Origin: a virus
DNA length: 64,000 nucleotides
Strand: one strand, 5' to 3'
Virus record (IMG/VR): IMGVR_UViG_3300035661_000018
Location: 45,520 to 109,519 of that record
The notes under the pieces are model-generated. The model ran no database searches. It was given only the letters and a program-made list of their open reading frames with translations, and was not told the origin of the DNA. Shown here in pieces: positions 1-64,000 of the stretch (positions within the stretch are counted from its first letter, which is position 1; each line of letters begins with the position of its first letter). The position numbers and the translations under genes were made by a program.

Positions 1-35
1 GCGACGAAGTTGCTCATTAGTATCCGTTCGCCGAT

Positions 36-43
36 CATAAATA
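36..43 (+). promoter_or_regulatory. T4-type late promoter box
   Basis: CATAAATA box 27 bases before the start codon at 70. The same box recurs before many genes in this window and matches the T4 late consensus TATAAATA read by a gp55-type sigma factor. Confidence 0.7.
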
Positions 44-69
44 CCTAACACGCCTACAAGGACGACACC

Positions 70-672
70 ATGGGAACCACCTCCACAACGAAGTACATCA
101 AGCAGGTTGCTGGTGTATTGACAGAAGAAGCAGCACTAACAACCAGCGCCGGCGCTGGTGACGCACAAAAGATTCCAGCTCTGAACGCTTCCGGTGTGCT
201 GGATCCGTCAATCGTTAACGCAACGACCGCAAGCGCTGGTGTAGGTTCGTCGGGGCAGGTTGCTGCTCTTGATAGTTCTGGCCGCCTTGACATAACGATG
301 ATGCCGGTAGGCGTTGTTGCAGAAACAGCGTTGATCACTGCAAGTGAGGCACTTGCATCAGGTGACTACGTCAACGTGTGGAACAGCTCTGGTGCAAAGG
401 TTCGTAAAGCAGACGCCACGGTTGCTGGCAAGGAAGCAATGGGTTTCGTTCTTGCATCGGTTGGTAGCGGTTCTCCAGCAACTGTATACTTTGAAGGTAC
501 CAACACGGCTGTTTCTGGCCAGACAGCTGGCAATGTGTTCCTGTCAACAACGCCGGGCCAAGGCACATCAACACCTCCGTCTGGCTCTGGTAACGTTGTT
601 CAACCAATTGGTTTTGCTGTCAGCGCAACAGCCGTCAACTTTAACGCATCCCGTCCTGTAACGCTGGCCTAA
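70..672 (+). CDS. virion protein, tail-fibre/decoration type
   Basis: 200-residue protein rich in Ala, Ser, Thr, Val and Gly with almost no Cys or Lys, the composition of phage fibre or decoration proteins. An early segment reads PALNASGVLDPSIVN, a turn-rich pattern common at the start of fibre-like chains; the second half is beta-rich and ends VNFNASRPVTLA. It sits under a late promoter and is followed after one base by the next ORF, so 70-3632 looks like one late structural operon. Assigned by composition and context only; the exact virion position is unknown. Confidence 0.6.
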   Translation: MGTTSTTKYIKQVAGVLTEEAALTTSAGAGDAQKIPALNASGVLDPSIVNATTASAGVGSSGQVAALDSSGRLDITMMPVGVVAETALITASEALASGDYVNVWNSSGAKVRKADATVAGKEAMGFVLASVGSGSPATVYFEGTNTAVSGQTAGNVFLSTTPGQGTSTPPSGSGNVVQPIGFAVSATAVNFNASRPVTLA

Positions 673-673
673 C

Positions 674-874
674 ATGACAACAGCTAAGCCGATCATCGTT
701 GTCAATGGACAACTGCAGGAAATGTCGCCAACGATCCAGATTGATCCTATCAATCTGGGTGCCGGCACACCTGACGGCACGAAGTTCTTGCGCGATGATG
801 GTACGTTTGTCACGCCAACGGTGGTTGCGCTACCACCTAGTATTGCACGCACATTCATGATGATGGGGGCCTAA
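674..874 (+). CDS. small structural-operon protein
   Basis: 66 residues. The middle reads GAGTPDGTKFLRDDGTFV, a motif often seen in phage tail-fibre proteins just before a receptor-binding tip (GxPDGTKFLRxDGxW type). Its TAA overlaps the ATG of the next gene by one base (TAATG), which suggests translational coupling. Probably a small fibre or fibre-associated protein; family not certain. Confidence 0.5.
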   Translation: MTTAKPIIVVNGQLQEMSPTIQIDPINLGAGTPDGTKFLRDDGTFVTPTVVALPPSIARTFMMMGA

Positions 875-1203
875 TGGCTGACGCATTCAAAATTCTAGGC
901 CAAGCAATCCCCGCCGCTACGACGCTGACGGACGTGTATACCGTCACTACTGGCGCAATGGCAACCGTGTCCACGGTTACGTTCTGTAATCAATCAGCAA
1001 ACGCAACAACAGTACGCATGGCTGTAGCTGTTGCGGGAGCAGCAAACACACCTGCACAGTATGTCGTAATGGACGCCTCCGTTCGTGGCAACGACACTCT
1101 AACACTAACGATCGGGATGACTCTCGGATCAACTGACGTTCTGCGTGGTTATAGCGCTAACGGACAAGTGTCAATCAACGTTTTTGGTGTTGAGGTACAA
1201 TAA
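874..1203 (+). CDS. virion protein, beta-rich
   Basis: 109 residues, Thr/Val/Ala-rich with a likely beta-sandwich pattern (LTDVYTVTTGAMATVSTVTFCNQS...). Resembles the small phage proteins of about 110 residues encoded next to tail fibres. Coupled at both ends: starts at the overlap with the gene before and its stop overlaps the start at 1203. Function inferred from position only. Confidence 0.5.
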   Translation: MADAFKILGQAIPAATTLTDVYTVTTGAMATVSTVTFCNQSANATTVRMAVAVAGAANTPAQYVVMDASVRGNDTLTLTIGMTLGSTDVLRGYSANGQVSINVFGVEVQ

Positions 1204-2996
1204 TGTCCGCAGGATCAATCCTCAATCTGTCACCAAGTGAAGGCACCACAGGCCAAGCAGTTCCAGGAGTTGCTCAATTGTTGGGCTACTCCAGCGGCGG
1301 TACGTTAACAGGTGTTGCTGTTTCAGCCGGTCTGCCCGTATCACTAAACCAGATTTACTACCCCTCAAGCGCCGCCAACAGCAGCACCGTCCAGCTCGCA
1401 GCAGGCGCCTCATTCACAGGCTCAATTGAAACGATCCTGAGTCTCCAAGCGGCGCAGATTGAAATCGTTTGCGATCAACCGTACACTGTAACGATCAACC
1501 AGTACATCGATGCTGCAGGAACGAAGCTGTCGAGCACAGACGTGTTCACTATTGGTGCAGGCGTACCGTTTTCTCAGAACGTAACGCTGCCAGGCAACTA
1601 CTTTAATTTGGTTGTAACAAACAATGGTGTTGTACCAACGACAACGCTGACGATTAACACCACGTTTGGTATCATGGATACGTTGCCGCGTACGCTTACG
1701 CTGCTTGGTAATGCTCGCGTCGCTCTGAATGAAGTTGGTGGCACTGCACTGACGCTTGGACAAAAGACGTCCGCGGGCTCCATTCCCGTCGTCCTCCCAT
1801 CGGATCAGGTCGTCATAGTACAAGACACAGACAGCTCCGTTGTGTACTCCGCAACGTTGAATGCTATCGGTTACGGTACGTCAATCGACACCTCAGGCGC
1901 AGGTGCTGTAACGTTCCAATTTGTCGGCTCCGGCTTCTGGAACATTGGAATTGAAGGTAGTAACAACAACACCAACTGGGCTCCCGTGTTGATCCAACGC
2001 CTGGACAGCAACACTCTGACAGAATATGTTGGTCATGCTGGCAACTTTGCCGTTAAGACCAGTACGCGCTACCTACGTCTGAACGTTCGCGCGATCGTTG
2101 GAACGGCTACAGTCACAGCAGTAGCCCGCAACACTGTGGGGCCAAGCCCGTCAGACTTGCTAGCTCTTGCTCTTGATTCAGAACACAACGTCCAAATGAA
2201 CGTCAACTTGGCATCCGGCCTAAAGACGGACGCTGTACAGGCGATGGTTCCGAGCGACGCCCCACTGCCAATCACGATTCAAGCAGCTGTCAACACGCCG
2301 TTCATCATTGACACGCAAGGTTACTCAACATTGCACTTGACCACTGCTGCTCTTGCAGGTGCACTAACGTGCTCCAACGATAAGGTTACGTGGTCTGCTT
2401 TGCAGGCTGTACCAATCGCAATTGCCGCACCAGTGAGTTCGATTGTGGCCAACACTGGTTACGTGATCAACTGCTCGGCACGATACATTCGTATCGTGCC
2501 GACGACTGCTGGTACAGCAGTCGGTTACCTGCGCGCCGCCGCTCCTGCCCTAACTACGTCAAACATCGCATTCGTTGGTAACTCACTGACCGCGTCGCCA
2601 GGCCTTGCCGGCGCATTTGCAGTTGGTGGCGGTACAGCTGCTGGCGCCGCTACATCAATGTACCCGGTTCTTGTAGGTGGTGTTGATACCGGCGCCCTCG
2701 TTCGTCGTCTCCTAACAGATACTGCAGGCCGTCTTGCTGTAGCAGCCGATCAGGTTGGCTCGGGTGTTCGCGCTCCAAGTACACAAACGTCATATTTGAA
2801 CGGTGCAGCACTAAATATACAGGACACGTCGCAGTTTGAAGGTCAATCATTCGTAGAACTGCTGGCTCAGATCCTCCTCGAACTGAGGATTATGAACCAG
2901 TATATGTATGATCTGCCAGAAACCCTACAGAGCGGTTATGGCTTTACCTCTGAACCGCAACACTTCCGTGCTGATACCACGGTATTCAACCTATAA
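1203..2996 (+). CDS. large virion structural protein
   Basis: 597-residue, Ser/Thr/Ala/Val-rich, low-Lys protein made of repeated beta-strand segments. It has no enzyme motif that I can see. Composition and place in the late operon point to a fibre, baseplate or capsid-surface protein. The last 60 residues (VELLAQILLELRIMNQYMYDLPE) are the only clearly helical part and could be an oligomerisation or attachment segment. An SD-like GGAGAG precedes the following gene. Confidence 0.55.
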   Translation: MSAGSILNLSPSEGTTGQAVPGVAQLLGYSSGGTLTGVAVSAGLPVSLNQIYYPSSAANSSTVQLAAGASFTGSIETILSLQAAQIEIVCDQPYTVTINQYIDAAGTKLSSTDVFTIGAGVPFSQNVTLPGNYFNLVVTNNGVVPTTTLTINTTFGIMDTLPRTLTLLGNARVALNEVGGTALTLGQKTSAGSIPVVLPSDQVVIVQDTDSSVVYSATLNAIGYGTSIDTSGAGAVTFQFVGSGFWNIGIEGSNNNTNWAPVLIQRLDSNTLTEYVGHAGNFAVKTSTRYLRLNVRAIVGTATVTAVARNTVGPSPSDLLALALDSEHNVQMNVNLASGLKTDAVQAMVPSDAPLPITIQAAVNTPFIIDTQGYSTLHLTTAALAGALTCSNDKVTWSALQAVPIAIAAPVSSIVANTGYVINCSARYIRIVPTTAGTAVGYLRAAAPALTTSNIAFVGNSLTASPGLAGAFAVGGGTAAGAATSMYPVLVGGVDTGALVRRLLTDTAGRLAVAADQVGSGVRAPSTQTSYLNGAALNIQDTSQFEGQSFVELLAQILLELRIMNQYMYDLPETLQSGYGFTSEPQHFRADTTVFNL

Positions 2997-3011
2997 CCCG
3001 GAGAGAAACTC

Positions 3012-3632
3012 ATGCTAGTACAATCACAAGTCGGTCCAGTAACAGCCGTTACTTCTATTTCAGCAGGTACCCAGCCGCCTCTGCGTGCTGGTCAGATGGG
3101 TGACGTTATCGTCTCCGAACTGCACGGCCGTTACTACGAAACCTCATATCGTCGCGCGCTGTACGCAGCTGCCAACCAGGCTGCCCAGGCAACAACTGTT
3201 GCTCTTGCAACAACCTACACTGGCCTCTGCTTGTCAAATCCTGCTGGCTCTACAGTCAACTTGGTACTGAATAAAGTTGGCCTCACACTGACTGTTGCTC
3301 CTGCCGCCGCCGCTTCGCTTGGCATCATGACTGGTTACAACAGCACAACCAACGTGACCCACACCACGCCTGTGACACCTCGTTCACAGTTCTTCGGTGC
3401 TGGTGCCGCTGGTATCGGGTTGGTTGATGCTGCCGCCACTCTACCAACCGCTCCCGTGGTCAACACGATGCTGATGGGTGGTTTCACAGCTGCCGCTCTG
3501 CCAAGCACTTCCCCAGCTCTAATCGACTTGGAAGGCTCGATCATTCTGCCTCCGGGCGCCTACGCTGCGATCTACACACTGACGGCCGTTACTGGTATGT
3601 TCAGCTTCCAGTGGGAAGAAGTTCCAATCTAA
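3012..3632 (+). CDS. virion structural protein
   Basis: 206 residues, Ala/Thr-rich, start set by an SD GGAGAG at about 3000. The stretch RYYETSYRRALYAAANQAAQAT is followed by beta-rich sequence and a hydrophobic end. It is the last gene of the 70-3632 operon; a strong terminator follows. Most likely a tail or fibre component; no specific family recognised. Confidence 0.55.
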   Translation: MLVQSQVGPVTAVTSISAGTQPPLRAGQMGDVIVSELHGRYYETSYRRALYAAANQAAQATTVALATTYTGLCLSNPAGSTVNLVLNKVGLTLTVAPAAAASLGIMTGYNSTTNVTHTTPVTPRSQFFGAGAAGIGLVDAAATLPTAPVVNTMLMGGFTAAALPSTSPALIDLEGSIILPPGAYAAIYTLTAVTGMFSFQWEEVPI

Positions 3633-3653
3633 TCGTACGTTGGTTAGACGAAG

Positions 3654-3677
3654 AAAAAGGGCCATATGGCCCTTTTT
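3654..3677. terminator. rho-independent terminator, bidirectional
   Basis: Perfect inverted repeat AAAAAGGGCCAT/ATGGCCCTTTTT. It closes the structural operon on the plus strand and can also end the minus-strand genes 3682-4567. Confidence 0.9.
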
Positions 3678-3681
3678 CTGT

Positions 3682-3768
3682 TTATATCATCGCCCACAGT
3701 TTCATCCCGTTGTCTATCATCGCTTCTTGGATCTCGTTCAGATCTTTTCCTTGGTCAGCACAGGACAT
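3682..3768 (-). CDS. tiny ORF, C-terminal relative of the LRR gene
   Basis: 28 residues, overlaps the ORF before it. Its end (LNEIQEAMIDNGMKLWAMI) is similar to the end of the protein at 3941-4567 (INQFQEELLDAGMKAQARL), so it looks like a duplicated or decayed C-terminal piece. Too short to be sure that it is translated on its own. Confidence 0.4.
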   Translation of the reverse strand: MSCADQGKDLNEIQEAMIDNGMKLWAMI

Positions 3769-3877
3769 GGTTTGGGCGATTACCCAGATGCACGCTGCCG
3801 TCGATATCAAGCATCCGGTCTTCACGAACCTTAACTTTGATGTAGAACCCATCATCTTTGCACCGTTGCAGAGCCAT
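3755..3877 (-). CDS. small ORF in the minus-strand LRR cluster
   Basis: 40 residues (starts MALQRCKDDGFYIKV). It overlaps both neighbouring tiny ORFs in other frames. The three ORFs 3682-3944 could be pieces of one frameshifted gene. The residue pattern looks coding (balanced charge, alternating strand pattern), but no family is recognised. Confidence 0.4.
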   Translation of the reverse strand: MALQRCKDDGFYIKVKVREDRMLDIDGSVHLGNRPNHVLC

Positions 3878-3944
3878 CTTTTTTGTATTGATCGAATGGG
3901 ATTTCTGGCTCCAGGTTGGCTAGTTTAATTTTGTGGAGTTTCAT
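3852..3944 (-). CDS. small ORF coupled to the LRR gene
   Basis: 30 residues (starts MKLHKIKLANLEPEIPFDQY). Its ATG overlaps the TGA of 3941-4567 as ATGA, the usual coupling signal in this genome. It may continue into the next frame at 3877 if a base is missing. Function unknown. Confidence 0.4.
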   Translation of the reverse strand: MKLHKIKLANLEPEIPFDQYKKDGSATVQR

Positions 3945-4567
3945 AGTCGCGCCTGCGCTTTCATCCCTGCATCCAGTAGTTCTTCTTGGAATTGATTGAT
4001 GTCATGGTGTGAGACGTCAAAGTTGATGTTGCGTTTTGACCGCACAATGTGTACTGATGAAATTCCTGGGATTAGTGCTAGCCCAAGGATGTTGGTCATA
4101 TTAGGAGACAAGTATACTCCCTCCTTGACTACGAGGGCCTTGTGCGTCTTGTGAATGCCAGACAATGACTGGATATTCTCTAGGTACATCAGATTCAGGA
4201 ACCTCCCAATCTTCGTTGGCATGTGCTCCAACGAAGTCAGCTTAGGATTATACTTGATGGATAGCATGCCGCCAACTTGTGAAGGTGCAAATGCCAAAGT
4301 CGTCAGCTGACGACTCATAGACATGTCACCACCAACCACAGATGGAGCTCCCCTCAACGTTGTCAGATAAGAGCAGTAGAAGTTACCTGTCACAATGCCA
4401 AATTGCACAGGTAACACACTTTCGTCGTAGCTGATACTACCATTAACGTGAACAATCCCGTCCTTATCAGCGTTCCATTGACCGGCAATGTTGAACCGAT
4501 CCATCACTCTATCGAGGTCCCCAGGGAACGTTGCAGACGTTGAATCAAGAATTTCGGTTAAGCGCAT
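3941..4567 (-). CDS. leucine-rich-repeat-like phage protein
   Basis: 208 residues. The middle (about 50-140) has several turns of the phage LRR type, with pieces such as FYCSYLTTLRGAPSVVGGD and KYNPKLTSLEHMPTKIG. This corresponds to the GGDFxCSxNxLTSLEGAP repeats found in many large myoviruses. No signal peptide. The role of these proteins is unknown; the fold suggests binding to another protein. A late box on the minus strand lies at 4588-4595 and an SD AGAAGGA precedes the ATG. The convergent terminator at 3654 ends the unit. Confidence 0.65.
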   Translation of the reverse strand: MRLTEILDSTSATFPGDLDRVMDRFNIAGQWNADKDGIVHVNGSISYDESVLPVQFGIVTGNFYCSYLTTLRGAPSVVGGDMSMSRQLTTLAFAPSQVGGMLSIKYNPKLTSLEHMPTKIGRFLNLMYLENIQSLSGIHKTHKALVVKEGVYLSPNMTNILGLALIPGISSVHIVRSKRNINFDVSHHDINQFQEELLDAGMKAQARL

Positions 4568-4587
4568 AGCAATCCTTCTTTCAAGTT

Positions 4588-4595
4588 ATTTATCT
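4588..4595 (-). promoter_or_regulatory. T4-type late promoter box
   Basis: GATAAATA on the minus strand, about 22 bases before the start of the LRR gene. Confidence 0.65.
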
Positions 4596-4678
4596 GACCC
4601 CGTTGACTCAATAGGCTAAGTGACGGATAGTCAACGAACTGATTTCAACATCGCGATTGCAACTTTTCTTGCAGTTGC

Positions 4679-4686
4679 CATAAATA
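4679..4686 (+). promoter_or_regulatory. T4-type late promoter box
   Basis: CATAAATA upstream of the short ORF 4731-4811 and its terminator. This gives a complete small late transcription unit of about 170 bases. Confidence 0.65.
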
Positions 4687-4730
4687 CCCATACAGACAAT
4701 CACGTCTACCAAATACAAGAGTTACACGAA

Positions 4731-4811
4731 ATGTTCACCACAACTGTTATCACCGTCAAGGTCGTGACAAATGCGATTAAAAATTCGCAGGGGACTCTTC
4801 GTACCAATTAA
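4731..4811 (+). CDS. 26-residue ORF of a small late transcript
   Basis: ATG to TAA, product starts MFTTTVITVKVVTNAIK. Flanked by a late promoter box and a strong terminator, so a short transcript is expected. Only a weak SD (AAGAG) is present. It could instead be a non-coding RNA. A longer GTG-started frame from 4620 crosses the promoter and is less likely. Confidence 0.4.
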   Translation: MFTTTVITVKVVTNAIKNSQGTLRTN

Positions 4812-4833
4812 GCATCTGCTAATTAACACAAGA

Positions 4834-4866
4834 GCCCCGCAGAACTAGTTTCTCCGGGGCTTTTTT
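4834..4866 (+). terminator. rho-independent terminator
   Basis: GCCCCG/CGGGGC stem with a 15-base loop followed by a run of six T. It separates the small late unit from the tRNA array. Confidence 0.85.
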
Positions 4867-4969
4867 GTTAGTTTGTCGAAATTGAAACCAGCTCGATTCC
4901 GCGCGTCAACATGCGAACCGCGGCAGCATTTCAACCAGATACTGTTCTTTTACAATTTGCGCACGTTTT

Positions 4970-5040
4970 GGGCTTGAAGCTTTAAGGTGAAGCAGCGGAC
5001 TTTTAATCCGCAGAAGAGGGGTCAGTACCCTCCAGGCCTA
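4970..5040 (+). tRNA. tRNA-Lys(TTT)
   Basis: Acceptor GGGCTTG/CAGGCCT, D stem GCTT/AAGC, anticodon arm GCGGA-CTTTTAA-TCCGC (anticodon TTT) and T stem GAGGG/CCCTC. T loop GTCAGTA is atypical. No encoded CCA. Confidence 0.75.
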
Positions 5041-5045
5041 CAAAT

Positions 5046-5154
5046 GTGTCTATTGCTCCGTCCGGGCTGGCTTGGTGAAGGCCTCTGACTGTTAATCAGA
5101 AGGATGCAGAAAATGCATGCGAGGATCGTAACCTCGGGACGGAGCAATAGACAC
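5046..5154. repeat. 18-bp perfect inverted repeat enclosing a tRNA
   Basis: GTGTCTATTGCTCCGTCC at 5046-5063 pairs perfectly with 5137-5154. The inner 7 pairs are the acceptor stem of the enclosed tRNA, so the precursor would have an unbroken 18-bp helix that extends well past the mature ends. Confidence 0.85.
5057..5144 (+). tRNA. tRNA-like, anticodon GTT (Asn), long variable arm
   Basis: Acceptor TCCGTCC/GGACGGA, anticodon arm TCTGA-CTGTTAA-TCAGA (GTT), variable arm hairpin ATGCA-GAAAA-TGCAT and T arm CGAGG-ATCGTAA-CCTCG. A long variable arm is normal for Leu, Ser or bacterial Tyr tRNAs, not Asn. Five bases lie between acceptor and D stem instead of two. Confidence 0.6.
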
Positions 5155-5163
5155 TTAGACAAT

Positions 5164-5239
5164 TCCTCTTTAGCTCAGTTGGTAGAGCGTTGCACTGTTA
5201 ATGCAAATGTCGTTGGTTCGAACCCAGCAAGAGGAGCCA
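5164..5239 (+). tRNA. tRNA-Asn(GTT)
   Basis: Canonical cloverleaf: acceptor TCCTCTT/AAGAGGA, D stem GCTC/GAGC, anticodon arm TTGCA-CTGTTAA-TGCAA, T arm GTTGG-TTCGAAC-CCAGC, encoded CCA. Confidence 0.92.
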
Positions 5240-5244
5240 AATTT

Positions 5245-5318
5245 GGGATGCAAGCTTTAAGGTGAAGCAACTGGCTCTTACCCAGTAGAACTCGGTTCAA
5301 TACCGTGGCGTCCTACCA
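5245..5318 (+). tRNA. tRNA-Lys(CTT)
   Basis: Acceptor GGGATGC/GCGTCCT, the same D arm as the Lys(TTT) gene at 4970, anticodon arm ACTGG-CTCTTAC-CCAGT, T arm CTCGG-TTCAATA-CCGTG, encoded CCA. Probably a duplicate of 4970 that has diverged. Confidence 0.88.
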
Positions 5319-5319
5319 C

Positions 5320-5393
5320 TCTTCCGTTGGTGTAATTGGCAACACAGCTGGCTTTTACGCAGTCGTTCTCGAATCGTTGCCGAGGCGGAGGAC
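5320..5393 (+). tRNA. tRNA-like, anticodon TTT (Lys), degenerate
   Basis: Acceptor TCTTCCG/CGGAGGA pairs. The anticodon arm GCTGG-CTTTTAC-GCAGT has one G-G mismatch. The T arm has a 9-base loop. No CCA. It may be a decaying third Lys gene. Confidence 0.45.
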
Positions 5394-5435
5394 TTAGACG
5401 ATTATAGAACAACATAATATCTGGAGACGAAATAG

Positions 5436-5672
5436 ATGATTGGTGTCACGACCCTCTCGCGTGAAGAACGCGTTAAGCTGAAGAAGGCGCTCGAACGAAT
5501 CGAGGAAGAAGCAACGAAGACGTACGCGATCACACTAAAGATCGTCGTCAAGGAAACTCGCAGTGACGACCTTGCAGAACCGGGAAGTGCAGTTGACAGC
5601 ATTGTTGACGTGCTGCTACCTGGCTCTGAAAGGCTGGTCGTCCTCAACCTGACGTTCCCTGACGAAGAATAA
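5436..5672 (+). CDS. hypothetical protein inside the tRNA array
   Basis: 78 residues. A charged N-terminal helix (SREERVKLKKALERIEEEA) is followed by beta-type sequence that ends LVVLNLTFPDEE. Start supported by SD GGAGA eight bases upstream. Flanked directly by tRNA genes. Function unknown; the highly charged helix would suit a small nucleic-acid-binding or regulatory protein. Confidence 0.6.
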   Translation: MIGVTTLSREERVKLKKALERIEEEATKTYAITLKIVVKETRSDDLAEPGSAVDSIVDVLLPGSERLVVLNLTFPDEE

Positions 5673-5682
5673 CAGGACAAAT

Positions 5683-5754
5683 TACCGCGTAGCTCAGAAG
5701 TAGAGCAACACTCTTACAAAGTGAAGGTCGAGATTGCAAAATTCTCCGTGGCAA
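5683..5754 (+). tRNA. tRNA-Val(TAC)
   Basis: Acceptor TACCGCG/CGTGGCA with one mismatch, D stem GCTC/GAGC, anticodon loop CTTACAA (TAC) on a 4-bp stem, T arm GAGAT-TGCAAAA-TTCTC with an unusual loop. Probably functional but weak. Confidence 0.6.
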
Positions 5755-5760
5755 CAAAAT

Positions 5761-5834
5761 GGTCGCGTAGCTCAATTGGTAGAGCGTTCTCTTGATAGGG
5801 GGAATGGTTGTAGGTTCAACTCCTACCGTGGCCA
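5761..5834 (+). tRNA. tRNA-Ile(GAT)
   Basis: Acceptor GGTCGCG/CGTGGCC, D stem GCTC/GAGC, anticodon loop TTGATAG (GAT), T arm GTAGG-TTCAACT-CCTAC. No encoded CCA. Confidence 0.8.
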
Positions 5835-5841
5835 CAAATAT

Positions 5842-5913
5842 ACCCGCGTAATTCAGTGGTAGAATGCACGCTTGATAGGCGTGAGGTCGTAGGTTCAAGT
5901 CCTACCGTGGGTA
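5842..5913 (+). tRNA. tRNA-Ile(GAT), second copy
   Basis: Acceptor ACCCGCG/CGTGGGT, D stem ATTC/GAAT, anticodon arm CACGC-TTGATAG-GCGTG, T arm GTAGG-TTCAAGT-CCTAC. The anticodon and T arms nearly match those of 5761-5834, so this is a tandem duplication with compensating stem changes. Confidence 0.85.
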
Positions 5914-5948
5914 CAATGTTTAGGATACGGTACTATACCATATCGACT

Positions 5949-5976
5949 CATAAATAACTTCAGCACAGGAGTTAGC
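5949..5976 (+). promoter_or_regulatory. late promoter plus SD-hiding hairpin (homing-gene module)
   Basis: Late box CATAAATA at 5949-5956. Stem TAACTTC (5955-5961) pairs with GGAGTTA (5968-5974), which holds the SD of the HNH gene at 5977. A late start a few bases after the box would remove the 5' arm and free the SD. Same design as at 18796, 23580 and 29937. Confidence 0.7.
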
Positions 5977-6615
5977 ATGCAGTCTATGGAAATTATTCGT
6001 CAGGTGGAGATTGAGCGGCTTATTGAGGCATATGCTGAAACAGGGTCAATCGCAGGTGTGGGTCGAGTGATGGGAATATCTGTTAAGGCTCCATGTGTTC
6101 GCAAGCTAATAAAGCAGCGCCTGGCAGCAGCAAGCCCATCATTAATGAAGGAGCATTCCGCCCGCGGATCGTATAGCATTGAGCAAATAAGAGCTGCAGT
6201 AGCGAAATCGATCTGTATGTCAGAAGTGTTGCGAGAAATTGGATTAAGTACACATGGGTCTTGCGCTAATGTAATCAAGCGAATCATGAAAGAACACAAC
6301 ATTCTTTCAGATCACTTTGATCCTGCTTTGGCGCTTCGTAAAGGTAACGCTCGTAGATGGTCACCAGACGAAGTGTTTATCGAGCACAGCCCAATCCCAC
6401 GGGCCACTCTGCACACGCATGTTAAACGGCATAACGTAATTGGGACACCGGTGTGCAGTGAATGTGGAGTTGCAACTACTTACAATCGTAAGCCGATTTC
6501 TCTGACCGTTGACCATATAAACGGCGTTAGTGATGATAATCGAATAGAAAATCTAAGGTGGCTATGTCCAAATTGTCATTCACAGACGAGTACGTATTGT
6601 GGGAAGAACAAGTGA
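5977..6615 (+). CDS. HNH homing endonuclease, free-standing
   Basis: 212 residues. Residues 1-130 hold two helix-turn-helix-like DNA-binding segments (GVGRVMGISVKAPCVRKLI; SEVLREIGLSTHGSCANVI). The C-terminal 55 residues are an HNH/zinc domain: CSECG, then LTVDHINGVSDDNRIENLR, then CPNCHSQT, so the metal His/Asp and both CxxC pairs are present. Homolog of 18821-19462, with the same order of domains. It lies between tRNA genes, a usual landing place for such elements. Expression is probably limited to late infection by the hairpin upstream. Expected to cut a specific site in phage DNA lacking the insert. Confidence 0.85.
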   Translation: MQSMEIIRQVEIERLIEAYAETGSIAGVGRVMGISVKAPCVRKLIKQRLAAASPSLMKEHSARGSYSIEQIRAAVAKSICMSEVLREIGLSTHGSCANVIKRIMKEHNILSDHFDPALALRKGNARRWSPDEVFIEHSPIPRATLHTHVKRHNVIGTPVCSECGVATTYNRKPISLTVDHINGVSDDNRIENLRWLCPNCHSQTSTYCGKNK

Positions 6616-6643
6616 CGGTGTTTCTTGCAGAGAAGTAAAGAAC

Positions 6644-6716
6644 GGGCCTCTAGTATAGGGGATATTATGCCGTGCTTGCACCGCAGAGACCTAGGGTTCG
6701 ATTCCCTTCTCTCCTA
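6644..6716 (+). tRNA. tRNA-like, anticodon TGC (Ala), possibly D-armless
   Basis: Anticodon arm CCGTG-CTTGCAC-CGCAG and T arm TAGGG-TTCGATT-CCCTT are clear. In the full-length reading, GGGCCTC does not pair with CTCTCCT. A shorter fold from 6656 gives a 7-bp acceptor TAGGGGA/TCTCCTA with no D arm. Either a decayed gene or an odd mini-tRNA; compare 8514-8571. Confidence 0.45.
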
Positions 6717-6719
6717 CAA

Positions 6720-7163
6720 ATAAAAAAGACATGCACACGATGCAAGCAAGAAAAGCTTCTACAAGACTTCACACGAGACTCATCCCAAAAAGAAGGACAT
6801 TATTCTGCTTGTAAATTGTGCAAGCGTTTCACAGCCAGGATTCGTCATAAAGGTGATAATGTGGCGCAGGCGCGAAACAAGCTAAGAGTACAGCAAACAT
6901 CGCAGATGATTCGTGATAAAAAGTCTTCAGGATGCATTGTATGTGGTGAGCTTGAGCCAGTCTGCTTAGATTTACACCACACGGATCCAAGTAAGAAAGA
7001 CGTTGATCCAAACAAGCTGTGGAACCGTGTGTGGGATAAGTTCATGCAGGAGGCACAAAAGTGTATTGTCGTGTGTAGTAACTGTCACAAAAAGATTCAT
7101 GCAGGGATGATCGTCAGCCAGTGTGACGGGACTGCAACAATGTTAAGAGCTGATCAAGTGTAA
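6720..7163 (+). CDS. HNH endonuclease wedged between two tRNAs, no normal start
   Basis: About 147 residues. N-terminal zinc knuckle CTRCKQEK..DFTRD and CKLCKR, then a C-terminal HNH-type domain: CIVCGE, LDLHHTDPSKK, CSNCHKKIH. Typical relatives begin MKKTCxxC; here that place is ATA AAA AAG at 6720, so the start would be a rare AUA. The only upstream in-frame start (GTG 6672) lies inside the tRNA. The ORF begins 4 bases after tRNA 6644-6716 and its last 15 bases lie inside tRNA-Thr 7149. No SD seen. Domain call secure; expression doubtful. Confidence 0.65.
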   Translation: MKKTCTRCKQEKLLQDFTRDSSQKEGHYSACKLCKRFTARIRHKGDNVAQARNKLRVQQTSQMIRDKKSSGCIVCGELEPVCLDLHHTDPSKKDVDPNKLWNRVWDKFMQEAQKCIVVCSNCHKKIHAGMIVSQCDGTATMLRADQV

Positions 7164-7220
7164 GTGGTGACACGCCTCTCTCGTAAGGAGGAGAACGGAG
7201 TTCAATTCTCCGGATCAGCA
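7149..7220 (+). tRNA. tRNA-Thr(CGT)
   Basis: Acceptor GCTGATC/GATCAGC, D stem GTGT/ACAC, anticodon arm CCTCT-CTCGTAA-GGAGG (CGT), T arm CGGAG-TTCAATT-CTCCG. Its 5' 15 bases are also the end of the HNH ORF. Confidence 0.9.
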
Positions 7221-7226
7221 CAAATT

Positions 7227-7297
7227 GCCCCTATAGTTAAATGGTATAACAGGACCTTTGTAACGTTCAGTCCACAGTTCGATTCTGTGTAGGGGCA
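7227..7297 (+). tRNA. tRNA-Thr(TGT)
   Basis: Acceptor GCCCCTA/TAGGGGC, anticodon loop TTTGTAA (TGT), T arm CACAG-TTCGATT-CTGTG. The anticodon stem has one C-C mismatch next to the loop. Confidence 0.8.
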
Positions 7298-7322
7298 CAC
7301 ACTGCAAACAATGGAGGATGCT

Positions 7323-7370
7323 ATGACACAGCTAAACGCAGAACCAATGGAGTACCGCGCAAGTCGGTAA
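7323..7370 (+). CDS. 15-residue ORF
   Basis: ATG to TAA, with a strong SD GGAGG 6 bases upstream. Product starts MTQLNAEPMEYRA. The SD makes translation plausible; it could be a leader peptide for 7407-7745. Confidence 0.3.
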   Translation: MTQLNAEPMEYRASR

Positions 7371-7377
7371 ACGGAGT

Positions 7378-7405
7378 TTCAAACAAGTTCAAACAAGTTC
7401 AAACG
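7378..7405 (+). repeat. 10-bp tandem repeat, 2.8 copies
   Basis: TTCAAACAAG twice, then TTCAAACG. It ends just before the ATG at 7407. No clear SD lies in the repeat, so it may set the leader length or bind a regulator. Confidence 0.7.
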
Positions 7406-7406
7406 A

Positions 7407-7745
7407 ATGTCTGAACTTTACAGGCACTTTTCCAAAGACTGGGAGCATGTACTTGATTACTCTGATCAAGCACTACTCGACTTGTACAACCAAGAATCAT
7501 ACGGTGGCCGCGTAGAGTCCAACAACGGATTCGCTGTCGGTAAGAAATGGTTGAACGTCTACGTAACAGCATGGAAACAATCGATCAGAGAAGGTACTCT
7601 GTTCGTCCATGAACTGTACGAAGACCCAGGTTTCCCACATTGGTGGCTAGATAGCGTACTGAAGGGTGTGTACGACAATCTAGACGTCTGGTGGCAAGAC
7701 TACAGCAAGACGAAAGTACATCATGATCTCACAAGCGCTTCATAG
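7407..7745 (+). CDS. hypothetical protein
   Basis: 112 residues, acidic, Trp- and Tyr-rich (FPHWWLDSVLKGVYDNLDVWWQ), no signal or membrane segment. Its end overlaps the next start by 23 bases. The leader lacks a good SD and consists of the TTCAAACAAG repeats. No family recognised. Confidence 0.55.
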   Translation: MSELYRHFSKDWEHVLDYSDQALLDLYNQESYGGRVESNNGFAVGKKWLNVYVTAWKQSIREGTLFVHELYEDPGFPHWWLDSVLKGVYDNLDVWWQDYSKTKVHHDLTSAS

Positions 7746-8046
7746 CAAGTTTCTAACAAACACAGACGATACGGGCCGATTTGTTGTGTATTCACAGCGA
7801 ACCGGTCGTCGGTACTACGTTGAGCCGATCGAAACACAACACACCCCCAAGTGGGGTTCAGTTGATCCAGCAACGGGTGAACTGATGCACAAGAAAGGCG
7901 ATGGCAAGTACCGTGGCGGTGTCTCTCCAAAGGAGAGCCTGGTCACAGCTGAAAACGGGTTCAGCATCATTCATGAGCTTGGTATTGGCGTGAGCCCACA
8001 CCATGCAATCGATGTGATTGATGCTAAGTATCCAGACAAAGCATAA
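7723..8046 (+). CDS. hypothetical protein
   Basis: 107 residues. A beta-rich first part (GRFVVYSQRTGRRYYVEPIE) is followed by WGSVDPATGELMHKKGDGKY and a short helical end. The pattern of a small globular phage protein; the charge pattern around KKGDGKYRGG suggests possible nucleic acid contact. Coupled to the preceding gene by overlap. Function unknown. Confidence 0.55.
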   Translation: MISQALHSKFLTNTDDTGRFVVYSQRTGRRYYVEPIETQHTPKWGSVDPATGELMHKKGDGKYRGGVSPKESLVTAENGFSIIHELGIGVSPHHAIDVIDAKYPDKA

Positions 8047-8102
8047 CAGGCCAATGTACAAACAGTGTCCCGGGTTCATTGTTATGCTGTAGTAGGGTTT
8101 CC

Positions 8103-8129
8103 TCACTTTGTCCCACCTATACAAAGTGA
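8103..8129. other. 9-bp inverted repeat
   Basis: TCACTTTGT pairs with ACAAAGTGA across a 9-base loop just before tRNA-Ala. No T run follows, so it is more likely a processing or structural element than a terminator. Nothing else is seen in 8047-8132. Confidence 0.6.
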
Positions 8130-8132
8130 TAC

Positions 8133-8206
8133 GGGGGCGGGGTGTTTACCGGATAGCATATTACCCTTGCAAGGTTTTGGATCGAGTTCGAGTCTCGACG
8201 CCTCCA
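8133..8206 (+). tRNA. tRNA-Ala(TGC)
   Basis: Acceptor GGGGGCG/CGCCTCC, D stem GTGT/GCAT, anticodon loop CTTGCAA (TGC) on a weak stem (3 good pairs), T arm TCGAG-TTCGAGT-CTCGA. Confidence 0.72.
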
Positions 8207-8277
8207 CAAACGCTGTTGATTTACCCTGTTGTAATCGAGAAGATTATGTCACAAATGGGAATAGTCAGGGGCGAGAA

Positions 8278-8493
8278 ATGGAAAAAGCACTCGTGGTATT
8301 CGGTTGCACGATAGTTGGCGGTGGTGCTGGCTATCTAGTCAGCCCCGATGGAACTGCCGTGACAATCGGAAGTGCAGTCGGTTTTCTGATTGGCTGCATG
8401 TTGGTCAGTGGCAGCGGCGGCGACGGCGGAAGTGCAGCGATCGTTGACCTGATTGACGACCTCACTGACGGCTTCGCAACCAGTCACCACTGA
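8278..8493 (+). CDS. small membrane protein, Gly-rich
   Basis: 71 residues. Two membrane segments: residues 4-20 (ALVVFGCTIVGGGAGYLV) and about 26-45 (AVTIGSAVGFLIGCMLVSG). They are joined by a short PDGT turn, so a hairpin in the inner membrane is likely. GxxxG-type packing motifs suggest oligomers. The acidic tail DLIDDLTDG would face the cytoplasm. Start chosen for the purine-rich GGGGCGAG upstream. Function unknown. Confidence 0.6.
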   Translation: MEKALVVFGCTIVGGGAGYLVSPDGTAVTIGSAVGFLIGCMLVSGSGGDGGSAAIVDLIDDLTDGFATSHH

Positions 8494-8513
8494 CAATTTT
8501 TGGGGATTAGTAC

Positions 8514-8571
8514 AGCTGGAAAAACGCTAGCCTTGCACGCTTGAGTCAGGAGTTCGATCCTCCACCAGCTA
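8514..8571 (+). tRNA. tRNA-like, anticodon TGC, D-armless fold
   Basis: Acceptor AGCTGG/CCAGCT, anticodon arm CTAGC-CTTGCAC-GCTTG with one mismatch, T arm GGAG-TTCGATC-CTCC. Only about 6 bases join acceptor and anticodon arms, so there is no D arm. In a full-length reading the 5' acceptor strand would not pair. The anticodon loop is identical to that at 6644-6716. Confidence 0.4.
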
Positions 8572-8594
8572 GAAGTCAAACAAAGACAAATAAT

Positions 8595-8668
8595 AGCTCC
8601 ATAGCTCAATGGTAGAGCACTGCGTTGACATCGCAGATACGAAGGTTCGATTCCTTCTGGAGCTACCA
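8595..8668 (+). tRNA. tRNA-Val(GAC)
   Basis: Canonical: acceptor AGCTCCA/TGGAGCT, D stem GCTC/GAGC, anticodon arm CTGCG-TTGACAT-CGCAG, T arm GAAGG-TTCGATT-CCTTC, encoded CCA. Confidence 0.92.
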
Positions 8669-8682
8669 ATTAAAGGAACATG

Positions 8683-9016
8683 ATGATTTACGTCGCAGCA
8701 CCACACAGCGACCCTGATCTTGCGATCAAGGACGCTAGGGTGCGCGAGTTCTACGAGTTTGAGACCACCAAATATAGTCAGATGCCTGATGATTGGGTCT
8801 ACTGGCAACAGTACAGTGAGCAAATGCTGAGCAAGTGTGACGGGATGGTCTTGCTGCTGCTAGAAGGCTGGGATAAGTCGACGGGCGTCCTCGCAGAACT
8901 CCGTACTGCCGAGACAACGGAATCCCATCCTCGTGACGGATGTCCGCTGGAAGCAGTTGTACGTTCCCGGACAGGGAATCGAATCATTCGTCATCAAACT
9001 GATAACCACTAAATAA
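8683..9016 (+). pseudogene. DUF1937-like (nucleoside deoxyribosyltransferase fold), frameshifted
   Basis: The first 75 codons give MIYVAAPHSDP ... YWQQYSEQMLSKCDGMVLLLLEGWDKSTGVLAELR, the DUF1937 pattern (MIYLAxPYS, DGWxxSxGVxAEL). After AELR the zero frame turns low quality. The continuation expected of the family (QRNPILVTD... VPGQGIESF) is in another frame and ends at 9016. One or two missing bases near 8912-8935 explain this. The family is related to nucleoside 2-deoxyribosyltransferases. If read as is, the protein would lack its last helix. Start 8683 chosen for SD AAGGA spacing. Confidence 0.6.
9008..9015 (+). promoter_or_regulatory. late promoter-like box
   Basis: ACTAAATA 25 bases before the start at 9040; a weaker match to the late consensus. 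Confidence 0.45.
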
Positions 9017-9039
9017 GTGGTCCAGTTAAGGGAGCCCTT

Positions 9040-9198
9040 ATGCGTCTGCAAGACCTTTCATTCATCACAGAACAACAACTCCGTGAGCAAGCTGTTGCCC
9101 AACAGGCTCATGCTTTGCTAGAATCTGCAACTCCTGAGGAACTGATTTTGTCGGAACCTCGCAGCGCAGAAGACGTAATTGCGGAGTTGTACAAGTGA
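9040..9198 (+). CDS. small helical protein, possible antitoxin partner
   Basis: 52 residues, acidic and helical (ITEQQLREQAVAQQAHALLE ... SAEDVIAELYK). Good SD (AAGGGAG). Its TGA overlaps the GTG start of the RelE-like gene as GTGA, so the two are translated together. A small acidic partner just upstream of a RelE-type toxin is the usual antitoxin position, but there is no clear DNA-binding fold and this is inference. Confidence 0.5.
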   Translation: MRLQDLSFITEQQLREQAVAQQAHALLESATPEELILSEPRSAEDVIAELYK

Positions 9199-9548
9199 TC
9201 GAAGTTCGCACGTGCATCTTGTTTCGTAAAACCTCGGTACAGCACTCACGTGATCCGCGAGTGCGCGACAAGATCGTAGACTTCATCCGATTCAAGTCAG
9301 AGCACCCCCTTGAGTTGTATGGCTCGAAGGATCGTGCGTTTGCTAATGAAGGCAACTTGCGTGGTTTCATCCACGCAGGCCTAACGTTTGACGTTTCGAT
9401 CGTGTACAAGATTGGGATGGTCGGTGGTAAGCGGACGTTGGATCTGTACGGCGTGTTCTCCCACGACGAGCTTGGTACAGGCCAGCCTCGTAACATCAAT
9501 CGTCAACGTTCTGCTGGTGAAAAGCTGCGGAACCAAGAGATGGAGTAA
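9195..9548 (+). CDS. RelE/YafQ-like protein
   Basis: 117 residues. The core HPLELYGSKDRAF..GNLRGFIHAGLTFDVSIVYKI..LDLYGVFSHDELG follows the RelE/YafQ order (small protein, HPL, H.LTxDxxLIY, VxSHxEL). YafQ-type catalytic His and Asp positions look present. In bacteria such proteins cut ribosome-bound mRNA; in a phage it could act on host mRNA or belong to a toxin pair with 9040-9198. GTG start set by the GTGA overlap. The family call rests on visual similarity. Confidence 0.5.
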   Translation: MIEVRTCILFRKTSVQHSRDPRVRDKIVDFIRFKSEHPLELYGSKDRAFANEGNLRGFIHAGLTFDVSIVYKIGMVGGKRTLDLYGVFSHDELGTGQPRNINRQRSAGEKLRNQEME

Positions 9549-9558
9549 CGCTCCATCT
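9538..9558 (+). terminator. hairpin at the gene end
   Basis: AGATGGAG/CTCCATCT stem of 8 bp with a 5-base loop, overlapping the stop codon, then TT. A weak terminator or processing hairpin before tRNA-Thr. Confidence 0.55.
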
Positions 9559-9563
9559 TTCAT

Positions 9564-9634
9564 GCTCTGTTAGTATAGTGGGATAATAACTCCTTGGTAC
9601 GGAGTAGACACAGGTTCAATTCCTGTACAGAGCA
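9564..9634 (+). tRNA. tRNA-Thr(GGT)
   Basis: Acceptor GCTCTGT/ACAGAGC, anticodon arm ACTCC-TTGGTAC-GGAGT, T arm ACAGG-TTCAATT-CCTGT. With 7149 and 7227 the phage supplies three Thr tRNAs. Confidence 0.9.
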
Positions 9635-9646
9635 CAAAACATCGCC

Positions 9647-9720
9647 TGGTGAGCGTAGCGGGTGACACCTCCTCTCCTACAAAGAGGTATTGCAGGGTTC
9701 GAACCCAGCCGTGGCCACCA
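9647..9720 (+). tRNA. tRNA-like, anticodon TAC (Val), degenerate
   Basis: Anticodon arm CCTCT-CCTACAA-AGAGG has C instead of the universal T at position 33. T arm GCAGGG-TTCGAA-CCCAGC is irregular. The 3' end carries CCA, but the 5' acceptor strand does not pair well. Probably a decayed copy. Confidence 0.35.
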
Positions 9721-9735
9721 TCTAAAGGAACAAAC

Positions 9736-9958
9736 GTGCGCAATATTGTCCAGTATCCATTACAGTACGATGAGGTCGTCACGAGCGCTTGAGCGCACAG
9801 CTCAAGCGCTCGCTGAAAAAGAAGCCGGTACTTGCGGGAGCATTGACGCACACGTGTTGAATTGGCTGCACCGGTTTGTGTTGAGCAACAAGACCAGGAT
9901 GATCGATGAACTCGCAAACGCTGACCAATACGGCCGCAACCGTCCTTGCCAGGCCTGA
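9736..9958 (+). pseudogene. small gene, frameshifted
   Basis: GTG start with SD AAGGAAC: product begins MRNIVQYPLQYDEVV and stops at 9792. The ORF that starts at ATG 9770 continues in another frame with ALERTAQALAEKEAGTCGSIDAHVLNWL... to 9958. The two parts read naturally as one protein of about 73 residues if one base is missing near 9780. Alternatively two overlapping small genes. Helical, function unknown. Confidence 0.45.
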
Positions 9959-10787
9959 TCGCCTGGCGTACCACGCAACGTCGTACGACGAAGTATACCA
10001 ATACTTCCTGATGCGCAACCTTCAACTTGCTCCTCACGGCTTTCGTTGGTCGTTTGAGTTGACGCCACAAGAAGGTGGCTACACAACACATCTAACCAGC
10101 CAAGATGGTACCACGTATGATTCGTTTTATGTAACGAATCAAGGTAAGGGTGTTGGCAGGCGACTACTCAAGCAGTGCCACAACAAAATCATCACAATCG
10201 GCGATTGCCAAATCGTTGAGTGGCTCCGTCATCATGACGCGAACTTTGAAGTGATTCATGGTGTCTTTGACACCGTAGAATACCAGATGATTCAGCGGAC
10301 GTATGGCAACGAGCGCGCTAAACGTAGCGGTGTGTTTAAGATGAACCACATCGACGAAGGAATCTACATTCTGTCCAAGCTCGGCGCATCGTCAATCGCA
10401 CAGAAAGCGTTCTGCTTGCATCCCCTGCTGCAGCTGGATCCTGACCTCGAAAAGAACTTCGACGTCATCGTCGCACAGTGTGACAAGCGTGCTGTTGCGC
10501 TGGCGATGGAGTACCGGAATATCGCCAACGCATACCTTAGCCGTCGGGAGATCGATACGCTGGAAGAAGTTGCCCTCAGTCCTCTGGAAGGCGTCAACCG
10601 CATGTTGGTTGCTGACAAGATCCAAAACTATAAGGACTTTATGGCACATCACTACGAAACGCACCCGCGTCGTCGTGAACTGAACGAGTACTTCCACAAT
10701 TGGTTCGAGCGTTTGGGTGAAGATCGAATGGGCAATCTGCATTGGGTTGACTGGATCGCAAGCCTCGAATCCCTCCACACCAAGTGA
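9906..10787 (+). CDS. large conserved-type protein with helical all-alpha domain
   Basis: 293 residues. The C-terminal two thirds (about 140-290) is helical, with MNHIDEGIYILSKLGASSIAQKAFCLHPLLQ, LALEYRN-like AMEYRNIANAYLSRR and LVADKIQNYKDF. This layout recalls HD-domain-like phosphohydrolase folds of phages, but I do not see a clear HD metal pair. The N-terminal part holds QGKGVGRRLL, which resembles the acetyl-CoA loop (Q/RxxGxG/A) of GNAT enzymes; this may be chance. The start is uncertain because 50 bases overlap the preceding ORF; MRNLQLAPHG at about 10011 is an alternative. Confidence 0.5.
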   Translation: MNSQTLTNTAATVLARPDRLAYHATSYDEVYQYFLMRNLQLAPHGFRWSFELTPQEGGYTTHLTSQDGTTYDSFYVTNQGKGVGRRLLKQCHNKIITIGDCQIVEWLRHHDANFEVIHGVFDTVEYQMIQRTYGNERAKRSGVFKMNHIDEGIYILSKLGASSIAQKAFCLHPLLQLDPDLEKNFDVIVAQCDKRAVALAMEYRNIANAYLSRREIDTLEEVALSPLEGVNRMLVADKIQNYKDFMAHHYETHPRRRELNEYFHNWFERLGEDRMGNLHWVDWIASLESLHTK

Positions 10788-10793
10788 GCAACT

Positions 10794-11060
10794 ATGAAAA
10801 TGATCCTCCCACCACCGCACGCGTCAAATACAACGTTCCCTCTACTGACGATCAACGTCGGCGAGGTGTGGCACGTTCGATTTCCTGAAGAGACGCGTAT
10901 TCGACGTGTCTTGGTCGAATCGTTCACGGAGCGAGTGATCGAGCTGCGCGTGTACAAGGACGGGCACGGTGACTCGAAGTTCAAGTTCCGTAGCTACATC
11001 GTCGATGACCTGCAGTGGATTCATCAGCTCGCTGAACCCGATCCTGAATCTGTTGACTGA
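10794..11060 (+). CDS. hypothetical protein
   Basis: 88 residues, beta-rich (LTINVGEVWHVRFPEETRIRRVLVESFTERVIELRVYKD), like a small Tudor- or SH3-type barrel. Weak SD. Just downstream of 9906-10787 and likely in the same unit. No family recognised. Confidence 0.5.
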   Translation: MKMILPPPHASNTTFPLLTINVGEVWHVRFPEETRIRRVLVESFTERVIELRVYKDGHGDSKFKFRSYIVDDLQWIHQLAEPDPESVD

Positions 11061-11110
11061 CACCTGCCGTTTTCAGGAAGATGGGCTGACTTAACAAGAA
11101 AGGTCAGTCC

Positions 11111-11668
11111 ATGAGCTCACTAGCAGATGTCGGAATCCCTGGGGTTGGCACGGGAATTCTTCAACCAAATTTAGCATACAAGTTCCGTGTACGGATCGTT
11201 GAGAATGACGTTCAGTACAACGAGCTGTCAATGCAAGTTGTATCAACATCAGATTTTGGATATTGGTCATCCCAGTACGGTGGACACCGCCTAACCGTCG
11301 TATTCCAAGACGACGTAACTAACCAGGCCGCCCGCCGGCTAGTTGATCTGCATGCACGAGGTGCAAAGATTGACGTGTTCGTAGACATTTTAGACGGCAA
11401 CGACACCGTTACACGCACGCACGCTTTCAACGACGCAGTGATCGCCGGCGACCTCGTATTTTCACCGTTGGATTACGCTGGTGGCGGTTCTCCCGAACAG
11501 TTCGTGTTCAACAGCAACAATCGCGACGATAACCCTTTACGAACTATGCTAAGTGGCAGTAGGGTAGAGTTTTATAAGCGCGATCACAAGACGGGCGTAA
11601 ATACGATCACCGCAACGTTTTTTGCACAGCAGTACCAGGTTTTGTTCCCCCAACCGACTAAGGAATAG
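11111..11668 (+). CDS. tail-tube-like virion protein
   Basis: 185 residues. The N terminus GIPGVGTGILQPNLAYKFRVRI resembles the start of T4-family tail-tube proteins (GTGILQPxxxxRFRVxF), and the rest is a beta-barrel pattern ending in FFAQQYQVLFP. SD AAAGG (AAGAAAGG) upstream. If correct it forms the inner tube of the contractile tail. Single gene away from other tail genes, so the exact tail role is uncertain. Confidence 0.55.
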   Translation: MSSLADVGIPGVGTGILQPNLAYKFRVRIVENDVQYNELSMQVVSTSDFGYWSSQYGGHRLTVVFQDDVTNQAARRLVDLHARGAKIDVFVDILDGNDTVTRTHAFNDAVIAGDLVFSPLDYAGGGSPEQFVFNSNNRDDNPLRTMLSGSRVEFYKRDHKTGVNTITATFFAQQYQVLFPQPTKE

Positions 11669-11700
11669 TCATGCAATAGGTTTTTGAAAAGGTCGTTATC

Positions 11701-11935
11701 GTGTTTCACTTTAACAAGGCTCATCTAGCGGATCCGACGATCCCAATGTGGGTGTTGAAAGTGAAGGGTGAGTCACACTATGTGTCGCACGTTGAAGTGC
11801 AACCCGGGTGTGGGATTCTCCACGAAGGAAACTCCTGACAATCCACACACCGAAGGTGCGATCAAGATCAAGATCAGGGGGAATCTAAAATTGTTCACCA
11901 ACGACCAAGGAGAACCTGAAGCATTGATCTACTGA
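11701..11935 (+). pseudogene. small conserved phage protein, one-base frameshift
   Basis: GTG start, SD AAAGG. The first 38 codons give HFNKAHLADPTIPMWVLKVK.. HVEVQPG, then the frame ends at 11838. One base earlier the frame continues GFSTKETPDNPHTEGAIKIK.. NDQGEPEALIY to 11935. Both halves match a small conserved T4-like protein (HVEV..FSTKETPDNPxTKGxIKFKG). The break is at CCCGGGTGTGGG, a place prone to indel error. Confidence 0.6.
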
Positions 11936-11936
11936 C

Positions 11937-12170
11937 ATGCGCAAATATCGAATCGTGTGCCGCGTATATGGCGATGGCTCCTGCACGTACACACCTCAGT
12001 ATAAGGTGCGGTTTTGGCCGTTCTGGCTCCACTTCACAGACAATTACCCACAATGTCCTGAGGTGTTTAACCAGCTGCACGAGGCACGGGAGTTTGTGAT
12101 GCTTGAGATTAATCGAGAGCGTTCACACACGTTGGTATCAACCTACATTGAAATGTGCGCCAAGGAATGA
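11937..12170 (+). CDS. hypothetical basic protein
   Basis: 77 residues, rich in Arg, Tyr and Trp (MRKYRIVCRVYGDGSCTYTPQYKVRFWPFWLHF). A compact beta pattern followed by a helix. Its TGA overlaps the next ATG as ATGA. Directly behind the broken gene 11701-11935. No family recognised. Confidence 0.5.
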   Translation: MRKYRIVCRVYGDGSCTYTPQYKVRFWPFWLHFTDNYPQCPEVFNQLHEAREFVMLEINRERSHTLVSTYIEMCAKE

Positions 12171-12679
12171 TCAAGTACTTGTACCGCTATCGGTACGTGC
12201 TGTTTGATGCAGCGATAGTGGCAGCGGTAATTTGGACGATCTGGCAGTTTTCACTACCGCCAATCACCGTTGTCTCTTTCCTGCTCGCATACCTTGGTAT
12301 GCGGCACACTGTATCGAGGCAGCATGATCGCGAACAGCGCGAACTCGCTGTTCGCATTTTGCTTGAAAACGCGAAGTTCCACACAGAACAAAATTCAGGC
12401 AAGACCGCCGTCAAGGCGCTTCCCGTTTACCGAACGAATTGGTTTACAGGTAAGCAAACTGGTGAGATAATCGGCGCTCGCATTTTGTATTCCGATGGTC
12501 CATCGTCTGAATCGGATGTGTTCACGACACCAACGTTCCTCAGTTTCATGTTCACCATCAATCCTGTCGTAACACGCAAGCAACACGTCAATCATGCTGA
12601 CCACCAATTTCACACACACCACGCAGCGTCTACCAAACGGTGGCGTTCAGATCGTTCTGACACGGCTGGAGGACGGTAA
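12167..12679 (+). CDS. membrane protein
   Basis: About 170 residues. Two adjacent membrane spans at residues 8-27 (YVLFDAAIVAAVIWTIWQF) and 30-48, then a soluble domain with a heptad-like helix (QHDREQRELAVRILLENAKF). Start chosen at the ATGA overlap. The last 28 codons overlap the next gene and are His/Arg-rich and poor in normal coding character, so the true stop may be earlier, in another frame. Function unknown. Confidence 0.5.
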   Translation: MIKYLYRYRYVLFDAAIVAAVIWTIWQFSLPPITVVSFLLAYLGMRHTVSRQHDREQRELAVRILLENAKFHTEQNSGKTAVKALPVYRTNWFTGKQTGEIIGARILYSDGPSSESDVFTTPTFLSFMFTINPVVTRKQHVNHADHQFHTHHAASTKRWRSDRSDTAGGR

Positions 12680-13013
12680 GACGCATACGATCGTTGAGCG
12701 CCGCACGTCGTACTATGACGATACTGCTCTTGCACGGCTCGTCCAACAAATGGAGTCATTTACGGACGAGTGTTGCGAATGCTACTTCCCAAAACCTCGC
12801 AAGACGAAGGAAGAGAAGAAGGCTGAAAAGGTCGTTGTGGAGAGGGCTCCGTTGACGAAAGAACAGCTTGAAGAACGGGAGAAGCAAGCGAAGGCAAAGG
12901 CTGAAAAGGCCGAGCGCGCGGCTGCTCGTGAGTTGCGAAAAGCTGAAAAGCGAGAACAAAAGATGAGGGAACGAAATGGCAACATGGTTACCGATGTCGA
13001 CTGTGCCACTTGA
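12594..13013 (+). CDS. Lys/Glu-rich coiled-coil protein
   Basis: 139 residues. N-terminal 55 residues are globular (QRLPNGGVQIVLTRLEDGKTHTIVERR), followed by CCECYF, then a long charged helix from about 65 to 130 made of KAEK/EEREKQ repeats, a likely coiled coil. Overlaps both neighbours. A structural or nucleic-acid-binding role is possible; no family recognised. Confidence 0.55.
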   Translation: MLTTNFTHTTQRLPNGGVQIVLTRLEDGKTHTIVERRTSYYDDTALARLVQQMESFTDECCECYFPKPRKTKEEKKAEKVVVERAPLTKEQLEEREKQAKAKAEKAERAAARELRKAEKREQKMRERNGNMVTDVDCAT

Positions 13014-13242
13014 TGGCACAGAGGTTCTGCTGAAGACGAACATTGGTGTCGTCTCCGCGTGGTGGGCCACTCCTGTAATTACTCATGACTACTTCGACGG
13101 TGATGACATGGAAGGGTGTGAGTGGATATGCTATGACGATAAGTTCAGAATTCAAGTTGAGTGGTACAGTGATGCACCAAATGGTGAAGAATTCTGGCAT
13201 AGCAGCGCTGGGATCACTGGCTGGATGCCAATTCCTCAATAA
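12976..13242 (+). CDS. DUF551-like protein
   Basis: 88 residues beginning WLPMSTVPLDGTEVLLKT and ending SAGITGWMPIPQ. This is the DUF551 signature (WxPxxxxPxDGxxVLV ... TGWMPLP) common in phages and prophages. Function of the family is unknown. Starts inside the preceding gene. Late box and tRNA-Arg follow. Confidence 0.65.
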   Translation: MATWLPMSTVPLDGTEVLLKTNIGVVSAWWATPVITHDYFDGDDMEGCEWICYDDKFRIQVEWYSDAPNGEEFWHSSAGITGWMPIPQ

Positions 13243-13245
13243 ATA
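13238..13245 (+). promoter_or_regulatory. late promoter-like box
   Basis: AATAAATA overlapping the stop of 12976-13242 and just before tRNA-Arg. Confidence 0.4.
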
Positions 13246-13253
13246 GGTTAATT

Positions 13254-13321
13254 GTCCCCGCCTATTGGATAGTAGTCGCTCTTCTAAAGCGACGGTGAAA
13301 GTTCGACTCTTTCCGGGGGCA
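13254..13321 (+). tRNA. tRNA-Arg(TCT)
   Basis: Acceptor GTCCCCG/CGGGGGC, anticodon arm TCGCT-CTTCTAA-AGCGA, T arm GAAAG-TTCGACT-CTTTC. The D arm is short (about 14 bases). TCT reads the rare Arg codon AGA. Confidence 0.8.
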
Positions 13322-13410
13322 CACACTCCCTCATCTTGGGAGCACAACCGTCGAGGACACGCAGACGTTAAAACAGTGGTGGGAGTCCAGTGGAAGCCTG
13401 GTACCGAATT

Positions 13411-13418
13411 GATAAATA
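13411..13418 (+). promoter_or_regulatory. T4-type late promoter box
   Basis: GATAAATA 25 bases before the ATG of the secreted hydrolase. The rest of 13322-13410 shows no gene. Confidence 0.65.
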
Positions 13419-13442
13419 GTCCACTAACCTAAGGGGCTATTG

Positions 13443-14405
13443 ATGAAATTCCTGAAGACTATTGTGGCAGCAGCTCTGTTTGCCATTTCTACAGCACAAG
13501 CGTGCACACCCATCACTCTAACAGCTGGCGCTAAAGGCAACAGCATTTGCTGGGGCTCTGAAACGTGGAATGAAGCTGCGAACAACGGTAAGTTGATGTC
13601 GCAGACGCTGAACTTCTACGCTGCAACAACGAATCCGTCAGCACCACTGATCATCTACTTCCACCCAAATGGTGGTAGCAGCTATATTGACCAGAAGCAA
13701 AACCCAACACTGTACAGCCAGATTGTGCAACCTGCATTGGCTGCTGGTTACGCTATTGCTTCTGTAGAGTTCCGTCATCCGGTGGACAACGACAACGTAC
13801 CAAACCGTGTTTCAGATCCACGCGTTCCTCACTGGGACGCCGCCCGAGCAATCCAGTTCTTGCGTGCTAACGCAACAGCCCTTGGCATTGACAAGCGCAA
13901 TGTATTCGTGGTGGGTCATTCACGTGGCACACTATCGATGTGGACGGCTATGCAAGATGACATGGCGATCTCCAATAGCCCCGACGCTATTGCTCGTGAA
14001 TCAACACGTGTTCGCGCAGTTTGGGCATATCAAGGTCAGACCTCATACAATCCGGTGGAATTTGCAGAGTGGTTCCTAATCCCGTCTGACCGTGCTCAAG
14101 CAGAAACAGGCTTTGAAACGCTGCATCCAAAGTGGCAGCAATTTGGTAGCGCCGTTGCATCCGTTACCCCCGATGATCCTCCGGTTCACCTACGCTACAA
14201 GCAACAGTTCATGCAGGGGTTCATTTCGTATCAAACAATGACGACAAAGTTCAACCCTGAACACTATCCTGATTTTGGCGTTCAATTGTGCACGCGGTAC
14301 ACACAAGTGAATAATCGAAATGAGTGTGTTGCAGAGCAGCTAATTCCTGAGACAGGTGCATACACGGGAATGATCGACTTTTTCAACAAGTACCTGATCC
14401 CTTAA
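13443..14405 (+). CDS. secreted alpha/beta hydrolase (esterase type)
   Basis: 320 residues. Signal peptide at 1-20 (MKFLKTIVAAALFAISTAQA, cut before CTP). Alpha/beta hydrolase pattern: PLIIYFHPNGG oxyanion region at about 70-80, nucleophile elbow VVGHSRG (GxSxG) near residue 158, and later Asp/His candidates (PDFG, NPEHYP). Six Cys suit a periplasmic or secreted protein. Late promoter, own terminator. It may remove acyl groups from cell-surface or extracellular polymer at lysis; the substrate is not visible. Such secreted esterases are unusual in phages. Confidence 0.75.
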   Translation: MKFLKTIVAAALFAISTAQACTPITLTAGAKGNSICWGSETWNEAANNGKLMSQTLNFYAATTNPSAPLIIYFHPNGGSSYIDQKQNPTLYSQIVQPALAAGYAIASVEFRHPVDNDNVPNRVSDPRVPHWDAARAIQFLRANATALGIDKRNVFVVGHSRGTLSMWTAMQDDMAISNSPDAIARESTRVRAVWAYQGQTSYNPVEFAEWFLIPSDRAQAETGFETLHPKWQQFGSAVASVTPDDPPVHLRYKQQFMQGFISYQTMTTKFNPEHYPDFGVQLCTRYTQVNNRNECVAEQLIPETGAYTGMIDFFNKYLIP

Positions 14406-14411
14406 GCTAAC

Positions 14412-14441
14412 AAAAACGGCGTTGTCGACAACGCCGTTTTT
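14412..14441. terminator. rho-independent terminator
   Basis: AAAAACGGCGTTGTC paired with GACAACGCCGTTTTT, a perfect 15-bp stem at the end of the hydrolase gene. Confidence 0.9.
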
Positions 14442-14491
14442 GTTTACGATAATGGAATGTCTGCCTATCCATTAACTGTCTCGATCCCGTT

Positions 14492-14701
14492 TTGGCCGTA
14501 CAATTTCAGGTTCAACAAAATGACCTGAGGTTCAGTAATGGCATTGATGTTGCGGCTGATATGACGCATGTGATTGTCACTCAATTCCAACAGTTAGACC
14601 CAACACTGTCACGATTGCATATCATTGGTGCTATCAATGGTATGCGTGCTCGCTTACGTTTGTCGCCAGAAGGGCGTCAAGCTGATCAAGTACGAAATTG
14701 A
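14492..14701 (+). CDS. small hypothetical ORF, start uncertain
   Basis: 69 codons from a TTG; the product NDLRFSNGIDVAADMTHVIVTQFQQLDP reads like real coding sequence but has no SD. An overlapping ORF from ATG 14459 (MSAYPLTVSIPFWP) in another frame may be its true beginning if a base is missing near GTTTTGGCC. Function unknown. Confidence 0.35.
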   Translation: MAVQFQVQQNDLRFSNGIDVAADMTHVIVTQFQQLDPTLSRLHIIGAINGMRARLRLSPEGRQADQVRN

Positions 14702-14781
14702 ACATAATGGAAGTTCATACATAAGTATACAAGGCCTGGTTGAGTGGTGTTAACCAGGAATTTGAAACAAGGAGCACCAAC

Positions 14782-15462
14782 ATGAAGACAATTGTCGAAA
14801 TCCACTCCGCTGAAGGCGGTGACGACAGCAAGTTGTTTGTTAAGGACCTAGCACAAGCATACGGGAAGATGTTCAGCCGTTTTGGCTGAAAGCACCATGT
14901 TGTGTTAGATACTTCGGGAGAGGTCCACATAGAAGTAAGTGGCACTGATCTAACGCAGCTTAACAATGAACCAGGAGGTCATCGCCTCCAGCGTATTCCA
15001 CCAACTGAACGCAAGGGTCGCGTCCATTCCTCATCGGTAATGGTTGCCGTAATCCGTGTTGATCAATATGCCCAACCTGACTATTCGAAGATTGATCCGT
15101 CGGACTTCAAGATTGAATGGTACTCGGGAACAGGTGCAGGTGGACAACATCGCAACAAACACCAAAACAGCATCCGCTTGACCCATGTTCCTACAGGAGC
15201 AATGGTCACATCTCAGTGTCGTAGTCGAGAGAATTCGTACGCTGAGGCAATGCAAGAATTGATCAAGCGTCTGCAATCGGACGCAAAGTACCGCAGCATT
15301 GTGGCACAGTCAATTGAACGCAAGAAGCAGATGGGCTCTGGTATGCGTGGCGACAAGGTACGGACGTACCGGTTCCAAGATAACATTGCGACTGATCATC
15401 GCACAGAGAAAAAAGTTCCGCTGTCCAAAGTAATGGACGGTAATTTTGATTTGTTGTGGTAA
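14782..15462 (+). CDS. class I release factor-like protein with in-frame UGA
   Basis: About 226 codons, with TGA at 14887 (codon 36). Before it: MKTIVEIHSAEGGDDSKLFVKDLAQAY...FSRFG; after it, same frame: KHHVVLD..GGHRLQRIPPTERKGRVHSSS and the GGQ loop GTGAGGQHRNKHQNSIRLTH. This is a release factor lacking domain 1. The stop-reading tripeptide place holds PPT, like the PxT of RF1 (UAA/UAG). GGQ is the peptidyl-tRNA hydrolysis motif. The UGA falls exactly where relatives have Trp (RGWKVEV), so it is either read-through, a TGG-to-TGA nonsense change, or an error. SD AAGGAG is good. A restart at GTG 14902 would give a shorter GGQ protein. Confidence 0.7.
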
Positions 15463-15572
15463 TTAAGTGCGGAAGGTGAATAGTGTTTGACCGTTAGTCG
15501 TCTTGACGGCAACGCGTGACGATAATCTACTGGCGATACGCCGATAGATGGACGCACGCTTCGGGTCGGGTG

Positions 15573-15854
15573 TAGCAAATCCCACTGTTTGATGTATTTG
15601 TGTTCAAGCACGGGTTTATTCCGCCGAAGCAGTTTGCTAAATTGTTCCATCGGCATGATTGGTCCGCAGAAGTTGTGTACGAGGGGAATATGAACCATCA
15701 ATTCATCAATGACGTGCGTACCGGCAAGTACCCAGTTTATGAAGGGGTCATTTGCAAAGGTGCTGACTGGACAGCTAAAATCAAAACGATTGAATTCCTA
15801 GATCGTCTCAAAGGTGAGAATGAAGGATTGTGGAACATCGAAAAGGATGAGTAA
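15573..15854 (+). pseudogene. RNA ligase C-terminal remnant
   Basis: The open frame from 15576 (or GTG 15600) gives LFDVFVFKHGFIPPKQF ... YEGVICKGADWTAKIKTIEFLDRLK. EGVICKG and KIKT are motifs IV and V of nucleotidyl-transferring RNA ligases. The N-terminal half with the KxDG lysine is absent: upstream the frame hits TAG at 15573 and TGA at 15504. So this is the tail of a second RNA ligase, decayed, or kept as an 84-residue fragment. An intact but intein-split RNA ligase lies at 23112-25419. Confidence 0.6.
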
Positions 15855-16251
15855 ATTGGCTAAAGATCGACCGTTTATTGAAATCAAGGTGTCAGGTGCG
15901 ACGGGAGCTGGCAAGAGCGCAGTTGTGCAATTGATTGCCAAGGCTCTACAGGACGCGGGGATGCAAGTGTCCGCGTTGACGTTGGATCATGATTTTCGCA
16001 CTCCTAAGCGGCATCAGCGGGCGATTGAATCGATCGCTGCGAAGGGTGCGCTGGTTGGAATCGAGGAATATGTACCCGCATGTTACTCGAACACGATCAC
16101 GGATGGGCACCAGTGGGTCCGTCACCTTGACGACATGATGACCAACGGAAGTGGGGTGTGCCACACATTCCTTGAAGCGGGTGGCCCCAACGCGCCAACG
16201 GCTCCTGAAGATCCAATTGCTGCATATGACCGAGCAATGAAGGTAATCTGA
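15847..16251 (+). CDS. P-loop NTPase, small kinase-like
   Basis: 134 residues. Walker A GATGAGKS at about residues 16-23, in a beta-loop-helix context (FIEIKVSGATGAGKSAVVQLIAKAL), followed by LTLDHDF, a possible second acidic motif. Too short for a full nucleotide kinase; there is no clear lid. The end EDPIAAYDRAMKVI is nearly the same as the end of the unrelated protein 29522-29929. Starts at an overlap with the ligase fragment; stop overlaps the next ATG. Confidence 0.6.
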   Translation: MSKLAKDRPFIEIKVSGATGAGKSAVVQLIAKALQDAGMQVSALTLDHDFRTPKRHQRAIESIAAKGALVGIEEYVPACYSNTITDGHQWVRHLDDMMTNGSGVCHTFLEAGGPNAPTAPEDPIAAYDRAMKVI

Positions 16252-16523
16252 TGCCAACAGCCAAAAAGCCAGCGATGCGTAGGACGGGACTGCTGTGTGA
16301 AAAGCATGGTGGTTCTGTCAAGCCATATGATGCGATGTGGTGCTGCGACGAATGTGCAATCGTGGGGTACCTGCCATGTGTTAAATGTAATGGTAACGCT
16401 CGTGGCTTTGGAGAAGCGTTGTTTGCTGTTGCAGGATGTGAAATGTGTGATGAATTTGTTTGTGGGACTAACGTAGATGTGCGTATGCTTTGGAATGCAG
16501 GCGTGCGCGGAAAGGTAAACTAA
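16251..16523 (+). CDS. Cys-rich zinc-binding protein
   Basis: 90 residues with CEKH, CCDEC, CVKC and CEMC, nine Cys in all, arranged as zinc ribbons (CCDECAIVGYLPCVKCNG; CEMCDEFVC). Coupled at both ends through one-base overlaps. Probably binds nucleic acid or protein; no enzyme motif. Confidence 0.6.
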   Translation: MPTAKKPAMRRTGLLCEKHGGSVKPYDAMWCCDECAIVGYLPCVKCNGNARGFGEALFAVAGCEMCDEFVCGTNVDVRMLWNAGVRGKVN

Positions 16524-16927
16524 TGGTGCATTCAGATTACAATGCGGATGTCACGATGCGCAGCAAAACGATGAGCTTCCCGGACATGCAGGATCTATTC
16601 GAGCATCTCAGAGCACTTGCCGACCGGTACAACATTACGTTCACGTTGCGCCAAAAAGTAAAGGACCATTTTGTGGTCCTTTACGATGTAAACCCAACGG
16701 TTGGCTTTACTGCGTCACAGCTGGCTGTTGTTCAGTGGGAGCGGGGGAGCTCTTTGATGCAACAGGAGCGGCCTTACCTGAACGTAGACCAGAGATCACT
16801 GCCGCGTCATCTGCAGGGAATCCTGCAGCGCGAAGCTGGCGTTGGAGAGCGGCGCGAACCTTGTTCAGGTTCACAAACGTGGCAGACATCCACTTCTTCT
16901 TGTCTGCTGGGTCCGGAAGAGTGCTAA
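16523..16927 (+). CDS. hypothetical protein, C-terminal part doubtful
   Basis: TAATG-coupled start. Residues 1-65 (MSFPDMQDLFEHLRALADRYNITFTLRQK) look coding. From about 16655 the frame runs through a terminator hairpin for the opposite gene and then over that gene in antisense, with Gln/Arg/Ser-rich sequence of poor coding character. The true end is probably within about 16700, perhaps in another frame. Confidence 0.4.
   Translation: MVHSDYNADVTMRSKTMSFPDMQDLFEHLRALADRYNITFTLRQKVKDHFVVLYDVNPTVGFTASQLAVVQWERGSSLMQQERPYLNVDQRSLPRHLQGILQREAGVGERREPCSGSQTWQTSTSSCLLGPEEC
16657..16685 (-). terminator. rho-independent terminator for the minus-strand gene
   Basis: On the minus strand GTAAAGGACCA/TGGTCCTTTAC (11 bp, 5-base loop) is followed by TTTTT. 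It ends 16707-17087. Confidence 0.8.
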
Positions 16928-17087
16928 CGATCTTCAACGCACGGCTGCAAGCGTCGAGACGCTTGATCAGTTCGTCCAGCGACAGATCATCACTGAGCTC
17001 CACAACTTCCATGAGTGACGAGTAAGTGGGGTTGTCAGTGCTATCTTTGGCAAGACCAGCAAGCTGTTTTAGGCGGGTTGTATCCAT
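16707..17087 (-). CDS. hypothetical late protein
   Basis: 126 residues (MDTTRLKQLAGLAKDSTDNP...). A helical middle (LSLDELIKRLDACSRALKIVST ... FVNLNKVRAALQRQLRAAG) and an Ala/Pro/Ser tail suggest a small virion or scaffold-type protein. Start set by SD GGAG. A minus-strand late box lies at 17109-17116 and a terminator at 16657. It is a single late gene opposite to its neighbours. Confidence 0.6.
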   Translation of the reverse strand: MDTTRLKQLAGLAKDSTDNPTYSSLMEVVELSDDLSLDELIKRLDACSRALKIVSTLPDPADKKKWMSATFVNLNKVRAALQRQLRAAGFPADDAAVISGLRSGKAAPVASKSSPAPTEQQPAVTQ

Positions 17088-17108
17088 GTGTTTGATCTCC
17101 AAATAGGA

Positions 17109-17116
17109 TATTTATG
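17109..17116 (-). promoter_or_regulatory. T4-type late promoter box
   Basis: CATAAATA on the minus strand, 22 bases before the start at 17087. Confidence 0.7.
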
Positions 17117-17272
17117 CTAACATTGTTTCTTGATACAGAGTTTTACCGACTTCGGAAGCCGAATGGAATGCAGCAGTACTACAACATTGACCCGCGCCAA
17201 CACCATGCGCTCGTTGATGCAAAAGCAAACCACCATGGCTGGTGGCAAGGATATCAGGCAGGACTACAATGA
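17114..17272 (+). CDS. small hypothetical protein
   Basis: 52 residues (MLTLFLDTEFYRLRKPNGMQQYYN...), Gln/His/Tyr-rich. Its stop overlaps the start of the ADP-ribosylglycohydrolase as ATGA, so both are probably translated together. No family recognised. Confidence 0.5.
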   Translation: MLTLFLDTEFYRLRKPNGMQQYYNIDPRQHHALVDAKANHHGWWQGYQAGLQ

Positions 17273-18225
17273 ATAACACGATTGACAAACTCCATGGCGG
17301 TTTATACGGCGCCTTAATTGGTGACGCCGTTGGTGTACCGTATGAGTTCAAGACAACTCTACAGATCCCCCACCCCCCAACGATGGTTCCACCACCTAAG
17401 TTCAACCGATCGTATCTTGGCGTCCCTCCTGGCACGTGGTCTGATGACGGTGCGCTGACGCTATGTCTGATGGAATCGTTGTTGAAGGCCGACGACTGGC
17501 TGGATACCGACTGGGTGCACGCGTTCGGACACCGGATGTCAAGGTGGCGATACGAAGGGTACATGACGCCAGACAACAAGAAGTTTGACATTGGAAACCA
17601 GACCTCGGAGGCAATCCGTCTCCTGGAGTTTGGCCTTGATCCACTCGAGCTGACGTATACAGAATACGAAAACGGCAACGGCGGCTTGATGCGTGCACTT
17701 CCTGTTGTTCTGGCGTTGTGGAAGTCGGAAGATATCGACCTAATCTGCGCCGTCTCGGACATGCATCACATGGTGTCGCACGGCCATCCAATCTCGTTGA
17801 TCTGCGGTCAAATCTACGTAATGACAGCGATCATGCTGCTGCGTGGCGATAAGTTTAACGACGCCTTCTGGGCTGCCGTTGACATTGTTGAAGCTCGGTG
17901 TGACGATACCGAATGGCAAGGGCATTTCGCTACTGTCCTTGCAGGGAAAGACGAAGAGCCTCGCGGCACGGGATACGTTGTTGACACGCTATGGTCGGCA
18001 CGTTTTGCAGTGCAAAGTTCGCTGATGGGCGATAACACGTTCATGAATGCAATCGAACGCGCCATCCTTCTCGGTAACGACACAGACACAACTGCATGCG
18101 TGGCAGGTGGATGGGCTGGTATCATCTACGGCTGGAAGGGCATTCCTCAAGAGTGGCGTGATGGGTTGCGCGGTAAAGACCTCGTTAAGCCAATGGCAGA
18201 TCGACTGGTGGCACTAAATGACTGA
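17269..18225 (+). CDS. ADP-ribosylglycohydrolase (DraG family)
   Basis: 318 residues. N-terminal GGLYGALIGDAVGVPYEF and GTWSDDGALTLCLMESLL are the first family motifs (GxxxGDAxGxPxE; SDDTxL, the metal Asp pair). GNGGLMRALPV is the middle motif and AILLGNDTDTTACVAGGWAG the last (GxDxDTxAxxxGxxAG). All metal and ADP-ribose contact positions look present. It would remove ADP-ribose from proteins, nucleic acids or free adducts. Possibly it counters host ADP-ribosylating defence; this fits with the NAD genes at 53975-55644. SD AGGA, ATGA-coupled. Confidence 0.85.
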   Translation: MNNTIDKLHGGLYGALIGDAVGVPYEFKTTLQIPHPPTMVPPPKFNRSYLGVPPGTWSDDGALTLCLMESLLKADDWLDTDWVHAFGHRMSRWRYEGYMTPDNKKFDIGNQTSEAIRLLEFGLDPLELTYTEYENGNGGLMRALPVVLALWKSEDIDLICAVSDMHHMVSHGHPISLICGQIYVMTAIMLLRGDKFNDAFWAAVDIVEARCDDTEWQGHFATVLAGKDEEPRGTGYVVDTLWSARFAVQSSLMGDNTFMNAIERAILLGNDTDTTACVAGGWAGIIYGWKGIPQEWRDGLRGKDLVKPMADRLVALND

Positions 18226-18616
18226 ATACGTTAAGCAGGTAATTGTCGTCCGCAAGGACCTTAAAATGCCGAAGGGCAAGATTGCAGCACATGCTGCCAT
18301 GGCTCCTCTGCTGAAGATGATGGACAAAGACTTTGGTACCAGTGAAACGGAAGGTTGGATGCTTCGATTCAAGCACGGAAGCGCTCTCGACAGCTGGTTG
18401 AATGGGTCGTACACCAAGGTTTGTCTTGGTGTAGAAGACGAGGAGCAATTGCTTGCCCTGTTCGCAGCCGCAGAACAGGCAGGCTTGCCGTGTGCTTTGA
18501 TTCGCGACAACGGCTTGACCGTCTTTAACGGTGTTCCGACGAACACCTGCATTGCGATTGGTCCTGACTACGAGAGCAAGATCAATTCGATCACGGGACA
18601 CCTTCCTCTGCTGTAA
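18218..18616 (+). CDS. peptidyl-tRNA hydrolase, Pth2 type
   Basis: 132 residues. KQVIVVRKDLKMPKGKIAAHAAMA is the Pth2 N-terminal motif (KQVxVVRxDLxMxxGKxAAQxxHA). Then KVCLGVEDEEQLLALFAAAEQAGLPCALIRDNG and TCIAIGPDYESKINSITGHLPLL match the C-terminal core, including the GPxxxxxxxxxTGxLxL end. Pth2 is the archaeal/eukaryotic form; bacteria use an unrelated Pth. It frees tRNA from stalled peptidyl-tRNA, which fits a phage with many tRNAs and a release-factor-like gene. Overlaps the stop of the preceding gene. Confidence 0.85.
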   Translation: MTEYVKQVIVVRKDLKMPKGKIAAHAAMAPLLKMMDKDFGTSETEGWMLRFKHGSALDSWLNGSYTKVCLGVEDEEQLLALFAAAEQAGLPCALIRDNGLTVFNGVPTNTCIAIGPDYESKINSITGHLPLL

Positions 18617-18619
18617 ATA
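18612..18619 (+). promoter_or_regulatory. late promoter-like box
   Basis: TGTAAATA overlapping the stop of the Pth2 gene, 48 bases before the tRNA at 18667. Confidence 0.45.
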
Positions 18620-18666
18620 CGCTACCAGCGTTGCTAATATTGGCCAAGAAGCTTGCCAGTATCATT

Positions 18667-18756
18667 GCTTCCATAGTTTAGCGGTAAAACCCCCGGCTTA
18701 TACCCGGTATAGCTCTAGATAAGGGCGCGTCGTAGGTTCGAATCCTACTGGAAGTA
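18667..18756 (+). tRNA. tRNA-like, anticodon TAT (Ile, AUA), long variable arm
   Basis: Acceptor GCTTCCA/TGGAAGT, D stem GTTT/AAAC, anticodon arm CCGG-CTTATAC-CCGG, a variable-arm hairpin GCTCT-AGATA-AGGGC, T arm GTAGG-TTCGAAT-CCTAC. A long variable arm with an Ile anticodon is unusual; compare 5057-5144. Confidence 0.65.
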
Positions 18757-18790
18757 CTTTTTGGAATTATGGGATACAATAGTCCCCGCA

Positions 18791-18820
18791 CATAAATATC
18801 TCCATAATTATGGAGATATC
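18791..18820 (+). promoter_or_regulatory. late promoter plus SD-hiding hairpin (homing-gene module)
   Basis: CATAAATA at 18791-18798 overlaps the 5' arm of a perfect 24-base palindrome at 18796-18819 (ATATCTCCATAA/TTATGGAGATAT). The 3' arm contains GGAG, the SD of the HNH gene at 18821. A late transcript would start inside the 5' arm and could not close the hairpin. Confidence 0.75.
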
Positions 18821-19462
18821 ATGAGTCTAACCCAAACGTTAATGCAAATGCCTGACGCAGAGTTGGCGCTGCTAATAGCGCAATCCTCATCCAAGCACGC
18901 TGTCTTGGCGTCGTTAGGTTTCAAGTGTGAAGATTGGCGAGCTTACAAGTATTTAAGCCTGTTTATTGAGCGAAATCATGTTGATACCACTCATTTCAAA
19001 TCTGCAGGCCGCCCCGTCAGGTATACGGTAGAGGAGGTTATCGATGCTGTGCAACAGTGCACAAATATCTCACAAGTTCTACGAAAATTGGGGCTAAGTG
19101 AAGTGGGTGGAAATGCCCGGACAATCAAAAATCTGATTGAGAAACATCAGATTTCAACAGTGCACTTCACTTCAGCCAGGATTGGGGTTACGCGTTCCAG
19201 CGAAGACATTCTATGTAAAAATAGCACCGCATCTAGAACGGTGGTACGACATCATATCATCGTGACAAAAGCCATTCCGCACGTATGTCAAATGTGCAAT
19301 AATTCAGGGGTGTGGAACTCTACCAAGCTAACATTGGAACTAGACCACATCAATGGTGATCGAACCAACAATGAAGTTTCAAATTTGAGATTCTTGTGCC
19401 CAAACTGTCATTCTCAAACACCAACATTTAGAGGAAAGAACAATACCGCGCGGGATGCATGA
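18821..19462 (+). CDS. HNH homing endonuclease, free-standing
   Basis: 213 residues, same design as 5977-6615: HTH-like segments (VLASLGFKCEDWRAYKYL; VLRKLGLSEVGGNARTI), then CQMCNNSG, LELDHINGDRTNNEVSNLR and CPNCHSQT with all HNH and zinc ligands. Located between tRNA-like genes 18667 and about 19445; its 3' end overlaps the 5' strand of the second one. Start set by the hairpin-embedded SD. Confidence 0.85.
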   Translation: MSLTQTLMQMPDAELALLIAQSSSKHAVLASLGFKCEDWRAYKYLSLFIERNHVDTTHFKSAGRPVRYTVEEVIDAVQQCTNISQVLRKLGLSEVGGNARTIKNLIEKHQISTVHFTSARIGVTRSSEDILCKNSTASRTVVRHHIIVTKAIPHVCQMCNNSGVWNSTKLTLELDHINGDRTNNEVSNLRFLCPNCHSQTPTFRGKNNTARDA

Positions 19463-19512
19463 CCTCTCCAGATAAGAGAGTTGTAATGTGGGTTCGATTC
19501 CCACCGCTGGTA
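19445..19512 (+). tRNA. tRNA-like, anticodon GAT (Ile), degenerate
   Basis: Anticodon arm CTCTC-CAGATAA-GAGAG has A at position 33. T arm GTGGG-TTCGATT-CCCAC is perfect. Acceptor ACC-GCG pairs with CGCTGGT only if one base is missing. D arm is shortened. Its 5' strand overlaps the end of the HNH gene, so the insertion probably damaged it. Confidence 0.35.
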
Positions 19513-19513
19513 C

Positions 19514-19852
19514 TTACTCTCGAGCGGCAACAGTTTCATTGTACTTGCGGCGGGTTTCTTCAGACCATGTCGTTCCAAGATGCGTTCCATCCTTCCCAAA
19601 GTTTGGATTCTTCTCGCCTAACTTGGTTTCTGCCAACTTTGCACGGTGTTCGTCAGTTCGAGGAGGGAGCTTTCGTCCCTTCAATGGCGACACCCTGCCT
19701 TTGAGTGGTGACACCTTTCCTACTCTAGCCTCCTTCATTCGTTGTTTGGTTTCCTCAGAACGCTTGACGCCCTTCTTGGCGTCATTGATACGCTGCTTGG
19801 TTTCCTCTGATAGAACTTTGTTATCTCCTCCTGTAGTTAAGCCGTCGTACAA
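19514..19852 (-). pseudogene. remnant of GIY-YIG/NUMOD3 homing endonuclease
   Basis: The last 113 residues of a longer minus ORF are NUMOD3-type DNA-binding repeats: SEETKQRINDAKKG, RSEETKQRMKEARVGK, TWSEETRRKYNET. The segment LYDGLTTGGDNKVLSEETK is the usual join behind a GIY-YIG catalytic domain. Upstream the reading frame to 20098 is Arg-rich and not GIY-YIG, so the nuclease domain is gone. It lies against the damaged tRNA at 19445. Confidence 0.65.
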
Positions 19853-19855
19853 ACG

Positions 19856-20080
19856 ATGGTCGGCAACGACGGCCGGTTGAAGAGCGTTGCAGGTAAGAAG
19901 GTCGTCAAGATCGCTGTCAATTTGTCGGCGGCAACGTCGACACCGATGTCGAAGGGTGATGACTGGTACTCGATGGCTGGTTGGTCTCCAACGGAACATC
20001 GTTGGAGACCGGCAATCCGCGACAAGTCGTCTGTTGTCGATCAATTGTCTGGTCCGTACCGGGGTGGAATGACCCAGTAA
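19856..20080 (+). CDS. hypothetical ORF
   Basis: 74 residues (KKVVKIAVNLSAATSTPMSK ... DDWYSMAGWSPTEHRW). No SD. It reads more naturally than the antisense ORF over the same bases, so it may be a real small gene or the 3' part of one cut by the homing-element remnant next to it. Function unknown. Confidence 0.35.
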   Translation: MVGNDGRLKSVAGKKVVKIAVNLSAATSTPMSKGDDWYSMAGWSPTEHRWRPAIRDKSSVVDQLSGPYRGGMTQ

Positions 20081-20113
20081 CTTGTTGTCGTAAGACACAA
20101 AACTACGTAATAT

Positions 20114-20138
20114 GGGAGGCTGCTTAGCACAGCCTCCC
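20114..20138 (+). terminator. strong hairpin, possible terminator
   Basis: GGGAGGCTG/CAGCCTCCC 9-bp stem with a 7-base loop, without a T run. 20081-20209 holds nothing else except the leader of the capsid gene. Confidence 0.5.
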
Positions 20139-20209
20139 CCTGCATTTGGGGATAGGGTTAGTGTTAAATCGACCCAATAAGTACGACAACAATAACTAAA
20201 AGGTACTAT

Positions 20210-21349
20210 ATGACACTAATCACATACTTAACAAAAGCATACAGGAAAGCTGTAGGTTGGTTTGTTACTAAGCGCGACAACCGAATCTGGGAAGAACGGC
20301 TCGCTTCAAAGCTAAAGCTGTTCACTGCGAACGACCATGCATGGGTTACCCCCGTGTTGCAGAATGAGATTGCGTTTATTCGCAGCTCGTTCTCGAACTA
20401 CAAGTTCGACTCATCACAGCAGGCGCTGCAGACAGATGAAGTGGCAACAATGGTGTTTAATGCCACTGTGTACGCATGCTTGGAACTAGTCCCTCTGAGA
20501 GGACTAGTTAGTATTCAACCATTGCAAGGTCCCGTCGGATTGGTATACCGGGCGGCGTACAAGTATCAAGATCCCGCAGTACAGGACAGCCAGTCGCTCC
20601 ACCTTGAAGTGCTCAAGCACGCCGTTGAGGCAAAGACTCACAAGCTGGCAGCAAGGTTTAATGTTGAGGCAGCACAAGACTTATTCGCGATCTACGGGAT
20701 TGACATCGCAGACGGGATTGCACGAGCCCTTGGTGCTGAAGTTGCGTACGAGTTGATTGCAGAGGTCCTCTGTGATTTGAACAAGATCGCAACCCACCGT
20801 CAGACAGTATCAGGCCTGCCGCACGATGACAATGCGATCATGATCAACGCAGTTGCGAATACAATTGCATCAACTACCCGTCGCGGCGCGGGCAACTTTA
20901 TCGTCACATCTCCAAGGGGCGTCGCTCTACTGCAATCTGTATCGAAGAGTGGCTATGTCAAAACACCGGACTCTGAGCAGACGCACACCTATGCGCTGAG
21001 GCAAGTCGGTACTCTCAACGGCCAAATGCGTGTGTACGTGTCAATGGTTGACATGAACGATAGTTCACCAAACATTGAATACCTGATCGGATACAAGGGT
21101 CCTAGCGACGTTGATGCGGGATACGTCTTTAGCCCGTACAATCTAGTGGTATATAGTGGCGCCACGATTGATCCGAATACATACACCCCAATGATCAACC
21201 TCATGACTCGGTACGGTAAGACGGGTATCCAGTGTGATCCAACGACATCGAGTGAATCTGCGGATTACTACGGAGTGGTCACGGTTGAGGATGTATCGTA
21301 CGCTGTCCCTGTTCCTGCGGTTGACTTACCCGCATGGGTTAGAAGATAG
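20210..21349 (+). CDS. gp23/gp24-like capsid protein
   Basis: 379 residues. Residues about 130-200 (HAVEAKTHKLAARFNVEAAQDLFAIYGIDIADGIARALGAEVAYELIAEVL) match the T4 gp23 core (VxAKxRxLxAxYTxExAQDLKAxHGxDxExEL...). RRGAGNFIVTSPRGVALLQ matches a later gp23 motif (GxxNFIVxSPxVA). Shorter than T4 gp23 (521), nearer to the vertex protein gp24. The first 110 residues probably include the prohead segment. Single gene, leader without a clear late box, SD weak. Capsid role secure; major versus vertex protein not decided. Confidence 0.75.
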   Translation: MTLITYLTKAYRKAVGWFVTKRDNRIWEERLASKLKLFTANDHAWVTPVLQNEIAFIRSSFSNYKFDSSQQALQTDEVATMVFNATVYACLELVPLRGLVSIQPLQGPVGLVYRAAYKYQDPAVQDSQSLHLEVLKHAVEAKTHKLAARFNVEAAQDLFAIYGIDIADGIARALGAEVAYELIAEVLCDLNKIATHRQTVSGLPHDDNAIMINAVANTIASTTRRGAGNFIVTSPRGVALLQSVSKSGYVKTPDSEQTHTYALRQVGTLNGQMRVYVSMVDMNDSSPNIEYLIGYKGPSDVDAGYVFSPYNLVVYSGATIDPNTYTPMINLMTRYGKTGIQCDPTTSSESADYYGVVTVEDVSYAVPVPAVDLPAWVRR

Positions 21350-21393
21350 TCCCGTCGCTTGTGAAAGCACAACATACCTATAAGGAAACAATC

Positions 21394-21585
21394 ATGTCAT
21401 TCACGTTCACCGCCGTTGGCACCCGAGCCACAATTCCTGCTGGCAAGCAGATCATCAAGAACGGTACACCTGCACGTCAGACTCGTCCAAGCGAAGTCAC
21501 GATCGTCAAGGCTGAACCAGCCCGCCGTGGCAAGACCCGGATCTACTGGAAGTCAATGGGTTACCTGAACTCTACTCTGGTCTAA
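21394..21585 (+). CDS. small basic protein downstream of capsid gene
   Basis: 63 residues, Lys/Arg/Thr-rich (SFTFTAVGTRATIPAGKQI ... RGKTRIYWKSMGYL). SD AAGGA, followed by a terminator. Position behind the capsid gene suggests a small capsid-associated protein; this is inference. Confidence 0.5.
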   Translation: MSFTFTAVGTRATIPAGKQIIKNGTPARQTRPSEVTIVKAEPARRGKTRIYWKSMGYLNSTLV

Positions 21586-21601
21586 TACGCCAGAACACCA
21601 A

Positions 21602-21628
21602 TAAAAGCCGCCGCTGCGCGGCTTTTTG
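21602..21628 (+). terminator. rho-independent terminator
   Basis: AAAAGCCG ... CGGCTTTTT hairpin directly after the stop of 21394-21585. Confidence 0.85.
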
Positions 21629-21684
21629 CATATCTGGAGAGACGGAATGGTGACGGAGACAGAACGCAATGGATAAGTAGGTGT

Positions 21685-22383
21685 ATAAACTACACTAAAA
21701 TTTACCAGTCGCTCGTAACTCGAGCCAAGAATCGACCACCGCTGACTACGTATGTTGAACGTCATCACATTCTCCCGAAGTGCATGGGTGGTTCAGATAA
21801 CCTGGTTGATCTTACACAACAAGAACACTTTGTTGCTCATCAACTGCTGGTGAAAATGCACCCAGAACGTCCGTCGTTAATTTGGGCATTAGCCTGTATA
21901 ATGGGCGGAGAGCGTCGAAACAACAAATATTATGGTTGGATCCGAACGTGTTTTGCTGTAGAAATGAGCAAACCAAAGTCTGTAGAAACTCGGCGTAAGA
22001 TGAGTGAGTATTGGTCTGCTTATCGTAAAGCCAACCCCGTATCTGATGAAGAACGACAACGGATGCGTGAGCGAAATCTTGGCAAAAAACTTTCCGCTGA
22101 AACCAAGGCTAAATGCAGTGCAGTGCACAAAGGTAAGGTATTCTCAGAGGAGCATCGAGAGAATATAGGTAAGGCACGACGTGGCAAGAAAATGCCGCCA
22201 AAGACCGAAGAATATAAACAAATGCAACGTGTTTGGGCGGAGCGTAAAGCAGCTGGGGTTGCACGAGGGCCTCACATTAAACGAAGTGCTGAGGAGCTGC
22301 GCATTTATAAGCGTGAGCTTGCCCGACAACAGCGCGCTCGTAAGAAAGCTGCACAAGTACAAATTGAGGTATCTGATGATTGA
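21685..22383 (+). CDS. HNH endonuclease with NUMOD3-like repeats, start codon unclear
   Basis: About 232 residues. INYTKIYQSLVTRAKNRP then YVERHHILPKCMGG, NLVDLTQQEHFVAHQLL: a complete HNH fold of the phage type (HHIxPxxxGGxDxxxNLVxLTxxEHxxAH). The C-terminal half has NUMOD3 segments (KPKSVETRRKMSEYW; KLSAETKAKCSAVHKG; VFSEEHRENIGKARRG). The expected start position is ATA AAC TAC at 21685 with AGGT just upstream; the first in-frame ATG (21784) would remove the catalytic HH. So either an AUA start or a lost start. Overlaps the CYTH gene by 8 bases. Confidence 0.65.
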   Translation: MNYTKIYQSLVTRAKNRPPLTTYVERHHILPKCMGGSDNLVDLTQQEHFVAHQLLVKMHPERPSLIWALACIMGGERRNNKYYGWIRTCFAVEMSKPKSVETRRKMSEYWSAYRKANPVSDEERQRMRERNLGKKLSAETKAKCSAVHKGKVFSEEHRENIGKARRGKKMPPKTEEYKQMQRVWAERKAAGVARGPHIKRSAEELRIYKRELARQQRARKKAAQVQIEVSDD

Positions 22384-22846
22384 AACGGAACGTAAGTTTT
22401 TGGTCACAAACGACGGCTGGAAGAAAGCTTCAGCTAAGAAGATCAAGATCAGGCAAGGCTATCTGGCAAAGTCCAAAGGGATCACAGTCCGAGTACGTAT
22501 TGCCAACGAAAAGGCATTCATCACGGTCAAGGGAAAGCGTGTCAATCTCTCTTGTCCGGAGTATGAATACGAGATCCCTCTCGTTGACGCGGAAGAAATG
22601 ATCACGATGAGTGTCACCCTTCTGATCGAGAAGACACGCTACCTAGTGTTCGTCAACGGGATTAAGTGGGAGATCGACGTTTTTAAGGGCGTCAACGCCG
22701 GTCTGGTAATGGCGGAGGTTGAATTCGATGAAGGTGTGGCACCTACGCTCGGTCAGTTGCCAACATGGGTTGGCACAGAAGTGTCATACGACAAGCGTTA
22801 TACCAACGTATACATCGCGGAGCATGTTGTACCCCATTCTCTTTGA
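22376..22846 (+). CDS. CYTH-domain triphosphate tunnel protein
   Basis: 156 residues beginning MIETERKFLV, the ExExK signature (E-T-E-R-K) that binds metal and triphosphate. Then KIKIRQGYLAKSKGITVRVRIANEKAFITVKGK gives the paired basic strands of the tunnel, and EYEYEIPL the next acidic strand. CYTH proteins act on thiamine triphosphate, inorganic tripolyphosphate or RNA 5'-triphosphates, or make cAMP. The substrate here is unknown. An RNA triphosphatase-like role next to the RNA ligase would be reasonable but is inference. Confidence 0.8.
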   Translation: MIETERKFLVTNDGWKKASAKKIKIRQGYLAKSKGITVRVRIANEKAFITVKGKRVNLSCPEYEYEIPLVDAEEMITMSVTLLIEKTRYLVFVNGIKWEIDVFKGVNAGLVMAEVEFDEGVAPTLGQLPTWVGTEVSYDKRYTNVYIAEHVVPHSL

Positions 22847-22870
22847 CCCTTGTATAAACCGGTCTATCGT
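22843..22870 (+). promoter_or_regulatory. sigma70-like early promoter
   Basis: TTGACC, 16-base spacer, TATCGT; overlaps the end of the CYTH gene. Confidence 0.45.
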
Positions 22871-22908
22871 TGTAGACTTGCGGCACTTTGACAGACCGGG
22901 AGATCACA

Positions 22909-23085
22909 ATGGCACACTTTCACCGGGACGAGCGGGGCTTGCTCGTCAAATGCTACCACGAGTCGAAGTCCCAACTTCGCTCCCTTAGCTTTTGGGTTGG
23001 GATCACGATCTCATTCCCAATAGAACACTTTATCTGGGAGCATATACCACCTTTCTCCTGGATCACGCAATCACTAGGGTTGTGA
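22909..23085 (+). CDS. small membrane-associated protein
   Basis: 58 residues. Charged start (MAHFHRDERGLLVKCYHESK), then a hydrophobic segment SFWVGITISFPIEHFIWEHI. SD GGGAG eight bases before the ATG. It lies just before the RNA ligase and could share its promoter. Function unknown. Confidence 0.5.
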   Translation: MAHFHRDERGLLVKCYHESKSQLRSLSFWVGITISFPIEHFIWEHIPPFSWITQSLGL

Positions 23086-23111
23086 GTGCGGTTATACACA
23101 AGAAGAACATC

Positions 23112-23567
23112 ATGACACAACGAATGATCAAGTTTCCGAGCATCAGTCAATTCCGCAACGTTGTGCACACGGTTGTTAGCCGTGCCCAGTACGTTGGTAA
23201 GGATGAGAACGTCGAACCCGTGTTCGACGAAGCAAAGCCGCTGCCTGTCCTGCCATTTCAAGGCACAACCAAGCTGCACGGGTGCGTTCACGCAGATACT
23301 CTGATCACGCTTGCTGATGGATCACGTGAACGGATCAAGGACGTTGTACCGGGGACATCGGTTCTATCGTACGATGAACACACGCAGCAAATTGTGGTTG
23401 ATGTTGTGGATTCAGTCATCGTTCAAGAGTTGGACAAGCCTTGGATTGAGTTAAGTTTCAACAACGGCACTACTCTAAAGTGCACAGTAGACCATCCTCT
23501 GCTTACCACGGAAGGTTGGGTTGCGGCCGAAGATATTACCGAAGACCATCAATTAATCATCGATTAA
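23112..23567 (+). CDS. RNA ligase N-terminal half fused to N-intein
   Basis: 151 residues. Residues 1-57 are the N-extein: KFPSISQFRNVVHTVVSRAQ ... PFQGTTKLHG, the start of a DRB0094/T4-Rnl2-type RNA ligase, with the AMP-accepting Lys in KLHG. From Cys58 the intein begins: CVHADTLITLADGSRERIKD is block A and TLKCTVDHPLLTTEGWV is block B, with the TxxH motif (TVDH). It stops at 23567 after about 94 intein residues. The partner is 24388-25419. Spliced product would read KLHG-TNAAV, the intact ligase motif I. Confidence 0.9.
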   Translation: MTQRMIKFPSISQFRNVVHTVVSRAQYVGKDENVEPVFDEAKPLPVLPFQGTTKLHGCVHADTLITLADGSRERIKDVVPGTSVLSYDEHTQQIVVDVVDSVIVQELDKPWIELSFNNGTTLKCTVDHPLLTTEGWVAAEDITEDHQLIID

Positions 23568-23579
23568 CCACCAACTTGG

Positions 23580-23618
23580 CATAAATGTCTCTACATTGGT
23601 TTCATGGAGATATTTATG
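23580..23618 (+). promoter_or_regulatory. late promoter inside an SD- and start-hiding hairpin
   Basis: CATAAATGTCTC (23580-23591) pairs with GAGATATTTATG (23607-23618): 12 bp with one G-T pair and a 15-base loop. The 3' arm holds the SD GGAGA and the ATG of the endonuclease, and the 5' arm is itself the late promoter box. Early read-through RNA would be closed; late RNA would start after the box and stay open. Confidence 0.8.
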
Positions 23619-24452
23619 ACAGTAACAGAGACGTGGTTTCAGGGCAAGCGGAGCATGGATAGGTGCTTGTGTGAAAATTGTGGTGCACAATATATTCAGC
23701 GATCTTGTGACACCAGGACACGGCGCGCACGAAAATTGTCAGAGGGATTAGATTTGTGTGCCGATTGTACTAAGATGCGACACACAGCCGCTTTGGTTGC
23801 AAATGGAATTCGAGCCTTGCGAAAGCGTACCCCTGAGCAGAGAAAACAAGATGCAGCCAATGCTGGCAGGATTTCAGCGCAGAAGCACGACCCTGCTAAA
23901 AGCAGTCGTTTTACAAATGAGCGTTGGAACCAACTTACCCGAGAAGAACAACAACGGCGTGTCAAAAAAGCTAGTGCAGCATCTCACGAATTGCTAAAGG
24001 ACCCCGTCCACGCAGCAGCTCGATATGCAAAAATCTTTGCACAAGCACAATTAGGCTACATGTCCAAGGCTCATGCTCAATTGCATGGGTTAATAGAACA
24101 ATATGGTTTTGAAAGTCACGTTCAAATCAGCGCCATGCAGGTGGATGAATGTAACCGACAGTTAAAGATTGTTGTTGAATATAATGGTGATATGTGGCAC
24201 TGTAATCCAAAAACGTGGCGAGCTGACCAATATAACACTATCATTAAGATGACAGCCGGTGAAAAATGGGCCAAGGACCGAGCGCGATATGCTTTCTTAC
24301 GTAGAGCTGGATACACAGTAATTGTCATCTGGGAAAGTGGTTGGAAATTAGACCCACAAAAATACATCGATAGAATAAAGGATACGTATGATGAAATTAG
24401 TAAGCAAAAAGAGCATTCAGAGAGAAACGTGCTACGACCTGTCAGTACATAA
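23616..24452 (+). CDS. Vsr-like homing endonuclease inside the fractured ligase gene
   Basis: 278 residues. N-terminal zinc knuckle CENCGAQYIQRSCDTR ... CADCTKMR, a basic helical middle (KRTPEQRKQDAANAGRISAQK), and a C-terminal domain of the Vsr/PD-(D/E)xK type: LHGLIEQYGFESHVQI, IVVEYNGDMWHCNPKTW, WAKDRARYAFLRRAGYTVIVIWESGW. The EYNGDxWHxNP and VIWE parts are the usual metal and fold signatures of endonucleases found in split-intein genes. Start 23616 is set by the hairpin-bound SD. Its 3' end overlaps the next ORF by 65 bases. It probably spreads the split arrangement to uninterrupted ligase genes. Confidence 0.8.
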   Translation: MTVTETWFQGKRSMDRCLCENCGAQYIQRSCDTRTRRARKLSEGLDLCADCTKMRHTAALVANGIRALRKRTPEQRKQDAANAGRISAQKHDPAKSSRFTNERWNQLTREEQQRRVKKASAASHELLKDPVHAAARYAKIFAQAQLGYMSKAHAQLHGLIEQYGFESHVQISAMQVDECNRQLKIVVEYNGDMWHCNPKTWRADQYNTIIKMTAGEKWAKDRARYAFLRRAGYTVIVIWESGWKLDPQKYIDRIKDTYDEISKQKEHSERNVLRPVST

Positions 24453-25419
24453 TCATCACAACTTTTTTGCCAACGGTATTTGTGTTCACAATACGAACGC
24501 TGCCGTAGCACACCAAGCAGGGACTACGTGGTGTCAATCTCGTGATAACATCATTACGATGATGTCGGACAATGCTGGCTTTGCGACGTGGGTCCACTCG
24601 CAGCGCGAGTTGTTTGACTGGATGTTCTCGTACCTAAAGGCCGTCCTCAACCCAACGGATGACCAGGCGATCATGATCTTCGGTGAATGGTGTGGTGGCA
24701 GCATTCAAAAGAGCGTCGGGCTGAACCAGCTGCCGAAGATGTTCGTGGTGTTCAACATCGCCGTCGTTGATGCAGAGGGTGAGAAGGTATGGCATGGTCG
24801 ACATCTGATCCCCGCCCTGTTCGATGAGATCGAGCTCCAAGGTAAGGCCATTCCCGCCCTCAAGAATACGTATCAATTTGAGACGTTCGGTATTGAGATC
24901 GACTTTGCCCGCGCATATGCAGCTCAGGAACCGTTGGCTGCAATGACGCTCGAAGTTGAGAAGGTATGCCCTGTCGCCAAGGCCCTCGGCGCTGTTCCCA
25001 ATGATAAGGGAATAATCGTCGGTGAAGGGATTGTTTGGATATGCACTCACCCTGACTATCAAGATAGCAGCTATTGGTTCAAGGTGAAGGGCGACGAGCA
25101 CGCTCCGAAGACAAAGGTCAAGACGCTGGCTGCGGCAGACGTTGTCCGCCTGGACTCGATCAACGAGCTTGCGGATTTGCTGTGCCCGACGTGGCGTCTG
25201 GAACAGATGTACGAGCAAACGTTCAACACGTTGAATGGCGGTAAGCCAGACATCAAGAGGACGGGCGAGTTCATCCGTGCAATGATGGCCGACATCGTCA
25301 AAGAGTGTTCCGATGATGTTGCGGCGTCCGGGTTTACCATGAAAGACATTAGTGGGCGCGTCAGTAAGCACGCACGAGACTATTTGATCAATCAACTGAA
25401 CGCAGAAGCATTCGGTTGA
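24388..25419 (+). CDS. C-intein fused to RNA ligase C-terminal part
   Basis: 343 residues. Residues 1-35 are the C-intein: QRETCYDLSVHNHHNFFANGICVHN, with block F and block G and the final His-Asn. Residue 36 is Thr, the +1 nucleophile. From there TNAAVAHQAGTTWCQSRDN continues ligase motif I, GEWCGG is motif III, GEGIVW is motif IV, and WFKVKGDEH with KTKVKTL carries motif V. The rest is a helical C-terminal domain. It repairs or joins RNA ends, perhaps tRNA cut by host anticodon nucleases. No SD of note; the overlap with the endonuclease ORF may limit translation. Confidence 0.9.
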   Translation: MMKLVSKKSIQRETCYDLSVHNHHNFFANGICVHNTNAAVAHQAGTTWCQSRDNIITMMSDNAGFATWVHSQRELFDWMFSYLKAVLNPTDDQAIMIFGEWCGGSIQKSVGLNQLPKMFVVFNIAVVDAEGEKVWHGRHLIPALFDEIELQGKAIPALKNTYQFETFGIEIDFARAYAAQEPLAAMTLEVEKVCPVAKALGAVPNDKGIIVGEGIVWICTHPDYQDSSYWFKVKGDEHAPKTKVKTLAAADVVRLDSINELADLLCPTWRLEQMYEQTFNTLNGGKPDIKRTGEFIRAMMADIVKECSDDVAASGFTMKDISGRVSKHARDYLINQLNAEAFG

Positions 25420-25477
25420 TCCCGTTTTAGGGGTTCAATAAGATTGCGTCATCTCTAACTCAATGAGAACACCCAAC

Positions 25478-26050
25478 ATGAAACCGTTGTTCGTCGACGC
25501 TGCCAAAGCACCGTCAATCTCTCAACTCCACGAGCAGACGTCCGTGCCGTATCCGCACAGCACGGAACTGGCCGTCCAACCTACAACTCCTGTGCGAGCG
25601 ATCTCAATGTCCGACATCGACAAAGTCGGGCAGCAGACCGAGGTTCGTGTAGGTGCCACAACCAAGAAGATTCTGGATGGTGCCAAGACAAACGACGCGG
25701 GCGAGTTCGGCACCAAGCTGAACGTCCTGATCGCCACAACCAAGGAGCTGAACCCGAAGACGATGGGTAAGCAAGGGCTGCTGTCCAAGCTCGTCCACTT
25801 CGGCGGCTCTGTCAAGGAGCGGATGTTGTCGGAGTTCGAAAGCGTGACCAAGCGCATCGAGACGCTGGTCGCAGAACTCGACCGCACGGCTACCCTGGCT
25901 GAACAGCGTGCTGACCAGTGCGATGCGCTGTTCGAGGAGAACTACCAGACGTTCCGCCAACTGGACATCGACAAAGCCACGCTCGCTTCGATGGTTGCCG
26001 AACTCAACGCACAACTCGCCAGCCTGCCGCAGGTTTCTTCGCACGGATGA
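25478..26050 (+). CDS. TelA-like protein, first half
   Basis: 190 residues. Middle: ELNPKTMGKQGLLSKLVHFGGSVKERMLSEFESVTKRIETLVAELDRTATLAEQRADQC, the pattern of the TelA/KlaA (toxic anion resistance) family, which is a long helical bundle. The gene stops after residue 190 and the family's second half is the next ORF, with an ATGA overlap. So TelA is encoded in two coupled pieces. Family function in phages is unknown. Start 25478 preferred by spacing from GAGAA. Confidence 0.6.
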   Translation: MKPLFVDAAKAPSISQLHEQTSVPYPHSTELAVQPTTPVRAISMSDIDKVGQQTEVRVGATTKKILDGAKTNDAGEFGTKLNVLIATTKELNPKTMGKQGLLSKLVHFGGSVKERMLSEFESVTKRIETLVAELDRTATLAEQRADQCDALFEENYQTFRQLDIDKATLASMVAELNAQLASLPQVSSHG

Positions 26051-26418
26051 CGCAGGACGCCCCCGTCGATCCGAGCACGTTCCGTCCCCGCTTGACCCTG
26101 ATGGCTACTCGCTTGCCTACAATCCTGGCGGAGTGCGAAGACCATGCGGAGAAGTGCAAGGCGAACCAGCGTGACATGGCGCTCAAGCTCGCCGTGCTGG
26201 TTGCCGCTGTCGACAGTGCAGGGACGATTTCTGACAACACCCTTGATTCGGCAATCTACAATCGCCGTCAACTGCTCCAGCAGGGGTGTATGCAGTCCAA
26301 ACTGATCGTCCAGCAACTGGAAGCGAATATGCAGGCGATCATCGACCTGCGTACCGCCGTCGATCAAATGCTGAACATCACCCTTCCGCAGTTCGAGGCG
26401 GCCCGAACCCGCAGTTGA
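26047..26418 (+). CDS. TelA-like protein, second half
   Basis: 123 residues, all helical: RPRLTLMATRLPTILAECEDHAEKC ... NRRQLLQQGCMQSKLIVQQLEANMQAIIDLR. This matches the C-terminal half of TelA proteins (RRQxLxxQxxVxxQxxxxxxLI..N). ATGA overlap with 25478-26050 implies co-translation. It is either a natural split or a frameshifted single gene. Confidence 0.55.
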   Translation: MTQDAPVDPSTFRPRLTLMATRLPTILAECEDHAEKCKANQRDMALKLAVLVAAVDSAGTISDNTLDSAIYNRRQLLQQGCMQSKLIVQQLEANMQAIIDLRTAVDQMLNITLPQFEAARTRS

Positions 26419-26443
26419 CTCTTACCCCAATTGCGAGTAAGAT
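26415..26443 (+). promoter_or_regulatory. sigma70-like early promoter
   Basis: TTGACT, 17-base spacer with TTACCCC, TAAGAT. The TTGAxx-TxACCC pattern recurs before other early genes here. Confidence 0.7.
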
Positions 26444-26476
26444 GCCCGCATCAACAACGAGCTGAGGATTCTCACT

Positions 26477-26707
26477 ATGATCAAGTCCACGATTCTGCCG
26501 CAAGTGATGGATCGCCTGGAAACCGTGACGTTCGACGTGAACAACCGTGAACACCTCGAAGCGTTCCGCATGCTGACCGATCGTCGCAACTCGCGCCAAC
26601 ATCCCCGTCTCCGCTTCCGACTGGAACACCCGTACATTGACGTCCGTGCGATGCTGTACGACAAGGTCGGCCAAGCGTTCCTTGCTTCGCAAGGACTCAC
26701 TGCCTGA
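26477..26707 (+). CDS. hypothetical early protein
   Basis: 76 residues, basic (MIKSTILPQVMDRLETVTFD ... RRNSRQHPRLRFRLEHPYID). It has a promoter directly upstream and is followed by AT-poor spacer. Helix-strand pattern; could bind nucleic acid. No family recognised. Confidence 0.5.
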   Translation: MIKSTILPQVMDRLETVTFDVNNREHLEAFRMLTDRRNSRQHPRLRFRLEHPYIDVRAMLYDKVGQAFLASQGLTA

Positions 26708-26785
26708 AATGTCAACCTTCTACGACACTGCAGATCGACACTGCAGTCGAAAGAAGCGGTAATCGGGTTGCTCATATATACCAGC

Positions 26786-26968
26786 ATGAGCACAAAAGAT
26801 CTTGAACAAGTCAAGTTAGCAGCTACCGTGGCACGCCTGGAAAAGGTTGTCTCGGCGCTGCTAATCCGCGTTGCGACCCTGGAAAAAGAGACAAAGCGCC
26901 TGCGCGGGAGCGTCGGACGTGCTACAGACCAAGTCGGCTACTTAGACCGACGTACACAGGGGAAATAA
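26786..26968 (+). CDS. small coiled-coil protein
   Basis: 60 residues, almost one continuous heptad helix (EQVKLAATVARLEKVVSALLIRVATLEKETKRLR). Ends three bases before the spanin gene, so it is probably in the lysis unit. Role unknown. Confidence 0.5.
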   Translation: MSTKDLEQVKLAATVARLEKVVSALLIRVATLEKETKRLRGSVGRATDQVGYLDRRTQGK

Positions 26969-26969
26969 G

Positions 26970-27356
26970 ATGTGGTTGACATTATTACGCATGTGGTGGA
27001 AGCCAATTGCAGCCGTACTTTTGATCGTCGCGGTCTATGGCTATTGGGCTCATCTCGAGAGCACAATTGAAGGGCAGCAGAAGACGATCGTCACTCTGCA
27101 AACATCCGTTGCAACGCTGCAAGCCAACAACGAGAAGCTGAACGCAACCGTACAAGCCAACAGCGACGCTGTTGTTAAGCTGGCGGAAGGCACGCAGCAA
27201 ACCGTTCAGGGGTTTGCTGCGCTGCAGAACACCGTCACTGCACGTACTGGCACATTGCAATCGCAGTTGCGTGGTATCTTGGCTGAAAAGAAGCCACAGA
27301 CTTGTGATGACACGATCAAGTATCTGATCGACGCGGCACAAGGATACCACAAATGA
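26970..27356 (+). CDS. inner-membrane spanin (Rz-like)
   Basis: 128 residues. One N-terminal membrane span at about 10-27 (WKPIAAVLLIVAVYGYWAHL), then a periplasmic coiled coil (TIEGQQKTIVTLQTSVATLQANNEKLNATVQ) to residue 100. This is the i-spanin design. Stop overlaps the lipoprotein start by ATGA, the usual i-spanin/o-spanin coupling. The pair fuses inner and outer membranes in the last step of lysis. Confidence 0.75.
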   Translation: MWLTLLRMWWKPIAAVLLIVAVYGYWAHLESTIEGQQKTIVTLQTSVATLQANNEKLNATVQANSDAVVKLAEGTQQTVQGFAALQNTVTARTGTLQSQLRGILAEKKPQTCDDTIKYLIDAAQGYHK

Positions 27357-27739
27357 AAACCCATCTGATTGCTCTATGCATGTGTTTAGCAATTGCTGGT
27401 TGCAGTACGCTTCCGGCACACGATCATGTTGTCGTTGCTGATAAGCCGGTAGCGGTAATCCCCGCGCCACCGGAAACGCCGAAATTCGTCTCCCAAGTTG
27501 ATAAGCTAGTTCCTACTGACGCTGCCGATCCTGGCAAGGTGGGGGTCGCGTACAAATACGACATGACAGCGCTTCGTGAGATCAATTCGATTCTCGAAGC
27601 GATCATCGATCAGTACCGTTCCGGATCTGCGAACTTCGACAAAGTGAACGCACAAATCACAGCACTTTACCAGCACGTCAACGGTAATCCTGCTGTTGCT
27701 CCTGCAACTCCCGCTTCCGCTGCATCTGCCCCGCGTTGA
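27353..27739 (+). CDS. outer-membrane spanin lipoprotein (Rz1-like)
   Basis: 128 residues. Lipoprotein signal with lipobox LAIAGC at about residues 12-17 (cut before Cys). A Pro-rich region (VIPAPPETPKF) follows, then a helix and an Ala/Pro/Ser tail. Partner of 26970-27356. Longer than the classic Rz1 (about 60). A promoter overlaps its stop codon. Confidence 0.75.
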   Translation: MKTHLIALCMCLAIAGCSTLPAHDHVVVADKPVAVIPAPPETPKFVSQVDKLVPTDAADPGKVGVAYKYDMTALREINSILEAIIDQYRSGSANFDKVNAQITALYQHVNGNPAVAPATPASAASAPR

Positions 27740-27765
27740 CAAAACGGGGAAAATTGGGGTATGAT
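27736..27765 (+). promoter_or_regulatory. sigma70-like early promoter, near-consensus
   Basis: TTGACA, 18-base spacer, TATGAT. The best early promoter in the window; drives 27792-28421. Confidence 0.8.
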
Positions 27766-27791
27766 TATTTACCCTAATTCAGGAGATTGTC

Positions 27792-28421
27792 ATGAGTTGG
27801 TTTTGGTTTAGCAAGAAAAAGCCCCCCGAGTACGACTACTGGTCTGATGCCGAGTTGGGTGTGCCGGACCCACAGTACACGCTGGCTGAAATGGCGGCTA
27901 TCGATGGCAAGGTACAGCCGTGGATGTTGTATCTGTTGGAGCACAACACCCCGTGCTTCGACGACCGTTACCCGCAGTCGGATGAGCGCCATTACTTGGG
28001 CGGGCCGCCGCGTGCACCGATCATGGCCTACCTGAAGGCACATCCGCATACGTCGTTGAATAGCACGTCTCTGCTGATTCATCTGACGACCGGGGAGGCG
28101 CAAGCCGAGCGAGAACTTGAGGAGCGTGAGCGGGTCTGCGGCTCGTACGGGATGTCCGCTGAAGAACGCGCAGAGGTGCTCGCCCGCCGTGCGGCCGAGA
28201 TCATGTGGATGCTCGGACAGGCGGACGATGCTTCCGATATCCAATTCCGGATGATGCTCGCTGAAGGTGACAACAAGCGGGCGGTTGCACGACAGTTGGA
28301 GAACATTCGCACTGCAATCGATCGCAGCGCAGTTGGTGCGAACGCGTTGGATCTTGCAAAGCAGCATCCTGTGATCACGGCTGTTCTGGCAGAGCTTGCG
28401 ATCAATGCACTGAAACGCTGA
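27792..28421 (+). CDS. hypothetical early protein
   Basis: 209 residues. Aromatic start (MSWFWFSKKKPPEYDYWSD), then helical segments with a Glu/Arg-rich region (AQAERELEERERVCGSYGMSAEERAEVLARR). No signal peptide. Strong early promoter and SD AGGAG indicate high early expression, as for host-takeover proteins. No family recognised. Confidence 0.55.
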   Translation: MSWFWFSKKKPPEYDYWSDAELGVPDPQYTLAEMAAIDGKVQPWMLYLLEHNTPCFDDRYPQSDERHYLGGPPRAPIMAYLKAHPHTSLNSTSLLIHLTTGEAQAERELEERERVCGSYGMSAEERAEVLARRAAEIMWMLGQADDASDIQFRMMLAEGDNKRAVARQLENIRTAIDRSAVGANALDLAKQHPVITAVLAELAINALKR

Positions 28422-28424
28422 CGC

Positions 28425-28432
28425 CATAAATA
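28425..28432 (+). promoter_or_regulatory. T4-type late promoter box
   Basis: CATAAATA 24 bases before the start at 28457. Confidence 0.7.
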
Positions 28433-28456
28433 CGCCACACAAGGGAGTGGCGTATT

Positions 28457-28735
28457 ATGGTGTTACAGGATCTGCTGGAGGCAAAGGGTGAGTTTGAAAC
28501 CTTGAAGGACAACAAGGTAGCTCTGACACCTGAAGAACGTAAGCAGTGTCTGGATCAAGACGCCGTATGGCATCATGGCCAAAACGGTGCACCATCGCCT
28601 GCCGTCTGGAAGTCTGTCAATCCACGATCGAAGAAGGTGACTTACGTCACCAACACCCATCGTGCATACAATACAGCTCCAACGCTAAAAGGTGCTATTC
28701 GCCGCTTCCATGAGTTCATTAAGGACACAGCATGA
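28457..28735 (+). CDS. conserved-type small phage protein
   Basis: 92 residues. VWHHGQNGAPSPAVWKSVN and THRAYNTAPTLKGAIRRFHEFIKDTA form a compact pattern that I associate with small proteins of large myoviruses. Late promoter; ATGA overlap with the next gene. Function unknown, late expression suggests a virion or assembly role. Confidence 0.55.
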   Translation: MVLQDLLEAKGEFETLKDNKVALTPEERKQCLDQDAVWHHGQNGAPSPAVWKSVNPRSKKVTYVTNTHRAYNTAPTLKGAIRRFHEFIKDTA

Positions 28736-29466
28736 GCGGACCAGGCAACGACAATGAGTTTTCGAAGCAATCTTCAGAAATGAAGATTCCGTCTCAGTAC
28801 GACAACCGTGATTGGGGCAAGGCGACAAAGATCGTCAAACGGAAGGTCACGACAAAAGATAGCGGGGATCCATCGAAGGAGTATGGATCGAAGGCGATTA
28901 TGACCAAAGAAGAACACAAGCCATCGTTTACCGACTTCCTACTGGGTGAAGGCTCTGACATTTCAACGCTGCCCGACTCAGTGATCGCTGAGATCAAGAA
29001 GAACATTCGCACAGGTGCCAAAGATTTGGTACAGAAGTGGAAGAATGCTCTTGAACTACTCCACAAAGCATATCAAGTTGCAAACGTTCGTCGCCCAACG
29101 CCTGATCAGAAAGGTGCTTGGAAGCAGTACAACGATCTGATTCAATTCGCTGTCCGTCAGCTAGTCGCAACACGCGGTCTAGATGGAGAGTGGCGCACGT
29201 CGCAAATCCTCGTCCGGGAGGACATGGAGCAGAACCATATTGGTTCGAAGCGTTTCTTTGTTGAAATTCCTGGTGAGCGTGCTCAAGAAGTTGATGGCAA
29301 GAATATGGACGAGATCATTGATGCGATCTCAAACAAGATCCGCAACAGCAAACACGTAACAGGAACAAAGGTTCGTGTTGAAGAGCGGTCCAAGGAACAC
29401 GCGATTCTGACTGTGTGGGTCAACGACATCAAACGTGAACGGATTGTGATCAAACAGGTATCGTAA
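28732..29466 (+). CDS. hypothetical late protein
   Basis: 244 residues. Lys-rich disordered start (about 1-60), a helical middle (IKKNIRTGAKDLVQKWKNALELLHKAYQ), and a beta-alpha C-terminal part (SKRFFVEIPGERAQEVDGKN). Coupled to 28457-28735. Probably virion-related by its late promoter. No family recognised. Confidence 0.55.
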   Translation: MSGPGNDNEFSKQSSEMKIPSQYDNRDWGKATKIVKRKVTTKDSGDPSKEYGSKAIMTKEEHKPSFTDFLLGEGSDISTLPDSVIAEIKKNIRTGAKDLVQKWKNALELLHKAYQVANVRRPTPDQKGAWKQYNDLIQFAVRQLVATRGLDGEWRTSQILVREDMEQNHIGSKRFFVEIPGERAQEVDGKNMDEIIDAISNKIRNSKHVTGTKVRVEERSKEHAILTVWVNDIKRERIVIKQVS

Positions 29467-29482
29467 CGCCTGAAAAAGACGG

Positions 29483-29490
29483 TGTAAATA
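29483..29490 (+). promoter_or_regulatory. T4-type late promoter box
   Basis: TGTAAATA 31 bases before the start at 29522. Confidence 0.55.
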
Positions 29491-29521
29491 AAATATCCTG
29501 ACCTAACGGAAAGGATACACC

Positions 29522-29929
29522 ATGTCAATCATTTACGGTACATCAGCCTCCACACTAAAGTCTAACTTGCCACCGGTTGAAGAGTTGGGGTCGTGCCGCC
29601 ACGACCCCGCTTTTTCTGGGGTTTACGACGCTTCTATGCTGTCAACGCTAGCACATTACCGTAGTGTAATTCAACACCTAGAAACGGACCTCAACCAAAA
29701 AACGGGCCAAATTGCAAGTCTCCAGGCTCGTGTAATCAAGATGGGTCGTGAAATGTGTGACAATCAGCCACGGAATAGTATGGTAATCAACAATATTGTT
29801 GAGCAACTGACCCACGGAGAACTGACGAGTCGCGACGTTGAAGCATACCGCAATGTTGGTGGGCGGATCGCCTTGCGTTGGGCTGAAGACCCAATTGAAG
29901 CTTACGATCGCGCAATGAAGGTTTGTTGA
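29522..29929 (+). CDS. coiled-coil protein with shared C-terminal tag
   Basis: 135 residues. Disordered start, a heptad helix at about 40-80 (ALAHYRSVIQHLETDLNQKTGQIASLQARV), then RWAEDPIEAYDRAMKVC at the end. That end is nearly identical to the end of the P-loop protein 15847-16251 (EDPIAAYDRAMKVI), although the rest is unrelated. Late promoter and SD present. Function unknown. Confidence 0.55.
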   Translation: MSIIYGTSASTLKSNLPPVEELGSCRHDPAFSGVYDASMLSTLAHYRSVIQHLETDLNQKTGQIASLQARVIKMGREMCDNQPRNSMVINNIVEQLTHGELTSRDVEAYRNVGGRIALRWAEDPIEAYDRAMKVC

Positions 29930-29936
29930 TCTTTAG

Positions 29937-29983
29937 TTCATATGCATAAATAGATATGTACCAATTTAGGAGGTGCATATGAA
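29937..29983 (+). promoter_or_regulatory. late promoter plus start-hiding hairpin (homing-gene module)
   Basis: TTCATATGCA (29937-29946) pairs with TGCATATGAA (29974-29983), which contains the ATG. Late box CATAAATA (29945-29952) begins at the end of the 5' arm; SD GGAGG is in the loop. A late transcript would lack the 5' arm. Confidence 0.65.
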
Positions 29984-30737
29984 CTCAAAGCGAGGCGGTA
30001 GCCGAAAGAAGTGGACAAATGAGGTTATTGACGAATTTCTTCGTGGTGGTACATTTGTCCGTCTAACAGATACTACAAATGTATCCCAACCGTCAACGAC
30101 TCCACTGCAGTGGAAGTGCAATACTTGCAGCCATATATGGCTCGCGCGCGTTGACAACATCGTTTGGAAACGATCAGGGTGTCCTAGGTGTGCAGGTAAC
30201 GTTGCGTACACCATTGAGACCTTTCAATCTAAGTTGGCGGTGCAGGACCGTACTGATCTCCGTGCTGTTGCATTACATCCATCATCAGCTACCGAAAAAT
30301 ACAGAATGGCTGATTTTGAATGTTTAAACTGCAACCACACTTGGTCCGCCAACGTATTCAACGTGCTGAAATTTAGATATGGTTGTCCACTGTGTAATGA
30401 TAACGTTAGTTCCCGCGTAGTAGACGCATCTGGAAACAAGTTTCATTCGAAACTTGAGTACTATTTCTGGAAGCAGTACCAATCAATTCCCGGATTGCCC
30501 ACTGTGATTCGCCAGCAGAGATATCTAAGTGTGAGGAGATTGACGTGCGACTACTTTATTCCTGAATTGCAGTGGTGGATTGAGGTTAGTGGAACGGTTC
30601 TCCTTAACCAAGGCAAATATTCTTCAACCATAGAAGAGAAGCGTCAGATCACCCTTGATAAGGGGCATCGCTTTACAGTACTGTCATCTTTCATGGAAAT
30701 AGATGCTTTCATAACTAAAATAAAGGATAGAGCATGA
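29979..30737 (+). CDS. zinc-ribbon/Vsr-like homing endonuclease
   Basis: 252 residues. Two similar zinc-ribbon modules: QWKCNTCSHIWLARVDN.. GCPRCAG at about 45-75 and FECLNCNHTWSANVFN.. GCPLCND at about 105-140. Then a nuclease domain of the Vsr/PD-(D/E)xK type: KFHSKLEYYFWKQY, RRLTCDYFIPELQWWIEVSG. The zinc modules bind DNA. Inserted between two coupled-type genes; its TGA overlaps the next ATG. Start set by GGAGG. Confidence 0.75.
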   Translation: MNSKRGGSRKKWTNEVIDEFLRGGTFVRLTDTTNVSQPSTTPLQWKCNTCSHIWLARVDNIVWKRSGCPRCAGNVAYTIETFQSKLAVQDRTDLRAVALHPSSATEKYRMADFECLNCNHTWSANVFNVLKFRYGCPLCNDNVSSRVVDASGNKFHSKLEYYFWKQYQSIPGLPTVIRQQRYLSVRRLTCDYFIPELQWWIEVSGTVLLNQGKYSSTIEEKRQITLDKGHRFTVLSSFMEIDAFITKIKDRA

Positions 30738-31582
30738 GTAAATTTGTCAAGCAACCGTCGTTTTGCTACATTGCCCCAACAGCATATCTGAAAGACTATG
30801 CCACGGCAAGCAAGACGCATCTCGTGCTTGCACACTTAGTTGACTCTGATGAAGGTTATGCGGCGTTTTACCACGAACGTTCCGCCGCAGGAGACTTCAT
30901 TATGGCAGACAACAGCGCCTATGAACTTAAGGAACCTTACTCGCCGGATAAGTTAATCGAATTAGGTCACAAGTGCGGCGCGAATGCGATTGTTCTCCCT
31001 GACTATCCGTTCCAGCCGAGCATCACAACGATTCATGCCGCTGAGAAGTTTGCTCCTCTGTTCAAGGCTGCCGGGTTCCACACGTTCTTCGTTCCTCAGT
31101 CGCAACCAGGGGATCTTGAAGATTGGATTCACGCATATACGTGGGCTGATCAGAACCCCGACATCGACATCATCGGCATGTCGATCCTCGGCATCCCCAA
31201 CGCCATGCCTCACATCGAGCCCGCCTACGCTCGCGTCGTGATGACGCAATTGCTGAAGGACCGTGGCATCTTCTCTTCCAAGCATCACCACTATCTTGGT
31301 CTCAATTCTGGTCCTGCGCTAGAAGTTCCGTCCTTGCTGCGGATGGGCGTGCTGGACACGATCGATAGCTCAAATCCTGTATGGATGGGCATTCTTGGTC
31401 ATGAATACACCAAGAACGCTGATTCGTTCCTGGCTACGCGCAAGATCAATCTTCCCGTTGACTTCAGTCAGAAGCTGACGCGTGACAAGGCTACGATGCA
31501 GCGCATTGCAAACAATGTCGCTCTGACGCAAGAGCTGTTCAACATTCCACAGGTAATCTCTCCTTGGTACGCCCAGGAGTAA
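30734..31582 (+). CDS. TGT/DpdA-like TIM-barrel protein
   Basis: 282 residues. CYIAPTAYLKDYATASKTHLVLAHLVDSDEGYAAFYHERSAAGDFIMADNSAYEL, then GANAIVLPDYPFQ, FFVPQSQPGDLEDW and GMSILGIPN: the barrel order of phage tRNA-guanine transglycosylase/DpdA-like proteins, with the early Asp (DNSA) as possible nucleophile or base contact. With QueE (37671) and QueD (43140) it suggests insertion of a 7-deazaguanine into DNA. The exact subfamily is not sure. ATGA-coupled to the homing gene, whose insertion probably separated it from 29522-29929. Confidence 0.6.
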   Translation: MSKFVKQPSFCYIAPTAYLKDYATASKTHLVLAHLVDSDEGYAAFYHERSAAGDFIMADNSAYELKEPYSPDKLIELGHKCGANAIVLPDYPFQPSITTIHAAEKFAPLFKAAGFHTFFVPQSQPGDLEDWIHAYTWADQNPDIDIIGMSILGIPNAMPHIEPAYARVVMTQLLKDRGIFSSKHHHYLGLNSGPALEVPSLLRMGVLDTIDSSNPVWMGILGHEYTKNADSFLATRKINLPVDFSQKLTRDKATMQRIANNVALTQELFNIPQVISPWYAQE

Positions 31583-31596
31583 AAAGAAGAAAAACC

Positions 31597-32190
31597 ATGT
31601 TGATTGACGTAAAAGCACTTGCTGAAGACTACACATACGTAGGTATCGTCGAACGAACAATCGGTAAGCTGATCGGGAATCTCGTAGACCTTCCCGTCAC
31701 AGACTTCACTGAAGATGTCGCTCGTCCAGAATATGACTTCCTCGTAGGCGATCTGCCTGTGGAGTTGAAGATTACAGACGGGTTCATGATCCCCGTGGAA
31801 ATGTCGAAGGGCGAAGATGGATCCGTGCCATCTGGAGTTGCCGTAACCAAGGCACCGTACGTCCTGTACATTTCTAACGGGCGAGCTCGCGACGAAGAAG
31901 GTGAAGGCCATCCTGCTGCGAAGGTCCGCCTGTTTGAGACAAATTGGCTGATCAAGACAGCCAAGCAAATCGAACCACGTCGCTTCAAAGGCCCGAAGGC
32001 CTCTGAGGATGCCAATGTCCACTATATCAAGGGCCCTTGGCACAACAAGGATATCTGGCTCGGTGACATGCAGTATGCAGAGTCTGGTGGCAGGTGGTTC
32101 ATTGACACAGACACATTCACACCGTCGCGACAAGCGATCGGTGCAATCCAACTCTTAGAACAGGAGTACCGTGATGGCTCTTTTGACTGA
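31597..32190 (+). CDS. PD-(D/E)xK nuclease-like protein
   Basis: 197 residues. RPEYDFLVGDLPVELKITDGF at about residues 48-65 has the D-x(n)-E-x-K pattern of the restriction-nuclease fold, followed by PVEMSKGEDGSVPSGVAVTKA. C-terminal part is mixed alpha/beta with several Trp. Start from ATG 31597 after AAGAAGA. Could be a nuclease for host DNA or repair; only one motif supports this. Confidence 0.45.
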   Translation: MLIDVKALAEDYTYVGIVERTIGKLIGNLVDLPVTDFTEDVARPEYDFLVGDLPVELKITDGFMIPVEMSKGEDGSVPSGVAVTKAPYVLYISNGRARDEEGEGHPAAKVRLFETNWLIKTAKQIEPRRFKGPKASEDANVHYIKGPWHNKDIWLGDMQYAESGGRWFIDTDTFTPSRQAIGAIQLLEQEYRDGSFD

Positions 32191-32491
32191 ACGACAAGTG
32201 TTTGCGGCAATTAGCCAAGAACGACAACACCAACGCAACAAGTACGGTCCTGACCGTCAGCAATCGTTACCAGGCTTCCTGCTGATCGCCAAGCGTGAGC
32301 TCGACGAGGCAATTGAAGGCTGGAATAAGGACGGCGAAGGCCGCGATTCCCCGCTCTACGAGCTGTGCCAAGTGGCAGCCGTCTGCGTCGCAGCGATGGA
32401 GAAGTATGGCACGATCGGCAACACGATCTCAACAGACGATGTACCCGATACACCAATTCAACCGTTTGCGGTTGTCTCCAATATCGTGTAA
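32174..32491 (+). CDS. MazG-like nucleotide pyrophosphohydrolase-type protein
   Basis: 105 residues. VFAAISQERQHQRNKYGPDRQQSLPGFLLIAKRELDEAIEGWNK then SPLYELCQVAAVCVAAMEKYG: the helical bundle of phage MazG-like proteins (ERxxQxxKxG ... ExxEA ... ELxQVAAVxxAxxE). Glu residues in the first and second helices are the expected metal ligands. Such enzymes hydrolyse nucleoside triphosphates. Overlaps the preceding gene by 17 bases. Confidence 0.6.
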   Translation: MALLTERQVFAAISQERQHQRNKYGPDRQQSLPGFLLIAKRELDEAIEGWNKDGEGRDSPLYELCQVAAVCVAAMEKYGTIGNTISTDDVPDTPIQPFAVVSNIV

Positions 32492-32523
32492 GCTAGTCAT
32501 CTAACTCTAACAAGGACACATAG

Positions 32524-33141
32524 ATGTTCATTAATCCAAAGACCGTTATCGAAAACGGCTGGGTCACGCGTAGTGACTGTAAGACATACCAGGATTGGGA
32601 TGACCGCAAGTTTGTCAGCCCCAATGCAATTGACTTTACGCTTGATAGTCTTAAAGTGCTGGGCAGCGGATCGCCCGCTGTTATCTCTGAACATAGTAAG
32701 ACTATGCGTCAGCTACACTCCGTAGCTACAAATCAAGACGGGAACTGGCACCTTAATCAAGGTGTAGTATATGATGGTGTTAGTACCACCTACGTCAAGG
32801 TTCCGGAAGGTATGGCAGCGTTGCTATATGTCCGTTCTACGCTTGCGCGTAATGGCACATTCTTAATCAGCGGGATTTTTGACGCTGGTTATGAAGGTGC
32901 GTGCGGGTTTACGCTATACCCAATGGGGGGGAACATTGCGATTGAGCCTGGGACACGAGTAGGCCAAATTGCATTCATTGATGCAGGAACTGCCAAGATG
33001 TATGCAGGAGGATACAATCATGCCCCTGACACGCATTATACAGAGCCTGCAGATTCTAAGGAAAAGAGTGCTAAAGGTTCAGGTAAGGTAAGCAAAGCGG
33101 TCACCACCGACATCCAATCGCTTTCCGGAACAGCAGGCTGA
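32524..33141 (+). CDS. dUTPase/dCTP deaminase-like protein
   Basis: 205 residues. Motifs of the dUTPase fold in order: YVRSTLARNGTFLISG (motif RSxLARxG), FDAGYEGACGFTLYP (DxGYxG), IEPGTRVGQIAFI (GxRxAQxxF). So residues about 20-170 form the trimeric dUTPase/dCTP-deaminase fold; the Ser/Lys tail is extra. It would lower dUTP or deaminate dCTP in nucleotide supply. SD AAGGA. Its 3' end overlaps the convergent GIY-YIG gene. Confidence 0.75.
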   Translation: MFINPKTVIENGWVTRSDCKTYQDWDDRKFVSPNAIDFTLDSLKVLGSGSPAVISEHSKTMRQLHSVATNQDGNWHLNQGVVYDGVSTTYVKVPEGMAALLYVRSTLARNGTFLISGIFDAGYEGACGFTLYPMGGNIAIEPGTRVGQIAFIDAGTAKMYAGGYNHAPDTHYTEPADSKEKSAKGSGKVSKAVTTDIQSLSGTAG

Positions 33142-33993
33142 TACTGCGCCAATATTGTGACCTGTAGCTTTAGCAGCAGACGTAACGGACACAAAAGTCT
33201 GACTCGTATTGAGGTGTACGACTGGCTTTCGTACCTCAATGGTAGGTCGCACTGAGCCTGGTGAGACATTGAGGTACGTCCACATAAAACCAACCGCCTG
33301 ACGGACATAACCCTTCAGGCAATCATTAATGGTTGAAGCGTCACACTTACACACTTGCGCTGCTTCTGATTGGGAGGAGAATTTATTAATAAATTCTCCT
33401 CCCAATGACCATTGGTAAACGGGTCGTACCTTAGAGCGCAGCTTTGGTGGTATTCCCTTATATGCCCATATGAATCCTTTGTATGATGCTTCTTTGTGAG
33501 AGCAGCAAGCACTAATGGTGGAGTAATTACTCCACCCGTTGAGCCGCATCGCCTCCTTAGCATTTTTGTACTCGGCTACAAATTCTCCAAATAGATTATA
33601 CTGACAAACGGGTATTCCTTCGGACGTGTTGCCTTCGCCTCCGTTGCATATATTAGTGAGTATGCCGGAGCCAGTTGACCGCTGTCCGTAGAGCTCAATT
33701 AACCTGCGTTCATCAGTAAAGGCATCATCTTCCGTATTAAACGTGGAGATGATCCGAACTATCACTTGCATACCATTGTTGATGATTTGAGCAATCGTTG
33801 CAGCTTTGTGGGGGTTTGATTGGTTGGCTTTGGCATTGTTTCGCATCAACACGTGCTTCCACGCTCGATTATCCCGACCTTTCCCAACGTAAAATGGTTG
33901 CATAGTAGCTGGGTTAACTAGTTCATACGTATAAAAATTGTTTGATTGAAAGTCGTGGTTAGCCTGATTTTCAATCAAGTAGTGCTTTGCCAT
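33079..33993 (-). CDS. GIY-YIG homing endonuclease with NUMOD repeats
   Basis: 304 residues. NNFYTYELVNPATMQPFYVGKGRDNRAWKH is the GIY-YIG domain (YxYxLxxP...FYVGKG), with GILTNICNGGEGNTSE as its end. Then NUMOD-type HTH repeats: FVAEYKNAKEAMRLNGWSNYSTISACC, FINKFSSQSEAAQVCKCDASTINDCLKG and FVSVTSAAKATGHNIGAVSACCSGK. Start 33993 set by SD AGGAGA. Convergent with the dUTPase-like gene, overlapping its last 63 bases, so insertion was very close to that gene's end. Confidence 0.85.
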   Translation of the reverse strand: MAKHYLIENQANHDFQSNNFYTYELVNPATMQPFYVGKGRDNRAWKHVLMRNNAKANQSNPHKAATIAQIINNGMQVIVRIISTFNTEDDAFTDERRLIELYGQRSTGSGILTNICNGGEGNTSEGIPVCQYNLFGEFVAEYKNAKEAMRLNGWSNYSTISACCSHKEASYKGFIWAYKGIPPKLRSKVRPVYQWSLGGEFINKFSSQSEAAQVCKCDASTINDCLKGYVRQAVGFMWTYLNVSPGSVRPTIEVRKPVVHLNTSQTFVSVTSAAKATGHNIGAVSACCSGKRLDVGGDRFAYLT

Positions 33994-33997
33994 CCCA

Positions 33998-34030
33998 TGT
34001 CTCCTATAAACCCAGTTGAAGGTATTTATG
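33998..34030 (-). promoter_or_regulatory. late promoter plus probable SD-hiding hairpin
   Basis: On the minus strand CATAAATA is followed 20 bases later by TTTATAGGAG. CCATAAA can pair with TTTAT-A-GG (one bulge), covering the SD of the GIY-YIG gene. Weaker than the other four modules but the same order of parts. Confidence 0.5.
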
Positions 34031-34085
34031 GGTTGGTGCATAATCAATTTGTGATTCTCACAAAAACAACAAGAAAGAGAAGAAA

Positions 34086-34319
34086 ATGACCACAGAACAA
34101 TCCTCTCCTGATGTCACTCTGGACATCATGAAGCAGCTGGCACTCCAAATTCAGAACCACGAAAAGCAAATCCAATATCTGATTATTCAGGTCCAGAACC
34201 TGTATGCTCGTCTTGGATTGGTGCCACTTGACGTGACAGCCGTCACGCAAACGCGCTCAACGCGCACGGAAACCGGCATGGGCGTTCTGCCAGGTGCCGA
34301 CCAAACATCGTACCTGTAA
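34086..34319 (+). CDS. small coiled-coil protein
   Basis: 77 residues. A helix at about 10-45 (TLDIMKQLALQIQNHEKQIQYLIIQVQNLYARLG) followed by a polar tail. SD AAAGAGAAG. Just upstream of the exonuclease gene. Function unknown. Confidence 0.5.
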   Translation: MTTEQSSPDVTLDIMKQLALQIQNHEKQIQYLIIQVQNLYARLGLVPLDVTAVTQTRSTRTETGMGVLPGADQTSYL

Positions 34320-34331
34320 GCGGAGTGGAAC

Positions 34332-34955
34332 ATGGCAGACAAGAAGCCTCGCGGCTACATTGATTTCGTCTTGTTCTGCGATGCAGAGACAAGCGGAATT
34401 GCTTTTGGATCTCTCGATCCGACGAAGGGTGCTGATGGTACTACGTACCAGGCTGTGTCGTTCGGCTTCGTTGTCGCTAGCGCTCGCACGCTAGAAGCAG
34501 TTGAGAAGCTATACGTTGAGATCAAGTGGAATGGTGAGAGTGCGTGGTCAAAGGAAGCCGAAGGCGTCCACGGCCTATCACTCGCCTACCTGGAAGAGAA
34601 CGGTATGGTGGAAGAGGACGCTGTTGTCGAGATTGCGTCGCTAATCCTGAAGTACTGGGGTCCTGACAGTCCAATCTGCCTTGGCGGCCATAATGTTGGC
34701 ACGTTCGACAAGTTCTTCCTCGCCGATCTGTGTGCTCGACATGGCATCAATCTGAAGTTTGGAAGCAAGACAATCGACACAAATTCGATTGGATTCGCTA
34801 CGTTTGGCACCCACAACTCTGACGATCTGTTTGAGATGGTTGGTCTGCCGAAGCGTGATCCTGCAAAGCACAACGCTCTGACGGACGCTGATAACGCGCG
34901 TCGCGCAGTTCAAGTCGTTCGTCGGTTGTTCTCAACCGTGCTAGACGGGGAGTAA
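34332..34955 (+). CDS. DnaQ-like DEDDh 3'-5' exonuclease
   Basis: 207 residues. Exo I: VLFCDAETSG (DxE). Exo II: CLGGHNVGTFDKFFLADL (HNxxxFD). Exo III: AKHNALTDADNARRAVQVV (HxAxxDA), so the full DEDDh set of Asp/Glu/His is present. Stand-alone enzyme that could degrade DNA or short RNA for nucleotide recycling or proofreading. SD GGAGTGGA. TAA is followed at once by the next ATG. Confidence 0.85.
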   Translation: MADKKPRGYIDFVLFCDAETSGIAFGSLDPTKGADGTTYQAVSFGFVVASARTLEAVEKLYVEIKWNGESAWSKEAEGVHGLSLAYLEENGMVEEDAVVEIASLILKYWGPDSPICLGGHNVGTFDKFFLADLCARHGINLKFGSKTIDTNSIGFATFGTHNSDDLFEMVGLPKRDPAKHNALTDADNARRAVQVVRRLFSTVLDGE

Positions 34956-35285
34956 ATGGGAACCTCTTCGCAGGGATACGAAACGCTCAAAGCTCTGGCG
35001 GGAGATCATCTGATCTCCCCCATAACCGACTATCACAATAATCGATCACTGTTATCATTCTCGTGCTCTTGCGGCCGAATCTTCCATGCAACGAAGTATT
35101 TGTACGAGAAGAGTCGTGATGACCTGATCAGCTCTGGAATTACGATGGATAAGGTTGTGCGGAAGCTACAGCTCAAATTCAAGAAAGCTAAAATACATCC
35201 CGTCGTCTTTGATGATGAAAATAGCGACGGCGTTGCCTTTATTCGCCCCCACCCAAAGCAATGGATCGTTTTCCCGTACGAGTAA
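34956..35285 (+). CDS. hypothetical protein
   Basis: 109 residues. LLSFSCSCGRIFHATKYLYEK suggests half of a zinc site (CSCG); the rest is basic helix (MDKVVRKLQLKFKKAKIHP) and strands ending QWIVFPYE. Directly adjoins the exonuclease gene and overlaps the next start (TAATG), so one operon. Function unknown. Confidence 0.5.
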   Translation: MGTSSQGYETLKALAGDHLISPITDYHNNRSLLSFSCSCGRIFHATKYLYEKSRDDLISSGITMDKVVRKLQLKFKKAKIHPVVFDDENSDGVAFIRPHPKQWIVFPYE

Positions 35286-35491
35286 TGGTGTACAACCTCA
35301 TACACATTGTAAAGGATTTCTTAACGGGCAACCTGCGGTCTGCCCCAAAGGAAACGATCGACAAGCGGGTAGCGATCTGTAATTCTTGCGAGGTTCGCAA
35401 TGAGGTACTCAATACGTGTACCGCATGCGGATGTTTTATCGCAGCCAAGACAAAGCTAGAGAAGTCCACCTGCCCGTTAGAGCTGTGGTAA
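35285..35491 (+). CDS. zinc-ribbon protein
   Basis: 68 residues. N-terminal amphipathic helix, then CNSCEVRNEVLNTCTACGCFIAAKTKL...CPLELW: two CxxC pairs plus a later Cys, a zinc-ribbon pattern known from small phage proteins (CxxCGCFIxxKTxxxxxxCPxxxW). Coupled to the gene before. Confidence 0.55.
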   Translation: MVYNLIHIVKDFLTGNLRSAPKETIDKRVAICNSCEVRNEVLNTCTACGCFIAAKTKLEKSTCPLELW

Positions 35492-35502
35492 TTTGGCTAC
35501 CG

Positions 35503-35532
35503 TTGATCTTTTACCCCCTATTAGCGTATGAT
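35503..35532 (+). promoter_or_regulatory. sigma70-like early promoter
   Basis: TTGATC, 18-base spacer with TTACCCCC, TATGAT. Confidence 0.7.
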
Positions 35533-35560
35533 TGAAGCAACGAACTCTATGGAGCTGCGA

Positions 35561-35785
35561 ATGAGCTCAGTTGATAAGATGCTGGACGGCGATGAGTTGA
35601 TTGTCCAGCAGATCTCGAGCAACGAAGGACCGATGGCCGCAAAGCGCTACGTGCAGCAATTCAACAATGCATGCATGCAGATGTGCGGCTTTGAAGATGC
35701 GCTGGAAGAGATCGAACACCGTTTCAAGGCTACAGGCATTGGTTTCTTTGCGTCCGTACACAGTCTATCGTATACGACGCATTGA
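35561..35785 (+). CDS. small early protein
   Basis: 74 residues, helical (SSVDKMLDGDELIVQQISSN ... RYVQQFNNACMQMCGFEDALEEIE). Start 35561 chosen because GGAG lies 6 bases upstream; the earlier ATG at 35528 overlaps the -10 box. Function unknown. Confidence 0.5.
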   Translation: MSSVDKMLDGDELIVQQISSNEGPMAAKRYVQQFNNACMQMCGFEDALEEIEHRFKATGIGFFASVHSLSYTTH

Positions 35786-35795
35786 TTAGGGTTTG

Positions 35796-35824
35796 TTGAT
35801 CGATCGCCCCGAAGTGGGTAGAAT
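35796..35824 (+). promoter_or_regulatory. sigma70-like early promoter
   Basis: TTGATC, 17-base spacer, TAGAAT, upstream of 35876-36424. Confidence 0.65.
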
Positions 35825-35875
35825 TGATAACGATCCCACCCAATTTTGCAGGGAACACAGACAGAGGAGATAGAC

Positions 35876-36424
35876 ATGACCAAACCCACCATGAGCTGGC
35901 CGGAGCGTTTTGCGCTTCTGGATCACTACAAGCCGCAAGATTCGCAGGTGTGCAGCGCCTTCAACATCACCAAGGACGAGCTCGACGTTGCTCGTATGAT
36001 GCGTGATGCTGGCGTGTTCGCTCCGTCGAAGACGCTTGACGTTGCGGCATATGCCAACGTGTTCTCCGCCAACCCCGGTTCCGAACCGACGGTGGCGACG
36101 CCAACGATCGGCAAGTCCAACAAGAGTCGTACTGGGGGGTCGACGACGCACGTCAAGCCGGAGAGCGTGTCCAAGCGCGTCAAGGTTCCGCAGAAGCGTG
36201 GTCGCAAGGGTAGCAAGATCGCCACCGCCCTGCTCGCTGTGACGACGACGCAAGTGCCGGTCGAGACGTTCATCGCCCAGCATGGCGTTTCGCTCGCAGT
36301 CCTGCGTCAGAGCAAGCGGTTCATTGATACCCTCGACCCGGCGCTCCAGAAGCAGATCGGCCGCGTCAACGTCCGCCAGGACGCAGCGACGAAGCGGCTG
36401 ATGATCTGGCGTGAAGACGTATGA
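35876..36424 (+). CDS. early protein, probable DNA-binding
   Basis: 182 residues. N-terminal helix-turn-helix-like segment (QDSQVCSAFNITKDELDVARMMRDAG), a basic Pro/Lys/Ser linker (VKVPQKRGRKGSKIA, an AT-hook-like RGRKG), and a C-terminal domain (VETFIAQHGVSLAVLRQSKRF ... RLMIWRED) that may be a second HTH. Strong SD GAGGAG. Stop overlaps the next start. Function unknown. Confidence 0.5.
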   Translation: MTKPTMSWPERFALLDHYKPQDSQVCSAFNITKDELDVARMMRDAGVFAPSKTLDVAAYANVFSANPGSEPTVATPTIGKSNKSRTGGSTTHVKPESVSKRVKVPQKRGRKGSKIATALLAVTTTQVPVETFIAQHGVSLAVLRQSKRFIDTLDPALQKQIGRVNVRQDAATKRLMIWREDV

Positions 36425-36666
36425 TGGCTGACGATACAGTCCAGATCGTTGGCCGGCGTGCTGACGGCACGGAAGTTGTAGTCGGGGAGGCACTGATGCC
36501 TCCTTTGATGAAGGCTCGGGAGCTGGCGCGTGAGATGTTTGGGGGCGACCCCGCTGACGACACCAGCGACACGGCAATGGCGTTCTGGGTGTGCGAGAAC
36601 TTCTACAACTGGCTGGTCTCAACTGGCCAACTGAAGCCGGGGTTGTTCGGCGTCCAGGTACGGTAG
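36421..36666 (+). CDS. hypothetical protein
   Basis: 81 residues (beta start VQIVGRRADGTEVVVGE, then helices to FNW-type end NWLVSTGQLKPGLFGVQVR). Coupled to 35876-36424 and followed by a terminator, so the two form one early unit. No family recognised. Confidence 0.5.
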   Translation: MMADDTVQIVGRRADGTEVVVGEALMPPLMKARELAREMFGGDPADDTSDTAMAFWVCENFYNWLVSTGQLKPGLFGVQVR

Positions 36667-36682
36667 CCAACGTAGAGTTTCC

Positions 36683-36716
36683 GTAAAGGCGTGCACGGGG
36701 CACGCCTTTACTTTTT
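36683..36716 (+). terminator. rho-independent terminator
   Basis: GTAAAGGCGTGC/GCACGCCTTTAC 12-bp stem, 5-base loop, then TTTTT. Confidence 0.9.
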
Positions 36717-36744
36717 GTGTGAACTGATATATAGTTGATCAACA

Positions 36745-37368
36745 ATGAGTTGGTCAATGGCGACAGAACAACAACTAAAAACGCTTGACAAATACGTAGA
36801 CACGATCCACGAACTACTGATTGATCAGATCGAAGGCTTCCGCGTAAACCCTGCTCGACAACTGACGACCAATCGTCAGATATTTGTCCGAATGCTCGGC
36901 CAATTGCTGTATGAAGCACCACGCTTACATACTGGCAAGGTCAGCATCCGTATGGTTGAAGAGAAGTTAAAAGACTTCACAGCCAAGGCATGCTTTGAAC
37001 ACCACCAAAGTCGTCAAAAAGGTGGCAAAGCCTTCCTGCATTTAGTTGACGCAGCAGTACGTACGGGTGTCAACCCAACCGTAGAACAGGTGCGCGCAAT
37101 CGCTCTGGTCTACTGTCAAGTCCATTATACGACCGCACAGGAGAATGCGCAGCTTCGAAAGCACCAGCGCAGATGCTCTAGTGAGGCCGCTTACCGCCGT
37201 GCCAACATTCCCCTAATTGAGGCACGCGACCTGTTCACGAAGCTGGGACGACACTCTGAACAGTGGAAGCGTACAATGATCGCAAAATACCAACCGATCA
37301 TTGATGCATACAACACACCTGCGGTTAGCATACAGCCATTACCCGAAATGCCGATTGTCATCAACTGA
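36745..37368 (+). CDS. hypothetical helical protein
   Basis: 207 residues, mostly helical and basic (EEKLKDFTAKACFEHHQSRQKGGKAFLHLVDAA ... QLRKHQRRCSSEAAYRRAN). No signal peptide or enzyme motif. ATG 36757 is an alternative start. Stand-alone after a terminator. Function unknown. Confidence 0.5.
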   Translation: MSWSMATEQQLKTLDKYVDTIHELLIDQIEGFRVNPARQLTTNRQIFVRMLGQLLYEAPRLHTGKVSIRMVEEKLKDFTAKACFEHHQSRQKGGKAFLHLVDAAVRTGVNPTVEQVRAIALVYCQVHYTTAQENAQLRKHQRRCSSEAAYRRANIPLIEARDLFTKLGRHSEQWKRTMIAKYQPIIDAYNTPAVSIQPLPEMPIVIN

Positions 37369-37438
37369 TTGGGTTATTGTGGTGGCCACTTCCACCTGCT
37401 CCGGTGAAGTAACACTTGCTCCATTTTAATGGCCTGAT

Positions 37439-37627
37439 CTAAGGAGACGACGGTAGATATAATTTCTTCGCGGTTGTAAGCCTTGTACCGTGCATCTTGC
37501 ACTTGATCTCAACAGTAGTGCTGGCGTTGATATATATAACCTTATCGCAATCGTACCGATTGCTGTGCACCCGTTGTGACAGTTCTACAAATTGCTTCTG
37601 GGTTAACGCTGATGGTAGTATAATCAC
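37439..37627 (-). pseudogene. homing-endonuclease N-terminal remnant
   Basis: 62 codons: FVELSQRVHSNRYDCDKVIYINASTTVEIKCKMHG. This matches the repeat that starts many zinc-type homing endonucleases (FIxKAxxVHGxxYDYxxVxYxxxxxKVxIxCxxHG), but the following CPxC and nuclease parts are missing. GTG start without a clear SD. Lies against the QueE gene. Confidence 0.5.
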
Positions 37628-37670
37628 CTATAATCAAATCTGTCCCTATCTATCGAATCGGAGGCACTAA

Positions 37671-38567
37671 GTGGCAAAATACGAATGGTCTGAAGTTTTC
37701 TACTCTATTGAAGGGGAGGCCAAATATGCTGGGCGGCCTACTGTCTACGCGCGGTTCGCTCTGTGCAATTTCCAGTGCAAAGGATTCGGCAATCCTGAGA
37801 AATTGGATACCACAAAGATTGATGTTCTCGGATTCAACCCCGCGGACTACAAAGACATCTACTCAATCCCTCTAATTACGAGGGGGTGCGACTCCATCTA
37901 TTCATGGGATCCAAAGTTCAAGCATATGTGGCGGAAGACGGATGAGCATGAGCTGGCACAAGAATTGCTGAACGTTCTTCCGAACAAATCCTTTATTCAA
38001 CCATCAGGCCAGCGCGTGATCTTGTCCTTGACGGGAGGAGAGCCAACTCTCCGTGCCAAATTCCTTCCAGCACTATTCAACGCTGCGGAGTTGTCGGACG
38101 TGAAGCATATCCTGGTAGAGACAAACTGCGCCGTTCCTCTGAAGCGTGATTTCATGATGGAAATCAACGCATGGCTTGCAGCAGACGCGGAACGAAAGTG
38201 GACGTGGAGTAATTCACCCAAACTGTCTGTCTCAGGAGAGGAGTGGGATGAAGCGATTCGCCCTGAAATCGCCGTGATGCAACGGTTGGCTACCAGCCGT
38301 GAGTTTCAGCCACAGCAGGTTGATCAGTATTTCAAGTTCGTTTGTGACCCAACCGACGAAAGCTTCAATGAAGTAGCGAAGGCTATGGAAGAGTACTACA
38401 CGGCTGGAATCCCCCGAAACACAGAGGTATACATCATGCCCGTGGCGTGCCAAGACACAGACCAGTCGGCGATTTCTTCAGCGGTGGCACAGCAATGCAT
38501 GACTCGTGGATATATCTACTGTCACCGTGTTCACCTTGATGTGTTTGGTAACGCACCAGGAACCTGA
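37671..38567 (+). CDS. queE: 7-carboxy-7-deazaguanine synthase (QueE-like radical SAM)
   Basis: 298 residues. WSEVFYSIEGEAKYAGRPTVYARFALCNFQCKGFG is the QueE start (FxSIQGEGxxxGxPxxFIRxxxCNLxCxGF) with the radical-SAM cysteines in the expanded spacing of this family; GCDSIYSWDPKFK gives the next Cys. Then SLTGGEPTL (GGEP, SAM binding) and VKHILVETNC. It turns 6-carboxytetrahydropterin into 7-carboxy-7-deazaguanine. GTG start with SD GGAGG. Works with QueD (43140); QueC-like and FolE-like steps are not in this window. Confidence 0.85.
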   Translation: MAKYEWSEVFYSIEGEAKYAGRPTVYARFALCNFQCKGFGNPEKLDTTKIDVLGFNPADYKDIYSIPLITRGCDSIYSWDPKFKHMWRKTDEHELAQELLNVLPNKSFIQPSGQRVILSLTGGEPTLRAKFLPALFNAAELSDVKHILVETNCAVPLKRDFMMEINAWLAADAERKWTWSNSPKLSVSGEEWDEAIRPEIAVMQRLATSREFQPQQVDQYFKFVCDPTDESFNEVAKAMEEYYTAGIPRNTEVYIMPVACQDTDQSAISSAVAQQCMTRGYIYCHRVHLDVFGNAPGT

Positions 38568-38576
38568 GGGAACAAA

Positions 38577-38861
38577 ATGATCAACAGCCTAATCACGATC
38601 AATGACAAGTCGTACCAAGTACCGGCTACATCACGCCTGGATGCGACAGATCTCGCCGTCCTAGACGACCGCGCATGTGGGAAAAGTGCTATCAGTGTTC
38701 ATGATCTCCAAGAGGCTGTGCAGGGTCGCCGATTTACTGAAGATGCCAGCTATAGTCATAACTTCAGTGCTACAAGAGCAGAGCGAGCTCGCTCCACAGA
38801 GAAACAATGTCGTGAAGCTATCACGATGATCCGTCAGACCTTCACACAACAAGCGAGGTAA
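38577..38861 (+). CDS. hypothetical protein
   Basis: 94 residues. Short beta start (LITINDKSYQVPATSRLDATDLAVLD), then a long polar helix (RAERARSTEKQCREAITMIRQTFTQQ). SD GAGGGA. In the queE unit by spacing of 9 bases. Function unknown. Confidence 0.5.
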   Translation: MINSLITINDKSYQVPATSRLDATDLAVLDDRACGKSAISVHDLQEAVQGRRFTEDASYSHNFSATRAERARSTEKQCREAITMIRQTFTQQAR

Positions 38862-38862
38862 C

Positions 38863-39372
38863 ATGATTCCCGCCGGTTCAATTCACCAAAGCCACTTTGA
38901 CCAAGAAGAAGGACCCTGGTGCAAACAGGTCCTTCTGTACTCTCCCGACAACGGTGGAGACAATCCAGACAACCGCATTGATTTGTATGCTGGGGAGCCT
39001 CAACGCTTGTCAGACGAGCGAATCATCGAGCTAGCGAAGAAAATCCTACGGCGAGACATCTTTGCGGGCTCTGCTCTAGCAGTATTTGCTCGAGCTGTTG
39101 AACAAGAAGCCACACAGCTACCAAAGGTGGAGAAGCTGCAAATGGTCAGGATCACAATCAACGGAAAGCCTCACTTGGTATACAACAGGCCAATGACGTA
39201 CTATGACGTTGTTCGCTTGGCATGGGGTGAAGGAGATCACCCACTGTTGACGGTGACGTATGCGAGCGAACATTGCAGTGGACTGCTTGCGCCTGGTACG
39301 AACCGGCGAGAAGCGTCTGTTGTTCCGTGTGACAATATGCACTTCTGTGCTGTTCATACAGGGAACGCTTAA
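38863..39372 (+). CDS. protein with C-terminal ubiquitin-like (beta-grasp) domain
   Basis: 169 residues. From about 92: MVRITINGKPHLVYNRPMTYYDVVRLAWGEGDHPLLTVTYASEHCSGLLAPG ... DNMHFCAVHTGNA. This matches the multiubiquitin-type beta-grasp seen in bacteria (V.I.INGK, TYxDVVxLA, LTVTYxx..G.L.PG, V..GMxFNVxxTxNA). N-terminal 90 residues (GDNPDNRIDLYAGEPQRLSDERIIELAKKIL) are of unknown fold. The chain ends GNA, with no GlyGly, so conjugation is doubtful. Between the queE gene and small genes of unknown role. Confidence 0.55.
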   Translation: MIPAGSIHQSHFDQEEGPWCKQVLLYSPDNGGDNPDNRIDLYAGEPQRLSDERIIELAKKILRRDIFAGSALAVFARAVEQEATQLPKVEKLQMVRITINGKPHLVYNRPMTYYDVVRLAWGEGDHPLLTVTYASEHCSGLLAPGTNRREASVVPCDNMHFCAVHTGNA

Positions 39373-39374
39373 TT

Positions 39375-39671
39375 ATGGTAGCAAAACTCAAGTTGGATGA
39401 AGAGGTCGCTGTGTCCTACGCGGTGAACATTCGTGGTGAGAAGGCTGACCCAAATACGATCCAGTTTTTTAACGGTCACGAGTCATTGTTCACTGCGGTG
39501 CAAGTGATGCGGTTGGCTGACAAATTGGGTGTTAAATTGGTGCAGGATGATAAATCTAATTGGACCGCTTTTCAGTACCAAGGAAAGCACCTGTCTAACG
39601 TCAACTTTTATCATCCTAGTCACGCCTATGCTTTCCTGTTGGGTGTGGCTGCCATCAAGGGAATTACATGA
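39375..39671 (+). CDS. hypothetical protein
   Basis: 98 residues, mixed alpha/beta (LDEEVAVSYAVNIRGEKADPNT ... AVQVMRLADKLGVKLVQDD). Starts 3 bases after the ubiquitin-like gene and its TGA overlaps the next ATG. No family recognised. Confidence 0.5.
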   Translation: MVAKLKLDEEVAVSYAVNIRGEKADPNTIQFFNGHESLFTAVQVMRLADKLGVKLVQDDKSNWTAFQYQGKHLSNVNFYHPSHAYAFLLGVAAIKGIT

Positions 39672-40105
39672 GCCACAAATTTACCGTGCACGTAGAGGGT
39701 GCTGACACGGCAGCAAAGAAGGCACTAACACACCTGCTAGCCTCATTTCTGGAAGACAGCGTCAAGCACGTAATCGTTCCAGGCGAACGTATGTCAATGC
39801 AGAAGATTTTCGGGCAGATGGATCGAATTCAAGACCATGCTGTGGTTGAATTCGTCACAGATGCTCCCGTGGTGCACACCGTTCAAGCGGTAGTTGCACC
39901 TACAACGGTTGCTGGCACTGCTCCTACCTACACGGCCGCCACTGTATCTGCACCTGCCACTGTATCCGTTTCCGCAAGTGCTGTTGATGAAGACGGTGAC
40001 GCGTTGACTCTGCCAAACGTAGCAGAGTTTCTTCCTCCAACCCCTGCGAAGGCATTACCGCAGCATCCTGCTACTGTGATGGCACGACCAAAGCATCGTT
40101 GGTAA
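39668..40105 (+). CDS. hypothetical protein with Ala/Thr/Val-rich linker
   Basis: 145 residues. Globular first half (KFTVHVEGADTAAKKALTHLLASFLEDSVKHVIV), then a low-complexity linker of Val, Ala, Thr and Pro from about 78 to 115 and a Pro-rich end. ATGA-coupled. The linker may hold a second domain or a partner. Function unknown. Confidence 0.5.
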   Translation: MSHKFTVHVEGADTAAKKALTHLLASFLEDSVKHVIVPGERMSMQKIFGQMDRIQDHAVVEFVTDAPVVHTVQAVVAPTTVAGTAPTYTAATVSAPATVSVSASAVDEDGDALTLPNVAEFLPPTPAKALPQHPATVMARPKHRW

Positions 40106-40121
40106 AGTGAAGCCCATGCCT

Positions 40122-40129
40122 CGTAAATA
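40122..40129 (+). promoter_or_regulatory. late promoter-like box
   Basis: CGTAAATA 22 bases before the start at 40151. Confidence 0.5.
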
Positions 40130-40150
40130 GCACGACTATGGAGGGGGCAC

Positions 40151-40276
40151 ATGGAGAGCAATTGGCACAACTGGTTTGCGTGGCGGCCAGTTCGAATGAT
40201 GGGTGGTAGGATTGTATGGTTCTGCTACGTATGGCGCCGTCGAATTCGACAGCAATGGCAATATCACGTTTTCTGA
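40151..40276 (+). CDS. small Trp/Arg-rich protein
   Basis: 41 residues (SNWHNWFAWRPVRMMGGRIVW then FCYVWRRRIRQQWQY). This WxxWFAWxPVxxxxxxxVWxxxVxRRR pattern is common in very small phage proteins. Late box and GGAGG-type SD (GGAGGGGG) upstream. Function unknown; probably membrane-edge or structural. Confidence 0.6.
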   Translation: MESNWHNWFAWRPVRMMGGRIVWFCYVWRRRIRQQWQYHVF

Positions 40277-40286
40277 AAGGCCAACG

Positions 40287-40544
40287 ATGGACATGAAGAC
40301 CACTGGCTACGCAGCAATTGATCTCCAAGAGTTCCTTGAGATCGTATTGATGTGGCATTGCAGTGGTGATATTCCCATGGACCGCAAGTCAACTGCGGAG
40401 TTCATTGAGACGGACACCTTCAGTGAATTTCTGATGTCCGTTAAGCACTGGGCGCGCAGATTTGGTGTAAAGGTACCAACGACAGCTGAGATCGTCAAGA
40501 CGCTGTACGCGCTATACAACGATCCTGCGCGTTGCAGTACATGA
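40287..40544 (+). CDS. hypothetical protein
   Basis: 85 residues, acidic and helical (DLQEFLEIVLMWHCSGDIPMD ... FLMSVKHWARRFGVKVPTTAEIVKTLY). Start 40287 after GAAAGG; an in-frame upstream extension to 40203 overlaps the small gene before it and is unlikely. Function unknown. Confidence 0.5.
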   Translation: MDMKTTGYAAIDLQEFLEIVLMWHCSGDIPMDRKSTAEFIETDTFSEFLMSVKHWARRFGVKVPTTAEIVKTLYALYNDPARCST

Positions 40545-40581
40545 CGGTTGCGATATATACTCCGATCTAACAGGAGTTTCT

Positions 40582-41010
40582 ATGTCGTACGATAAAAAGT
40601 TGGTCTACCGGGCAAGTCTAATCCCATATGTCGTGGAGAACGGCCAGGTACTGATGATGTTCATGAAGCCGTCCAACCCTGAGTATGGCGGCAATACCTA
40701 CCAACTGGCCAAGGGCCGCATTGAAGATGGTGAGGACTCGAAGGCTGCTGCGATCCGTGAAGCGAAAGAAGAGCTCGGCTTGTTCGTTGGCAATGTTGTA
40801 TTGACCGAAAGCATCGGTCAATTCATGGGTAGGACGTCGGTATACGTTGCCAAAGTCAAGGATCGCAATATGTTCGGTGAGCCGGATTTTGAAACGGAAA
40901 GCGTCACGTGGATGACGGCCGAAGAGTTTGATCACGTTGGTCGTGATCTCCACCGCCCCGTAGTCAAGGCTGCTGTGCGGAAAATTTGTCAGTTGGAGAA
41001 GCTACAATGA
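40582..41010 (+). CDS. Nudix hydrolase
   Basis: 142 residues. Perfect Nudix box GRIEDGEDSKAAAIREAKEELGL (Gx5Ex7REUxEExGU) at about residues 48-70. N-terminal VYRASLIPYVVENGQVLMMFM and YQLAKG match the fold. Substrate not predictable: nucleoside diphosphate derivatives, capped RNA ends or ADP-ribose. ADP-ribose would fit the NAD genes. SD AGGAG. ATGA overlap with the next gene. Confidence 0.85.
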   Translation: MSYDKKLVYRASLIPYVVENGQVLMMFMKPSNPEYGGNTYQLAKGRIEDGEDSKAAAIREAKEELGLFVGNVVLTESIGQFMGRTSVYVAKVKDRNMFGEPDFETESVTWMTAEEFDHVGRDLHRPVVKAAVRKICQLEKLQ

Positions 41011-41270
41011 AGTTACGAGCACTATTAGAGCGAGATTACACGTACCCTGTATCGGTTCAGTACGAACAGGAATACACAAATGCGGACGGTGAGGTTGACG
41101 TCGAGGAAGATCCATACGCTACAGGTGATTCTCCGTCGCTGTCTTCTTTTGAGCCGACAGCTGTGTTCGTGACGGACACAAAGGAGCAGCTGGATCTTGC
41201 AGCGTTCCTCAAGTCGTTGACACCAGCACTGTACGAGTGGATTACCAGCGAAGCGCTGGAATTGGCCTAA
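41007..41270 (+). CDS. hypothetical acidic protein
   Basis: 87 residues, acidic (EQEYTNADGEVDVEEDPYATGD), with a helical end. ATGA-coupled to the Nudix gene. Start MKLRALLERDYTYP resembles starts of other small late proteins here (MRLQDLSF, MDTTRLKQLAGL). Function unknown. Confidence 0.5.
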   Translation: MKLRALLERDYTYPVSVQYEQEYTNADGEVDVEEDPYATGDSPSLSSFEPTAVFVTDTKEQLDLAAFLKSLTPALYEWITSEALELA

Positions 41271-41285
41271 TACTAGACGTGCCCT

Positions 41286-41293
41286 CATAAATA
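41286..41293 (+). promoter_or_regulatory. T4-type late promoter box
   Basis: CATAAATA 28 bases before the start at 41321. Confidence 0.7.
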
Positions 41294-41320
41294 CTCCTAC
41301 AACTCTGTAGGAGAACCAAT

Positions 41321-42085
41321 ATGAGTACACAATGGAATATGGCTTCAGTACGCCGCCTCGCCGGCCTGCCACTGACAGAAGGTTGGATGCGTGATGACGA
41401 CGACGATGATGAAGATCCAGACGTCAAGATTGTCAATGCTGACAAGGGCCAAACGGCTTTCGAACGCAAGAACAAGAGCCACCTCGATGACAACGCTGAA
41501 GCACTGAAGAAACGCACAGCTGAAGTCAAGGCAAAGGCAGCTGAGAAAAAGGCCGAGAAGAAGGCTGAACCAAAGTCTGAGACCCCTGCAAAGGACAAGA
41601 CAGAAGAGAAGTCTCCACCTGCTGAAAAGGCTCCTGCTAAGGCTGAGCCAGCCAAGGAAGAAAAGAAGGTTGAAGCTGCGGCTGAGAAGAAGCGTCGTGG
41701 TAAGGCTCCTGATGAGAACAGCAAGTCGGGCCAGATGCGTACGTGGTACAACGCAAACAAGCCAACACAGCGCAAGCACTTCCTTGCTCATGCAGCAAAG
41801 ATTGGCATGAGCGCTGCTCAGGCATCAACCTTGCATGCCAAGCTGAATCCAAAGTCTGGCCGCGAGGTCAAGACCGACGAGTGCTACGTGATTACACACC
41901 CGTTCATGCCATCGTTCATGCTTGCAGAAAACCGCGAAATGAACGGTCAAATGCAGTGGATCGATCCAGCAAGCCCTCTCGATCCATTGGTGTTTGAAAC
42001 CGCTGAGGAAGCTCAGAAGGTTGTCAAGTACATGGCTGAGTGGAAGGGTCAAACATCCAAGGTAACGAAGGTTGTGTTTGACTGA
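41321..42085 (+). CDS. Lys/Glu/Ala-rich late protein
   Basis: 254 residues. An Asp run (DDDDDDEDPD) at about 25, then a long low-complexity Lys/Ala/Glu/Pro region at 60-130 (KAKAAEKKAEKKAEPKSE), then a compact C-terminal domain (QMRTWYNANKPTQRKHFLAHAAKIGMSAAQASTLHAKL ... VVKYMAEWKG). Late promoter and abundance-type composition suggest an internal head or DNA-packing protein. Similar layout to 44259-45533. Inferred. Confidence 0.55.
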   Translation: MSTQWNMASVRRLAGLPLTEGWMRDDDDDDEDPDVKIVNADKGQTAFERKNKSHLDDNAEALKKRTAEVKAKAAEKKAEKKAEPKSETPAKDKTEEKSPPAEKAPAKAEPAKEEKKVEAAAEKKRRGKAPDENSKSGQMRTWYNANKPTQRKHFLAHAAKIGMSAAQASTLHAKLNPKSGREVKTDECYVITHPFMPSFMLAENREMNGQMQWIDPASPLDPLVFETAEEAQKVVKYMAEWKGQTSKVTKVVFD

Positions 42086-42087
42086 TC

Positions 42088-42174
42088 ATGAACTCGCTGT
42101 TCTACACTGTCTGGCTCGGCGTTCAGGTAATCCATCCAGACACCCATGTGGCTAATTGCAAAGCTCCGCGGTAA
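42088..42174 (+). CDS. 28-residue ORF
   Basis: ATG to TAA, product MNSLFYTVWLGVQVIHPDTH... Hydrophobic start. It overlaps the next tiny ORF in another frame. No clear SD. May be one protein with 42146-42205 if a base is missing. Confidence 0.3.
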   Translation: MNSLFYTVWLGVQVIHPDTHVANCKAPR

Positions 42175-42205
42175 GACGTATGAGTGGTGGGGCGGCGTAC
42201 AGTAA
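42146..42205 (+). CDS. 19-residue ORF
   Basis: MWLIAKLRGKTYEWWGGVQ, a pattern like the ends of small phage proteins. Overlaps 42088-42174 and precedes a terminator. Translation unproven. Confidence 0.3.
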   Translation: MWLIAKLRGKTYEWWGGVQ

Positions 42206-42226
42206 GACGCAAACTTACTAGTAAAC

Positions 42227-42254
42227 AAAGGGAAGCGTTGCTTCCCTTTCTTTT
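42227..42254 (+). terminator. rho-independent terminator
   Basis: AAAGGGAAGC-GTT-GCTTCCCTTT stem of 10 bp followed by CTTTTT. Confidence 0.9.
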
Positions 42255-42295
42255 TGCCTATACGATATAGGCTTCTATCTACGTATGAAGCTCCT

Positions 42296-42775
42296 GTGAA
42301 CAAACTTCTTGCCGCCCTGATGCTCGTCGCGTTTAACGCTTATGCGGTCGACGCCCCTGATCCGACGCTGACTCCTGGCGCCGCCCGAACGACGGACCCC
42401 GCTGACATCTGCTCGACCGCTGGTCACAAGATCAGCACAAAGGATGTCCGCAATGTGCCAGAGTCCGTCAAGAGGCAAGTGTTCGCTGAGTATCACGTTG
42501 ACGGTGGCAACCACACTGGTTACTGTGCTGTGACGAGCGGATGTGAAGTTGACCATCTGATCAGCCTGGAACTCGGCGGCAGCAACGACATCAAGAACCT
42601 GTGGCCGCAGCCGTACACCGGTGTGTGGAATGCACACATGAAGGATGCGTTGGAGGATAAACTGCACCACATGGTCTGCACTGGTCAGATTTCGCTCCCC
42701 GATGCCCAACATGCGATCGCTTCCAACTGGAAGGGGGCATGGGTGAAGTACGTTAACAAGGGACAACCAAAATGA
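42296..42775 (+). CDS. secreted HNH-type nuclease
   Basis: 159 residues. Signal peptide VNKLLAALMLVAFNAYA (cut before VDA). Later CEVDHLISLELGGSNDIKNLWPQPYTG is the HNH motif (DHLxxLELGGxNxxxNLWPQ), followed by AHMKDALEDKLHHMVCTGQI and GAWVKYV. Four Cys suit the periplasm. GTG start gives the cleanest signal peptide. A periplasmic nuclease could destroy incoming rival DNA or released host DNA. Stop overlaps the next ATG. Confidence 0.75.
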   Translation: MNKLLAALMLVAFNAYAVDAPDPTLTPGAARTTDPADICSTAGHKISTKDVRNVPESVKRQVFAEYHVDGGNHTGYCAVTSGCEVDHLISLELGGSNDIKNLWPQPYTGVWNAHMKDALEDKLHHMVCTGQISLPDAQHAIASNWKGAWVKYVNKGQPK

Positions 42776-43044
42776 TTGCGTTGGGTACATACGTTCAGTT
42801 CAAGCCAGAAATGTTCCTCCCGCCGAATACTCCATGGTATGATGGCTATGAAGGCCACGTATTCGAGGTGATCGGTTACATGCCGAACCAGGGGATTGAA
42901 TTCGACCTGTCATCCCCTGAGCTCAAGGGAACACCATTCGATCACGGTGACGTTGTGTACGACCACATCAGTCTGAAGTGCGTCACTGGCGATGTGGTCG
43001 TACGTGGATACGTCCATGATTGGGATGTGATTCAGGTACCTTGA
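42772..43044 (+). CDS. hypothetical protein
   Basis: 90 residues, beta-rich (LGTYVQFKPEMFLPPNTPWYDGYEGHVFEVIGY), like a small SH3-type barrel; ends DWDVIQVP. ATGA-coupled to the secreted nuclease but without a signal peptide, so an immunity-type partner cannot be claimed. Function unknown. Confidence 0.5.
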   Translation: MIALGTYVQFKPEMFLPPNTPWYDGYEGHVFEVIGYMPNQGIEFDLSSPELKGTPFDHGDVVYDHISLKCVTGDVVVRGYVHDWDVIQVP

Positions 43045-43139
43045 CCTGTTCGCTGAACAGAATATATAGTAGATGACAGGTCTTCGGCTCATCCCTGCTA
43101 ACTCTGCGCCAAAACAATAACTACAACAAGGAATAGAGC

Positions 43140-43667
43140 ATGAGCACACAGTACCCCGCAATTGAATATAAGTGGACCTCTTCCAAGGAATATGTTGATG
43201 CATTTCCTGTTGCATACCGGCAATGGAGAGATGATGATAAGAATGGAGATATTCCTGGATGCAATAAAATTCACGGATATGCTTTCAGCATGAAATTTGA
43301 GTTTGGATCTAATGAACTTGATCGCCGAAATTGGGTTCAAGATTATGGATCTCTCAAGCCACTGAAAGAGTTCTTACAATCCCAGTTTGACCATACCTTG
43401 TTGGTCGCATCCGACGATCCTGAGTTGAGTTGGTATAAAGAGGCTGATAAGCGAGGGATCGCAAAGGTAATTGAACTACCCAATCTGGGGTGCGAATGTC
43501 TGGCTGATATGTTGTACAAGTACGTCAATGGTGTGTTTATTCCCACCGCATTCGGTTCGGGAGAATCAGATCGCATTTGGTGCTACAGGGTTTCAGTGCG
43601 AGAAACACAATCGAATGTCGCGTCTCGCACTGGTCATCGTGGGTGGGGAGAGGACCTCTTTGCCTGA
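43140..43667 (+). CDS. queD: 6-carboxytetrahydropterin synthase-like (QueD)
   Basis: 175 residues. AFPVAYRQW..CNKIHGYAFSMKFEFG, WVQDYGSLKPLKEFLQSQFDHTLLVASDDPEL, LPNLGCECLADMLYKYV and SVRETQSNVA follow the PTPS/QueD order. The family zinc ligands AAH and HGH read VAY and HGY here, so two His are Tyr; a branch of QueD with HGY and DDPEL exists in bacteria as I recall. It makes the substrate for QueE. SD AAGGA. The end overlaps 43660-43746. Confidence 0.75.
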   Translation: MSTQYPAIEYKWTSSKEYVDAFPVAYRQWRDDDKNGDIPGCNKIHGYAFSMKFEFGSNELDRRNWVQDYGSLKPLKEFLQSQFDHTLLVASDDPELSWYKEADKRGIAKVIELPNLGCECLADMLYKYVNGVFIPTAFGSGESDRIWCYRVSVRETQSNVASRTGHRGWGEDLFA

Positions 43668-43746
43668 AGTAGTAGTTCGCCACGGTGGTAGACAGCGCCG
43701 TGACCATAAACTTCTAAAAGTTTGGTATAGGCATTCGTCAGCATGA
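43660..43746 (+). CDS. 28-residue basic ORF
   Basis: TTG start with a strong SD GGAGAGG 7 bases upstream. Product EVVVRHGGRQRRDHKLLKV then WYRHSSA is very basic. Overlaps the QueD end and the next ATG (ATGA). Possibly a real nucleic-acid-binding micro-protein. Confidence 0.4.
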   Translation: MPEVVVRHGGRQRRDHKLLKVWYRHSSA

Positions 43747-43931
43747 GCACATCCACAGCCCAACCCGTCGCCGATACATTCAATGAATGTATCGCTCAAG
43801 AGTTGATTCTGCAAGTCAATCCAAATGCAACAGAGGCAGAGATTACCGAGACTTGGCACAAGTGTCGCGATAATCCTTGGGATGCTGGCATCCTGTATGC
43901 TCTGTTGCAACTCGCAAGGGAGCGCGCATGA
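43743..43931 (+). CDS. small hypothetical protein
   Basis: 62 residues, helical and acidic (DTFNECIAQELILQVNPNATEAEITETWHKC). ATGA-coupled at both ends. Function unknown. Confidence 0.5.
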   Translation: MSTSTAQPVADTFNECIAQELILQVNPNATEAEITETWHKCRDNPWDAGILYALLQLARERA

Positions 43932-44248
43932 TCGATACAACCGTCACCGTGTCGGGGATGGGTGGGTGCATCCAGAATGAGATTTTCTTGATCTCTGGTG
44001 CACCCCGCGCAGCGGGGGTTCATTGTCAAGGTGGATGACTCATACTCCCCCACAGAGAAGTACGACGACCCCCTCAACACTCCAACAGGTTCGCCAGCAT
44101 TGTCAGAAATTCAATGCTGGCATACTATCCCCTAACAGACCGCAAGCACGAACCAAATACTGTACGTATTATTGCTCGCCATATTCCCCGGGGGCGGTTA
44201 AACACAACATTGAAAGTGAATGCCATAAATACAGCACCTGCCCCATAG
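43928..44248 (+). pseudogene. gene readable only with two frame changes
   Basis: Reading from ATG 43928: VSGMGGCIQNEIFLISGAPRAA; one base later FIVKVDDSYSPTEKYDDPLNTPTGSPALSEIQCWHTIP; then back LTDRKHEPNTVRIIARHIPRG. The three parts make one natural protein of about 105 residues. The breaks fall at GGGGG (44014-44018) and CCCC (44129-44132). Homopolymer indel errors are the simplest reason. Confidence 0.5.
44224..44231 (+). promoter_or_regulatory. T4-type late promoter box
   Basis: CATAAATA 28 bases before the start at 44259. Confidence 0.7.
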
Positions 44249-44258
44249 GAGCGTATGT

Positions 44259-45533
44259 ATGACATTCAAAATGATCCGGGAAGCACAAGCGCTTGCCCGC
44301 CTCGGCCGTAATGCTGAATTCACCCAAACCGTTAAGAACGTGTTGGGTGTTGACTCTGTAATCGGCTTGCCTGTGCTGCACGAAGGTGCAAGCCCTGAGC
44401 CAAGTGACTTCTCAACTTGGCTAACGACTCTCGTCGATCACGCCGCTGATGCTGGCATCAACATTTCAAAGCGTCAGGACTTTATGGACCTGGCCCACGA
44501 AATGTTTGACAACGACCCAAAGATGGGTATGTTTGGTGGTGGCCACAAGATGCGTGAGCGTTGTGCCAATATGCTGTGGGCTCAGTACAAGATGAACCAA
44601 GCCCACCAGCAAGTGCAAGATCACGTTGCCAACGTTGTTGCCCCAGGCAACGAAAACGAAGAGTCTGGCTTCAGCCAAGCGCTGACGATGGCCAAGGGTA
44701 GCGAAAATGAAGAGCGTGCTCGCACAAAAGCGCCTGTTCTTGCTCGTGCTCTGAAGGTTAACACGAAGACCAAGAAGAACCCATACCCAGCTGGATCTCT
44801 CCGTGCAGCGCTGTGGGATGACCTGCATTCAGGCTCTGAGGATGAGGAAGAAGATCCAGAACTGCAAGACGATGTCAACGATGAGATTCCATCCGACATG
44901 GACGAGCCAGATTCATCCGATATGTCTCCAGATCAACTCGCCATGCGCATTACCGGTGTAGCACACACTAGCGAGGATGACGAGGGCGACATCGAAGCAC
45001 GTCTCGATGACCTAGAACAGCGCGTATCTGACATCGAAGGTACAGATAAGGACGTCGGCAACGATGAACTGCTGGACCAGGAGCGCGAAGACAATCCAGA
45101 AATGGATCATCCAAAGGCTGATGACGACACCGACGACGCTGGCATCGACCAGATGGGCGATGACGAGTACGCTGACGATGATGGTGAGGAAGATCCGATT
45201 GCCGCTGTCCGCAATAAGCCAGAAGGTGAAAAGCCTCGTGCTTTCCAACCAGGTGCACGCTTCCAAGAGGACGAAGAGTTTTCACCGGAAGTAACCAAGA
45301 CGATTTTCCAACACGCCATCACACAACCTAAGCAGCATATGGCTCAGGCTCTGAAGGATGAGGAAGATGCTGGTGCGACAGCTTGGCTGAAGACACAACT
45401 GCCTAAGAATCCCCACCCAAAGGATTCACCAGCACACCGTGCTTGGATGAAGGGTCTGCGCAACACTGCTGCGCAAGCTCTGGGTATTAACCTGAAGCCT
45501 CGCGACCCCGTGAAGACCAAGAAGAAGCGCTAA
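44259..45533 (+). CDS. large acidic late protein
   Basis: 424 residues. Globular N terminus with LAHEMFDNDPKMGMFGGGHKMRERCANMLW, then a very acidic region at about 190-320 (SGSEDEEEDPELQDDVND; Asp/Glu near half of residues), then a helical C-terminal region (EVTKTIFQHAITQPKQHMAQAL) and a basic end RDPVKTKKKR. Late promoter, SD AGGAG. Composition suggests an internal head or scaffold-type protein; no protease site or family recognised. Confidence 0.55.
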   Translation: MTFKMIREAQALARLGRNAEFTQTVKNVLGVDSVIGLPVLHEGASPEPSDFSTWLTTLVDHAADAGINISKRQDFMDLAHEMFDNDPKMGMFGGGHKMRERCANMLWAQYKMNQAHQQVQDHVANVVAPGNENEESGFSQALTMAKGSENEERARTKAPVLARALKVNTKTKKNPYPAGSLRAALWDDLHSGSEDEEEDPELQDDVNDEIPSDMDEPDSSDMSPDQLAMRITGVAHTSEDDEGDIEARLDDLEQRVSDIEGTDKDVGNDELLDQEREDNPEMDHPKADDDTDDAGIDQMGDDEYADDDGEEDPIAAVRNKPEGEKPRAFQPGARFQEDEEFSPEVTKTIFQHAITQPKQHMAQALKDEEDAGATAWLKTQLPKNPHPKDSPAHRAWMKGLRNTAAQALGINLKPRDPVKTKKKR

Positions 45534-45545
45534 TGCACCGCGCGT

Positions 45546-45588
45546 AGAGAGAACTAGAGCACCCAACAGTGTTCAGTTCTCTCTACTC
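45546..45588. terminator. 12-bp hairpin
   Basis: GTAGAGAGAACT pairs with AGTTCTCTCTAC across 19 bases, just after the acidic protein gene. No T run; a processing site or weak terminator. Confidence 0.5.
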
Positions 45589-45599
45589 ACTTTCGGTCG

Positions 45600-45605
45600 T
45601 ATAAT
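45600..45605 (+). promoter_or_regulatory. promoter -10 box
   Basis: TATAAT 37 bases before the start at 45642; no good -35. Confidence 0.4.
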
Positions 45606-45641
45606 CATAACAGACGTGTATGTAACACGCAAGAGAAAACA

Positions 45642-46013
45642 ATGCAAGAAGCGAAGCCTTTCCTGACGGTTCAAGAGCTGATCGATCACGTTGACACCGT
45701 TCTCCTATCGTATCAATCCGTGCTCCAGCATGCGCGCGCCGGCACGATTGACACTCTATACCATAGCACCATCAAGTGCGTCGTTGACGAAATGATGATG
45801 ATGCCTTCTCGTCGTGTAGACTTGAAGATGGAGGTGGTTGAGGAGCAGCAAAAGGTAACTGAGGGGATGGCTACAATCACTAACATCCTCGCTGCAATGT
45901 GTGATCGTACCCTAACTGAAGTTACTGAAGATGTGGCTAAGGTAATAGGCGAATTTCCCCAGCAGGATGTCATTACAGCCACACAGCTTCGCCGAACGAA
46001 TATGCTCAACTGA
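45642..46013 (+). CDS. hypothetical helical protein
   Basis: 123 residues, helical throughout, with heptad-like stretches (ELIDHVDTVLLSYQSVLQHAR; DLKMEVVEEQQKVTEGMATITNILAAM). No motif of known enzymes. Own promoter-like box. Function unknown. Confidence 0.5.
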   Translation: MQEAKPFLTVQELIDHVDTVLLSYQSVLQHARAGTIDTLYHSTIKCVVDEMMMMPSRRVDLKMEVVEEQQKVTEGMATITNILAAMCDRTLTEVTEDVAKVIGEFPQQDVITATQLRRTNMLN

Positions 46014-46081
46014 GTTGAGCATTAAACCCCTATCAGATAGGATATCGGTCATTCCAGCCGCTATCCTGCTGAGGAGGCCCT

Positions 46082-47047
46082 TTGGCTAAGAAACAAGCAC
46101 CGTATTTCACACTGGCTCCTACACAAAAACCGAAAGTTGAGCCACCACCTGCCCAACTCCAGCTGTTCAGCAAGATGCACTTTGCGGCAATCGATCCGAA
46201 GATCGAACAGCTCGCTGATGAAGTCGCCCCGCGACTGAACAGAACAACGTCGATGACGTATTACGCAGTGCTCCATCCGGAGACTGTGTTTGAGCGGCTC
46301 GACGACATCCAGCCCGACACTGCTCAATACGAAAAGTGGTCGTTGTGTGGCGTTACTGCTCAAGTAACCCCGAAGCGGATCCGCTCGTTCAGGGGCAACC
46401 TGAAATGTGTCTGCTGCGGCCGTGAAGGTAATATGTTCCTTGTCGAGCGCCACAAAAACGACATAGGAGGATGCCAGTATCTGAACCTGTATCATGCGAG
46501 CCAATCTGGGCTCGCTCTGATGACGGTTGATCACATCCTGCCCGATAGTCTTGGTGGCAAGTACAGTCAAGACAACTTCCAGACGATGTGCCGCAGCTGC
46601 AACAGCGCCAAGGGCAACCTGATGTCGATCCCTGAGATTGAGAAGGTTCGCGCAAACATCGCTTTGTACGCAAAATCCTGGGTCGTACATGAATTCCTTG
46701 ACCTGCTGTTGAGCTTGCAGCTGCATATCAATAAGGCAGAGGAAAACACGAAGGAACAGTCAGACTTGCGCAAAATCTTCGATCAGTACCGCCGCCGCAT
46801 TAAGTACAACACCAAGCCGGGTGCTGCTAACGCCGCTGTGCTCGAATTGCGTCAAGCTATCGACCGCCACTTCAGCCCGCGGCCCGTGATCGCCGCCCAT
46901 GTCGTGAAGCCGCATTCGTGGCTTCACGAGATTAAGTTGGCGTATCGTCGCTGGCGCAAGCAATCCAAGAAACTGGTTGCACAGTCGATTCGCCGGATGG
47001 GCGTATCACTAGTAAACATGTCGAACGCAATGCTGTCGGATAAGTAA
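46082..47047 (+). CDS. HNH nuclease-family protein
   Basis: 321 residues. CVCCGREGNMFLVERHKND at about 113, LMTVDHILPDSLGGKYSQDNFQTMCRSCNSAKGN at about 150-185: a classic HNH with DH, N and both CxxC pairs. C-terminal 130 residues are helical and basic (RRRIKYNTKPGAANAAV; YRRWRKQSKKLVAQSIRR). TTG start with strong SD GAGGAGG. It lacks the hairpin module of the homing genes and has a long C-terminal part, so it may serve the phage itself rather than be a mobile element. Confidence 0.75.
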   Translation: MAKKQAPYFTLAPTQKPKVEPPPAQLQLFSKMHFAAIDPKIEQLADEVAPRLNRTTSMTYYAVLHPETVFERLDDIQPDTAQYEKWSLCGVTAQVTPKRIRSFRGNLKCVCCGREGNMFLVERHKNDIGGCQYLNLYHASQSGLALMTVDHILPDSLGGKYSQDNFQTMCRSCNSAKGNLMSIPEIEKVRANIALYAKSWVVHEFLDLLLSLQLHINKAEENTKEQSDLRKIFDQYRRRIKYNTKPGAANAAVLELRQAIDRHFSPRPVIAAHVVKPHSWLHEIKLAYRRWRKQSKKLVAQSIRRMGVSLVNMSNAMLSDK

Positions 47048-47106
47048 CCCTGTTGTTTAATGGGTTTTGATCGATTAGGATCGAAACATCAACAGCAGGA
47101 AATTAC

Positions 47107-47241
47107 ATGAGCAGCTTCGCCAGAAAATTCAATGGTACTCATGTACTGTCTGCCATTGTGAATGCCACGGTGACCATCATCGTGTGTACGCTTACCGCCA
47201 TCGGTGCGTTTGCGATCGGTCACATTGCGGGTTGGTGGTGA
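47107..47241 (+). CDS. small membrane protein
   Basis: 44 residues with one membrane span (HVLSAIVNATVTIIVCTLTAIGAFAIGHIAG). SD CAGGAAA. First of four tiny genes. Function unknown. Confidence 0.5.
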   Translation: MSSFARKFNGTHVLSAIVNATVTIIVCTLTAIGAFAIGHIAGWW

Positions 47242-47242
47242 T

Positions 47243-47380
47243 ATGAACTTCAACGGCATTGAGAAAATGATTCTGGGCCTCATCTTCTGGGATGTGGTTG
47301 CTGTGCTAGCTGTTGGGGCTCTGTGCTCCGGCATTGTGTACGGCGTGTACAAGGCTGGCCAAGCCATTGGTGCTTGGTAA
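47243..47380 (+). CDS. small membrane protein
   Basis: 45 residues with one membrane span (MILGLIFWDVVAVLAVGALCSGIVYGVY). One base after the preceding gene. The two may form a membrane pair. SD GTGGTG is poor, so translation may depend on coupling. Confidence 0.5.
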   Translation: MNFNGIEKMILGLIFWDVVAVLAVGALCSGIVYGVYKAGQAIGAW

Positions 47381-47392
47381 CGGGAGAATACC

Positions 47393-47551
47393 ATGGACGA
47401 CGAAAAGGTTTGCACGAACTACCTCGGCTACAAGCAGTTTGTAGACGAAAAGGGTCGCTACAAGTGCATCTGCTGCAAACTGCCGTACACCAACGAGGGT
47501 GATGGTCTGTTGTGCAAGATGTGTGCCGACAAAGAGGTTGGTGATGACTGA
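47393..47551 (+). CDS. small zinc-ribbon protein
   Basis: 52 residues with KCICCKLPYTNEGDGLLCKMC: two CxxC pairs in a ribbon. SD GGGAG. Overlaps the next ORF. Function unknown. Confidence 0.5.
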   Translation: MDDEKVCTNYLGYKQFVDEKGRYKCICCKLPYTNEGDGLLCKMCADKEVGDD

Positions 47552-47633
47552 CTTTAACGTCGCTATCCGGCGTGCGACGAGCATACACGGAGCAAGCACG
47601 ATCTGTGTTGCGGTGGGTACTTTCGTGGATTGA
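47544..47633 (+). CDS. 29-residue ORF
   Basis: ATG overlaps the end of the zinc-ribbon gene. Product MTDFNVAIRRATSIHGASTI... Weak evidence, kept because of the coupling. Confidence 0.3.
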   Translation: MTDFNVAIRRATSIHGASTICVAVGTFVD

Positions 47634-47639
47634 TTGAGC

Positions 47640-47668
47640 TTGACTCTTGATTTGGGTCTTGTGATAGT
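47640..47668 (+). promoter_or_regulatory. sigma70-like early promoter
   Basis: TTGACT, 17-base spacer, GATAGT; a TATACT at 47672 is an alternative -10. Confidence 0.55.
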
Positions 47669-47714
47669 CTGTATACTGGTTTTTACAAGACGAAGCCAAG
47701 TCGAGACGACAACC

Positions 47715-47760
47715 CAACATCGTCGGCCTCGCGAGGCCGACGATGTTGCACCGAAGGTGC
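47715..47760 (+). ncRNA. structured leader: 34-base palindrome plus second hairpin
   Basis: CAACATCGTCGGCCTCG is followed directly by its exact complement (47715-47748), then GCACC-GAA-GGTGC (47748-47760). They lie between a promoter and the SD of 47796-48062. No T run, so an attenuator, RNA-stability element or protein-binding operator is more likely than a plain terminator. Confidence 0.5.
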
Positions 47761-47795
47761 AGTGATTGCTGTTCTCGAAACAAGAGGAGCACACC

Positions 47796-48062
47796 ATGTA
47801 CCCGATTCTGCCAGCCAACCCAAATACCATCACCCCTCAATCCCGAGGGGGGGTGATGTCCGCTGCCGATGTCGTTCGTAAGTACGCGATAATCGATCGT
47901 CATGCGGATATCTATAATGCGGTTCAGGTGGACCTCGCACACCTGCGATCTTGGGACACGTATCAACGGACTACTGCTGAGGAGCGTGAGCAGGCAAAGA
48001 TCGCGCTCTACACAGTCTTCCACGAGAGACTTCCGGGTGGAAAGCCGCAGAGGCTGCATTGA
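47796..48062 (+). CDS. hypothetical early protein
   Basis: 88 residues. Pro/Ser start, then helices (SAADVVRKYAIIDRHADIYNAVQVDLAHL). Start 47796 is set by SD AAGAGGAG. Long structured leader upstream. Function unknown. Confidence 0.5.
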   Translation: MYPILPANPNTITPQSRGGVMSAADVVRKYAIIDRHADIYNAVQVDLAHLRSWDTYQRTTAEEREQAKIALYTVFHERLPGGKPQRLH

Positions 48063-48071
48063 ATTGCCCTC

Positions 48072-48100
48072 TTGACTTTTACCCTAAATCCTCCGATACT
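48072..48100 (+). promoter_or_regulatory. sigma70-like early promoter
   Basis: TTGACT, 17-base spacer TTTACCCTAAATCCTCC, GATACT, upstream of the helicase. Confidence 0.75.
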
Positions 48101-48133
48101 GGCTTCATTGTCGATCAACCGAGGATTCCCCAC

Positions 48134-49309
48134 ATGAGCACTACCGACCCCGACTTCGAACAGAATGAACTCGCCAACTCGATCGAGGACGGGCTCAATC
48201 CGGACAGCCTTGTTGAGATGTACGGTGAGCGCGAAATGCGGTGGTATCAGGTTGCAGCTCGCAACCAAGCCGTCGCCGCTCTCGAATCGGGCAGCAAGCG
48301 GGTCCTGATCGTTCTGCCCACGGGCGCAGGTAAGACCCTGACGATCGCCGCTTCCCTGTCGTTCCCCGCGATGCGACACGCACTCGGCGTTACGGGCGAT
48401 CGTCCGCTCCGCGTGCTGTTCATCGCACACAAGCACCGGTTGCTGTCGCAGGCCGAATCGACGTTCGTCTCCGAGAGCAACGTCGAACTGATCGCTCACA
48501 GTGCCTTCAGTGACCTCCCACCCGATCTGATCAAGAACGGCTGGGACGTGACAGTGATCGACGAGGCGCATCATGAAGCTGCCTCAACATTCCAGCTGCA
48601 TTTGGAGCGACTCGGCAATCGCCCGATCATCGGCCTGTCTGCCACACCCGATCGTGCGGATGGCTGCCTGATCAAGTTCGATGTGATCATCAATCCGATC
48701 TCGCGTGAGCAGGCCGTGGCAGAGGGCTTCCTGGCGGAGACGTCGATCCACTCGTTCGTTGACGCCTCAATGAAGGACAAGACGGAGATCCTGACCGACA
48801 TCTTCATGAACTTTGGCCATCAGATGGGCCAGACGATGGTGTTCCTGAAGACCAAGAAGGAAGTCGCTGCGATCACGCTCGTGCTCCAGTCGCTCGGCTA
48901 CAAGGCAGTTGCGATCCTCAACCAGACCGAACGCGAACTCAACCGTGTGCTCAACGACTTCTCGGACGGCAAGATCCAGTACGTGGTCAACTGCAACAAG
49001 ATCAACGAGGGCGTTGACGTCAAGGGCTGCACCGATGTCGTCCTTGGACGCCAATTTGGCTCGTACCCGCAGCTGAACCAAGTGATCGGTCGGGCAGCTC
49101 GGCCCGACTCGGACTGCAATGTGTGGGAGCTGATCAACCCGCTGTCTGGCCGTAACCTCGATACGACTGTGATCGTCGGCACGCCGAAGGAACACCGCCT
49201 GATGTCGAAGCGTGGCACAAAGTGGAACGAGCGTCAGTTCGACTATGTGACGCACCGCACGAACAAGCAGCTGGGCATTGCGTCTGGCATCCGCATTCGT
49301 CATAACTGA
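48134..49309 (+). CDS. SF2 DEAH-box helicase
   Basis: 391 residues. Motif I LPTGAGKT near residue 65, Ia FIAHKHRLLSQ, II VIDEAHHE (DEAH), III GLSATPDRADG, IV-V TMVFLKTKKEV and NKINEGVDVKGC, VI QVIGRAARP. Compact size and EGVDV/QxxGRAxR place it with UvsW/RadD-type helicases. It could unwind branched DNA or R-loops and help recombination-dependent replication. Early promoter; SD weak (GAGGATT). Ends at a strong two-way terminator. Confidence 0.85.
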   Translation: MSTTDPDFEQNELANSIEDGLNPDSLVEMYGEREMRWYQVAARNQAVAALESGSKRVLIVLPTGAGKTLTIAASLSFPAMRHALGVTGDRPLRVLFIAHKHRLLSQAESTFVSESNVELIAHSAFSDLPPDLIKNGWDVTVIDEAHHEAASTFQLHLERLGNRPIIGLSATPDRADGCLIKFDVIINPISREQAVAEGFLAETSIHSFVDASMKDKTEILTDIFMNFGHQMGQTMVFLKTKKEVAAITLVLQSLGYKAVAILNQTERELNRVLNDFSDGKIQYVVNCNKINEGVDVKGCTDVVLGRQFGSYPQLNQVIGRAARPDSDCNVWELINPLSGRNLDTTVIVGTPKEHRLMSKRGTKWNERQFDYVTHRTNKQLGIASGIRIRHN

Positions 49310-49321
49310 CGTGCAGCAAAC

Positions 49322-49349
49322 AAAAACGGCCCCCACGGGGGCCGTTTTT
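49322..49349. terminator. bidirectional rho-independent terminator
   Basis: AAAAACGGCCCC ... GGGGCCGTTTTT perfect stem between the convergent helicase and NlpC-like genes. Confidence 0.92.
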
Positions 49350-49363
49350 GTTATCGGTGTGCC

Positions 49364-49822
49364 TTACTTCACTGGTGCACCCATGTACTTCAGCAGCTTG
49401 TAGCAGTCTACGCGGTCATCTGAAGTTGCTGGCAGGCCCGCACGGCGTGCAACCTCTGCACCAAGCCTGAAGCAGTACCACTTGTTGCGGTCCGCTGTAT
49501 CAAAACCAACAATGAAGCCCAACAGACCACGCCAGTCGTAGTCCTTGTATAGTTGTGTTTCCAACCACGTGAGAGCTTCTGCCTCGTTAGGAGCGCTAGC
49601 CTCTACGATTTGATGATCGGGGAATCCCTCCAGGAAGCTGTTAAGAGAGCGTTTCGTTACGCCGCTGCGCCGTGCGAACGCATCGATGATGTGCTTGCCG
49701 TCGGCTGTAACGATGGCACAGTGAGCCCATGGTGCAAGGCCAAAGTGACCTGCCCGCAGTCCTTGTACTAGGCGTGACAGTGTGCTGAGGAATGCTGTGT
49801 CGCGGGTGAAAATAATCTTCAT
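49364..49822 (-). CDS. NlpC/P60-like (permuted papain fold) protein
   Basis: 152 residues. PWAHCAIVTADGKHIIDAF gives the His, later NKWYCFRLGAEVARRAG gives the Cys in the permuted order (YiiX/YaeF-like). YDWRGLLGFIVGF is the linking region. Such enzymes cut peptide or acyl bonds in cell wall peptides or lipids. No signal peptide. Late box on the minus strand at 49855-49862. Confidence 0.65.
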   Translation of the reverse strand: MKIIFTRDTAFLSTLSRLVQGLRAGHFGLAPWAHCAIVTADGKHIIDAFARRSGVTKRSLNSFLEGFPDHQIVEASAPNEAEALTWLETQLYKDYDWRGLLGFIVGFDTADRNKWYCFRLGAEVARRAGLPATSDDRVDCYKLLKYMGAPVK

Positions 49823-49854
49823 GGTTGTCCATTTGGCGTGTTGTTTGACCCAGT

Positions 49855-49862
49855 TATTTATC
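49855..49862 (-). promoter_or_regulatory. T4-type late promoter box
   Basis: GATAAATA on the minus strand, 33 bases before the start of the NlpC-like gene. Confidence 0.65.
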
Positions 49863-49893
49863 CAACGCTGTTAGTTATTTGGGAGATTCAACC

Positions 49894-50040
49894 ATGCAAA
49901 TATTCAAGATCAGGAACTCAGTAGGACTGTTCTCAACAGGCGGCGCCTCACCGCGATGGGCAAAGTCTGGCACCGTCGCGGTGATCATCTAGCGCAATCG
50001 GACTGCGCAGCGGTGTGCGGAATACGAACGCCTCAAGTGA
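49894..50040 (+). pseudogene. small conserved phage protein, frameshifted
   Basis: Start MQIFKIRNSVGLFSTGGASPRWAK, a common small T4-like protein (KIRxxxxGLFSTGGxxPRWxKxGKxW). The zero frame stops at 49992. Next frame gives GKVWHRRGDHLAQ, and a third gives RTAQRCAEYERLK to 50040. Two one-base changes would restore about 49 residues. SD GGGAGA present. Confidence 0.55.
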
Positions 50041-50097
50041 GAATTCGGCTGAGGCCCCATTGACATTCAGCATTGCGTGGCGGGCAGTGCTTGGTTC

Positions 50098-50131
50098 GTC
50101 TGATTTTTGTGGGCACACCCTGCAAAAATCA
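50098..50131. terminator. 10-bp hairpin
   Basis: CTGATTTTTG paired with CAAAAATCAG; the T/A runs are in the stem. Likely terminator or RNA-stability hairpin. Nothing else seen in 50041-50144. Confidence 0.5.
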
Positions 50132-50144
50132 GTAAATGGCCCTG

Positions 50145-50173
50145 TTGATCTTTCACCCTAAAACGATGATGAT
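50145..50173 (+). promoter_or_regulatory. sigma70-like early promoter
   Basis: TTGATC, 17-base spacer with TTCACCCTAAAA, GATGAT. Confidence 0.55.
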
Positions 50174-50214
50174 GGTCCCATCGCTGATCAAACCATTCCG
50201 AGGAAGCCCATATT

Positions 50215-51465
50215 ATGCTGAAGATCGATCCCAAGCTGCTGACTGTTGAAATCGTCCAACTGAAGGCTGTCACAACCGCTCTTGGCGGCAGCATCAGCGT
50301 GGTCGATCCCGAAGCCAGCGCGCCTGGCAAAGAAGCATACAAGCGGATCGCTGTTCCGTTGGCTGTGGCCCGTTCGTTCATCCAGAAAACCAAGAAAATC
50401 ACGCGCTATCTCAAGCCCGTGTACACCGCCCTCGTTCGATACGACAACAAGCTGGTTGTGGCAATGGAACGCCACCCCCTTGCTGCAATGGGTGCTCTCG
50501 AGGAAGTGCTGGAAGATGGTACCGTCCATCGCTGGCGCGCTGCATGTGAGGTCAACCTGCGGTCGACTGTGATTCCGCTGCTGTCGAGCTTGAACCGCAC
50601 GTGGTACTTCGACGGCCGCTACGCGTACGCACTCGCTACGAACGATCCGTCGGCTGCGATCCGCTCCGGCACGTTTCTGACGCGCAATGGCAGCTTCCGC
50701 AAGGTCATCGCCTCGTGCATCGATCTCCAGGAGCTGTCCGACGTCAACAAGTTGACCGTGTGCGACCGCAGCTGCTTGGCCTTCGTGACCAGCAGCGGCC
50801 AGTACGCGATCTCCCCTCCGATCTGGAAGAACCTGTCGGACGTTGGTGGCACTGCTCTGCGCAAGGCTGCAGCGGCTGAATCCACTGAAGACGAGGATGA
50901 CGATGAAGGTACTGCACCCGACGCCGAGCACCCGGATGACCAACACGTGTACAACTTCGACGAGATCGACCGTACGCTGGCCGTCAACCTGAATTTCGCT
51001 CTCGCCGCAGGCAATGAAATCGGTAAGCTGTTCGGATTCGAACAGATCGAGCCGCTCCAGCTCGATCGGTTGATGATCGAGCTGCATACGACCAACCTGC
51101 CGAACGTGCCAAAGCAAGTGAAGGCGACGTACGACACGGGCCTGCAATTCACCCACGCGATGGCGTGGCTGATCGGAATGTTCCGTCACACGAAGACGCT
51201 GGACACGCTGATCATGATGCGAGCCCTGATGAAGTACCTGACGCAGAAGGGCGTGTTCCGTAGCAGCACGTTTGATGCTGCTCACGTGTTCATGGAAGGC
51301 AAGTCGCAAGCTGACGTCCCCGTCCACAAGCTGGATGACCTGCTGCATGACGACACGACGAAGGTATCGATCGGCGCCCTGCTGAACCAGGCTCGCCGCG
51401 GTGCCAAGGCACGCAAGGGCCAGCCCCTGATTCACCAAATCGGTGGCATGTTGAACGAAGAGTGA
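50215..51465 (+). CDS. large early protein, unknown
   Basis: 416 residues. First half mixed alpha/beta (KRIAVPLAVARSFIQKTKKITRYLKPVYTALVRYDNKLV), an acidic linker at about 222-250 (ESTEDEDDDEGTAPDAEHPDD), then a helical second half (TYDTGLQFTHAMAWLIGMFRHTKTLDTLIMMRALMKYL) and a basic end. Two-domain protein with a likely flexible acidic joint. Early promoter and SD GAGGAAG. No family recognised. Confidence 0.55.
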   Translation: MLKIDPKLLTVEIVQLKAVTTALGGSISVVDPEASAPGKEAYKRIAVPLAVARSFIQKTKKITRYLKPVYTALVRYDNKLVVAMERHPLAAMGALEEVLEDGTVHRWRAACEVNLRSTVIPLLSSLNRTWYFDGRYAYALATNDPSAAIRSGTFLTRNGSFRKVIASCIDLQELSDVNKLTVCDRSCLAFVTSSGQYAISPPIWKNLSDVGGTALRKAAAAESTEDEDDDEGTAPDAEHPDDQHVYNFDEIDRTLAVNLNFALAAGNEIGKLFGFEQIEPLQLDRLMIELHTTNLPNVPKQVKATYDTGLQFTHAMAWLIGMFRHTKTLDTLIMMRALMKYLTQKGVFRSSTFDAAHVFMEGKSQADVPVHKLDDLLHDDTTKVSIGALLNQARRGAKARKGQPLIHQIGGMLNEE

Positions 51466-51476
51466 GGAGCGAACAC

Positions 51477-51596
51477 ATGGACAAGATCCCGAACCAATTC
51501 ACTGCGGAAGACCGCGAACGCGTTGCGGACGGCTATCCGCCGCTCGATATGAAGGACGCGGTGATGTACACGCTTACATACCTCCCTGGGATGTGA
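51477..51596 (+). CDS. 39-residue protein
   Basis: SD GAGGAG eight bases upstream. Product begins MDKIPNQFTAEDRERVADGY. Follows the large early gene by 11 bases, so the same transcript. Function unknown. Confidence 0.5.
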   Translation: MDKIPNQFTAEDRERVADGYPPLDMKDAVMYTLTYLPGM

Positions 51597-51608
51597 GCTA
51601 AACGGCCC

Positions 51609-51616
51609 AGTAAATA
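51609..51616 (+). promoter_or_regulatory. late promoter-like box
   Basis: AGTAAATA just upstream of an early promoter; could give late transcription of 51767-52861. Confidence 0.35.
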
Positions 51617-51621
51617 CACCG

Positions 51622-51650
51622 TTGACATCCTTCAGCGTTTCGCTTAGGAT
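51622..51650 (+). promoter_or_regulatory. sigma70-like early promoter, strong
   Basis: TTGACA, 17-base spacer, TAGGAT. Start of a leader of about 110 bases before 51767. Confidence 0.75.
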
Positions 51651-51766
51651 ATCTTCACTGAACGACGTACGCGTACGAAGTCCAGTGTGTAGTTCGAGTC
51701 GGAAGCATCTTCGCCTCCCTCTCCCACCATCAACTCTAAATGTCTGCGGACAGATAGGATACTGAA

Positions 51767-52861
51767 ATGACGCAATTCCACCTCCTGCGTGGTTCTTCGG
51801 TCGAAGCCAAGGCCGTCTCCACTGGTTCTGGGAAGGACCGCAAGGTACTCGCCGAGATCGAGATCGACGGCAAGTTCCAACACCGCTTCACGCCGCAGTC
51901 GCGCGTGTCGAAGCACCTCGAGATCATGACGCCCAAGGATCTCAGTGCCCGTCTCTCGGGCGGCTCGTTCTTCTTCATCGACGAAGAGGACGGCGAAGGT
52001 CCGAAGATGGTTGACTTCCGCGACGGCCAATACCACGGGTTCATCCACACCGATGAGTCTGTCGGCAAGTTCATGGAAGTGCTCGGCTTCACTCACCGCA
52101 ACACGATCCCGCTCCACCGTCGCAAGCGGAACGCCAGTGAAGACGTCACCGACGTCGTGCTCCGTCGCGAGTGGTCGAACGGCGAAATCGAGGTCCCTGG
52201 TTACCAGTCCGGCGGCCAGTTCAACTCGCGCCTGTCGTTCGTCTGGAATCCGTACGTCAAGACGATCAATAGCACGTTCGACCTCGTCCGTCTGATCTGC
52301 ACCAACGGTGCGGTTGGCCTGACGTCGTTTCTGAACACGAAGATTCCTCTGCAGAACCGCTGGGAGGAGCACCTGGACATCGCGTCGCGCCAGATCCAGA
52401 ACAAGGTCAGCTCGATCGTGGTCGAACGCGTCCAGCGGATGATCGAGGAACGTGCGTCTGTCGGCGAGTGCCTGCTGCTCGAGCAGCACATTTTCGATCG
52501 GTTGTACTCGCCGACTCCGAAGTCGGATAACGAGCGTGAGCGTCTGCTGGCGCTGCTGTCCGCCGTGTCGCCGCAAGCGCACATGAGCCAGGTGTACCGT
52601 GAGGAAGTGTTCCTCAACAAGGCACTCGCTGCTCAAGTGCAGGGCCACCTGTCGCACTTCGATCTGTGGAACATCGCGACCGAAGTGCGCACGCACACTG
52701 GATCGTCCGCTAACAGCTCGGATAACGCGCTGGACAAGCTGGCCAACAGCCTGATGTTCGACGTGGAAGACAACTACTCGCTGTCGAACGCGCGGATGAG
52801 CGCGCCGTCGCTCAGCTCGTTCGCTGACCCCGAAAGGGCTTTTTATGGGACGTTGAACTGA
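51767..52861 (+). CDS. DUF932-like early protein
   Basis: 364 residues. SFVWNPYVKTINSTFDLVRLICTNGAVGLTSFLNTKIPLQNRWEEHLDIASRQI resembles the core of DUF932 phage/plasmid proteins (xxxNSHDGSxxxxxxxxxxRxVCTNG). N-terminal part is beta-rich and basic. C-terminal Ser/Asn-rich end (ASSANSSDNALDKLANSLMF). Higher GC and a strong promoter suggest high early output. Function of the family is unknown; related proteins are often linked with DNA metabolism. Confidence 0.5.
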   Translation: MTQFHLLRGSSVEAKAVSTGSGKDRKVLAEIEIDGKFQHRFTPQSRVSKHLEIMTPKDLSARLSGGSFFFIDEEDGEGPKMVDFRDGQYHGFIHTDESVGKFMEVLGFTHRNTIPLHRRKRNASEDVTDVVLRREWSNGEIEVPGYQSGGQFNSRLSFVWNPYVKTINSTFDLVRLICTNGAVGLTSFLNTKIPLQNRWEEHLDIASRQIQNKVSSIVVERVQRMIEERASVGECLLLEQHIFDRLYSPTPKSDNERERLLALLSAVSPQAHMSQVYREEVFLNKALAAQVQGHLSHFDLWNIATEVRTHTGSSANSSDNALDKLANSLMFDVEDNYSLSNARMSAPSLSSFADPERAFYGTLN

Positions 52862-52879
52862 GCACCCACCTGCTGGGCT

Positions 52880-52906
52880 GAAAGCCGCCTCCGGGCGGCT
52901 TTCCCT
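52880..52906 (+). terminator. rho-independent terminator
   Basis: AAAGCCGCC-TCC-GGGCGGCTTT stem at the end of 51767-52861. Confidence 0.85.
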
Positions 52907-52907
52907 T

Positions 52908-53160
52908 TGCCTGATCCGTCTAGCTGATTCGGCAAGCTATAACGGGGATTTCCTACGATGAAAGCTGCTGTGTAGAAAAACGATCTATGATGGCGCCATC
53001 ATAGATCGTTTACCCTAACGCAACCGTTGATAGCGAAGGGTTGTCACCCTTACAGGTCTGTGACGACCTGAACGAGGACTACGAAGATCACCTGGTCGTC
53101 CAGTGCACGCGTTCCGACGGAGATGCCCATTCGCTCCGTTTAGGGTTAACGATAACTATG
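52908..53160. other. gene-poor stretch with a perfect palindrome
   Basis: No ORF with a start and SD is seen. A stretch from about 53021 is open in one frame (EGLSPLQVCDDLNEDYEDHL) and ends at 53164, but it has no start codon, so it may be the tail of a lost gene. It holds the palindrome at 52978-53011. Confidence 0.5.
52978..53011. repeat. 34-base perfect palindrome
   Basis: AAACGATCTATGATGGC followed directly by its exact complement. Followed by TACCC. Could be a two-way terminator (A and T ends), an operator or a replication-related cruciform. Confidence 0.8.
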
Positions 53161-53161
53161 T

Positions 53162-53167
53162 TATGAT
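53162..53167 (+). promoter_or_regulatory. promoter -10 box
   Basis: TATGAT with TAGGGTTAACG upstream, 37 bases before the barrel gene. The TAGGGTTA element also precedes rIIA. Confidence 0.55.
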
Positions 53168-53203
53168 ACTCATCTTTTCAACTCCTCTATAAGGAATATC
53201 ACC

Positions 53204-53779
53204 ATGAAGATCAAACTGATCGCTGCCATTCTGGCGCTCGCCTTCTCGTCCGCTCACGCTGCCTCGACCACTGTCGGCGTTGAGTACGACTACAACCACA
53301 GCATGAACAACATGCACACGCACTACTTCGCCGCCGGCGTGACCGAATCGTTCGACAACTTCAGCGTCGACGGGTGGGTGCAATCGCAGCGCTTAACTGA
53401 CGGTGCCTCACCGGTCGACAACATCAACGGCTGGGAGGTCGGCGTGTCCCACACGTTCGCACTGCCGAAAGACTTCACGCTGTACGGCCGCACCGCGATC
53501 GGCACGTTCCACGGCATTGGCCCGTCGGACGGCATCGCCAACTACTCGCTGACGACCGCCGAAGTCGGCCACCGCCTGAATGGCCACACGCTCGGCTACG
53601 CCAGCTACAGCTACACGCTCGGTCTGAACGATTTCGCTATCCCGGTGATCCGCCGCTGGCAAGTCGGCGTGGACACTGAGCTGACCAAGAACTTGACGGT
53701 TCGCACTGGCTACTCGATGCAGCGCGCGAACAATCAGGTCTACAATGGCCTGGTCGTCGTGACGTCGTACACGTTCTGA
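53204..53779 (+). CDS. outer-membrane beta-barrel protein
   Basis: 191 residues. Signal peptide MKIKLIAAILALAFSSAHAA. The mature chain is alternating amphipathic strands with many aromatic girdles (VGVEYDYNHSMNN; FTLYGRTAIGTFHG; LGYASYSYTLGL) and ends SYTF, the C-terminal Phe needed for BAM-mediated insertion. About eight strands, so OmpX/OmpW-like. GC-rich third positions suggest host origin. Early-type promoter. It may alter the host surface to block other phages or act as a pore; inferred. Confidence 0.75.
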   Translation: MKIKLIAAILALAFSSAHAASTTVGVEYDYNHSMNNMHTHYFAAGVTESFDNFSVDGWVQSQRLTDGASPVDNINGWEVGVSHTFALPKDFTLYGRTAIGTFHGIGPSDGIANYSLTTAEVGHRLNGHTLGYASYSYTLGLNDFAIPVIRRWQVGVDTELTKNLTVRTGYSMQRANNQVYNGLVVVTSYTF

Positions 53780-53784
53780 CCAAC

Positions 53785-53925
53785 GTGTCCCACTCGTTGC
53801 CTAACTTCAGCCGCATGTTGACGGCTGAACAGATCCAAGATCGCTTGCAACGGTTTTGGGACAGCAATGAACAGGATTGGAGCGTATTCGACGACGTTCC
53901 AATCCTGTTCAGCACGTCTGTGTGA
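53785..53925 (+). CDS. small protein
   Basis: 46 residues from GTG, or 36 from ATG 53815 (MLTAEQIQDRLQRFWDSNEQ). Amphipathic helix and acidic strand. Between the barrel gene and pnuC. SD weak. Confidence 0.4.
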   Translation: MSHSLPNFSRMLTAEQIQDRLQRFWDSNEQDWSVFDDVPILFSTSV

Positions 53926-53974
53926 TGTATCCGCACAGAATCCGTATGATCAACCTTTCCCTTGAGGTGCTCCC

Positions 53975-54586
53975 ATGATCTTTGGCATGTCCTACTTGGA
54001 AATCGCAGCGAACATGATGACAGTCGTCTGCATCCTGCTCGCCGGTCGTAACAATATCCACACGTGGTGGACTGGCATCGTTGCCTGTGTGCTGTTCGGT
54101 GTGCTGTTCTACCAGTCACAGCTGTACGCAGACGTCACGCTGCAGGTGTTCTTCATCGCGACGAGCGTGATCGGTTGGTACGCTTGGGCAACGAAGGGAC
54201 CGGAAGCTGCTGGTCTCCCAGTCAACAAAGCAGACGCGGGTCTGCTGCGGATGGCTGTGATTGGCGGTGCCGCTGTCTGGCTCGGATACAGCTTCCTGCT
54301 GCACAAGTTCACGAACGCGTACCTCCCGTTTGTTGACGGCGCGGTGATGGTTCTCAGCATCATCGCACAATTGCTGTTGATGCGCCGGTCCGTTGAGAAT
54401 TGGCCGACGTGGGTGCTGGTCAACATCATCAGCGTGCCGTTGTACATGTTGAAGGACCTGAAGCTGACTGCGTTCTTGTACTTCGTGTTCCTGATCAACG
54501 CAGGGATCTCGTGGAAGCACTGGCTTAATCTGTTCGACGACCAGCGCACCACTCCCACTGAAGCGCAAGCTGCGCTCGGCGTGTGA
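53975..54586 (+). CDS. pnuC: PnuC nicotinamide riboside transporter
   Basis: 203 residues, about seven membrane spans. Family motifs: GRNNIHTWWTGIVACVLFGVLFYQSQLYADVTLQVFFIATSVIGWYAW (WWxGIxxxxL...LYxDxxLQxFFxxxxxxGWxxW) and NWPTWVLVNIISVPLYMLKDLKLTAFLYFVFL (WxxWxxxNxxSxxLYxxKxLxxTAxLY). It brings nicotinamide riboside through the inner membrane. The next gene is NadR-like, so this is an NAD salvage pair. SD GAGGTG. Confidence 0.9.
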   Translation: MIFGMSYLEIAANMMTVVCILLAGRNNIHTWWTGIVACVLFGVLFYQSQLYADVTLQVFFIATSVIGWYAWATKGPEAAGLPVNKADAGLLRMAVIGGAAVWLGYSFLLHKFTNAYLPFVDGAVMVLSIIAQLLLMRRSVENWPTWVLVNIISVPLYMLKDLKLTAFLYFVFLINAGISWKHWLNLFDDQRTTPTEAQAALGV

Positions 54587-54600
54587 AATAGGAGATGGCC

Positions 54601-55644
54601 ATGTACAAGACGGGCTTTGTCGTAGGTAAGTTCTCGCCTCTGCACAATGGCCATCTCCATCTGATCAATCAAGCTGCACGGCAGTGCGAACGACTAATCG
54701 TCCTCAGCTACTCGTTTCCGGAATTGCCTGGCTGTTCCGCTGAAGTGCGCAGGCAATGGCTGGCGCAAGTGCAACTGCCCTCCAACGTCGACGTCACAGT
54801 ACTCGATCCAGAGCGGGTGGTTCTCCCCAAGAACGACGCCTCTGATTGGGTTCACCGTGAATTCTGTGCGCACATTCTTCGTGCGCAGCTTGGCACGGAG
54901 GTTGATGCTGTGTTCAGCAGTGAGACCTACGGCCCAGGCCTTGCAGAACACCTCACCCGATCGTTCAACAAAGATCGAATGTACAAAACCAAGGTCGACC
55001 ACGTTATGGTCGACCTTGACCGAACGACGATTCCGGTCAGTGGTACAGCGTGCCGGAATGACCGATTCACGTTGTACACACATACACGCCCTGTCGTCCA
55101 TTCAACGTTCGTTCACCGCGTTGTTCTACTCGGTGGTGAATCGTCAGGCAAGACAACCCTCGCAGTCGAACTGGCACAAGCGTTGGGTACACCGTGGGTT
55201 CCAGAGTACGGTCGCAACTACTGCGACCAGATCGGCGGTGTAGATCGATTGCAACTGCAAGACTTGACGTTGATTGCACGGCGTCAGGTTGCCAACGAAT
55301 TGATGATGGCTCAGTTGTTGTGCCGCACGTTTGAAGCGTTCCAGAAGCCACTAATCTGTGACACCTCTCCGCTGACAACACAGTTCTATTCGGAACAAAT
55401 GTTCGGGACGGTATGCAATGAGCTGCGGCAGCTGGCGCGGCGCCAATATGATCTGACGATCGTATGTGAGCCTTCGTTCCCGTTCGTACAAGACGGAACA
55501 CGTCAAGACGACTCATTCCGCAAGATCGGTCACGAGTGGTATTTGTCGAGCCTCAAGGGCAACGAGTATACTATCGTTAGTGGGTCGGTTGAACAACGCG
55601 TCGAACAGGCCCTTGCTGCGATAAGGCTACTCAATGACAAGTGA
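54601..55644 (+). CDS. nadR: NadR-like NMN adenylyltransferase/nicotinamide riboside kinase
   Basis: 347 residues. N-terminal nucleotidyltransferase: GKFSPLHNGHLHLINQA (HxGH) and IPVSGTACR (ISxT-like). C-terminal kinase: LLGGESSGKTTLAVELAQAL (Walker A), then WVPEYGRNYC, LICDTSPLTTQFYSE. So both steps from nicotinamide riboside to NMN to NAD are covered, as in bacterial NadR, but without its N-terminal HTH repressor. Start ATG 54601 fits SD GGAG; 14 bases after pnuC. Keeps NAD up during infection, or refills it after NAD-depleting defence. Confidence 0.9.
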   Translation: MYKTGFVVGKFSPLHNGHLHLINQAARQCERLIVLSYSFPELPGCSAEVRRQWLAQVQLPSNVDVTVLDPERVVLPKNDASDWVHREFCAHILRAQLGTEVDAVFSSETYGPGLAEHLTRSFNKDRMYKTKVDHVMVDLDRTTIPVSGTACRNDRFTLYTHTRPVVHSTFVHRVVLLGGESSGKTTLAVELAQALGTPWVPEYGRNYCDQIGGVDRLQLQDLTLIARRQVANELMMAQLLCRTFEAFQKPLICDTSPLTTQFYSEQMFGTVCNELRQLARRQYDLTIVCEPSFPFVQDGTRQDDSFRKIGHEWYLSSLKGNEYTIVSGSVEQRVEQALAAIRLLNDK

Positions 55645-55649
55645 ATTAA

Positions 55650-55793
55650 CTGACGAACAAGTCTCTCTTCGGTGAAGACGCGATCAAGCAGGCCCACTGG
55701 CGAGTGGAGTCCGTCAGTCGTGATGCGCAGCAACTCCTACGCGAACGTCTGGAACGGGGCCTGATAGGCATCCAGTTTTCTGCAGACGATTGA
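55650..55793 (+). CDS. small helical protein, CTG start or broken
   Basis: 47 codons: KSLFGEDAIKQAHWRVESVSRDAQQLLRERLERG. The frame opens with CTG after a stop. The ATG at 55634 (MTSELTDEQVSLR) is in another frame and would join it if a base is missing. Function unknown. Confidence 0.35.
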   Translation: MTNKSLFGEDAIKQAHWRVESVSRDAQQLLRERLERGLIGIQFSADD

Positions 55794-55819
55794 TCTGAAT
55801 TTAGGGTTAGTTTATACTG
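55790..55819 (+). promoter_or_regulatory. sigma70-like early promoter
   Basis: TTGATC, 18-base spacer with TTTAGGGTTAG, TATACT, upstream of rIIA. Confidence 0.7.
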
Positions 55820-55841
55820 GGGGTTCAAAAGGATCCCCAGC

Positions 55842-58088
55842 ATGAAAGTCCACCAAGTAGAATTAGAGATTGAACGCTCCGGCATTGAGGCCGAGGGCAA
55901 GTTCAAGATGAAGGCTACGGCCAAGGCGTTTGATATTCTGTCGAGCGCCCTGTACTCAGACAAGATCCTCGCTGTCATCCGCGAGCTCTCTTGTAACGCG
56001 TACGATAGCCACGTTGCTGCTGGGAAGCAGAACGTGCCAATCGAGATTCACCTGCCGACGATGTACGAGCCAAAGTTCTATGTTAAGGACTTTGGTACTG
56101 GTCTGTCACACGAGGATGTGATGGAGATGTACACAACGTACTTTGACTCATCAAAGACGGAGAGTGACGAGTACATCGGCCAGCTTGGCCTGGGCAGCAA
56201 GTCTCCGTTCAGCTACTCAACAACATTCCTTGTTGCTAGCCGGTTCAACGGCACGCTTCGACAGTACACATGCTTCAAGGATGAGAACAACATGCCGTCA
56301 ATCGCTCTGCTTGGTGAGGAACCAACGGAGGTGTGCAATGGTCTGCAAGTGACGCTTGCCGTCCGCACATCCGACTGCGAGAAGTTCCTGACGGCGGCGC
56401 GGAAGGCGTTGATGTACTTCGACCCAGTGCCTGACGTTAAGGGTGTGACGGGGTTCAGGCCATATTCGATGACGCATACGGTGCGTAGTGAAGATTGGCG
56501 AATTCGTGACACAGAGTACTGGGCTGGTATGTCTGGCGCACACGTCGTTCAAGGGTTCGTTACATATCCTGTTGATGCTGAGCAGCTAACAGCTCAGGGA
56601 ATGTCCGCTGTTGCCAGTGCGATCGCTGCAACAGACATTGACATGTATGTGCCGATCGGTAAGGTTGAAACAGCTGCATCACGTGAAGCTCTATCGTATG
56701 ACAAGCGGACCGTTACAAACCTTATCGGGGTGTTCGAGAAGGCAGCCGCAGAGATGAGGCAATCATTCCAGAAGGAATTTGACGCCTGTACGACGCAATG
56801 GCAAGCCGCTAGCTTGCTCGATCGTCTCGGGAACAGTGGAGGCGACAAATTCAAGGCGCTGTTCAAGAAGTTCCATAAGGAGCAGCCATTCACTTGGAAC
56901 GGTGAGGAAGTATCGACCGAGATTGTCCTCAAGCTAGACGCAATCAAGGAAACGCAGGTAATTCGGCAAGGTGTCACCCGACGTCGCTCGTCCACCAAGA
57001 CTGTGATCAACAGCACGTGGCACCCTGCAACATCCTCAGCACTGCACGTATTTAACCTGCAGGCGAACACGTTTGTTGTGTTTGACGACATGCCAAAGAA
57101 TGCCGTTGAGACGCTCCGCACATGGATCTCCAACCGCCCTCAAGAGGGAGGACGAGCGGCATCAGCTATCGTCCTCCGTCCTGTGACGAAGACACAGTAC
57201 AACCAAGCTGAAATGGATGCGATCGTTGATGCTCTTGGGGGGCCTCCTGCGATCAAAGTGTCTGCAATGCCTCAGGTCGTACGACACACCAACCGCTCGT
57301 CCTCGTCTGAGCACTCGTCTCGAAGCCGCCGCAAGAAGACGGAGAAGTTGGTGTGGAACGGATTCAGAACATCGGAGCGCCCAGGCCAGCGGAAGTTCTC
57401 GTATCTAACGTGGGAAACAAAGGAGATTGACCTCAACGCAGGAGGCTTCTACGTTGAGATTGAGCGTCACAGCGTCTTGTCTCAACACGGCGTAGATGGT
57501 GTGTATATGCAGGAGATCGTCAAGCTTGGCCGAGCGTTGGGATACATTGATGAAGATGTCGACATCGTTGGTCTGACCCGGAAAGACCTGGAGACCATTG
57601 ATCCCACCATCTGGACAAATGCGTTCGAGTGGGTCAAAAGCGAGTTTTTGCGCAACAACGCAAACGGTGAACTACTAAGTAGGCAGATTGCTGATAGTGT
57701 GTTTTCAGCAATTGGCCACCACGTGCTGACGTTCTTTGTTAAGCCGTGGGACAAAGTCGAACCAAAGCTCGTCGATGGCCCGTTCAAGCGAATGATTCAA
57801 GAGTTGGTTGAGCTGGAGGCCACAGCGGGGAAGTTCCGGTCTCATGACGTGGCAACGTTGATGCAGGTGTTCCGCCAGGCGGCGCCACCGACCGTAGCGG
57901 AGCGAATCCAGGCGATCCAAAAGAAGTGGGAGACGGTGGTCAAGAAGTACGAGATGTTGCAGTACATCAACATGCGGTACTACCTGAACAACGACTCCTT
58001 CAAGACGATTGTTAACTACATTAACCTTGTTGACAGTCAACAAAAATCTGCTGATAGTCAGCAATCACAACAAGAAGGAACAGCATGA
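55842..58088 (+). CDS. rIIA: rIIA-like protein, GHKL ATPase
   Basis: 748 residues. N-terminal GHKL fold: KILAVIRELSCNAYDSHVAAGK (N box, xREhxxNAxDA), YVKDFGTGLSHEDV (G1, DxGxG), IGQLGLGSKSPFSYSTTF (G2). The order and the length (T4 rIIA 725) fit rIIA. Followed by the rIIB-like gene with ATGA overlap, as in T4-like phages. In T4 the pair protects infected cells from exclusion by a resident lambda Rex system. A basic Ser/Arg segment near 490 (SSSSEHSSRSRRKKTEK) is an addition. Early promoter upstream. Confidence 0.88.
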   Translation: MKVHQVELEIERSGIEAEGKFKMKATAKAFDILSSALYSDKILAVIRELSCNAYDSHVAAGKQNVPIEIHLPTMYEPKFYVKDFGTGLSHEDVMEMYTTYFDSSKTESDEYIGQLGLGSKSPFSYSTTFLVASRFNGTLRQYTCFKDENNMPSIALLGEEPTEVCNGLQVTLAVRTSDCEKFLTAARKALMYFDPVPDVKGVTGFRPYSMTHTVRSEDWRIRDTEYWAGMSGAHVVQGFVTYPVDAEQLTAQGMSAVASAIAATDIDMYVPIGKVETAASREALSYDKRTVTNLIGVFEKAAAEMRQSFQKEFDACTTQWQAASLLDRLGNSGGDKFKALFKKFHKEQPFTWNGEEVSTEIVLKLDAIKETQVIRQGVTRRRSSTKTVINSTWHPATSSALHVFNLQANTFVVFDDMPKNAVETLRTWISNRPQEGGRAASAIVLRPVTKTQYNQAEMDAIVDALGGPPAIKVSAMPQVVRHTNRSSSSEHSSRSRRKKTEKLVWNGFRTSERPGQRKFSYLTWETKEIDLNAGGFYVEIERHSVLSQHGVDGVYMQEIVKLGRALGYIDEDVDIVGLTRKDLETIDPTIWTNAFEWVKSEFLRNNANGELLSRQIADSVFSAIGHHVLTFFVKPWDKVEPKLVDGPFKRMIQELVELEATAGKFRSHDVATLMQVFRQAAPPTVAERIQAIQKKWETVVKKYEMLQYINMRYYLNNDSFKTIVNYINLVDSQQKSADSQQSQQEGTA

Positions 58089-59062
58089 ACTCTATGATCC
58101 GTACTCAATCCGGCTTATCGCTGGTAGTCAACAATCAGCCATTCACGATTGACAGCACACACATCAATTACAACGACATTGTTGATGCTATCCGGGAAGG
58201 TCGTTGGAATGATGTTCCCGATCTGGTCTCAATCACCAAGTCGTTGCAAATCCATCTGGCCAAGCCAGAAACCAACGTTCTTGGCCTGCGCGTCGCCAAC
58301 GACCGTTTGTACTACAACAACGAGGGAGTAGAAGGCGTGATCGCTGACCGAATCCTCGCAATGCGTGCTGACGGTTTCGATCTACGCTCAATGGACCTGT
58401 TCCTCGGCAATCTGTACCAAAATCCGTCGAATAAGGCGATCAAGCAGCTATATAGTTGGATGGAGAAGAACGGAATCACGATCTCCGAAGATGGCCATCT
58501 GCTAGCGTACAAGCGTGTGTGTGACGATTATACGTCATTCCACGATGGTGTTACGAAAAACAATGTTGGTCTGATTGTTGAACTGCCTCGCAACAAGTGC
58601 GATGACCGCAGCGAAGTGACATGTTCTACTGGTCTGCATTTCTGCTCACAAGCGTACCTGCCGCACTACTCTGGTGGTGCTGGCCGCGTCCTGTTGTTGA
58701 AGATCAACCCACGCGACGTGGTGTCGATCCCAACGGACTACAACAACGCCAAGGGTCGCGCTTGCAAGTACCTCGTCCTGACAGAACTGCGAAACGATGC
58801 GCGGGCGACAATCGAAGTCAAGCCTGTACTGACGCAGCCTGTTATCCTCGAGGAACGCACGGAAGAGGTCGCTGAAGTTGGCGATTCGTTCAAGGCTGGT
58901 TACGCCGATGGTTATAAGGACGGTCGCGGCAAGAAGGCGTACGGCACATCTGCAAACGGCAACTTCCTCAACGCTGTCGAGGCTGAGACAAGGAACAAGT
59001 ACACGGAAGGTTACCAAGCTGGGCGCGTCGACGGCCGCAACAAGGCACCAAAGGCATACTGA
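58085..59062 (+). CDS. rIIB: rIIB-like protein
   Basis: 325 residues. The central part matches T4 rIIB: LHFCSQAYLPHYSGGAGRVLLLKINPRDVVSIPTDYNNAKGRACKYLVL, and GHLLAYKRVCDDYTSFHDG. A C-terminal region repeats short GY/DGR units (FKAGYADGYKDGRGKKAYG ... YTEGYQAGRVDGRNK). ATGA-coupled to rIIA; both work together at the inner membrane. Confidence 0.88.
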   Translation: MNSMIRTQSGLSLVVNNQPFTIDSTHINYNDIVDAIREGRWNDVPDLVSITKSLQIHLAKPETNVLGLRVANDRLYYNNEGVEGVIADRILAMRADGFDLRSMDLFLGNLYQNPSNKAIKQLYSWMEKNGITISEDGHLLAYKRVCDDYTSFHDGVTKNNVGLIVELPRNKCDDRSEVTCSTGLHFCSQAYLPHYSGGAGRVLLLKINPRDVVSIPTDYNNAKGRACKYLVLTELRNDARATIEVKPVLTQPVILEERTEEVAEVGDSFKAGYADGYKDGRGKKAYGTSANGNFLNAVEAETRNKYTEGYQAGRVDGRNKAPKAY

Positions 59063-59069
59063 CCGAACT

Positions 59070-59077
59070 TGTAAATA
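59070..59077 (+). promoter_or_regulatory. late promoter-like box
   Basis: TGTAAATA 21 bases before the start of the SET-domain gene. Confidence 0.5.
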
Positions 59078-59097
59078 GCCCATAAAATGATGCTAAT

Positions 59098-59330
59098 ATG
59101 AATTGTGAAGTCCGAAGCTCACCAATCCACGGTGTTGGTGTATTTGCGACGCAGCGTTTGAAACGTAATGACTTCCTGATGATGTACACAGGAGAACGAA
59201 TCAATAGTGAAGAGGCAACGCGACGCCACAACATATCCCCGGATGGGTTTATTGACGGGGCGCCGTTGGAGGTAACTACGGCAGCAGTCTGAACCACCTA
59301 TGCAGTCCAAACTGCGCAACCGGGTACTAG
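59098..59330 (+). pseudogene. SET-domain protein, one-base frameshift
   Basis: Codons 1-58: VRSSPIHGVGVFATQRLKRNDFLMMYTGERINSEEATRR.. GFIDGAP, the SET start (SxIHGxGVFAxxxIxxxxxxxxYxGExI). The expected end GNYGSSLNHLCSPNC is present in another frame (GNxxRxxNHxCxPNC), ending at 59330. The break is at GACGGGGCG (59255-59263), where one more G would restore the frame. SET proteins methylate lysine. Late box upstream. Rare in phages. Confidence 0.65.
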
Positions 59331-59341
59331 CTGTGAGGTTG

Positions 59342-59983
59342 TCACACACCTGGGTGCTGGACACCCTGATAGTACATGTCGACTGCGAGTCGGATAGCGG
59401 CTATTCTTAGCTGGTCCTTCTCGTAGATCGACATTTCCTTTTTGCTGTACAGCACGATGTAGCCGGTGACGCGCCCATAGTATGGTGGAATAGGAACACG
59501 ACATGTGGTGTGAATGATGTTCCGCAGACCGTACTGTCTCGTGAAGATGCTTTCGCCAGAGTTACACGTGAACTGATTGCTGAGCAGAGAGGAAATCTCA
59601 GAATTGCTCTCTATGTCAGACGTAAACAACGGCTGCGGCTTTTCGGGGGGGTGTGCAATCTGTTCCTGCACTTTCGCTTCGAGCGCCTTATCATTGAACA
59701 TCCGAAGCATGTTCGTTCGCGTGTTGTGAACCATATCAAAGTTGACAACACCAACAACGTCAATATCTGGATGCGTCTTCAGAAATTGCTGAACGATCAG
59801 TACGCTGTTGGGAGTCAATTCCAAACGATCACCTACTGACATGATAAACGGAGGCGGATTGGATTCCGTCACACTTTGAAAGTACGCTATCTTAGCGCCG
59901 TATAAGATGAAGATCGTTGCCAGCATTACGGCAAAAACGACTGAAGTGACCAACTGCGTCAGCGTGATGTTACGAAACTTCAT
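59342..59983 (-). CDS. membrane-anchored protein
   Basis: 213 residues. One N-terminal membrane span at about 10-30 (LVTSVVFAVMLATIFILYGAKIAYF), the rest outside: SVGDRLELTPNSVLIVQQFLKTHPDIDVVGVVNFD ... TCNSGESIFTRQYGLRNIIHTTC with two Cys. Start 59983 chosen as it removes a polar extension; it overlaps the preceding gene by 14 bases. Looks like a sensor-type periplasmic domain. Function unknown. Confidence 0.55.
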   Translation of the reverse strand: MKFRNITLTQLVTSVVFAVMLATIFILYGAKIAYFQSVTESNPPPFIMSVGDRLELTPNSVLIVQQFLKTHPDIDVVGVVNFDMVHNTRTNMLRMFNDKALEAKVQEQIAHPPEKPQPLFTSDIESNSEISSLLSNQFTCNSGESIFTRQYGLRNIIHTTCRVPIPPYYGRVTGYIVLYSKKEMSIYEKDQLRIAAIRLAVDMYYQGVQHPGV

Positions 59984-60458
59984 GCGAGGGCCCTGCTGTT
60001 GGTTGGACCATAAGTACAATCACGGCTGTTGCTGTCGCCGCAATCGCTGACATGATTCCTGCAATGAACCCAGCGACGTGCCACCATCCACCGTACATAA
60101 TTATACCAATTGATGATGCACTGACAGCCGCTGTTGCAATCAGCTGTGCACCTATCGAGCAAAACACAAACTTCAATGCACGCGATTGCAGTACGGCGCA
60201 GTGGCGGATTGCAGCGATGCCAACGATTAGGTTCATTATCCCTGTGATAATGTGGCCAGCTGTTCGGCCAGAGATGATCCAACCAGTGTCTGATAAGCTG
60301 TAAATGAAATTGATTGGTGGCAACTGGCCAATTGCACCCATTGATACAGGCGTAACAGACAGCAAGCTCGATACAAGAATGCCAAGAATGATCACCTGGA
60401 CCACTAAGATGACAAAGACGGTAGTAGACCAATTGAATGGTGGTGGTGGTCGGTCCAT
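59970..60458 (-). CDS. multi-span membrane protein
   Basis: 162 residues, four membrane spans (TVFVILVVQVIILGILVSSLL; ISGRTAGHIITGIMNLIVGIAAI; FVFCSIGAQLIATAAVSASSIGIIM; VAGFIAGIMSAIAATATAVIVLM). SD AGGA before ATG 60458. Coupled to 59342-59983, so the two probably act together at the inner membrane. A minus-strand late box lies at 60485. Confidence 0.55.
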   Translation of the reverse strand: MDRPPPPFNWSTTVFVILVVQVIILGILVSSLLSVTPVSMGAIGQLPPINFIYSLSDTGWIISGRTAGHIITGIMNLIVGIAAIRHCAVLQSRALKFVFCSIGAQLIATAAVSASSIGIIMYGGWWHVAGFIAGIMSAIAATATAVIVLMVQPTAGPSHEVS

Positions 60459-60484
60459 TAAACACTTCCTAAATTCGTTCTGAT

Positions 60485-60492
60485 TATTTAGT
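60485..60492 (-). promoter_or_regulatory. late promoter-like box
   Basis: ACTAAATA on the minus strand before the membrane-protein pair. Confidence 0.5.
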
Positions 60493-60505
60493 AGGGTGGG
60501 CACTG

Positions 60506-60534
60506 TTGACCTATCGAAAAAGGTCATATATTGT
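60506..60534 (+). promoter_or_regulatory. sigma70-like early promoter
   Basis: TTGACC, 17-base spacer, TATTGT, upstream of the phosphatase. A late-like CATAAATT follows at 60549. Confidence 0.6.
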
Positions 60535-60574
60535 TGAGCACAAATGCTCATAAATTACAATGAGGAGCGCAGAG

Positions 60575-61411
60575 ATGCCACTACCAACACAATTCCAAAA
60601 AGTACAGCGGTACCCCGTCAACACACAAGGCAAAGACTACGTTGTTGGTGATATCCACGGGATGTATGAGACACTGCTGACGGTGCTGACAGAGCTGAAG
60701 TTTGACGGTCGAGTTGATCGTCTGTTTTCCGTTGGCGACTTGGTTGATCGTGGTCCTGATAGCCAGAAGTGCGCTGAACTGATCTACGAAAGCTGGTTCT
60801 ATGCTGTTCGCGGCAACCACGAACAGATGATGATCGATGCTCTGGTCAAGGATGACCAGAATTCTGCGGCATTATGGGCGTGGAACGGAGGTCAGTGGGG
60901 GATCTACGGAACTCCTGATGAGCAAAACGGGCGAAGACTGCTCGCCGCCGACCTTGATCTGCTGCCACTCGTGATCGTTGTTGGTGAAGGAGATCACCGG
61001 TTCAACGTTGTTCACGCAGAGATGATCCACCGCGAGTATGGTGAGAATGATGGGTACTACGGCGTTATTCCGCTGACGGATGCGATGATCGACAACTGGG
61101 TGTTCAACTCCAGTGAGGAGAACGGTCTGATCTGGGGTCGTCAAATGATCTCTGGCGATCCTGTCTCCAACCGTGCTCACAACATGGTCAATATGTCGCT
61201 GACGTTCGTTGGGCATACCCCTGTCCGTGAGCCGATTCGTGTACAGAGGCAGATCTATCTTGACGGCGGCGCTGTGTTTGCGCAACGTAGTCCAAGCCAC
61301 GAGAACTCAATGATCATTGCCTGCCCGCACGATAACGAACTACACGTGTTCCGAGTTGTTCCGCGCACGCTGGAGACGATCAAGTTTACGGACATCACTG
61401 TTGGGACGTAA
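60575..61411 (+). CDS. metallophosphatase (lambda PP type)
   Basis: 278 residues. VVGDIHGMYETL (GDxHG), FSVGDLVDRGPDS (GDxVDRG), YAVRGNHEQMM (GNHE), later VVHAEM and FVGHTPVREP (GHT): the full metal-binding set of the lambda phosphatase/ApaH-like family. It may remove phosphate from Ser/Thr or Tyr or cut diadenosine-type nucleotides. Start 60575 set by GAGGAG. Confidence 0.88.
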   Translation: MPLPTQFQKVQRYPVNTQGKDYVVGDIHGMYETLLTVLTELKFDGRVDRLFSVGDLVDRGPDSQKCAELIYESWFYAVRGNHEQMMIDALVKDDQNSAALWAWNGGQWGIYGTPDEQNGRRLLAADLDLLPLVIVVGEGDHRFNVVHAEMIHREYGENDGYYGVIPLTDAMIDNWVFNSSEENGLIWGRQMISGDPVSNRAHNMVNMSLTFVGHTPVREPIRVQRQIYLDGGAVFAQRSPSHENSMIIACPHDNELHVFRVVPRTLETIKFTDITVGT

Positions 61412-61418
61412 GTAAATA
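61411..61418 (+). promoter_or_regulatory. late promoter-like box
   Basis: AGTAAATA just before 61425; close to the start codon, so a nearly leaderless late transcript would result. Confidence 0.35.
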
Positions 61419-61424
61419 GGTCGT

Positions 61425-61634
61425 ATGAACCAAATTGCAACACCTGTCATACATCCAATAGCAATAGGAGTGCCTGTGAAGGCACTCCGTCCGTCTTGTG
61501 CATGCAAAGGTGCCAAGATGCAACATGTCAACGGCAAAGTAATGAAGGTAATCCACAACAATAGTGGATACTGGTACTACTTGACGTCCGGCGTCACAGT
61601 CCGAGGTGACTGGATCCAGTCAGTTGGTGATTAA
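61425..61634 (+). CDS. hypothetical protein
   Basis: 69 residues. Two Cys in CACKGAK and a beta-rich end (GYWYYLTSGVTVRGDWIQSV). No clear SD for ATG 61425; the internal TAGGAGTGCC near 61467 could serve a start at GTG 61476 (VKALRPSCACKG). Convergent with the minus-strand block. Function unknown. Confidence 0.45.
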   Translation: MNQIATPVIHPIAIGVPVKALRPSCACKGAKMQHVNGKVMKVIHNNSGYWYYLTSGVTVRGDWIQSVGD

Positions 61635-61900
61635 CTGCTGCTGAGCTTGACAGCGATCCGCTGCACAGATCGGCGCGGAATATGTGTGACAACGCTCGTC
61701 TTCGCGTCCCATAGCTGGAATGTCTCCAGCTCCCCGTCCATAAAACTGGCGATCTCAGCCGCAACGGTGTTGTACACGGTGGCTGGGATTGGTGAGCTGA
61801 CCAACGGGAGCTGCTCTCCCACGAGGTATACATGCACAGCAAACGACTTGCTGTCGTTTGATGCATTTAGGTAGCTATCGAAGTTCTGGAAGTAACTCAT
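61631..61900 (-). CDS. hypothetical protein
   Basis: 89 residues (MSYFQNFDSYLNASNDSKSFAVHVYLVGEQLP ... PRRSVQRIAVKLSSS). Mixed alpha/beta. Start 61900 overlaps the stop of 61897-62142 (ATGA). Last gene of a long minus-strand run of small genes. Confidence 0.5.
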   Translation of the reverse strand: MSYFQNFDSYLNASNDSKSFAVHVYLVGEQLPLVSSPIPATVYNTVAAEIASFMDGELETFQLWDAKTSVVTHIPRRSVQRIAVKLSSS

Positions 61901-62142
61901 GTCGTCGTTTTCCTTTTGACGAGGATCACCTTTGCCAGGTAAATCCAAATGAACACGTTGACGACTGGCACAAGCAACAAGATCGCAACGGCAATAACCA
62001 ACGGATGCAACATCGTCTTGCCGTGATCGCCGTCTACGAAGTCAATGTACGTAAAGTACAGCAAGAACGCGCTCATAATAACGGCTGACAACAGGACGTA
62101 TCCTGCCGTCATCAATGCCAAACCGTTCCATAGTAGATTCAT
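61897..62142 (-). CDS. small membrane protein
   Basis: 81 residues, two membrane spans (GLALMTAGYVLLSAVIMSAFLLYFTYI; LVIAVAILLLVPVVNVFIWIYLAKVIL) with a short charged loop and basic end KRKTTT. Coupled by ATGA on both sides. Function unknown. Confidence 0.55.
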   Translation of the reverse strand: MNLLWNGLALMTAGYVLLSAVIMSAFLLYFTYIDFVDGDHGKTMLHPLVIAVAILLLVPVVNVFIWIYLAKVILVKRKTTT

Positions 62143-62804
62143 GACGGCAGGACCAGTTGATCAACGGATACCCAACGACGATCACCTGATTGGTCAAGTG
62201 CTTCAATCAGCACTTGCGCACAACCAAACATTCCGTTGTCGATCACTTGCACAATCACATATTGCTTGCCATCGAGGACGACTTGCTCACCGGCAACACC
62301 AAGAGCCGGTTTGCCAGCAACAGCGGGTCGCTCAACGGGGCTGGTTACAACAATCTGGTCATACTGAGCCTGCCCGAAGCAGAACACGTACCAGATGTTG
62401 CCATCAGTGCCAAGAATGTGATCAATGAAGATCCGCGTCTGCACGTCGTATTCAACAACCTCTTCTGTGTCACTTTGCAGTGCAAACACATACATCGGCC
62501 CGTCACCAAATGGCTTCGCTGCCGCTGGCAGCGTTGGGTTTACGTAGAAGCTCATCTCAATCCGCGGACCAATCTCAGACTGGGGGTCGTCGTGGACCCA
62601 CACCTTTGACGGTAGGTATCCACGGACGCGTGGATCGTCAACGGTGAACAACTGCACCTGCACGTTCCGCTCCGGCTCGTATTTGTCGCTAACGATGTCG
62701 AAGTGAGTGGACACCTTCGTCCGCTTGAATAGCGTGACATCGAGGCGGACAATCTGCATCGTGTGCAGAGCGTGCTGTTGTTCAAACGTCGGTAACTGTG
62801 TCAT
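62139..62804 (-). CDS. hypothetical protein, beta-rich
   Basis: 221 residues. Several strand-rich segments (QIVRLDVTLFKRTKVSTHFDIV; IEMSFYVNPTLPAAAKPFGDGPMYVFALQ; VVLDGKQYVIVQVIDN). No enzyme motif. Start 62804 has SD AAGGA. Head of the coupled trio 61631-62804. Function unknown. Confidence 0.5.
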   Translation of the reverse strand: MTQLPTFEQQHALHTMQIVRLDVTLFKRTKVSTHFDIVSDKYEPERNVQVQLFTVDDPRVRGYLPSKVWVHDDPQSEIGPRIEMSFYVNPTLPAAAKPFGDGPMYVFALQSDTEEVVEYDVQTRIFIDHILGTDGNIWYVFCFGQAQYDQIVVTSPVERPAVAGKPALGVAGEQVVLDGKQYVIVQVIDNGMFGCAQVLIEALDQSGDRRWVSVDQLVLPS

Positions 62805-62912
62805 TTGCTGTTCCTTAACTGGCAGTGCGTAACATAGCACCGCCCTTTATACGATCCGCCGTACTTATTGCCGCTAGTGCAGCGGTTGTCCTATAGCATC
62901 GGTGCAATTCGG

Positions 62913-63014
62913 TCAACAACGTGTTCGCCACGTATCGTCGTAATACGACATCTTTCGATCGAACTTGCCGGTTGCAATCCGCAGTAACGCGTCAAAGTAG
63001 TCCTTGTTGATCAT
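62913..63014 (-). CDS. 33-residue protein
   Basis: INKDYFDALLRIATGKFDRK, then MSYYDDTWRTRC. ATG overlaps the stop of 63011-63205 (ATGA). Part of a chain of coupled tiny genes. 62805-62912 shows only a possible minus-strand promoter (TTGACC ... TATAGG). Confidence 0.45.
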   Translation of the reverse strand: MINKDYFDALLRIATGKFDRKMSYYDDTWRTRC

Positions 63015-63205
63015 TGCTTGTCCCTGATTACGTTTTTGTCGTCGAGCCACGCATGGCACGCATACCATTTGCCGCCAACCCATACCCGTTTGTGCAGATC
63101 GCACTTCGGCGTCGGCCGGCCAGTTGTGTTATGACCATCTTCTAGGTGGTTGAATTCGATCGGCTCACCCTTTCGCTGGCGGGCCCAAAGTGTCACTGGC
63201 TTCAT
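63011..63205 (-). CDS. small protein with single zinc-like site
   Basis: 64 residues (MKPVTLWARQRKGEPIEFNHLEDGHN ... KCDLHKRVWVGGKWYACHAW). CDLH and CHAW could bind one zinc. In-frame GTG 63217 is an alternative start. Coupled to the next tiny gene. Confidence 0.5.
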   Translation of the reverse strand: MKPVTLWARQRKGEPIEFNHLEDGHNTTGRPTPKCDLHKRVWVGGKWYACHAWLDDKNVIRDKQ

Positions 63206-63206
63206 T

Positions 63207-63356
63207 TCACCACCCACGGCGAACGCCTGCTCGCTCCTTCATCTTCGCCACCCGGATCCCAACCCACGTCAGGAACACCCAGCTAATCCCGATTGTGACG
63301 CCACCACCGCCACCAAGCAGCATTAGGAAGATAACGATTTCAATACCTGGACTCAT
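63207..63356 (-). CDS. small membrane protein
   Basis: 49 residues with one membrane span that includes five Gly in a row (IVIFLMLLGGGGGVTIGIS) and a basic tail (RVAKMKERAGVRRGW). ATGA overlap with the gene before. Function unknown. Confidence 0.5.
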   Translation of the reverse strand: MSPGIEIVIFLMLLGGGGGVTIGISWVFLTWVGIRVAKMKERAGVRRGW

Positions 63357-63608
63357 GGTACAATGTTCTCCAAAACGTAGTGAATACCGAGTGGAACTGC
63401 AACAACCAACAGTCCCCAAATCACCGGATCGAACAAGGGGACCGCATGAACGACGGCGCTACCGACCAACATTGCGGAAAAACGAAAACGCGCGGCTACC
63501 AGTTGCTCCGCCGTAGTTCATGTCAACAACAGCCTGGCTGATCACCATCGCAAAAAGCGAATACATCAGCCAGCACATCGCCGGCCCGAACACTGTGTTA
63601 TCATTCAT
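63353..63608 (-). pseudogene. membrane protein, one-base frameshift
   Basis: ATG 63608: NDNTVFGPAMCWLMYSLFAM .. AVVDMNY, frame ends at 63459. Another frame continues AEQLVAARFRFSAMLVGSAVVHAVPLFDPVIWGLLVVAV to 63353. Together about 84 residues with two or three spans. The two coupled neighbours (ATGA at both ends) fit a single gene. Break near 63505-63515. Confidence 0.5.
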
Positions 63609-63703
63609 AGTTGTTCTCCCACACTGTAACATGCCTGCGCCGCAGGTGCAAACGGAGGAAAGTCACTGGGCGGCGGGTAGTCACCAATTGGTTGTGGCGT
63701 CAT
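63605..63703 (-). CDS. 32-residue Pro-rich protein
   Basis: MTPQPIGDYPPPSDFPPFAP, then AAQACYSVGEQL. SD AGGAGA upstream. Overlaps both neighbours by ATGA-type junctions. Function unknown. Confidence 0.5.
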   Translation of the reverse strand: MTPQPIGDYPPPSDFPPFAPAAQACYSVGEQL

Positions 63704-63867
63704 TGCTCTATCTCCTGGTAAATTGTGTCAACAATCGCTGCAACAACTTCCAGCTGAAGCATGATCACCGTTTCCCACGCAGCACTGGTTGTCCTCCGGT
63801 CCCGTACAATGTTAAGCAGCTGCTCGATCTCCCGATCAGCCGCATCTAAAGTTTTCTCTGTAATCAT
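63700..63867 (-). CDS. small helical protein
   Basis: 55 residues (MITEKTLDAADREIEQLLNI ... VIMLQLEVVAAIVDTIYQEIEQ), two amphipathic helices. Coupled to the Pro-rich ORF. Starts inside the end of the next gene upstream. Function unknown. Confidence 0.5.
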   Translation of the reverse strand: MITEKTLDAADREIEQLLNIVRDRRTTSAAWETVIMLQLEVVAAIVDTIYQEIEQ

Positions 63868-64000
63868 GGCATCCAAATCCATTCCAGTAGGCACCCAGCT
63901 ACACCAGCCAGATTAACCAAGCCAAACCACCCAGCCCAGAACGACACGTTCTTGCTGACCCCCCCCCCCCCGGATACGCCCACGTAACCAATCCGATCAT
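63864..64000 (-). pseudogene. membrane protein with 13-base G run, out of frame as given
   Basis: ATG at the very window end: MIGLVTWAYP, then a run of 13 G in the coding strand, then VSKNVSFWAGWFGLVNLAGVAGCLLEWIWMP to 63864. With 13 G the frame is lost and stops early. With 11 or 14 G it is open to the coupled end. The start may also lie outside the window. Confidence 0.45.
63959..63971. repeat. homopolymer run of 13 C
   Basis: Unbroken C run inside the small membrane-protein gene 63864-64000. Confidence 0.95.

What the first reader, a model, noticed from the sequence alone, without database searches (positions are those of the whole stretch)
23112..25419. RNA ligase split by a split intein inside its catalytic motif, with a homing endonuclease between the halves
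The first ORF ends its ligase part at KLHG and continues with intein blocks A and B (CVHADTLITLADG, TVDH). The last ORF begins with intein blocks F and G (NGICVHN) and continues with Thr as TNAAV. Joined, KLHG-TNAAV is the nucleotidyl-lysine motif of Rnl-type ligases. Between them is a Vsr-like endonuclease ORF. This is the layout known as a fractured gene with a split intein, here in an RNA ligase; I do not know of a described RNA-ligase case. Ligase activity would depend on protein trans-splicing, so splicing, or loss of it, switches the enzyme.
Basis: partly seen in the sequence, partly recalled or inferred. Interest (0 to 1): 0.92.

Follow-up and report, generated by a model that had tools for sequence, protein, structure and literature searches.

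The report
Phage RNA ligase split by intein
A bacteriophage gene for an RNA-repair enzyme is broken into two pieces exactly inside its active site by a mobile element, and the two protein halves are very probably stitched back together by a self-splicing protein segment; the same break recurs in at least ten other phage loci and, in a second type of RNA ligase, in three.

Summary
Window 23112-25419 encodes an Rnl2-type RNA ligase N-fragment ending KLHG plus a 94-aa intein N-fragment, a Vsr/EDxHD-type homing endonuclease, and a 34-35-aa intein C-fragment followed by TNAAV and the rest of the ligase. All splicing residues (Cys1, TVDH, His-Asn, +1 Thr) and ligase motifs are intact; splicing itself was not tested. 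This is the known 'fractured gene' layout (as in Aeromonas phage DNA polymerase) in a host enzyme for which I found no published case. Ten further distinct phage loci have a split intein at the identical KxHG^T/S site, two of them without an endonuclease; three T4-Rnl1-type ligases are broken at the equivalent KxDG^ site; one phage carries both. Intein-free alleles exist. Carriers are scattered over the ligase tree (10 changes for 11 carriers), dN/dS of the intein is 0.22-0.29, and dS is lower in intein and endonuclease than in the ligase: a functional, mobile element. Carriers have Ser at +1 (9/11) where intein-free ligases have Thr (87/90).

The parts
23112..23282 (+). N-extein of the RNA ligase (57 aa), ends in motif I K54-L-H-G; catalytic Lys codon 23271-23273
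   Evidence: Aligned gaplessly to uninterrupted ligases; PF09414 on the joined protein 7.3e-15
23283..23567 (+). IntN, intein N-fragment (94 aa) with Cys1 and block B TVDH, then stop
   Evidence: TIGR01445 6.6e-10; PF14890 1.4e-9
23604..24452 (+). Vsr/EDxHD-type homing endonuclease (282 aa) with N-terminal CxxC...CxxC and core E192-x-N-G-D-x-x-H-C-N-P
   Evidence: Foldseek top PDB hit I-Bth0305I 3r3p; all 16 relatives found in viral contigs lie in fractured RNA-ligase loci; conserved residues
24377..24382 (+). Shine-Dalgarno-like AAAGGA for the C-half, inside the 3' end of the endonuclease ORF
   Evidence: Read directly from the sequence; function is inference
24388..24492 (+). IntC, intein C-fragment (35 aa from the first ATG, 34 from the second at 24391), ends in His-Asn; first 65 bp overlap the endonuclease ORF
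   Evidence: TIGR01443 1e-5; length 34 in close orthologues
24493..25419 (+). C-extein of the RNA ligase (308 aa), starts with the +1 Thr; carries QSR, GEWCG (III), VVF (IIIa), GEG (IV), KVK (V)
   Evidence: PHROG 548 3.8e-36; Foldseek top PDB hit T4 Rnl2 2hvq E 9.8e-9; motif positions

Best explanation
An Rnl2-type RNA ligase gene of a tailed phage was invaded, between the Gly and the Thr of its nucleotidyl-lysine motif (K-L-H-G^T), by a mobile split intein with a free-standing Vsr/EDxHD homing endonuclease. Two ligase fragments are translated, each fused to one half of the intein. The halves associate, fold into one Hint domain, excise themselves and join KLHG to TNAAV, giving an uninterrupted 365-aa ligase. 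The site offers a native Thr (or Ser) as the +1 nucleophile and makes unspliced copies useless, so the element is hard to lose except by precise deletion. The endonuclease cuts intein-free alleles at this site and drives copying of the whole cassette into them (homing). Shown here: sequence anatomy, intact catalytic residues, recurrence at one codon, intein-free alleles, patchy distribution, purifying selection, excess similarity of intein and endonuclease over ligase. Inferred: that trans-splicing occurs, that the endonuclease cleaves the empty site, that the spliced ligase repairs RNA.
For: Profile and PDB matches for each part. Gapless joined alignment and intact motifs. Ten other distinct fractured Rnl2-type loci with IntN 94-98 aa and IntC 34-42 aa at the same codon. 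Intein-free allele L161: 85.9% DNA identity to L101 up to exactly KLHG^ and 78.6% from just after the +1 codon. On a tree of 101 ligases, 11 carriers need 10 changes, at least 9 forced by well-supported branches. dN/dS 0.22-0.29 intein, 0.17-0.23 ligase, 0.18-0.48 endonuclease; dS lower in intein and endonuclease than in ligase in the three pairs that can be measured, though only marginally for the intein of L052/L101. L053 and L095 are identical in nucleotides through endonuclease and IntN while parts of the flanks are 64-76% identical. Endonuclease relatives found only in fractured RNA-ligase loci in that scan of viral contigs. Same layout annotated in Aeromonas phage Aes508 DNA polymerase; the Aes123 PolB1 split intein of that group splices (PMC11923092).
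Against: No splicing, cleavage or ligation data. dS is near 1 or above, so dN/dS values are rough. The endonuclease's Vsr membership rests on a low-confidence model (pLDDT 61.9) and weak sequence scores. Phage mosaicism alone could produce part of the L053/L095 pattern. Intein similarity above ligase similarity could partly reflect different constraint.
Confidence: 0.92

Rival explanations
1. Decayed element: the intein and the ligase are remnants, no product is spliced and the ligase is dead.
For: No functional data; some natural split-intein precursors show partial or no activity in isolation (PMC11923092).
Against: All intein and ligase catalytic residues intact in window and relatives; dN/dS about 0.2-0.3 in intein and ligase of close pairs.
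Confidence: 0.05
2. The halves are read as one precursor by frameshifting or read-through and the intein works in cis.
For: The C-half start lies inside the endonuclease ORF, so translation may be coupled.
Against: The N-half has its own stop at the usual split-intein position; the C-half has its own Shine-Dalgarno-like site; in L109 the two halves are in different frames across a 119-bp spacer.
Confidence: 0.02
3. The insertion is a group I or group II intron or another RNA element rather than an intein.
For: Homing endonucleases of this family also occur in group I introns (established knowledge; I-Bth0305I).
Against: No Rfam hit in 19000-27000 up to E = 1; both flanks encode intein splicing blocks with significant profile scores.
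Confidence: 0.01
4. Fractured gene as above, but splicing is conditional and regulates RNA repair (a switch).
For: The site disables the enzyme until splicing; conditional splicing is known for some other inteins (P. horikoshii RadA, PMC5790916, abstract).
Against: No sign of regulation here; homing explains the distribution and the site without it; intein-free close relatives do without it.
Confidence: 0.07

Closest known systems
Fractured genes with split inteins and a free-standing Vsr-like endonuclease (Dassa et al. 2009, cited in PMC7090010; paper not held, content from memory)
   Same: Host gene broken by IntN / endonuclease / IntC, mainly in phages; Vsr-like endonuclease
   Different: Host is an RNA ligase (Rnl2 and Rnl1 types), not one of the DNA-synthesis and repair enzymes that I recall from that paper; the split lies inside the nucleotidyl-lysine motif
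Aeromonas phage Aes508/Aes123 gp43 PolB1 split intein
   Same: Three-ORF layout, overlapping endonuclease and C-half ORFs, endonuclease homologous over 78 residues at 33%
   Different: DNA polymerase host; that intein is cysteine-less (PMC11923092), this one has Cys1
Contiguous intein in the RNA ligase of Pseudaeromonas phage KLEP7 (OM654377, UNY40322)
   Same: Intein in the same ligase family
   Different: Contiguous, with an endonuclease-like insert within the intein, at another site (GEWAG^C...HN^S, motif III)
NrdJ-1 and gp41-1 split inteins
   Same: Joined intein's best PDB match is NrdJ-1 (8ubs, E 7.6e-12); similar split position
Intein-containing RtcB (NCBIfam NF038162)
   Same: Inteins in an RNA ligase are already known (family listed)
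   Different: RtcB is an unrelated GTP-dependent enzyme (established knowledge)
T4 RNA ligase 2
   Same: Ligase fold and motif order
   Different: Uninterrupted gene

Membership tests
Split intein (class 1) | N-terminal splicing region with Cys/Ser1 and block-B TxxH | tested here: met
   C58, TVDH; TIGR01445 6.6e-10, PF14890 1.4e-9
Split intein (class 1) | C-terminal blocks F and G with terminal His-Asn and +1 Cys/Ser/Thr | tested here: met
   HN^T; TIGR01443 1e-5
Split intein (class 1) | Halves on separate polypeptides | tested here: met
   Separate ORFs with own stops and starts; in L109 in different frames
Split intein (class 1) | Trans-splicing activity | not testable with these tools
   Needs expression
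Fractured gene | Conserved enzyme broken by a split intein with a free-standing endonuclease gene between the halves | tested here: met
   same layout as Aes508
Vsr-like / EDxHD homing endonuclease | Vsr-like catalytic fold | tested here: inconclusive
   Foldseek I-Bth0305I prob 1.00 E 0.012 and Vsr 1cw0 prob 0.99 on a model of pLDDT 61.9; sequence profiles below cut-off; the endonuclease in the same place in L202 gives PF03852 Vsr 2.6e-5, just below cut-off
Vsr-like / EDxHD homing endonuclease | Site-specific cleavage of the intein-free allele | not testable with these tools
   Indirect only: relatives found only at this site, patchy distribution
Rnl2-type RNA ligase | Nucleotidyltransferase motifs I, III, IIIa, IV, V | tested here: met
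   KLHG from 54, GEWCG from 121, FVVFNI from 141, GEG from 234, KVK from 254 on the joined protein
Rnl2-type RNA ligase | T4 Rnl2-like fold | tested here: met
   Foldseek 2hvq E 9.8e-9, 1s68 E 9.7e-6 for the C-half model, pLDDT 64.9
Rnl2-type RNA ligase | RNA ligation activity | not testable with these tools
   Needs assay

The most novel reading that the evidence does not exclude
RNA-ligase active-site motifs (KxHG of Rnl2, KxDG of Rnl1) are a recurrent home of split inteins in phages, one phage needing two separate trans-splicing events to make its two RNA ligases, and the element changes the host's active-site motif (Thr to Ser at +1); and, the speculative part to which the probability refers, splicing times RNA (tRNA) repair during infection.
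Probability: 0.1. Interest if true: 0.8.

Novelty: new member of a known kind. Interest (0 to 1): 0.6.

Why it matters
It extends fractured genes to RNA-repair enzymes, in two ligase families, at the most sensitive spot of the enzyme, which fits the idea that mobile inteins settle where imprecise loss ruins the host protein. The set includes forms with endonuclease, forms without it, and intein-free alleles of closely related ligases, so the homing cycle can be studied step by step. The family also gives a set of new natural split inteins of about 94 + 34 residues, including a pair that must not cross-splice in one phage, which is of use for protein engineering.

Tried and rejected
Intron instead of intein: Rfam scan of 19000-27000 negative. 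Endonuclease family by PDB sequence search: no relevant hit; resolved only by fold. Close relatives of the window among cultured phages: none by megablast over 24 kb; no cultured phage with a split intein at this site of its RNA ligase found with the N-half of the window or of L053. Bacterial and archaeal genomes: four uninterrupted ligases, no intein. Second insertion in the C-half of L212: no Rfam hit, left unexplained. Sigma-70 and terminator scans: no more sites than in shuffles. YN00 dN/dS failed numerically; NG86 used. Dassa et al. 2009 is not held; searches for a published RNA-ligase split intein found none in the held papers, which cannot exclude one elsewhere.

Full report
OBSERVATION. 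The first (23112-23567) carries 57 ligase residues ending in KLHG and then a 94-residue intein N-fragment. The last (24388-25419) begins with a 35-residue intein C-fragment ending in VHN and continues TNAAV. Intein profiles exceed their curated cut-offs on both sides (TIGR01445 6.6e-10, TIGR01443 1e-5; PF14890 1.4e-9 on the N-half). Joining the two intein pieces raises PF14890 to 9.5e-18 and finds the NrdJ-1 split intein structure at 7.6e-12. Joining the two ligase pieces raises PF09414 from 7.5e-10 to 7.3e-15, aligns with no gap at the junction to seven other phage ligases, and keeps motif I (K54-L-H-G), GEWCG, FVVF, GEG and KVK. The predicted structure of the C-half, from a five-sequence alignment (pLDDT 64.9), has T4 RNA ligase 2 as best PDB match (2hvq, E 9.8e-9).

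THE ENDONUCLEASE. ORF 23604-24452 scores only weakly against Vsr by sequence (E 0.036). Its predicted fold, again of modest confidence (pLDDT 61.9), has the homing endonuclease I-Bth0305I as best PDB match with probability 1.00 and E 0.012; Vsr itself follows. In cultured phages its relatives include ORFs, some annotated 'VSR', that sit between pieces of split DNA polymerases (Aes508, PTm1, VPALA). Aes508 has this very layout, including overlap of the endonuclease end with the C-half start. The layout is thus a known kind; the Aes123 PolB1 split intein of that group splices (PMC11923092).

RECURRENCE. Scans of viral contigs with ligase, N-half, endonuclease and intein alignments gave, besides the window, ten distinct Rnl2-type ligases broken at the same codon: L017, L034 (also L033, L035), L052, L053, L095, L101 (also L102-L108), L109 (also L110, L111), L206, L212, L218. 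IntN is 94-98 residues in these and IntC 34-35 (42 by the start used in L218). L109 and L212 have spacers of 119 and 345 bp with no endonuclease: the split persists after loss, or existed before gain, of the endonuclease. All 16 relatives of the window's endonuclease recovered lie in such loci, so this endonuclease lineage looks dedicated to the site, within the reach of that search. Three T4-Rnl1-type ligases (L202; L203 and L290; L284-L289) are broken at the equivalent place, KxDG^S; the joined L202 ligase matches T4 RNA ligase 1 at 7e-12. Phage 3300025839_000011 carries both a broken Rnl1 (L285) and a broken Rnl2 (L101), about 5 kb apart. In L202 a broken Rnl1 stands next to an intact Rnl2.

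MOBILITY AND SELECTION. L161 is an intein-free allele: to L101 it is 85.9% identical in DNA up to exactly the KLHG codon boundary and 78.6% identical from just after the +1 codon, which is ACT in L161 and TCA in L101. Of 101 ligases on a maximum-likelihood tree, 11 carriers need 10 changes of state and well-supported branches force at least 9 (quick search, L206 is a long branch); counts cannot separate gain from loss. Intein identity exceeds ligase identity in distant pairs (L206 with the other Rnl2 types: 24-31% ligase, 41-53% intein; L218/L212: 33% and 62%). Synonymous divergence, less exposed to constraint, points the same way: L034/L053 dS 1.39 ligase, 0.85 intein, 0.82 endonuclease; L053/L052 1.93, 1.00, 0.91; L052/L101 1.05, 1.03, 0.63 (values near saturation, so rough). 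dN/dS is 0.17-0.29 for ligase and intein. L053 and L095 are identical in nucleotides from about 3.7 to 4.9 kb (IntN and endonuclease), with islands of 64-76% identity on both sides further out, as expected of recent copying, though general phage mosaicism contributes.

A MARK ON THE HOST ENZYME. At the residue after KxHG, intein-free ligases have Thr in 87 of 90 (non-redundant), Met in 2 and Ser in 1; carriers have Ser in 9 of 11 and Thr in 2 (window and L017) (Fisher p about 3e-10, which ignores relatedness, although the tree places nearly every carrier apart). The intein seems to bring or select Ser as its +1 nucleophile, so the spliced ligase ends up with KxHGS.

MECHANISM. The catalytic Lys is on the 151-aa polypeptide and every other ligase motif on the 343-aa one, and the break is three residues after the Lys. 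Association without splicing would leave a Hint domain in the active-site loop. It follows, by inference, that activity needs trans-splicing. Homing by the endonuclease into intein-free alleles is inferred from layout, dedicated lineage, intein-free alleles and distribution. Nothing here supports a regulatory switch. The biological job of the ligase is not shown; sealing of cleaved tRNAs is the usual proposal for phage RNA ligases, and the window has twelve tRNA genes.

NOVELTY. I know of, and found, no described split intein in an ATP-dependent RNA ligase, but the founding paper of fractured genes is not held and my memory of its eight host-enzyme types is not a test. Inteins in RNA ligases as such are not new: KLEP7 has a contiguous one in this family at another site, and NCBI has a family of intein-containing RtcB. 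I therefore file this as a new member of a known kind, with unusually rich comparative material.

Noticed in passing
L001 (OM654377.1, KLEP7) 2977-5100: Contiguous intein with endonuclease-like insert in the RNA ligase at GEWAG^...HN^S (motif III), a second intein site in this ligase family.
   Followed up: partly
L101 and L285 (contig 3300025839_000011): One phage with two fractured RNA ligases (Rnl1 without endonuclease, Rnl2 with it), separated by a DNA ligase gene among others; the two inteins must not cross-splice.
   Followed up: partly
L212 5663-6461: The C-half of this fractured ligase is itself interrupted a second time between FGVKGI and the GEG motif; no Rfam family matches.
   Followed up: partly
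L188: An intein-free ligase from a Bacteroidetes MAG with KLHGS instead of KLHGT; could be a footprint of intein loss.
   Followed up: no
L219 3926-5954: Another split-intein C-half, of a different protein (it looks like a DNA polymerase), preceded by a Vsr-like endonuclease.
   Followed up: no
window 18761-19462, 19514-20098, 21784-22383: Three further homing-endonuclease-like ORFs surround the major head protein gene (20210-21349); the first follows a tRNA-Ile gene directly.
   Followed up: no
window 22376-22846: CYTH-domain protein (PF01928 5e-13) just upstream of the ligase; CYTH enzymes act on triphosphates, so a link to RNA end processing is possible.
   Followed up: no
window 5057-18757: Twelve tRNA genes upstream of the ligase, several for the same amino acid (Asn, Ile, Thr).
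   Followed up: no
window 17242-18225 and 25463-26050: ADP-ribosylglycohydrolase (PF03747 2.6e-57) and TelA-like protein (PF05816 5.4e-15).
   Followed up: no
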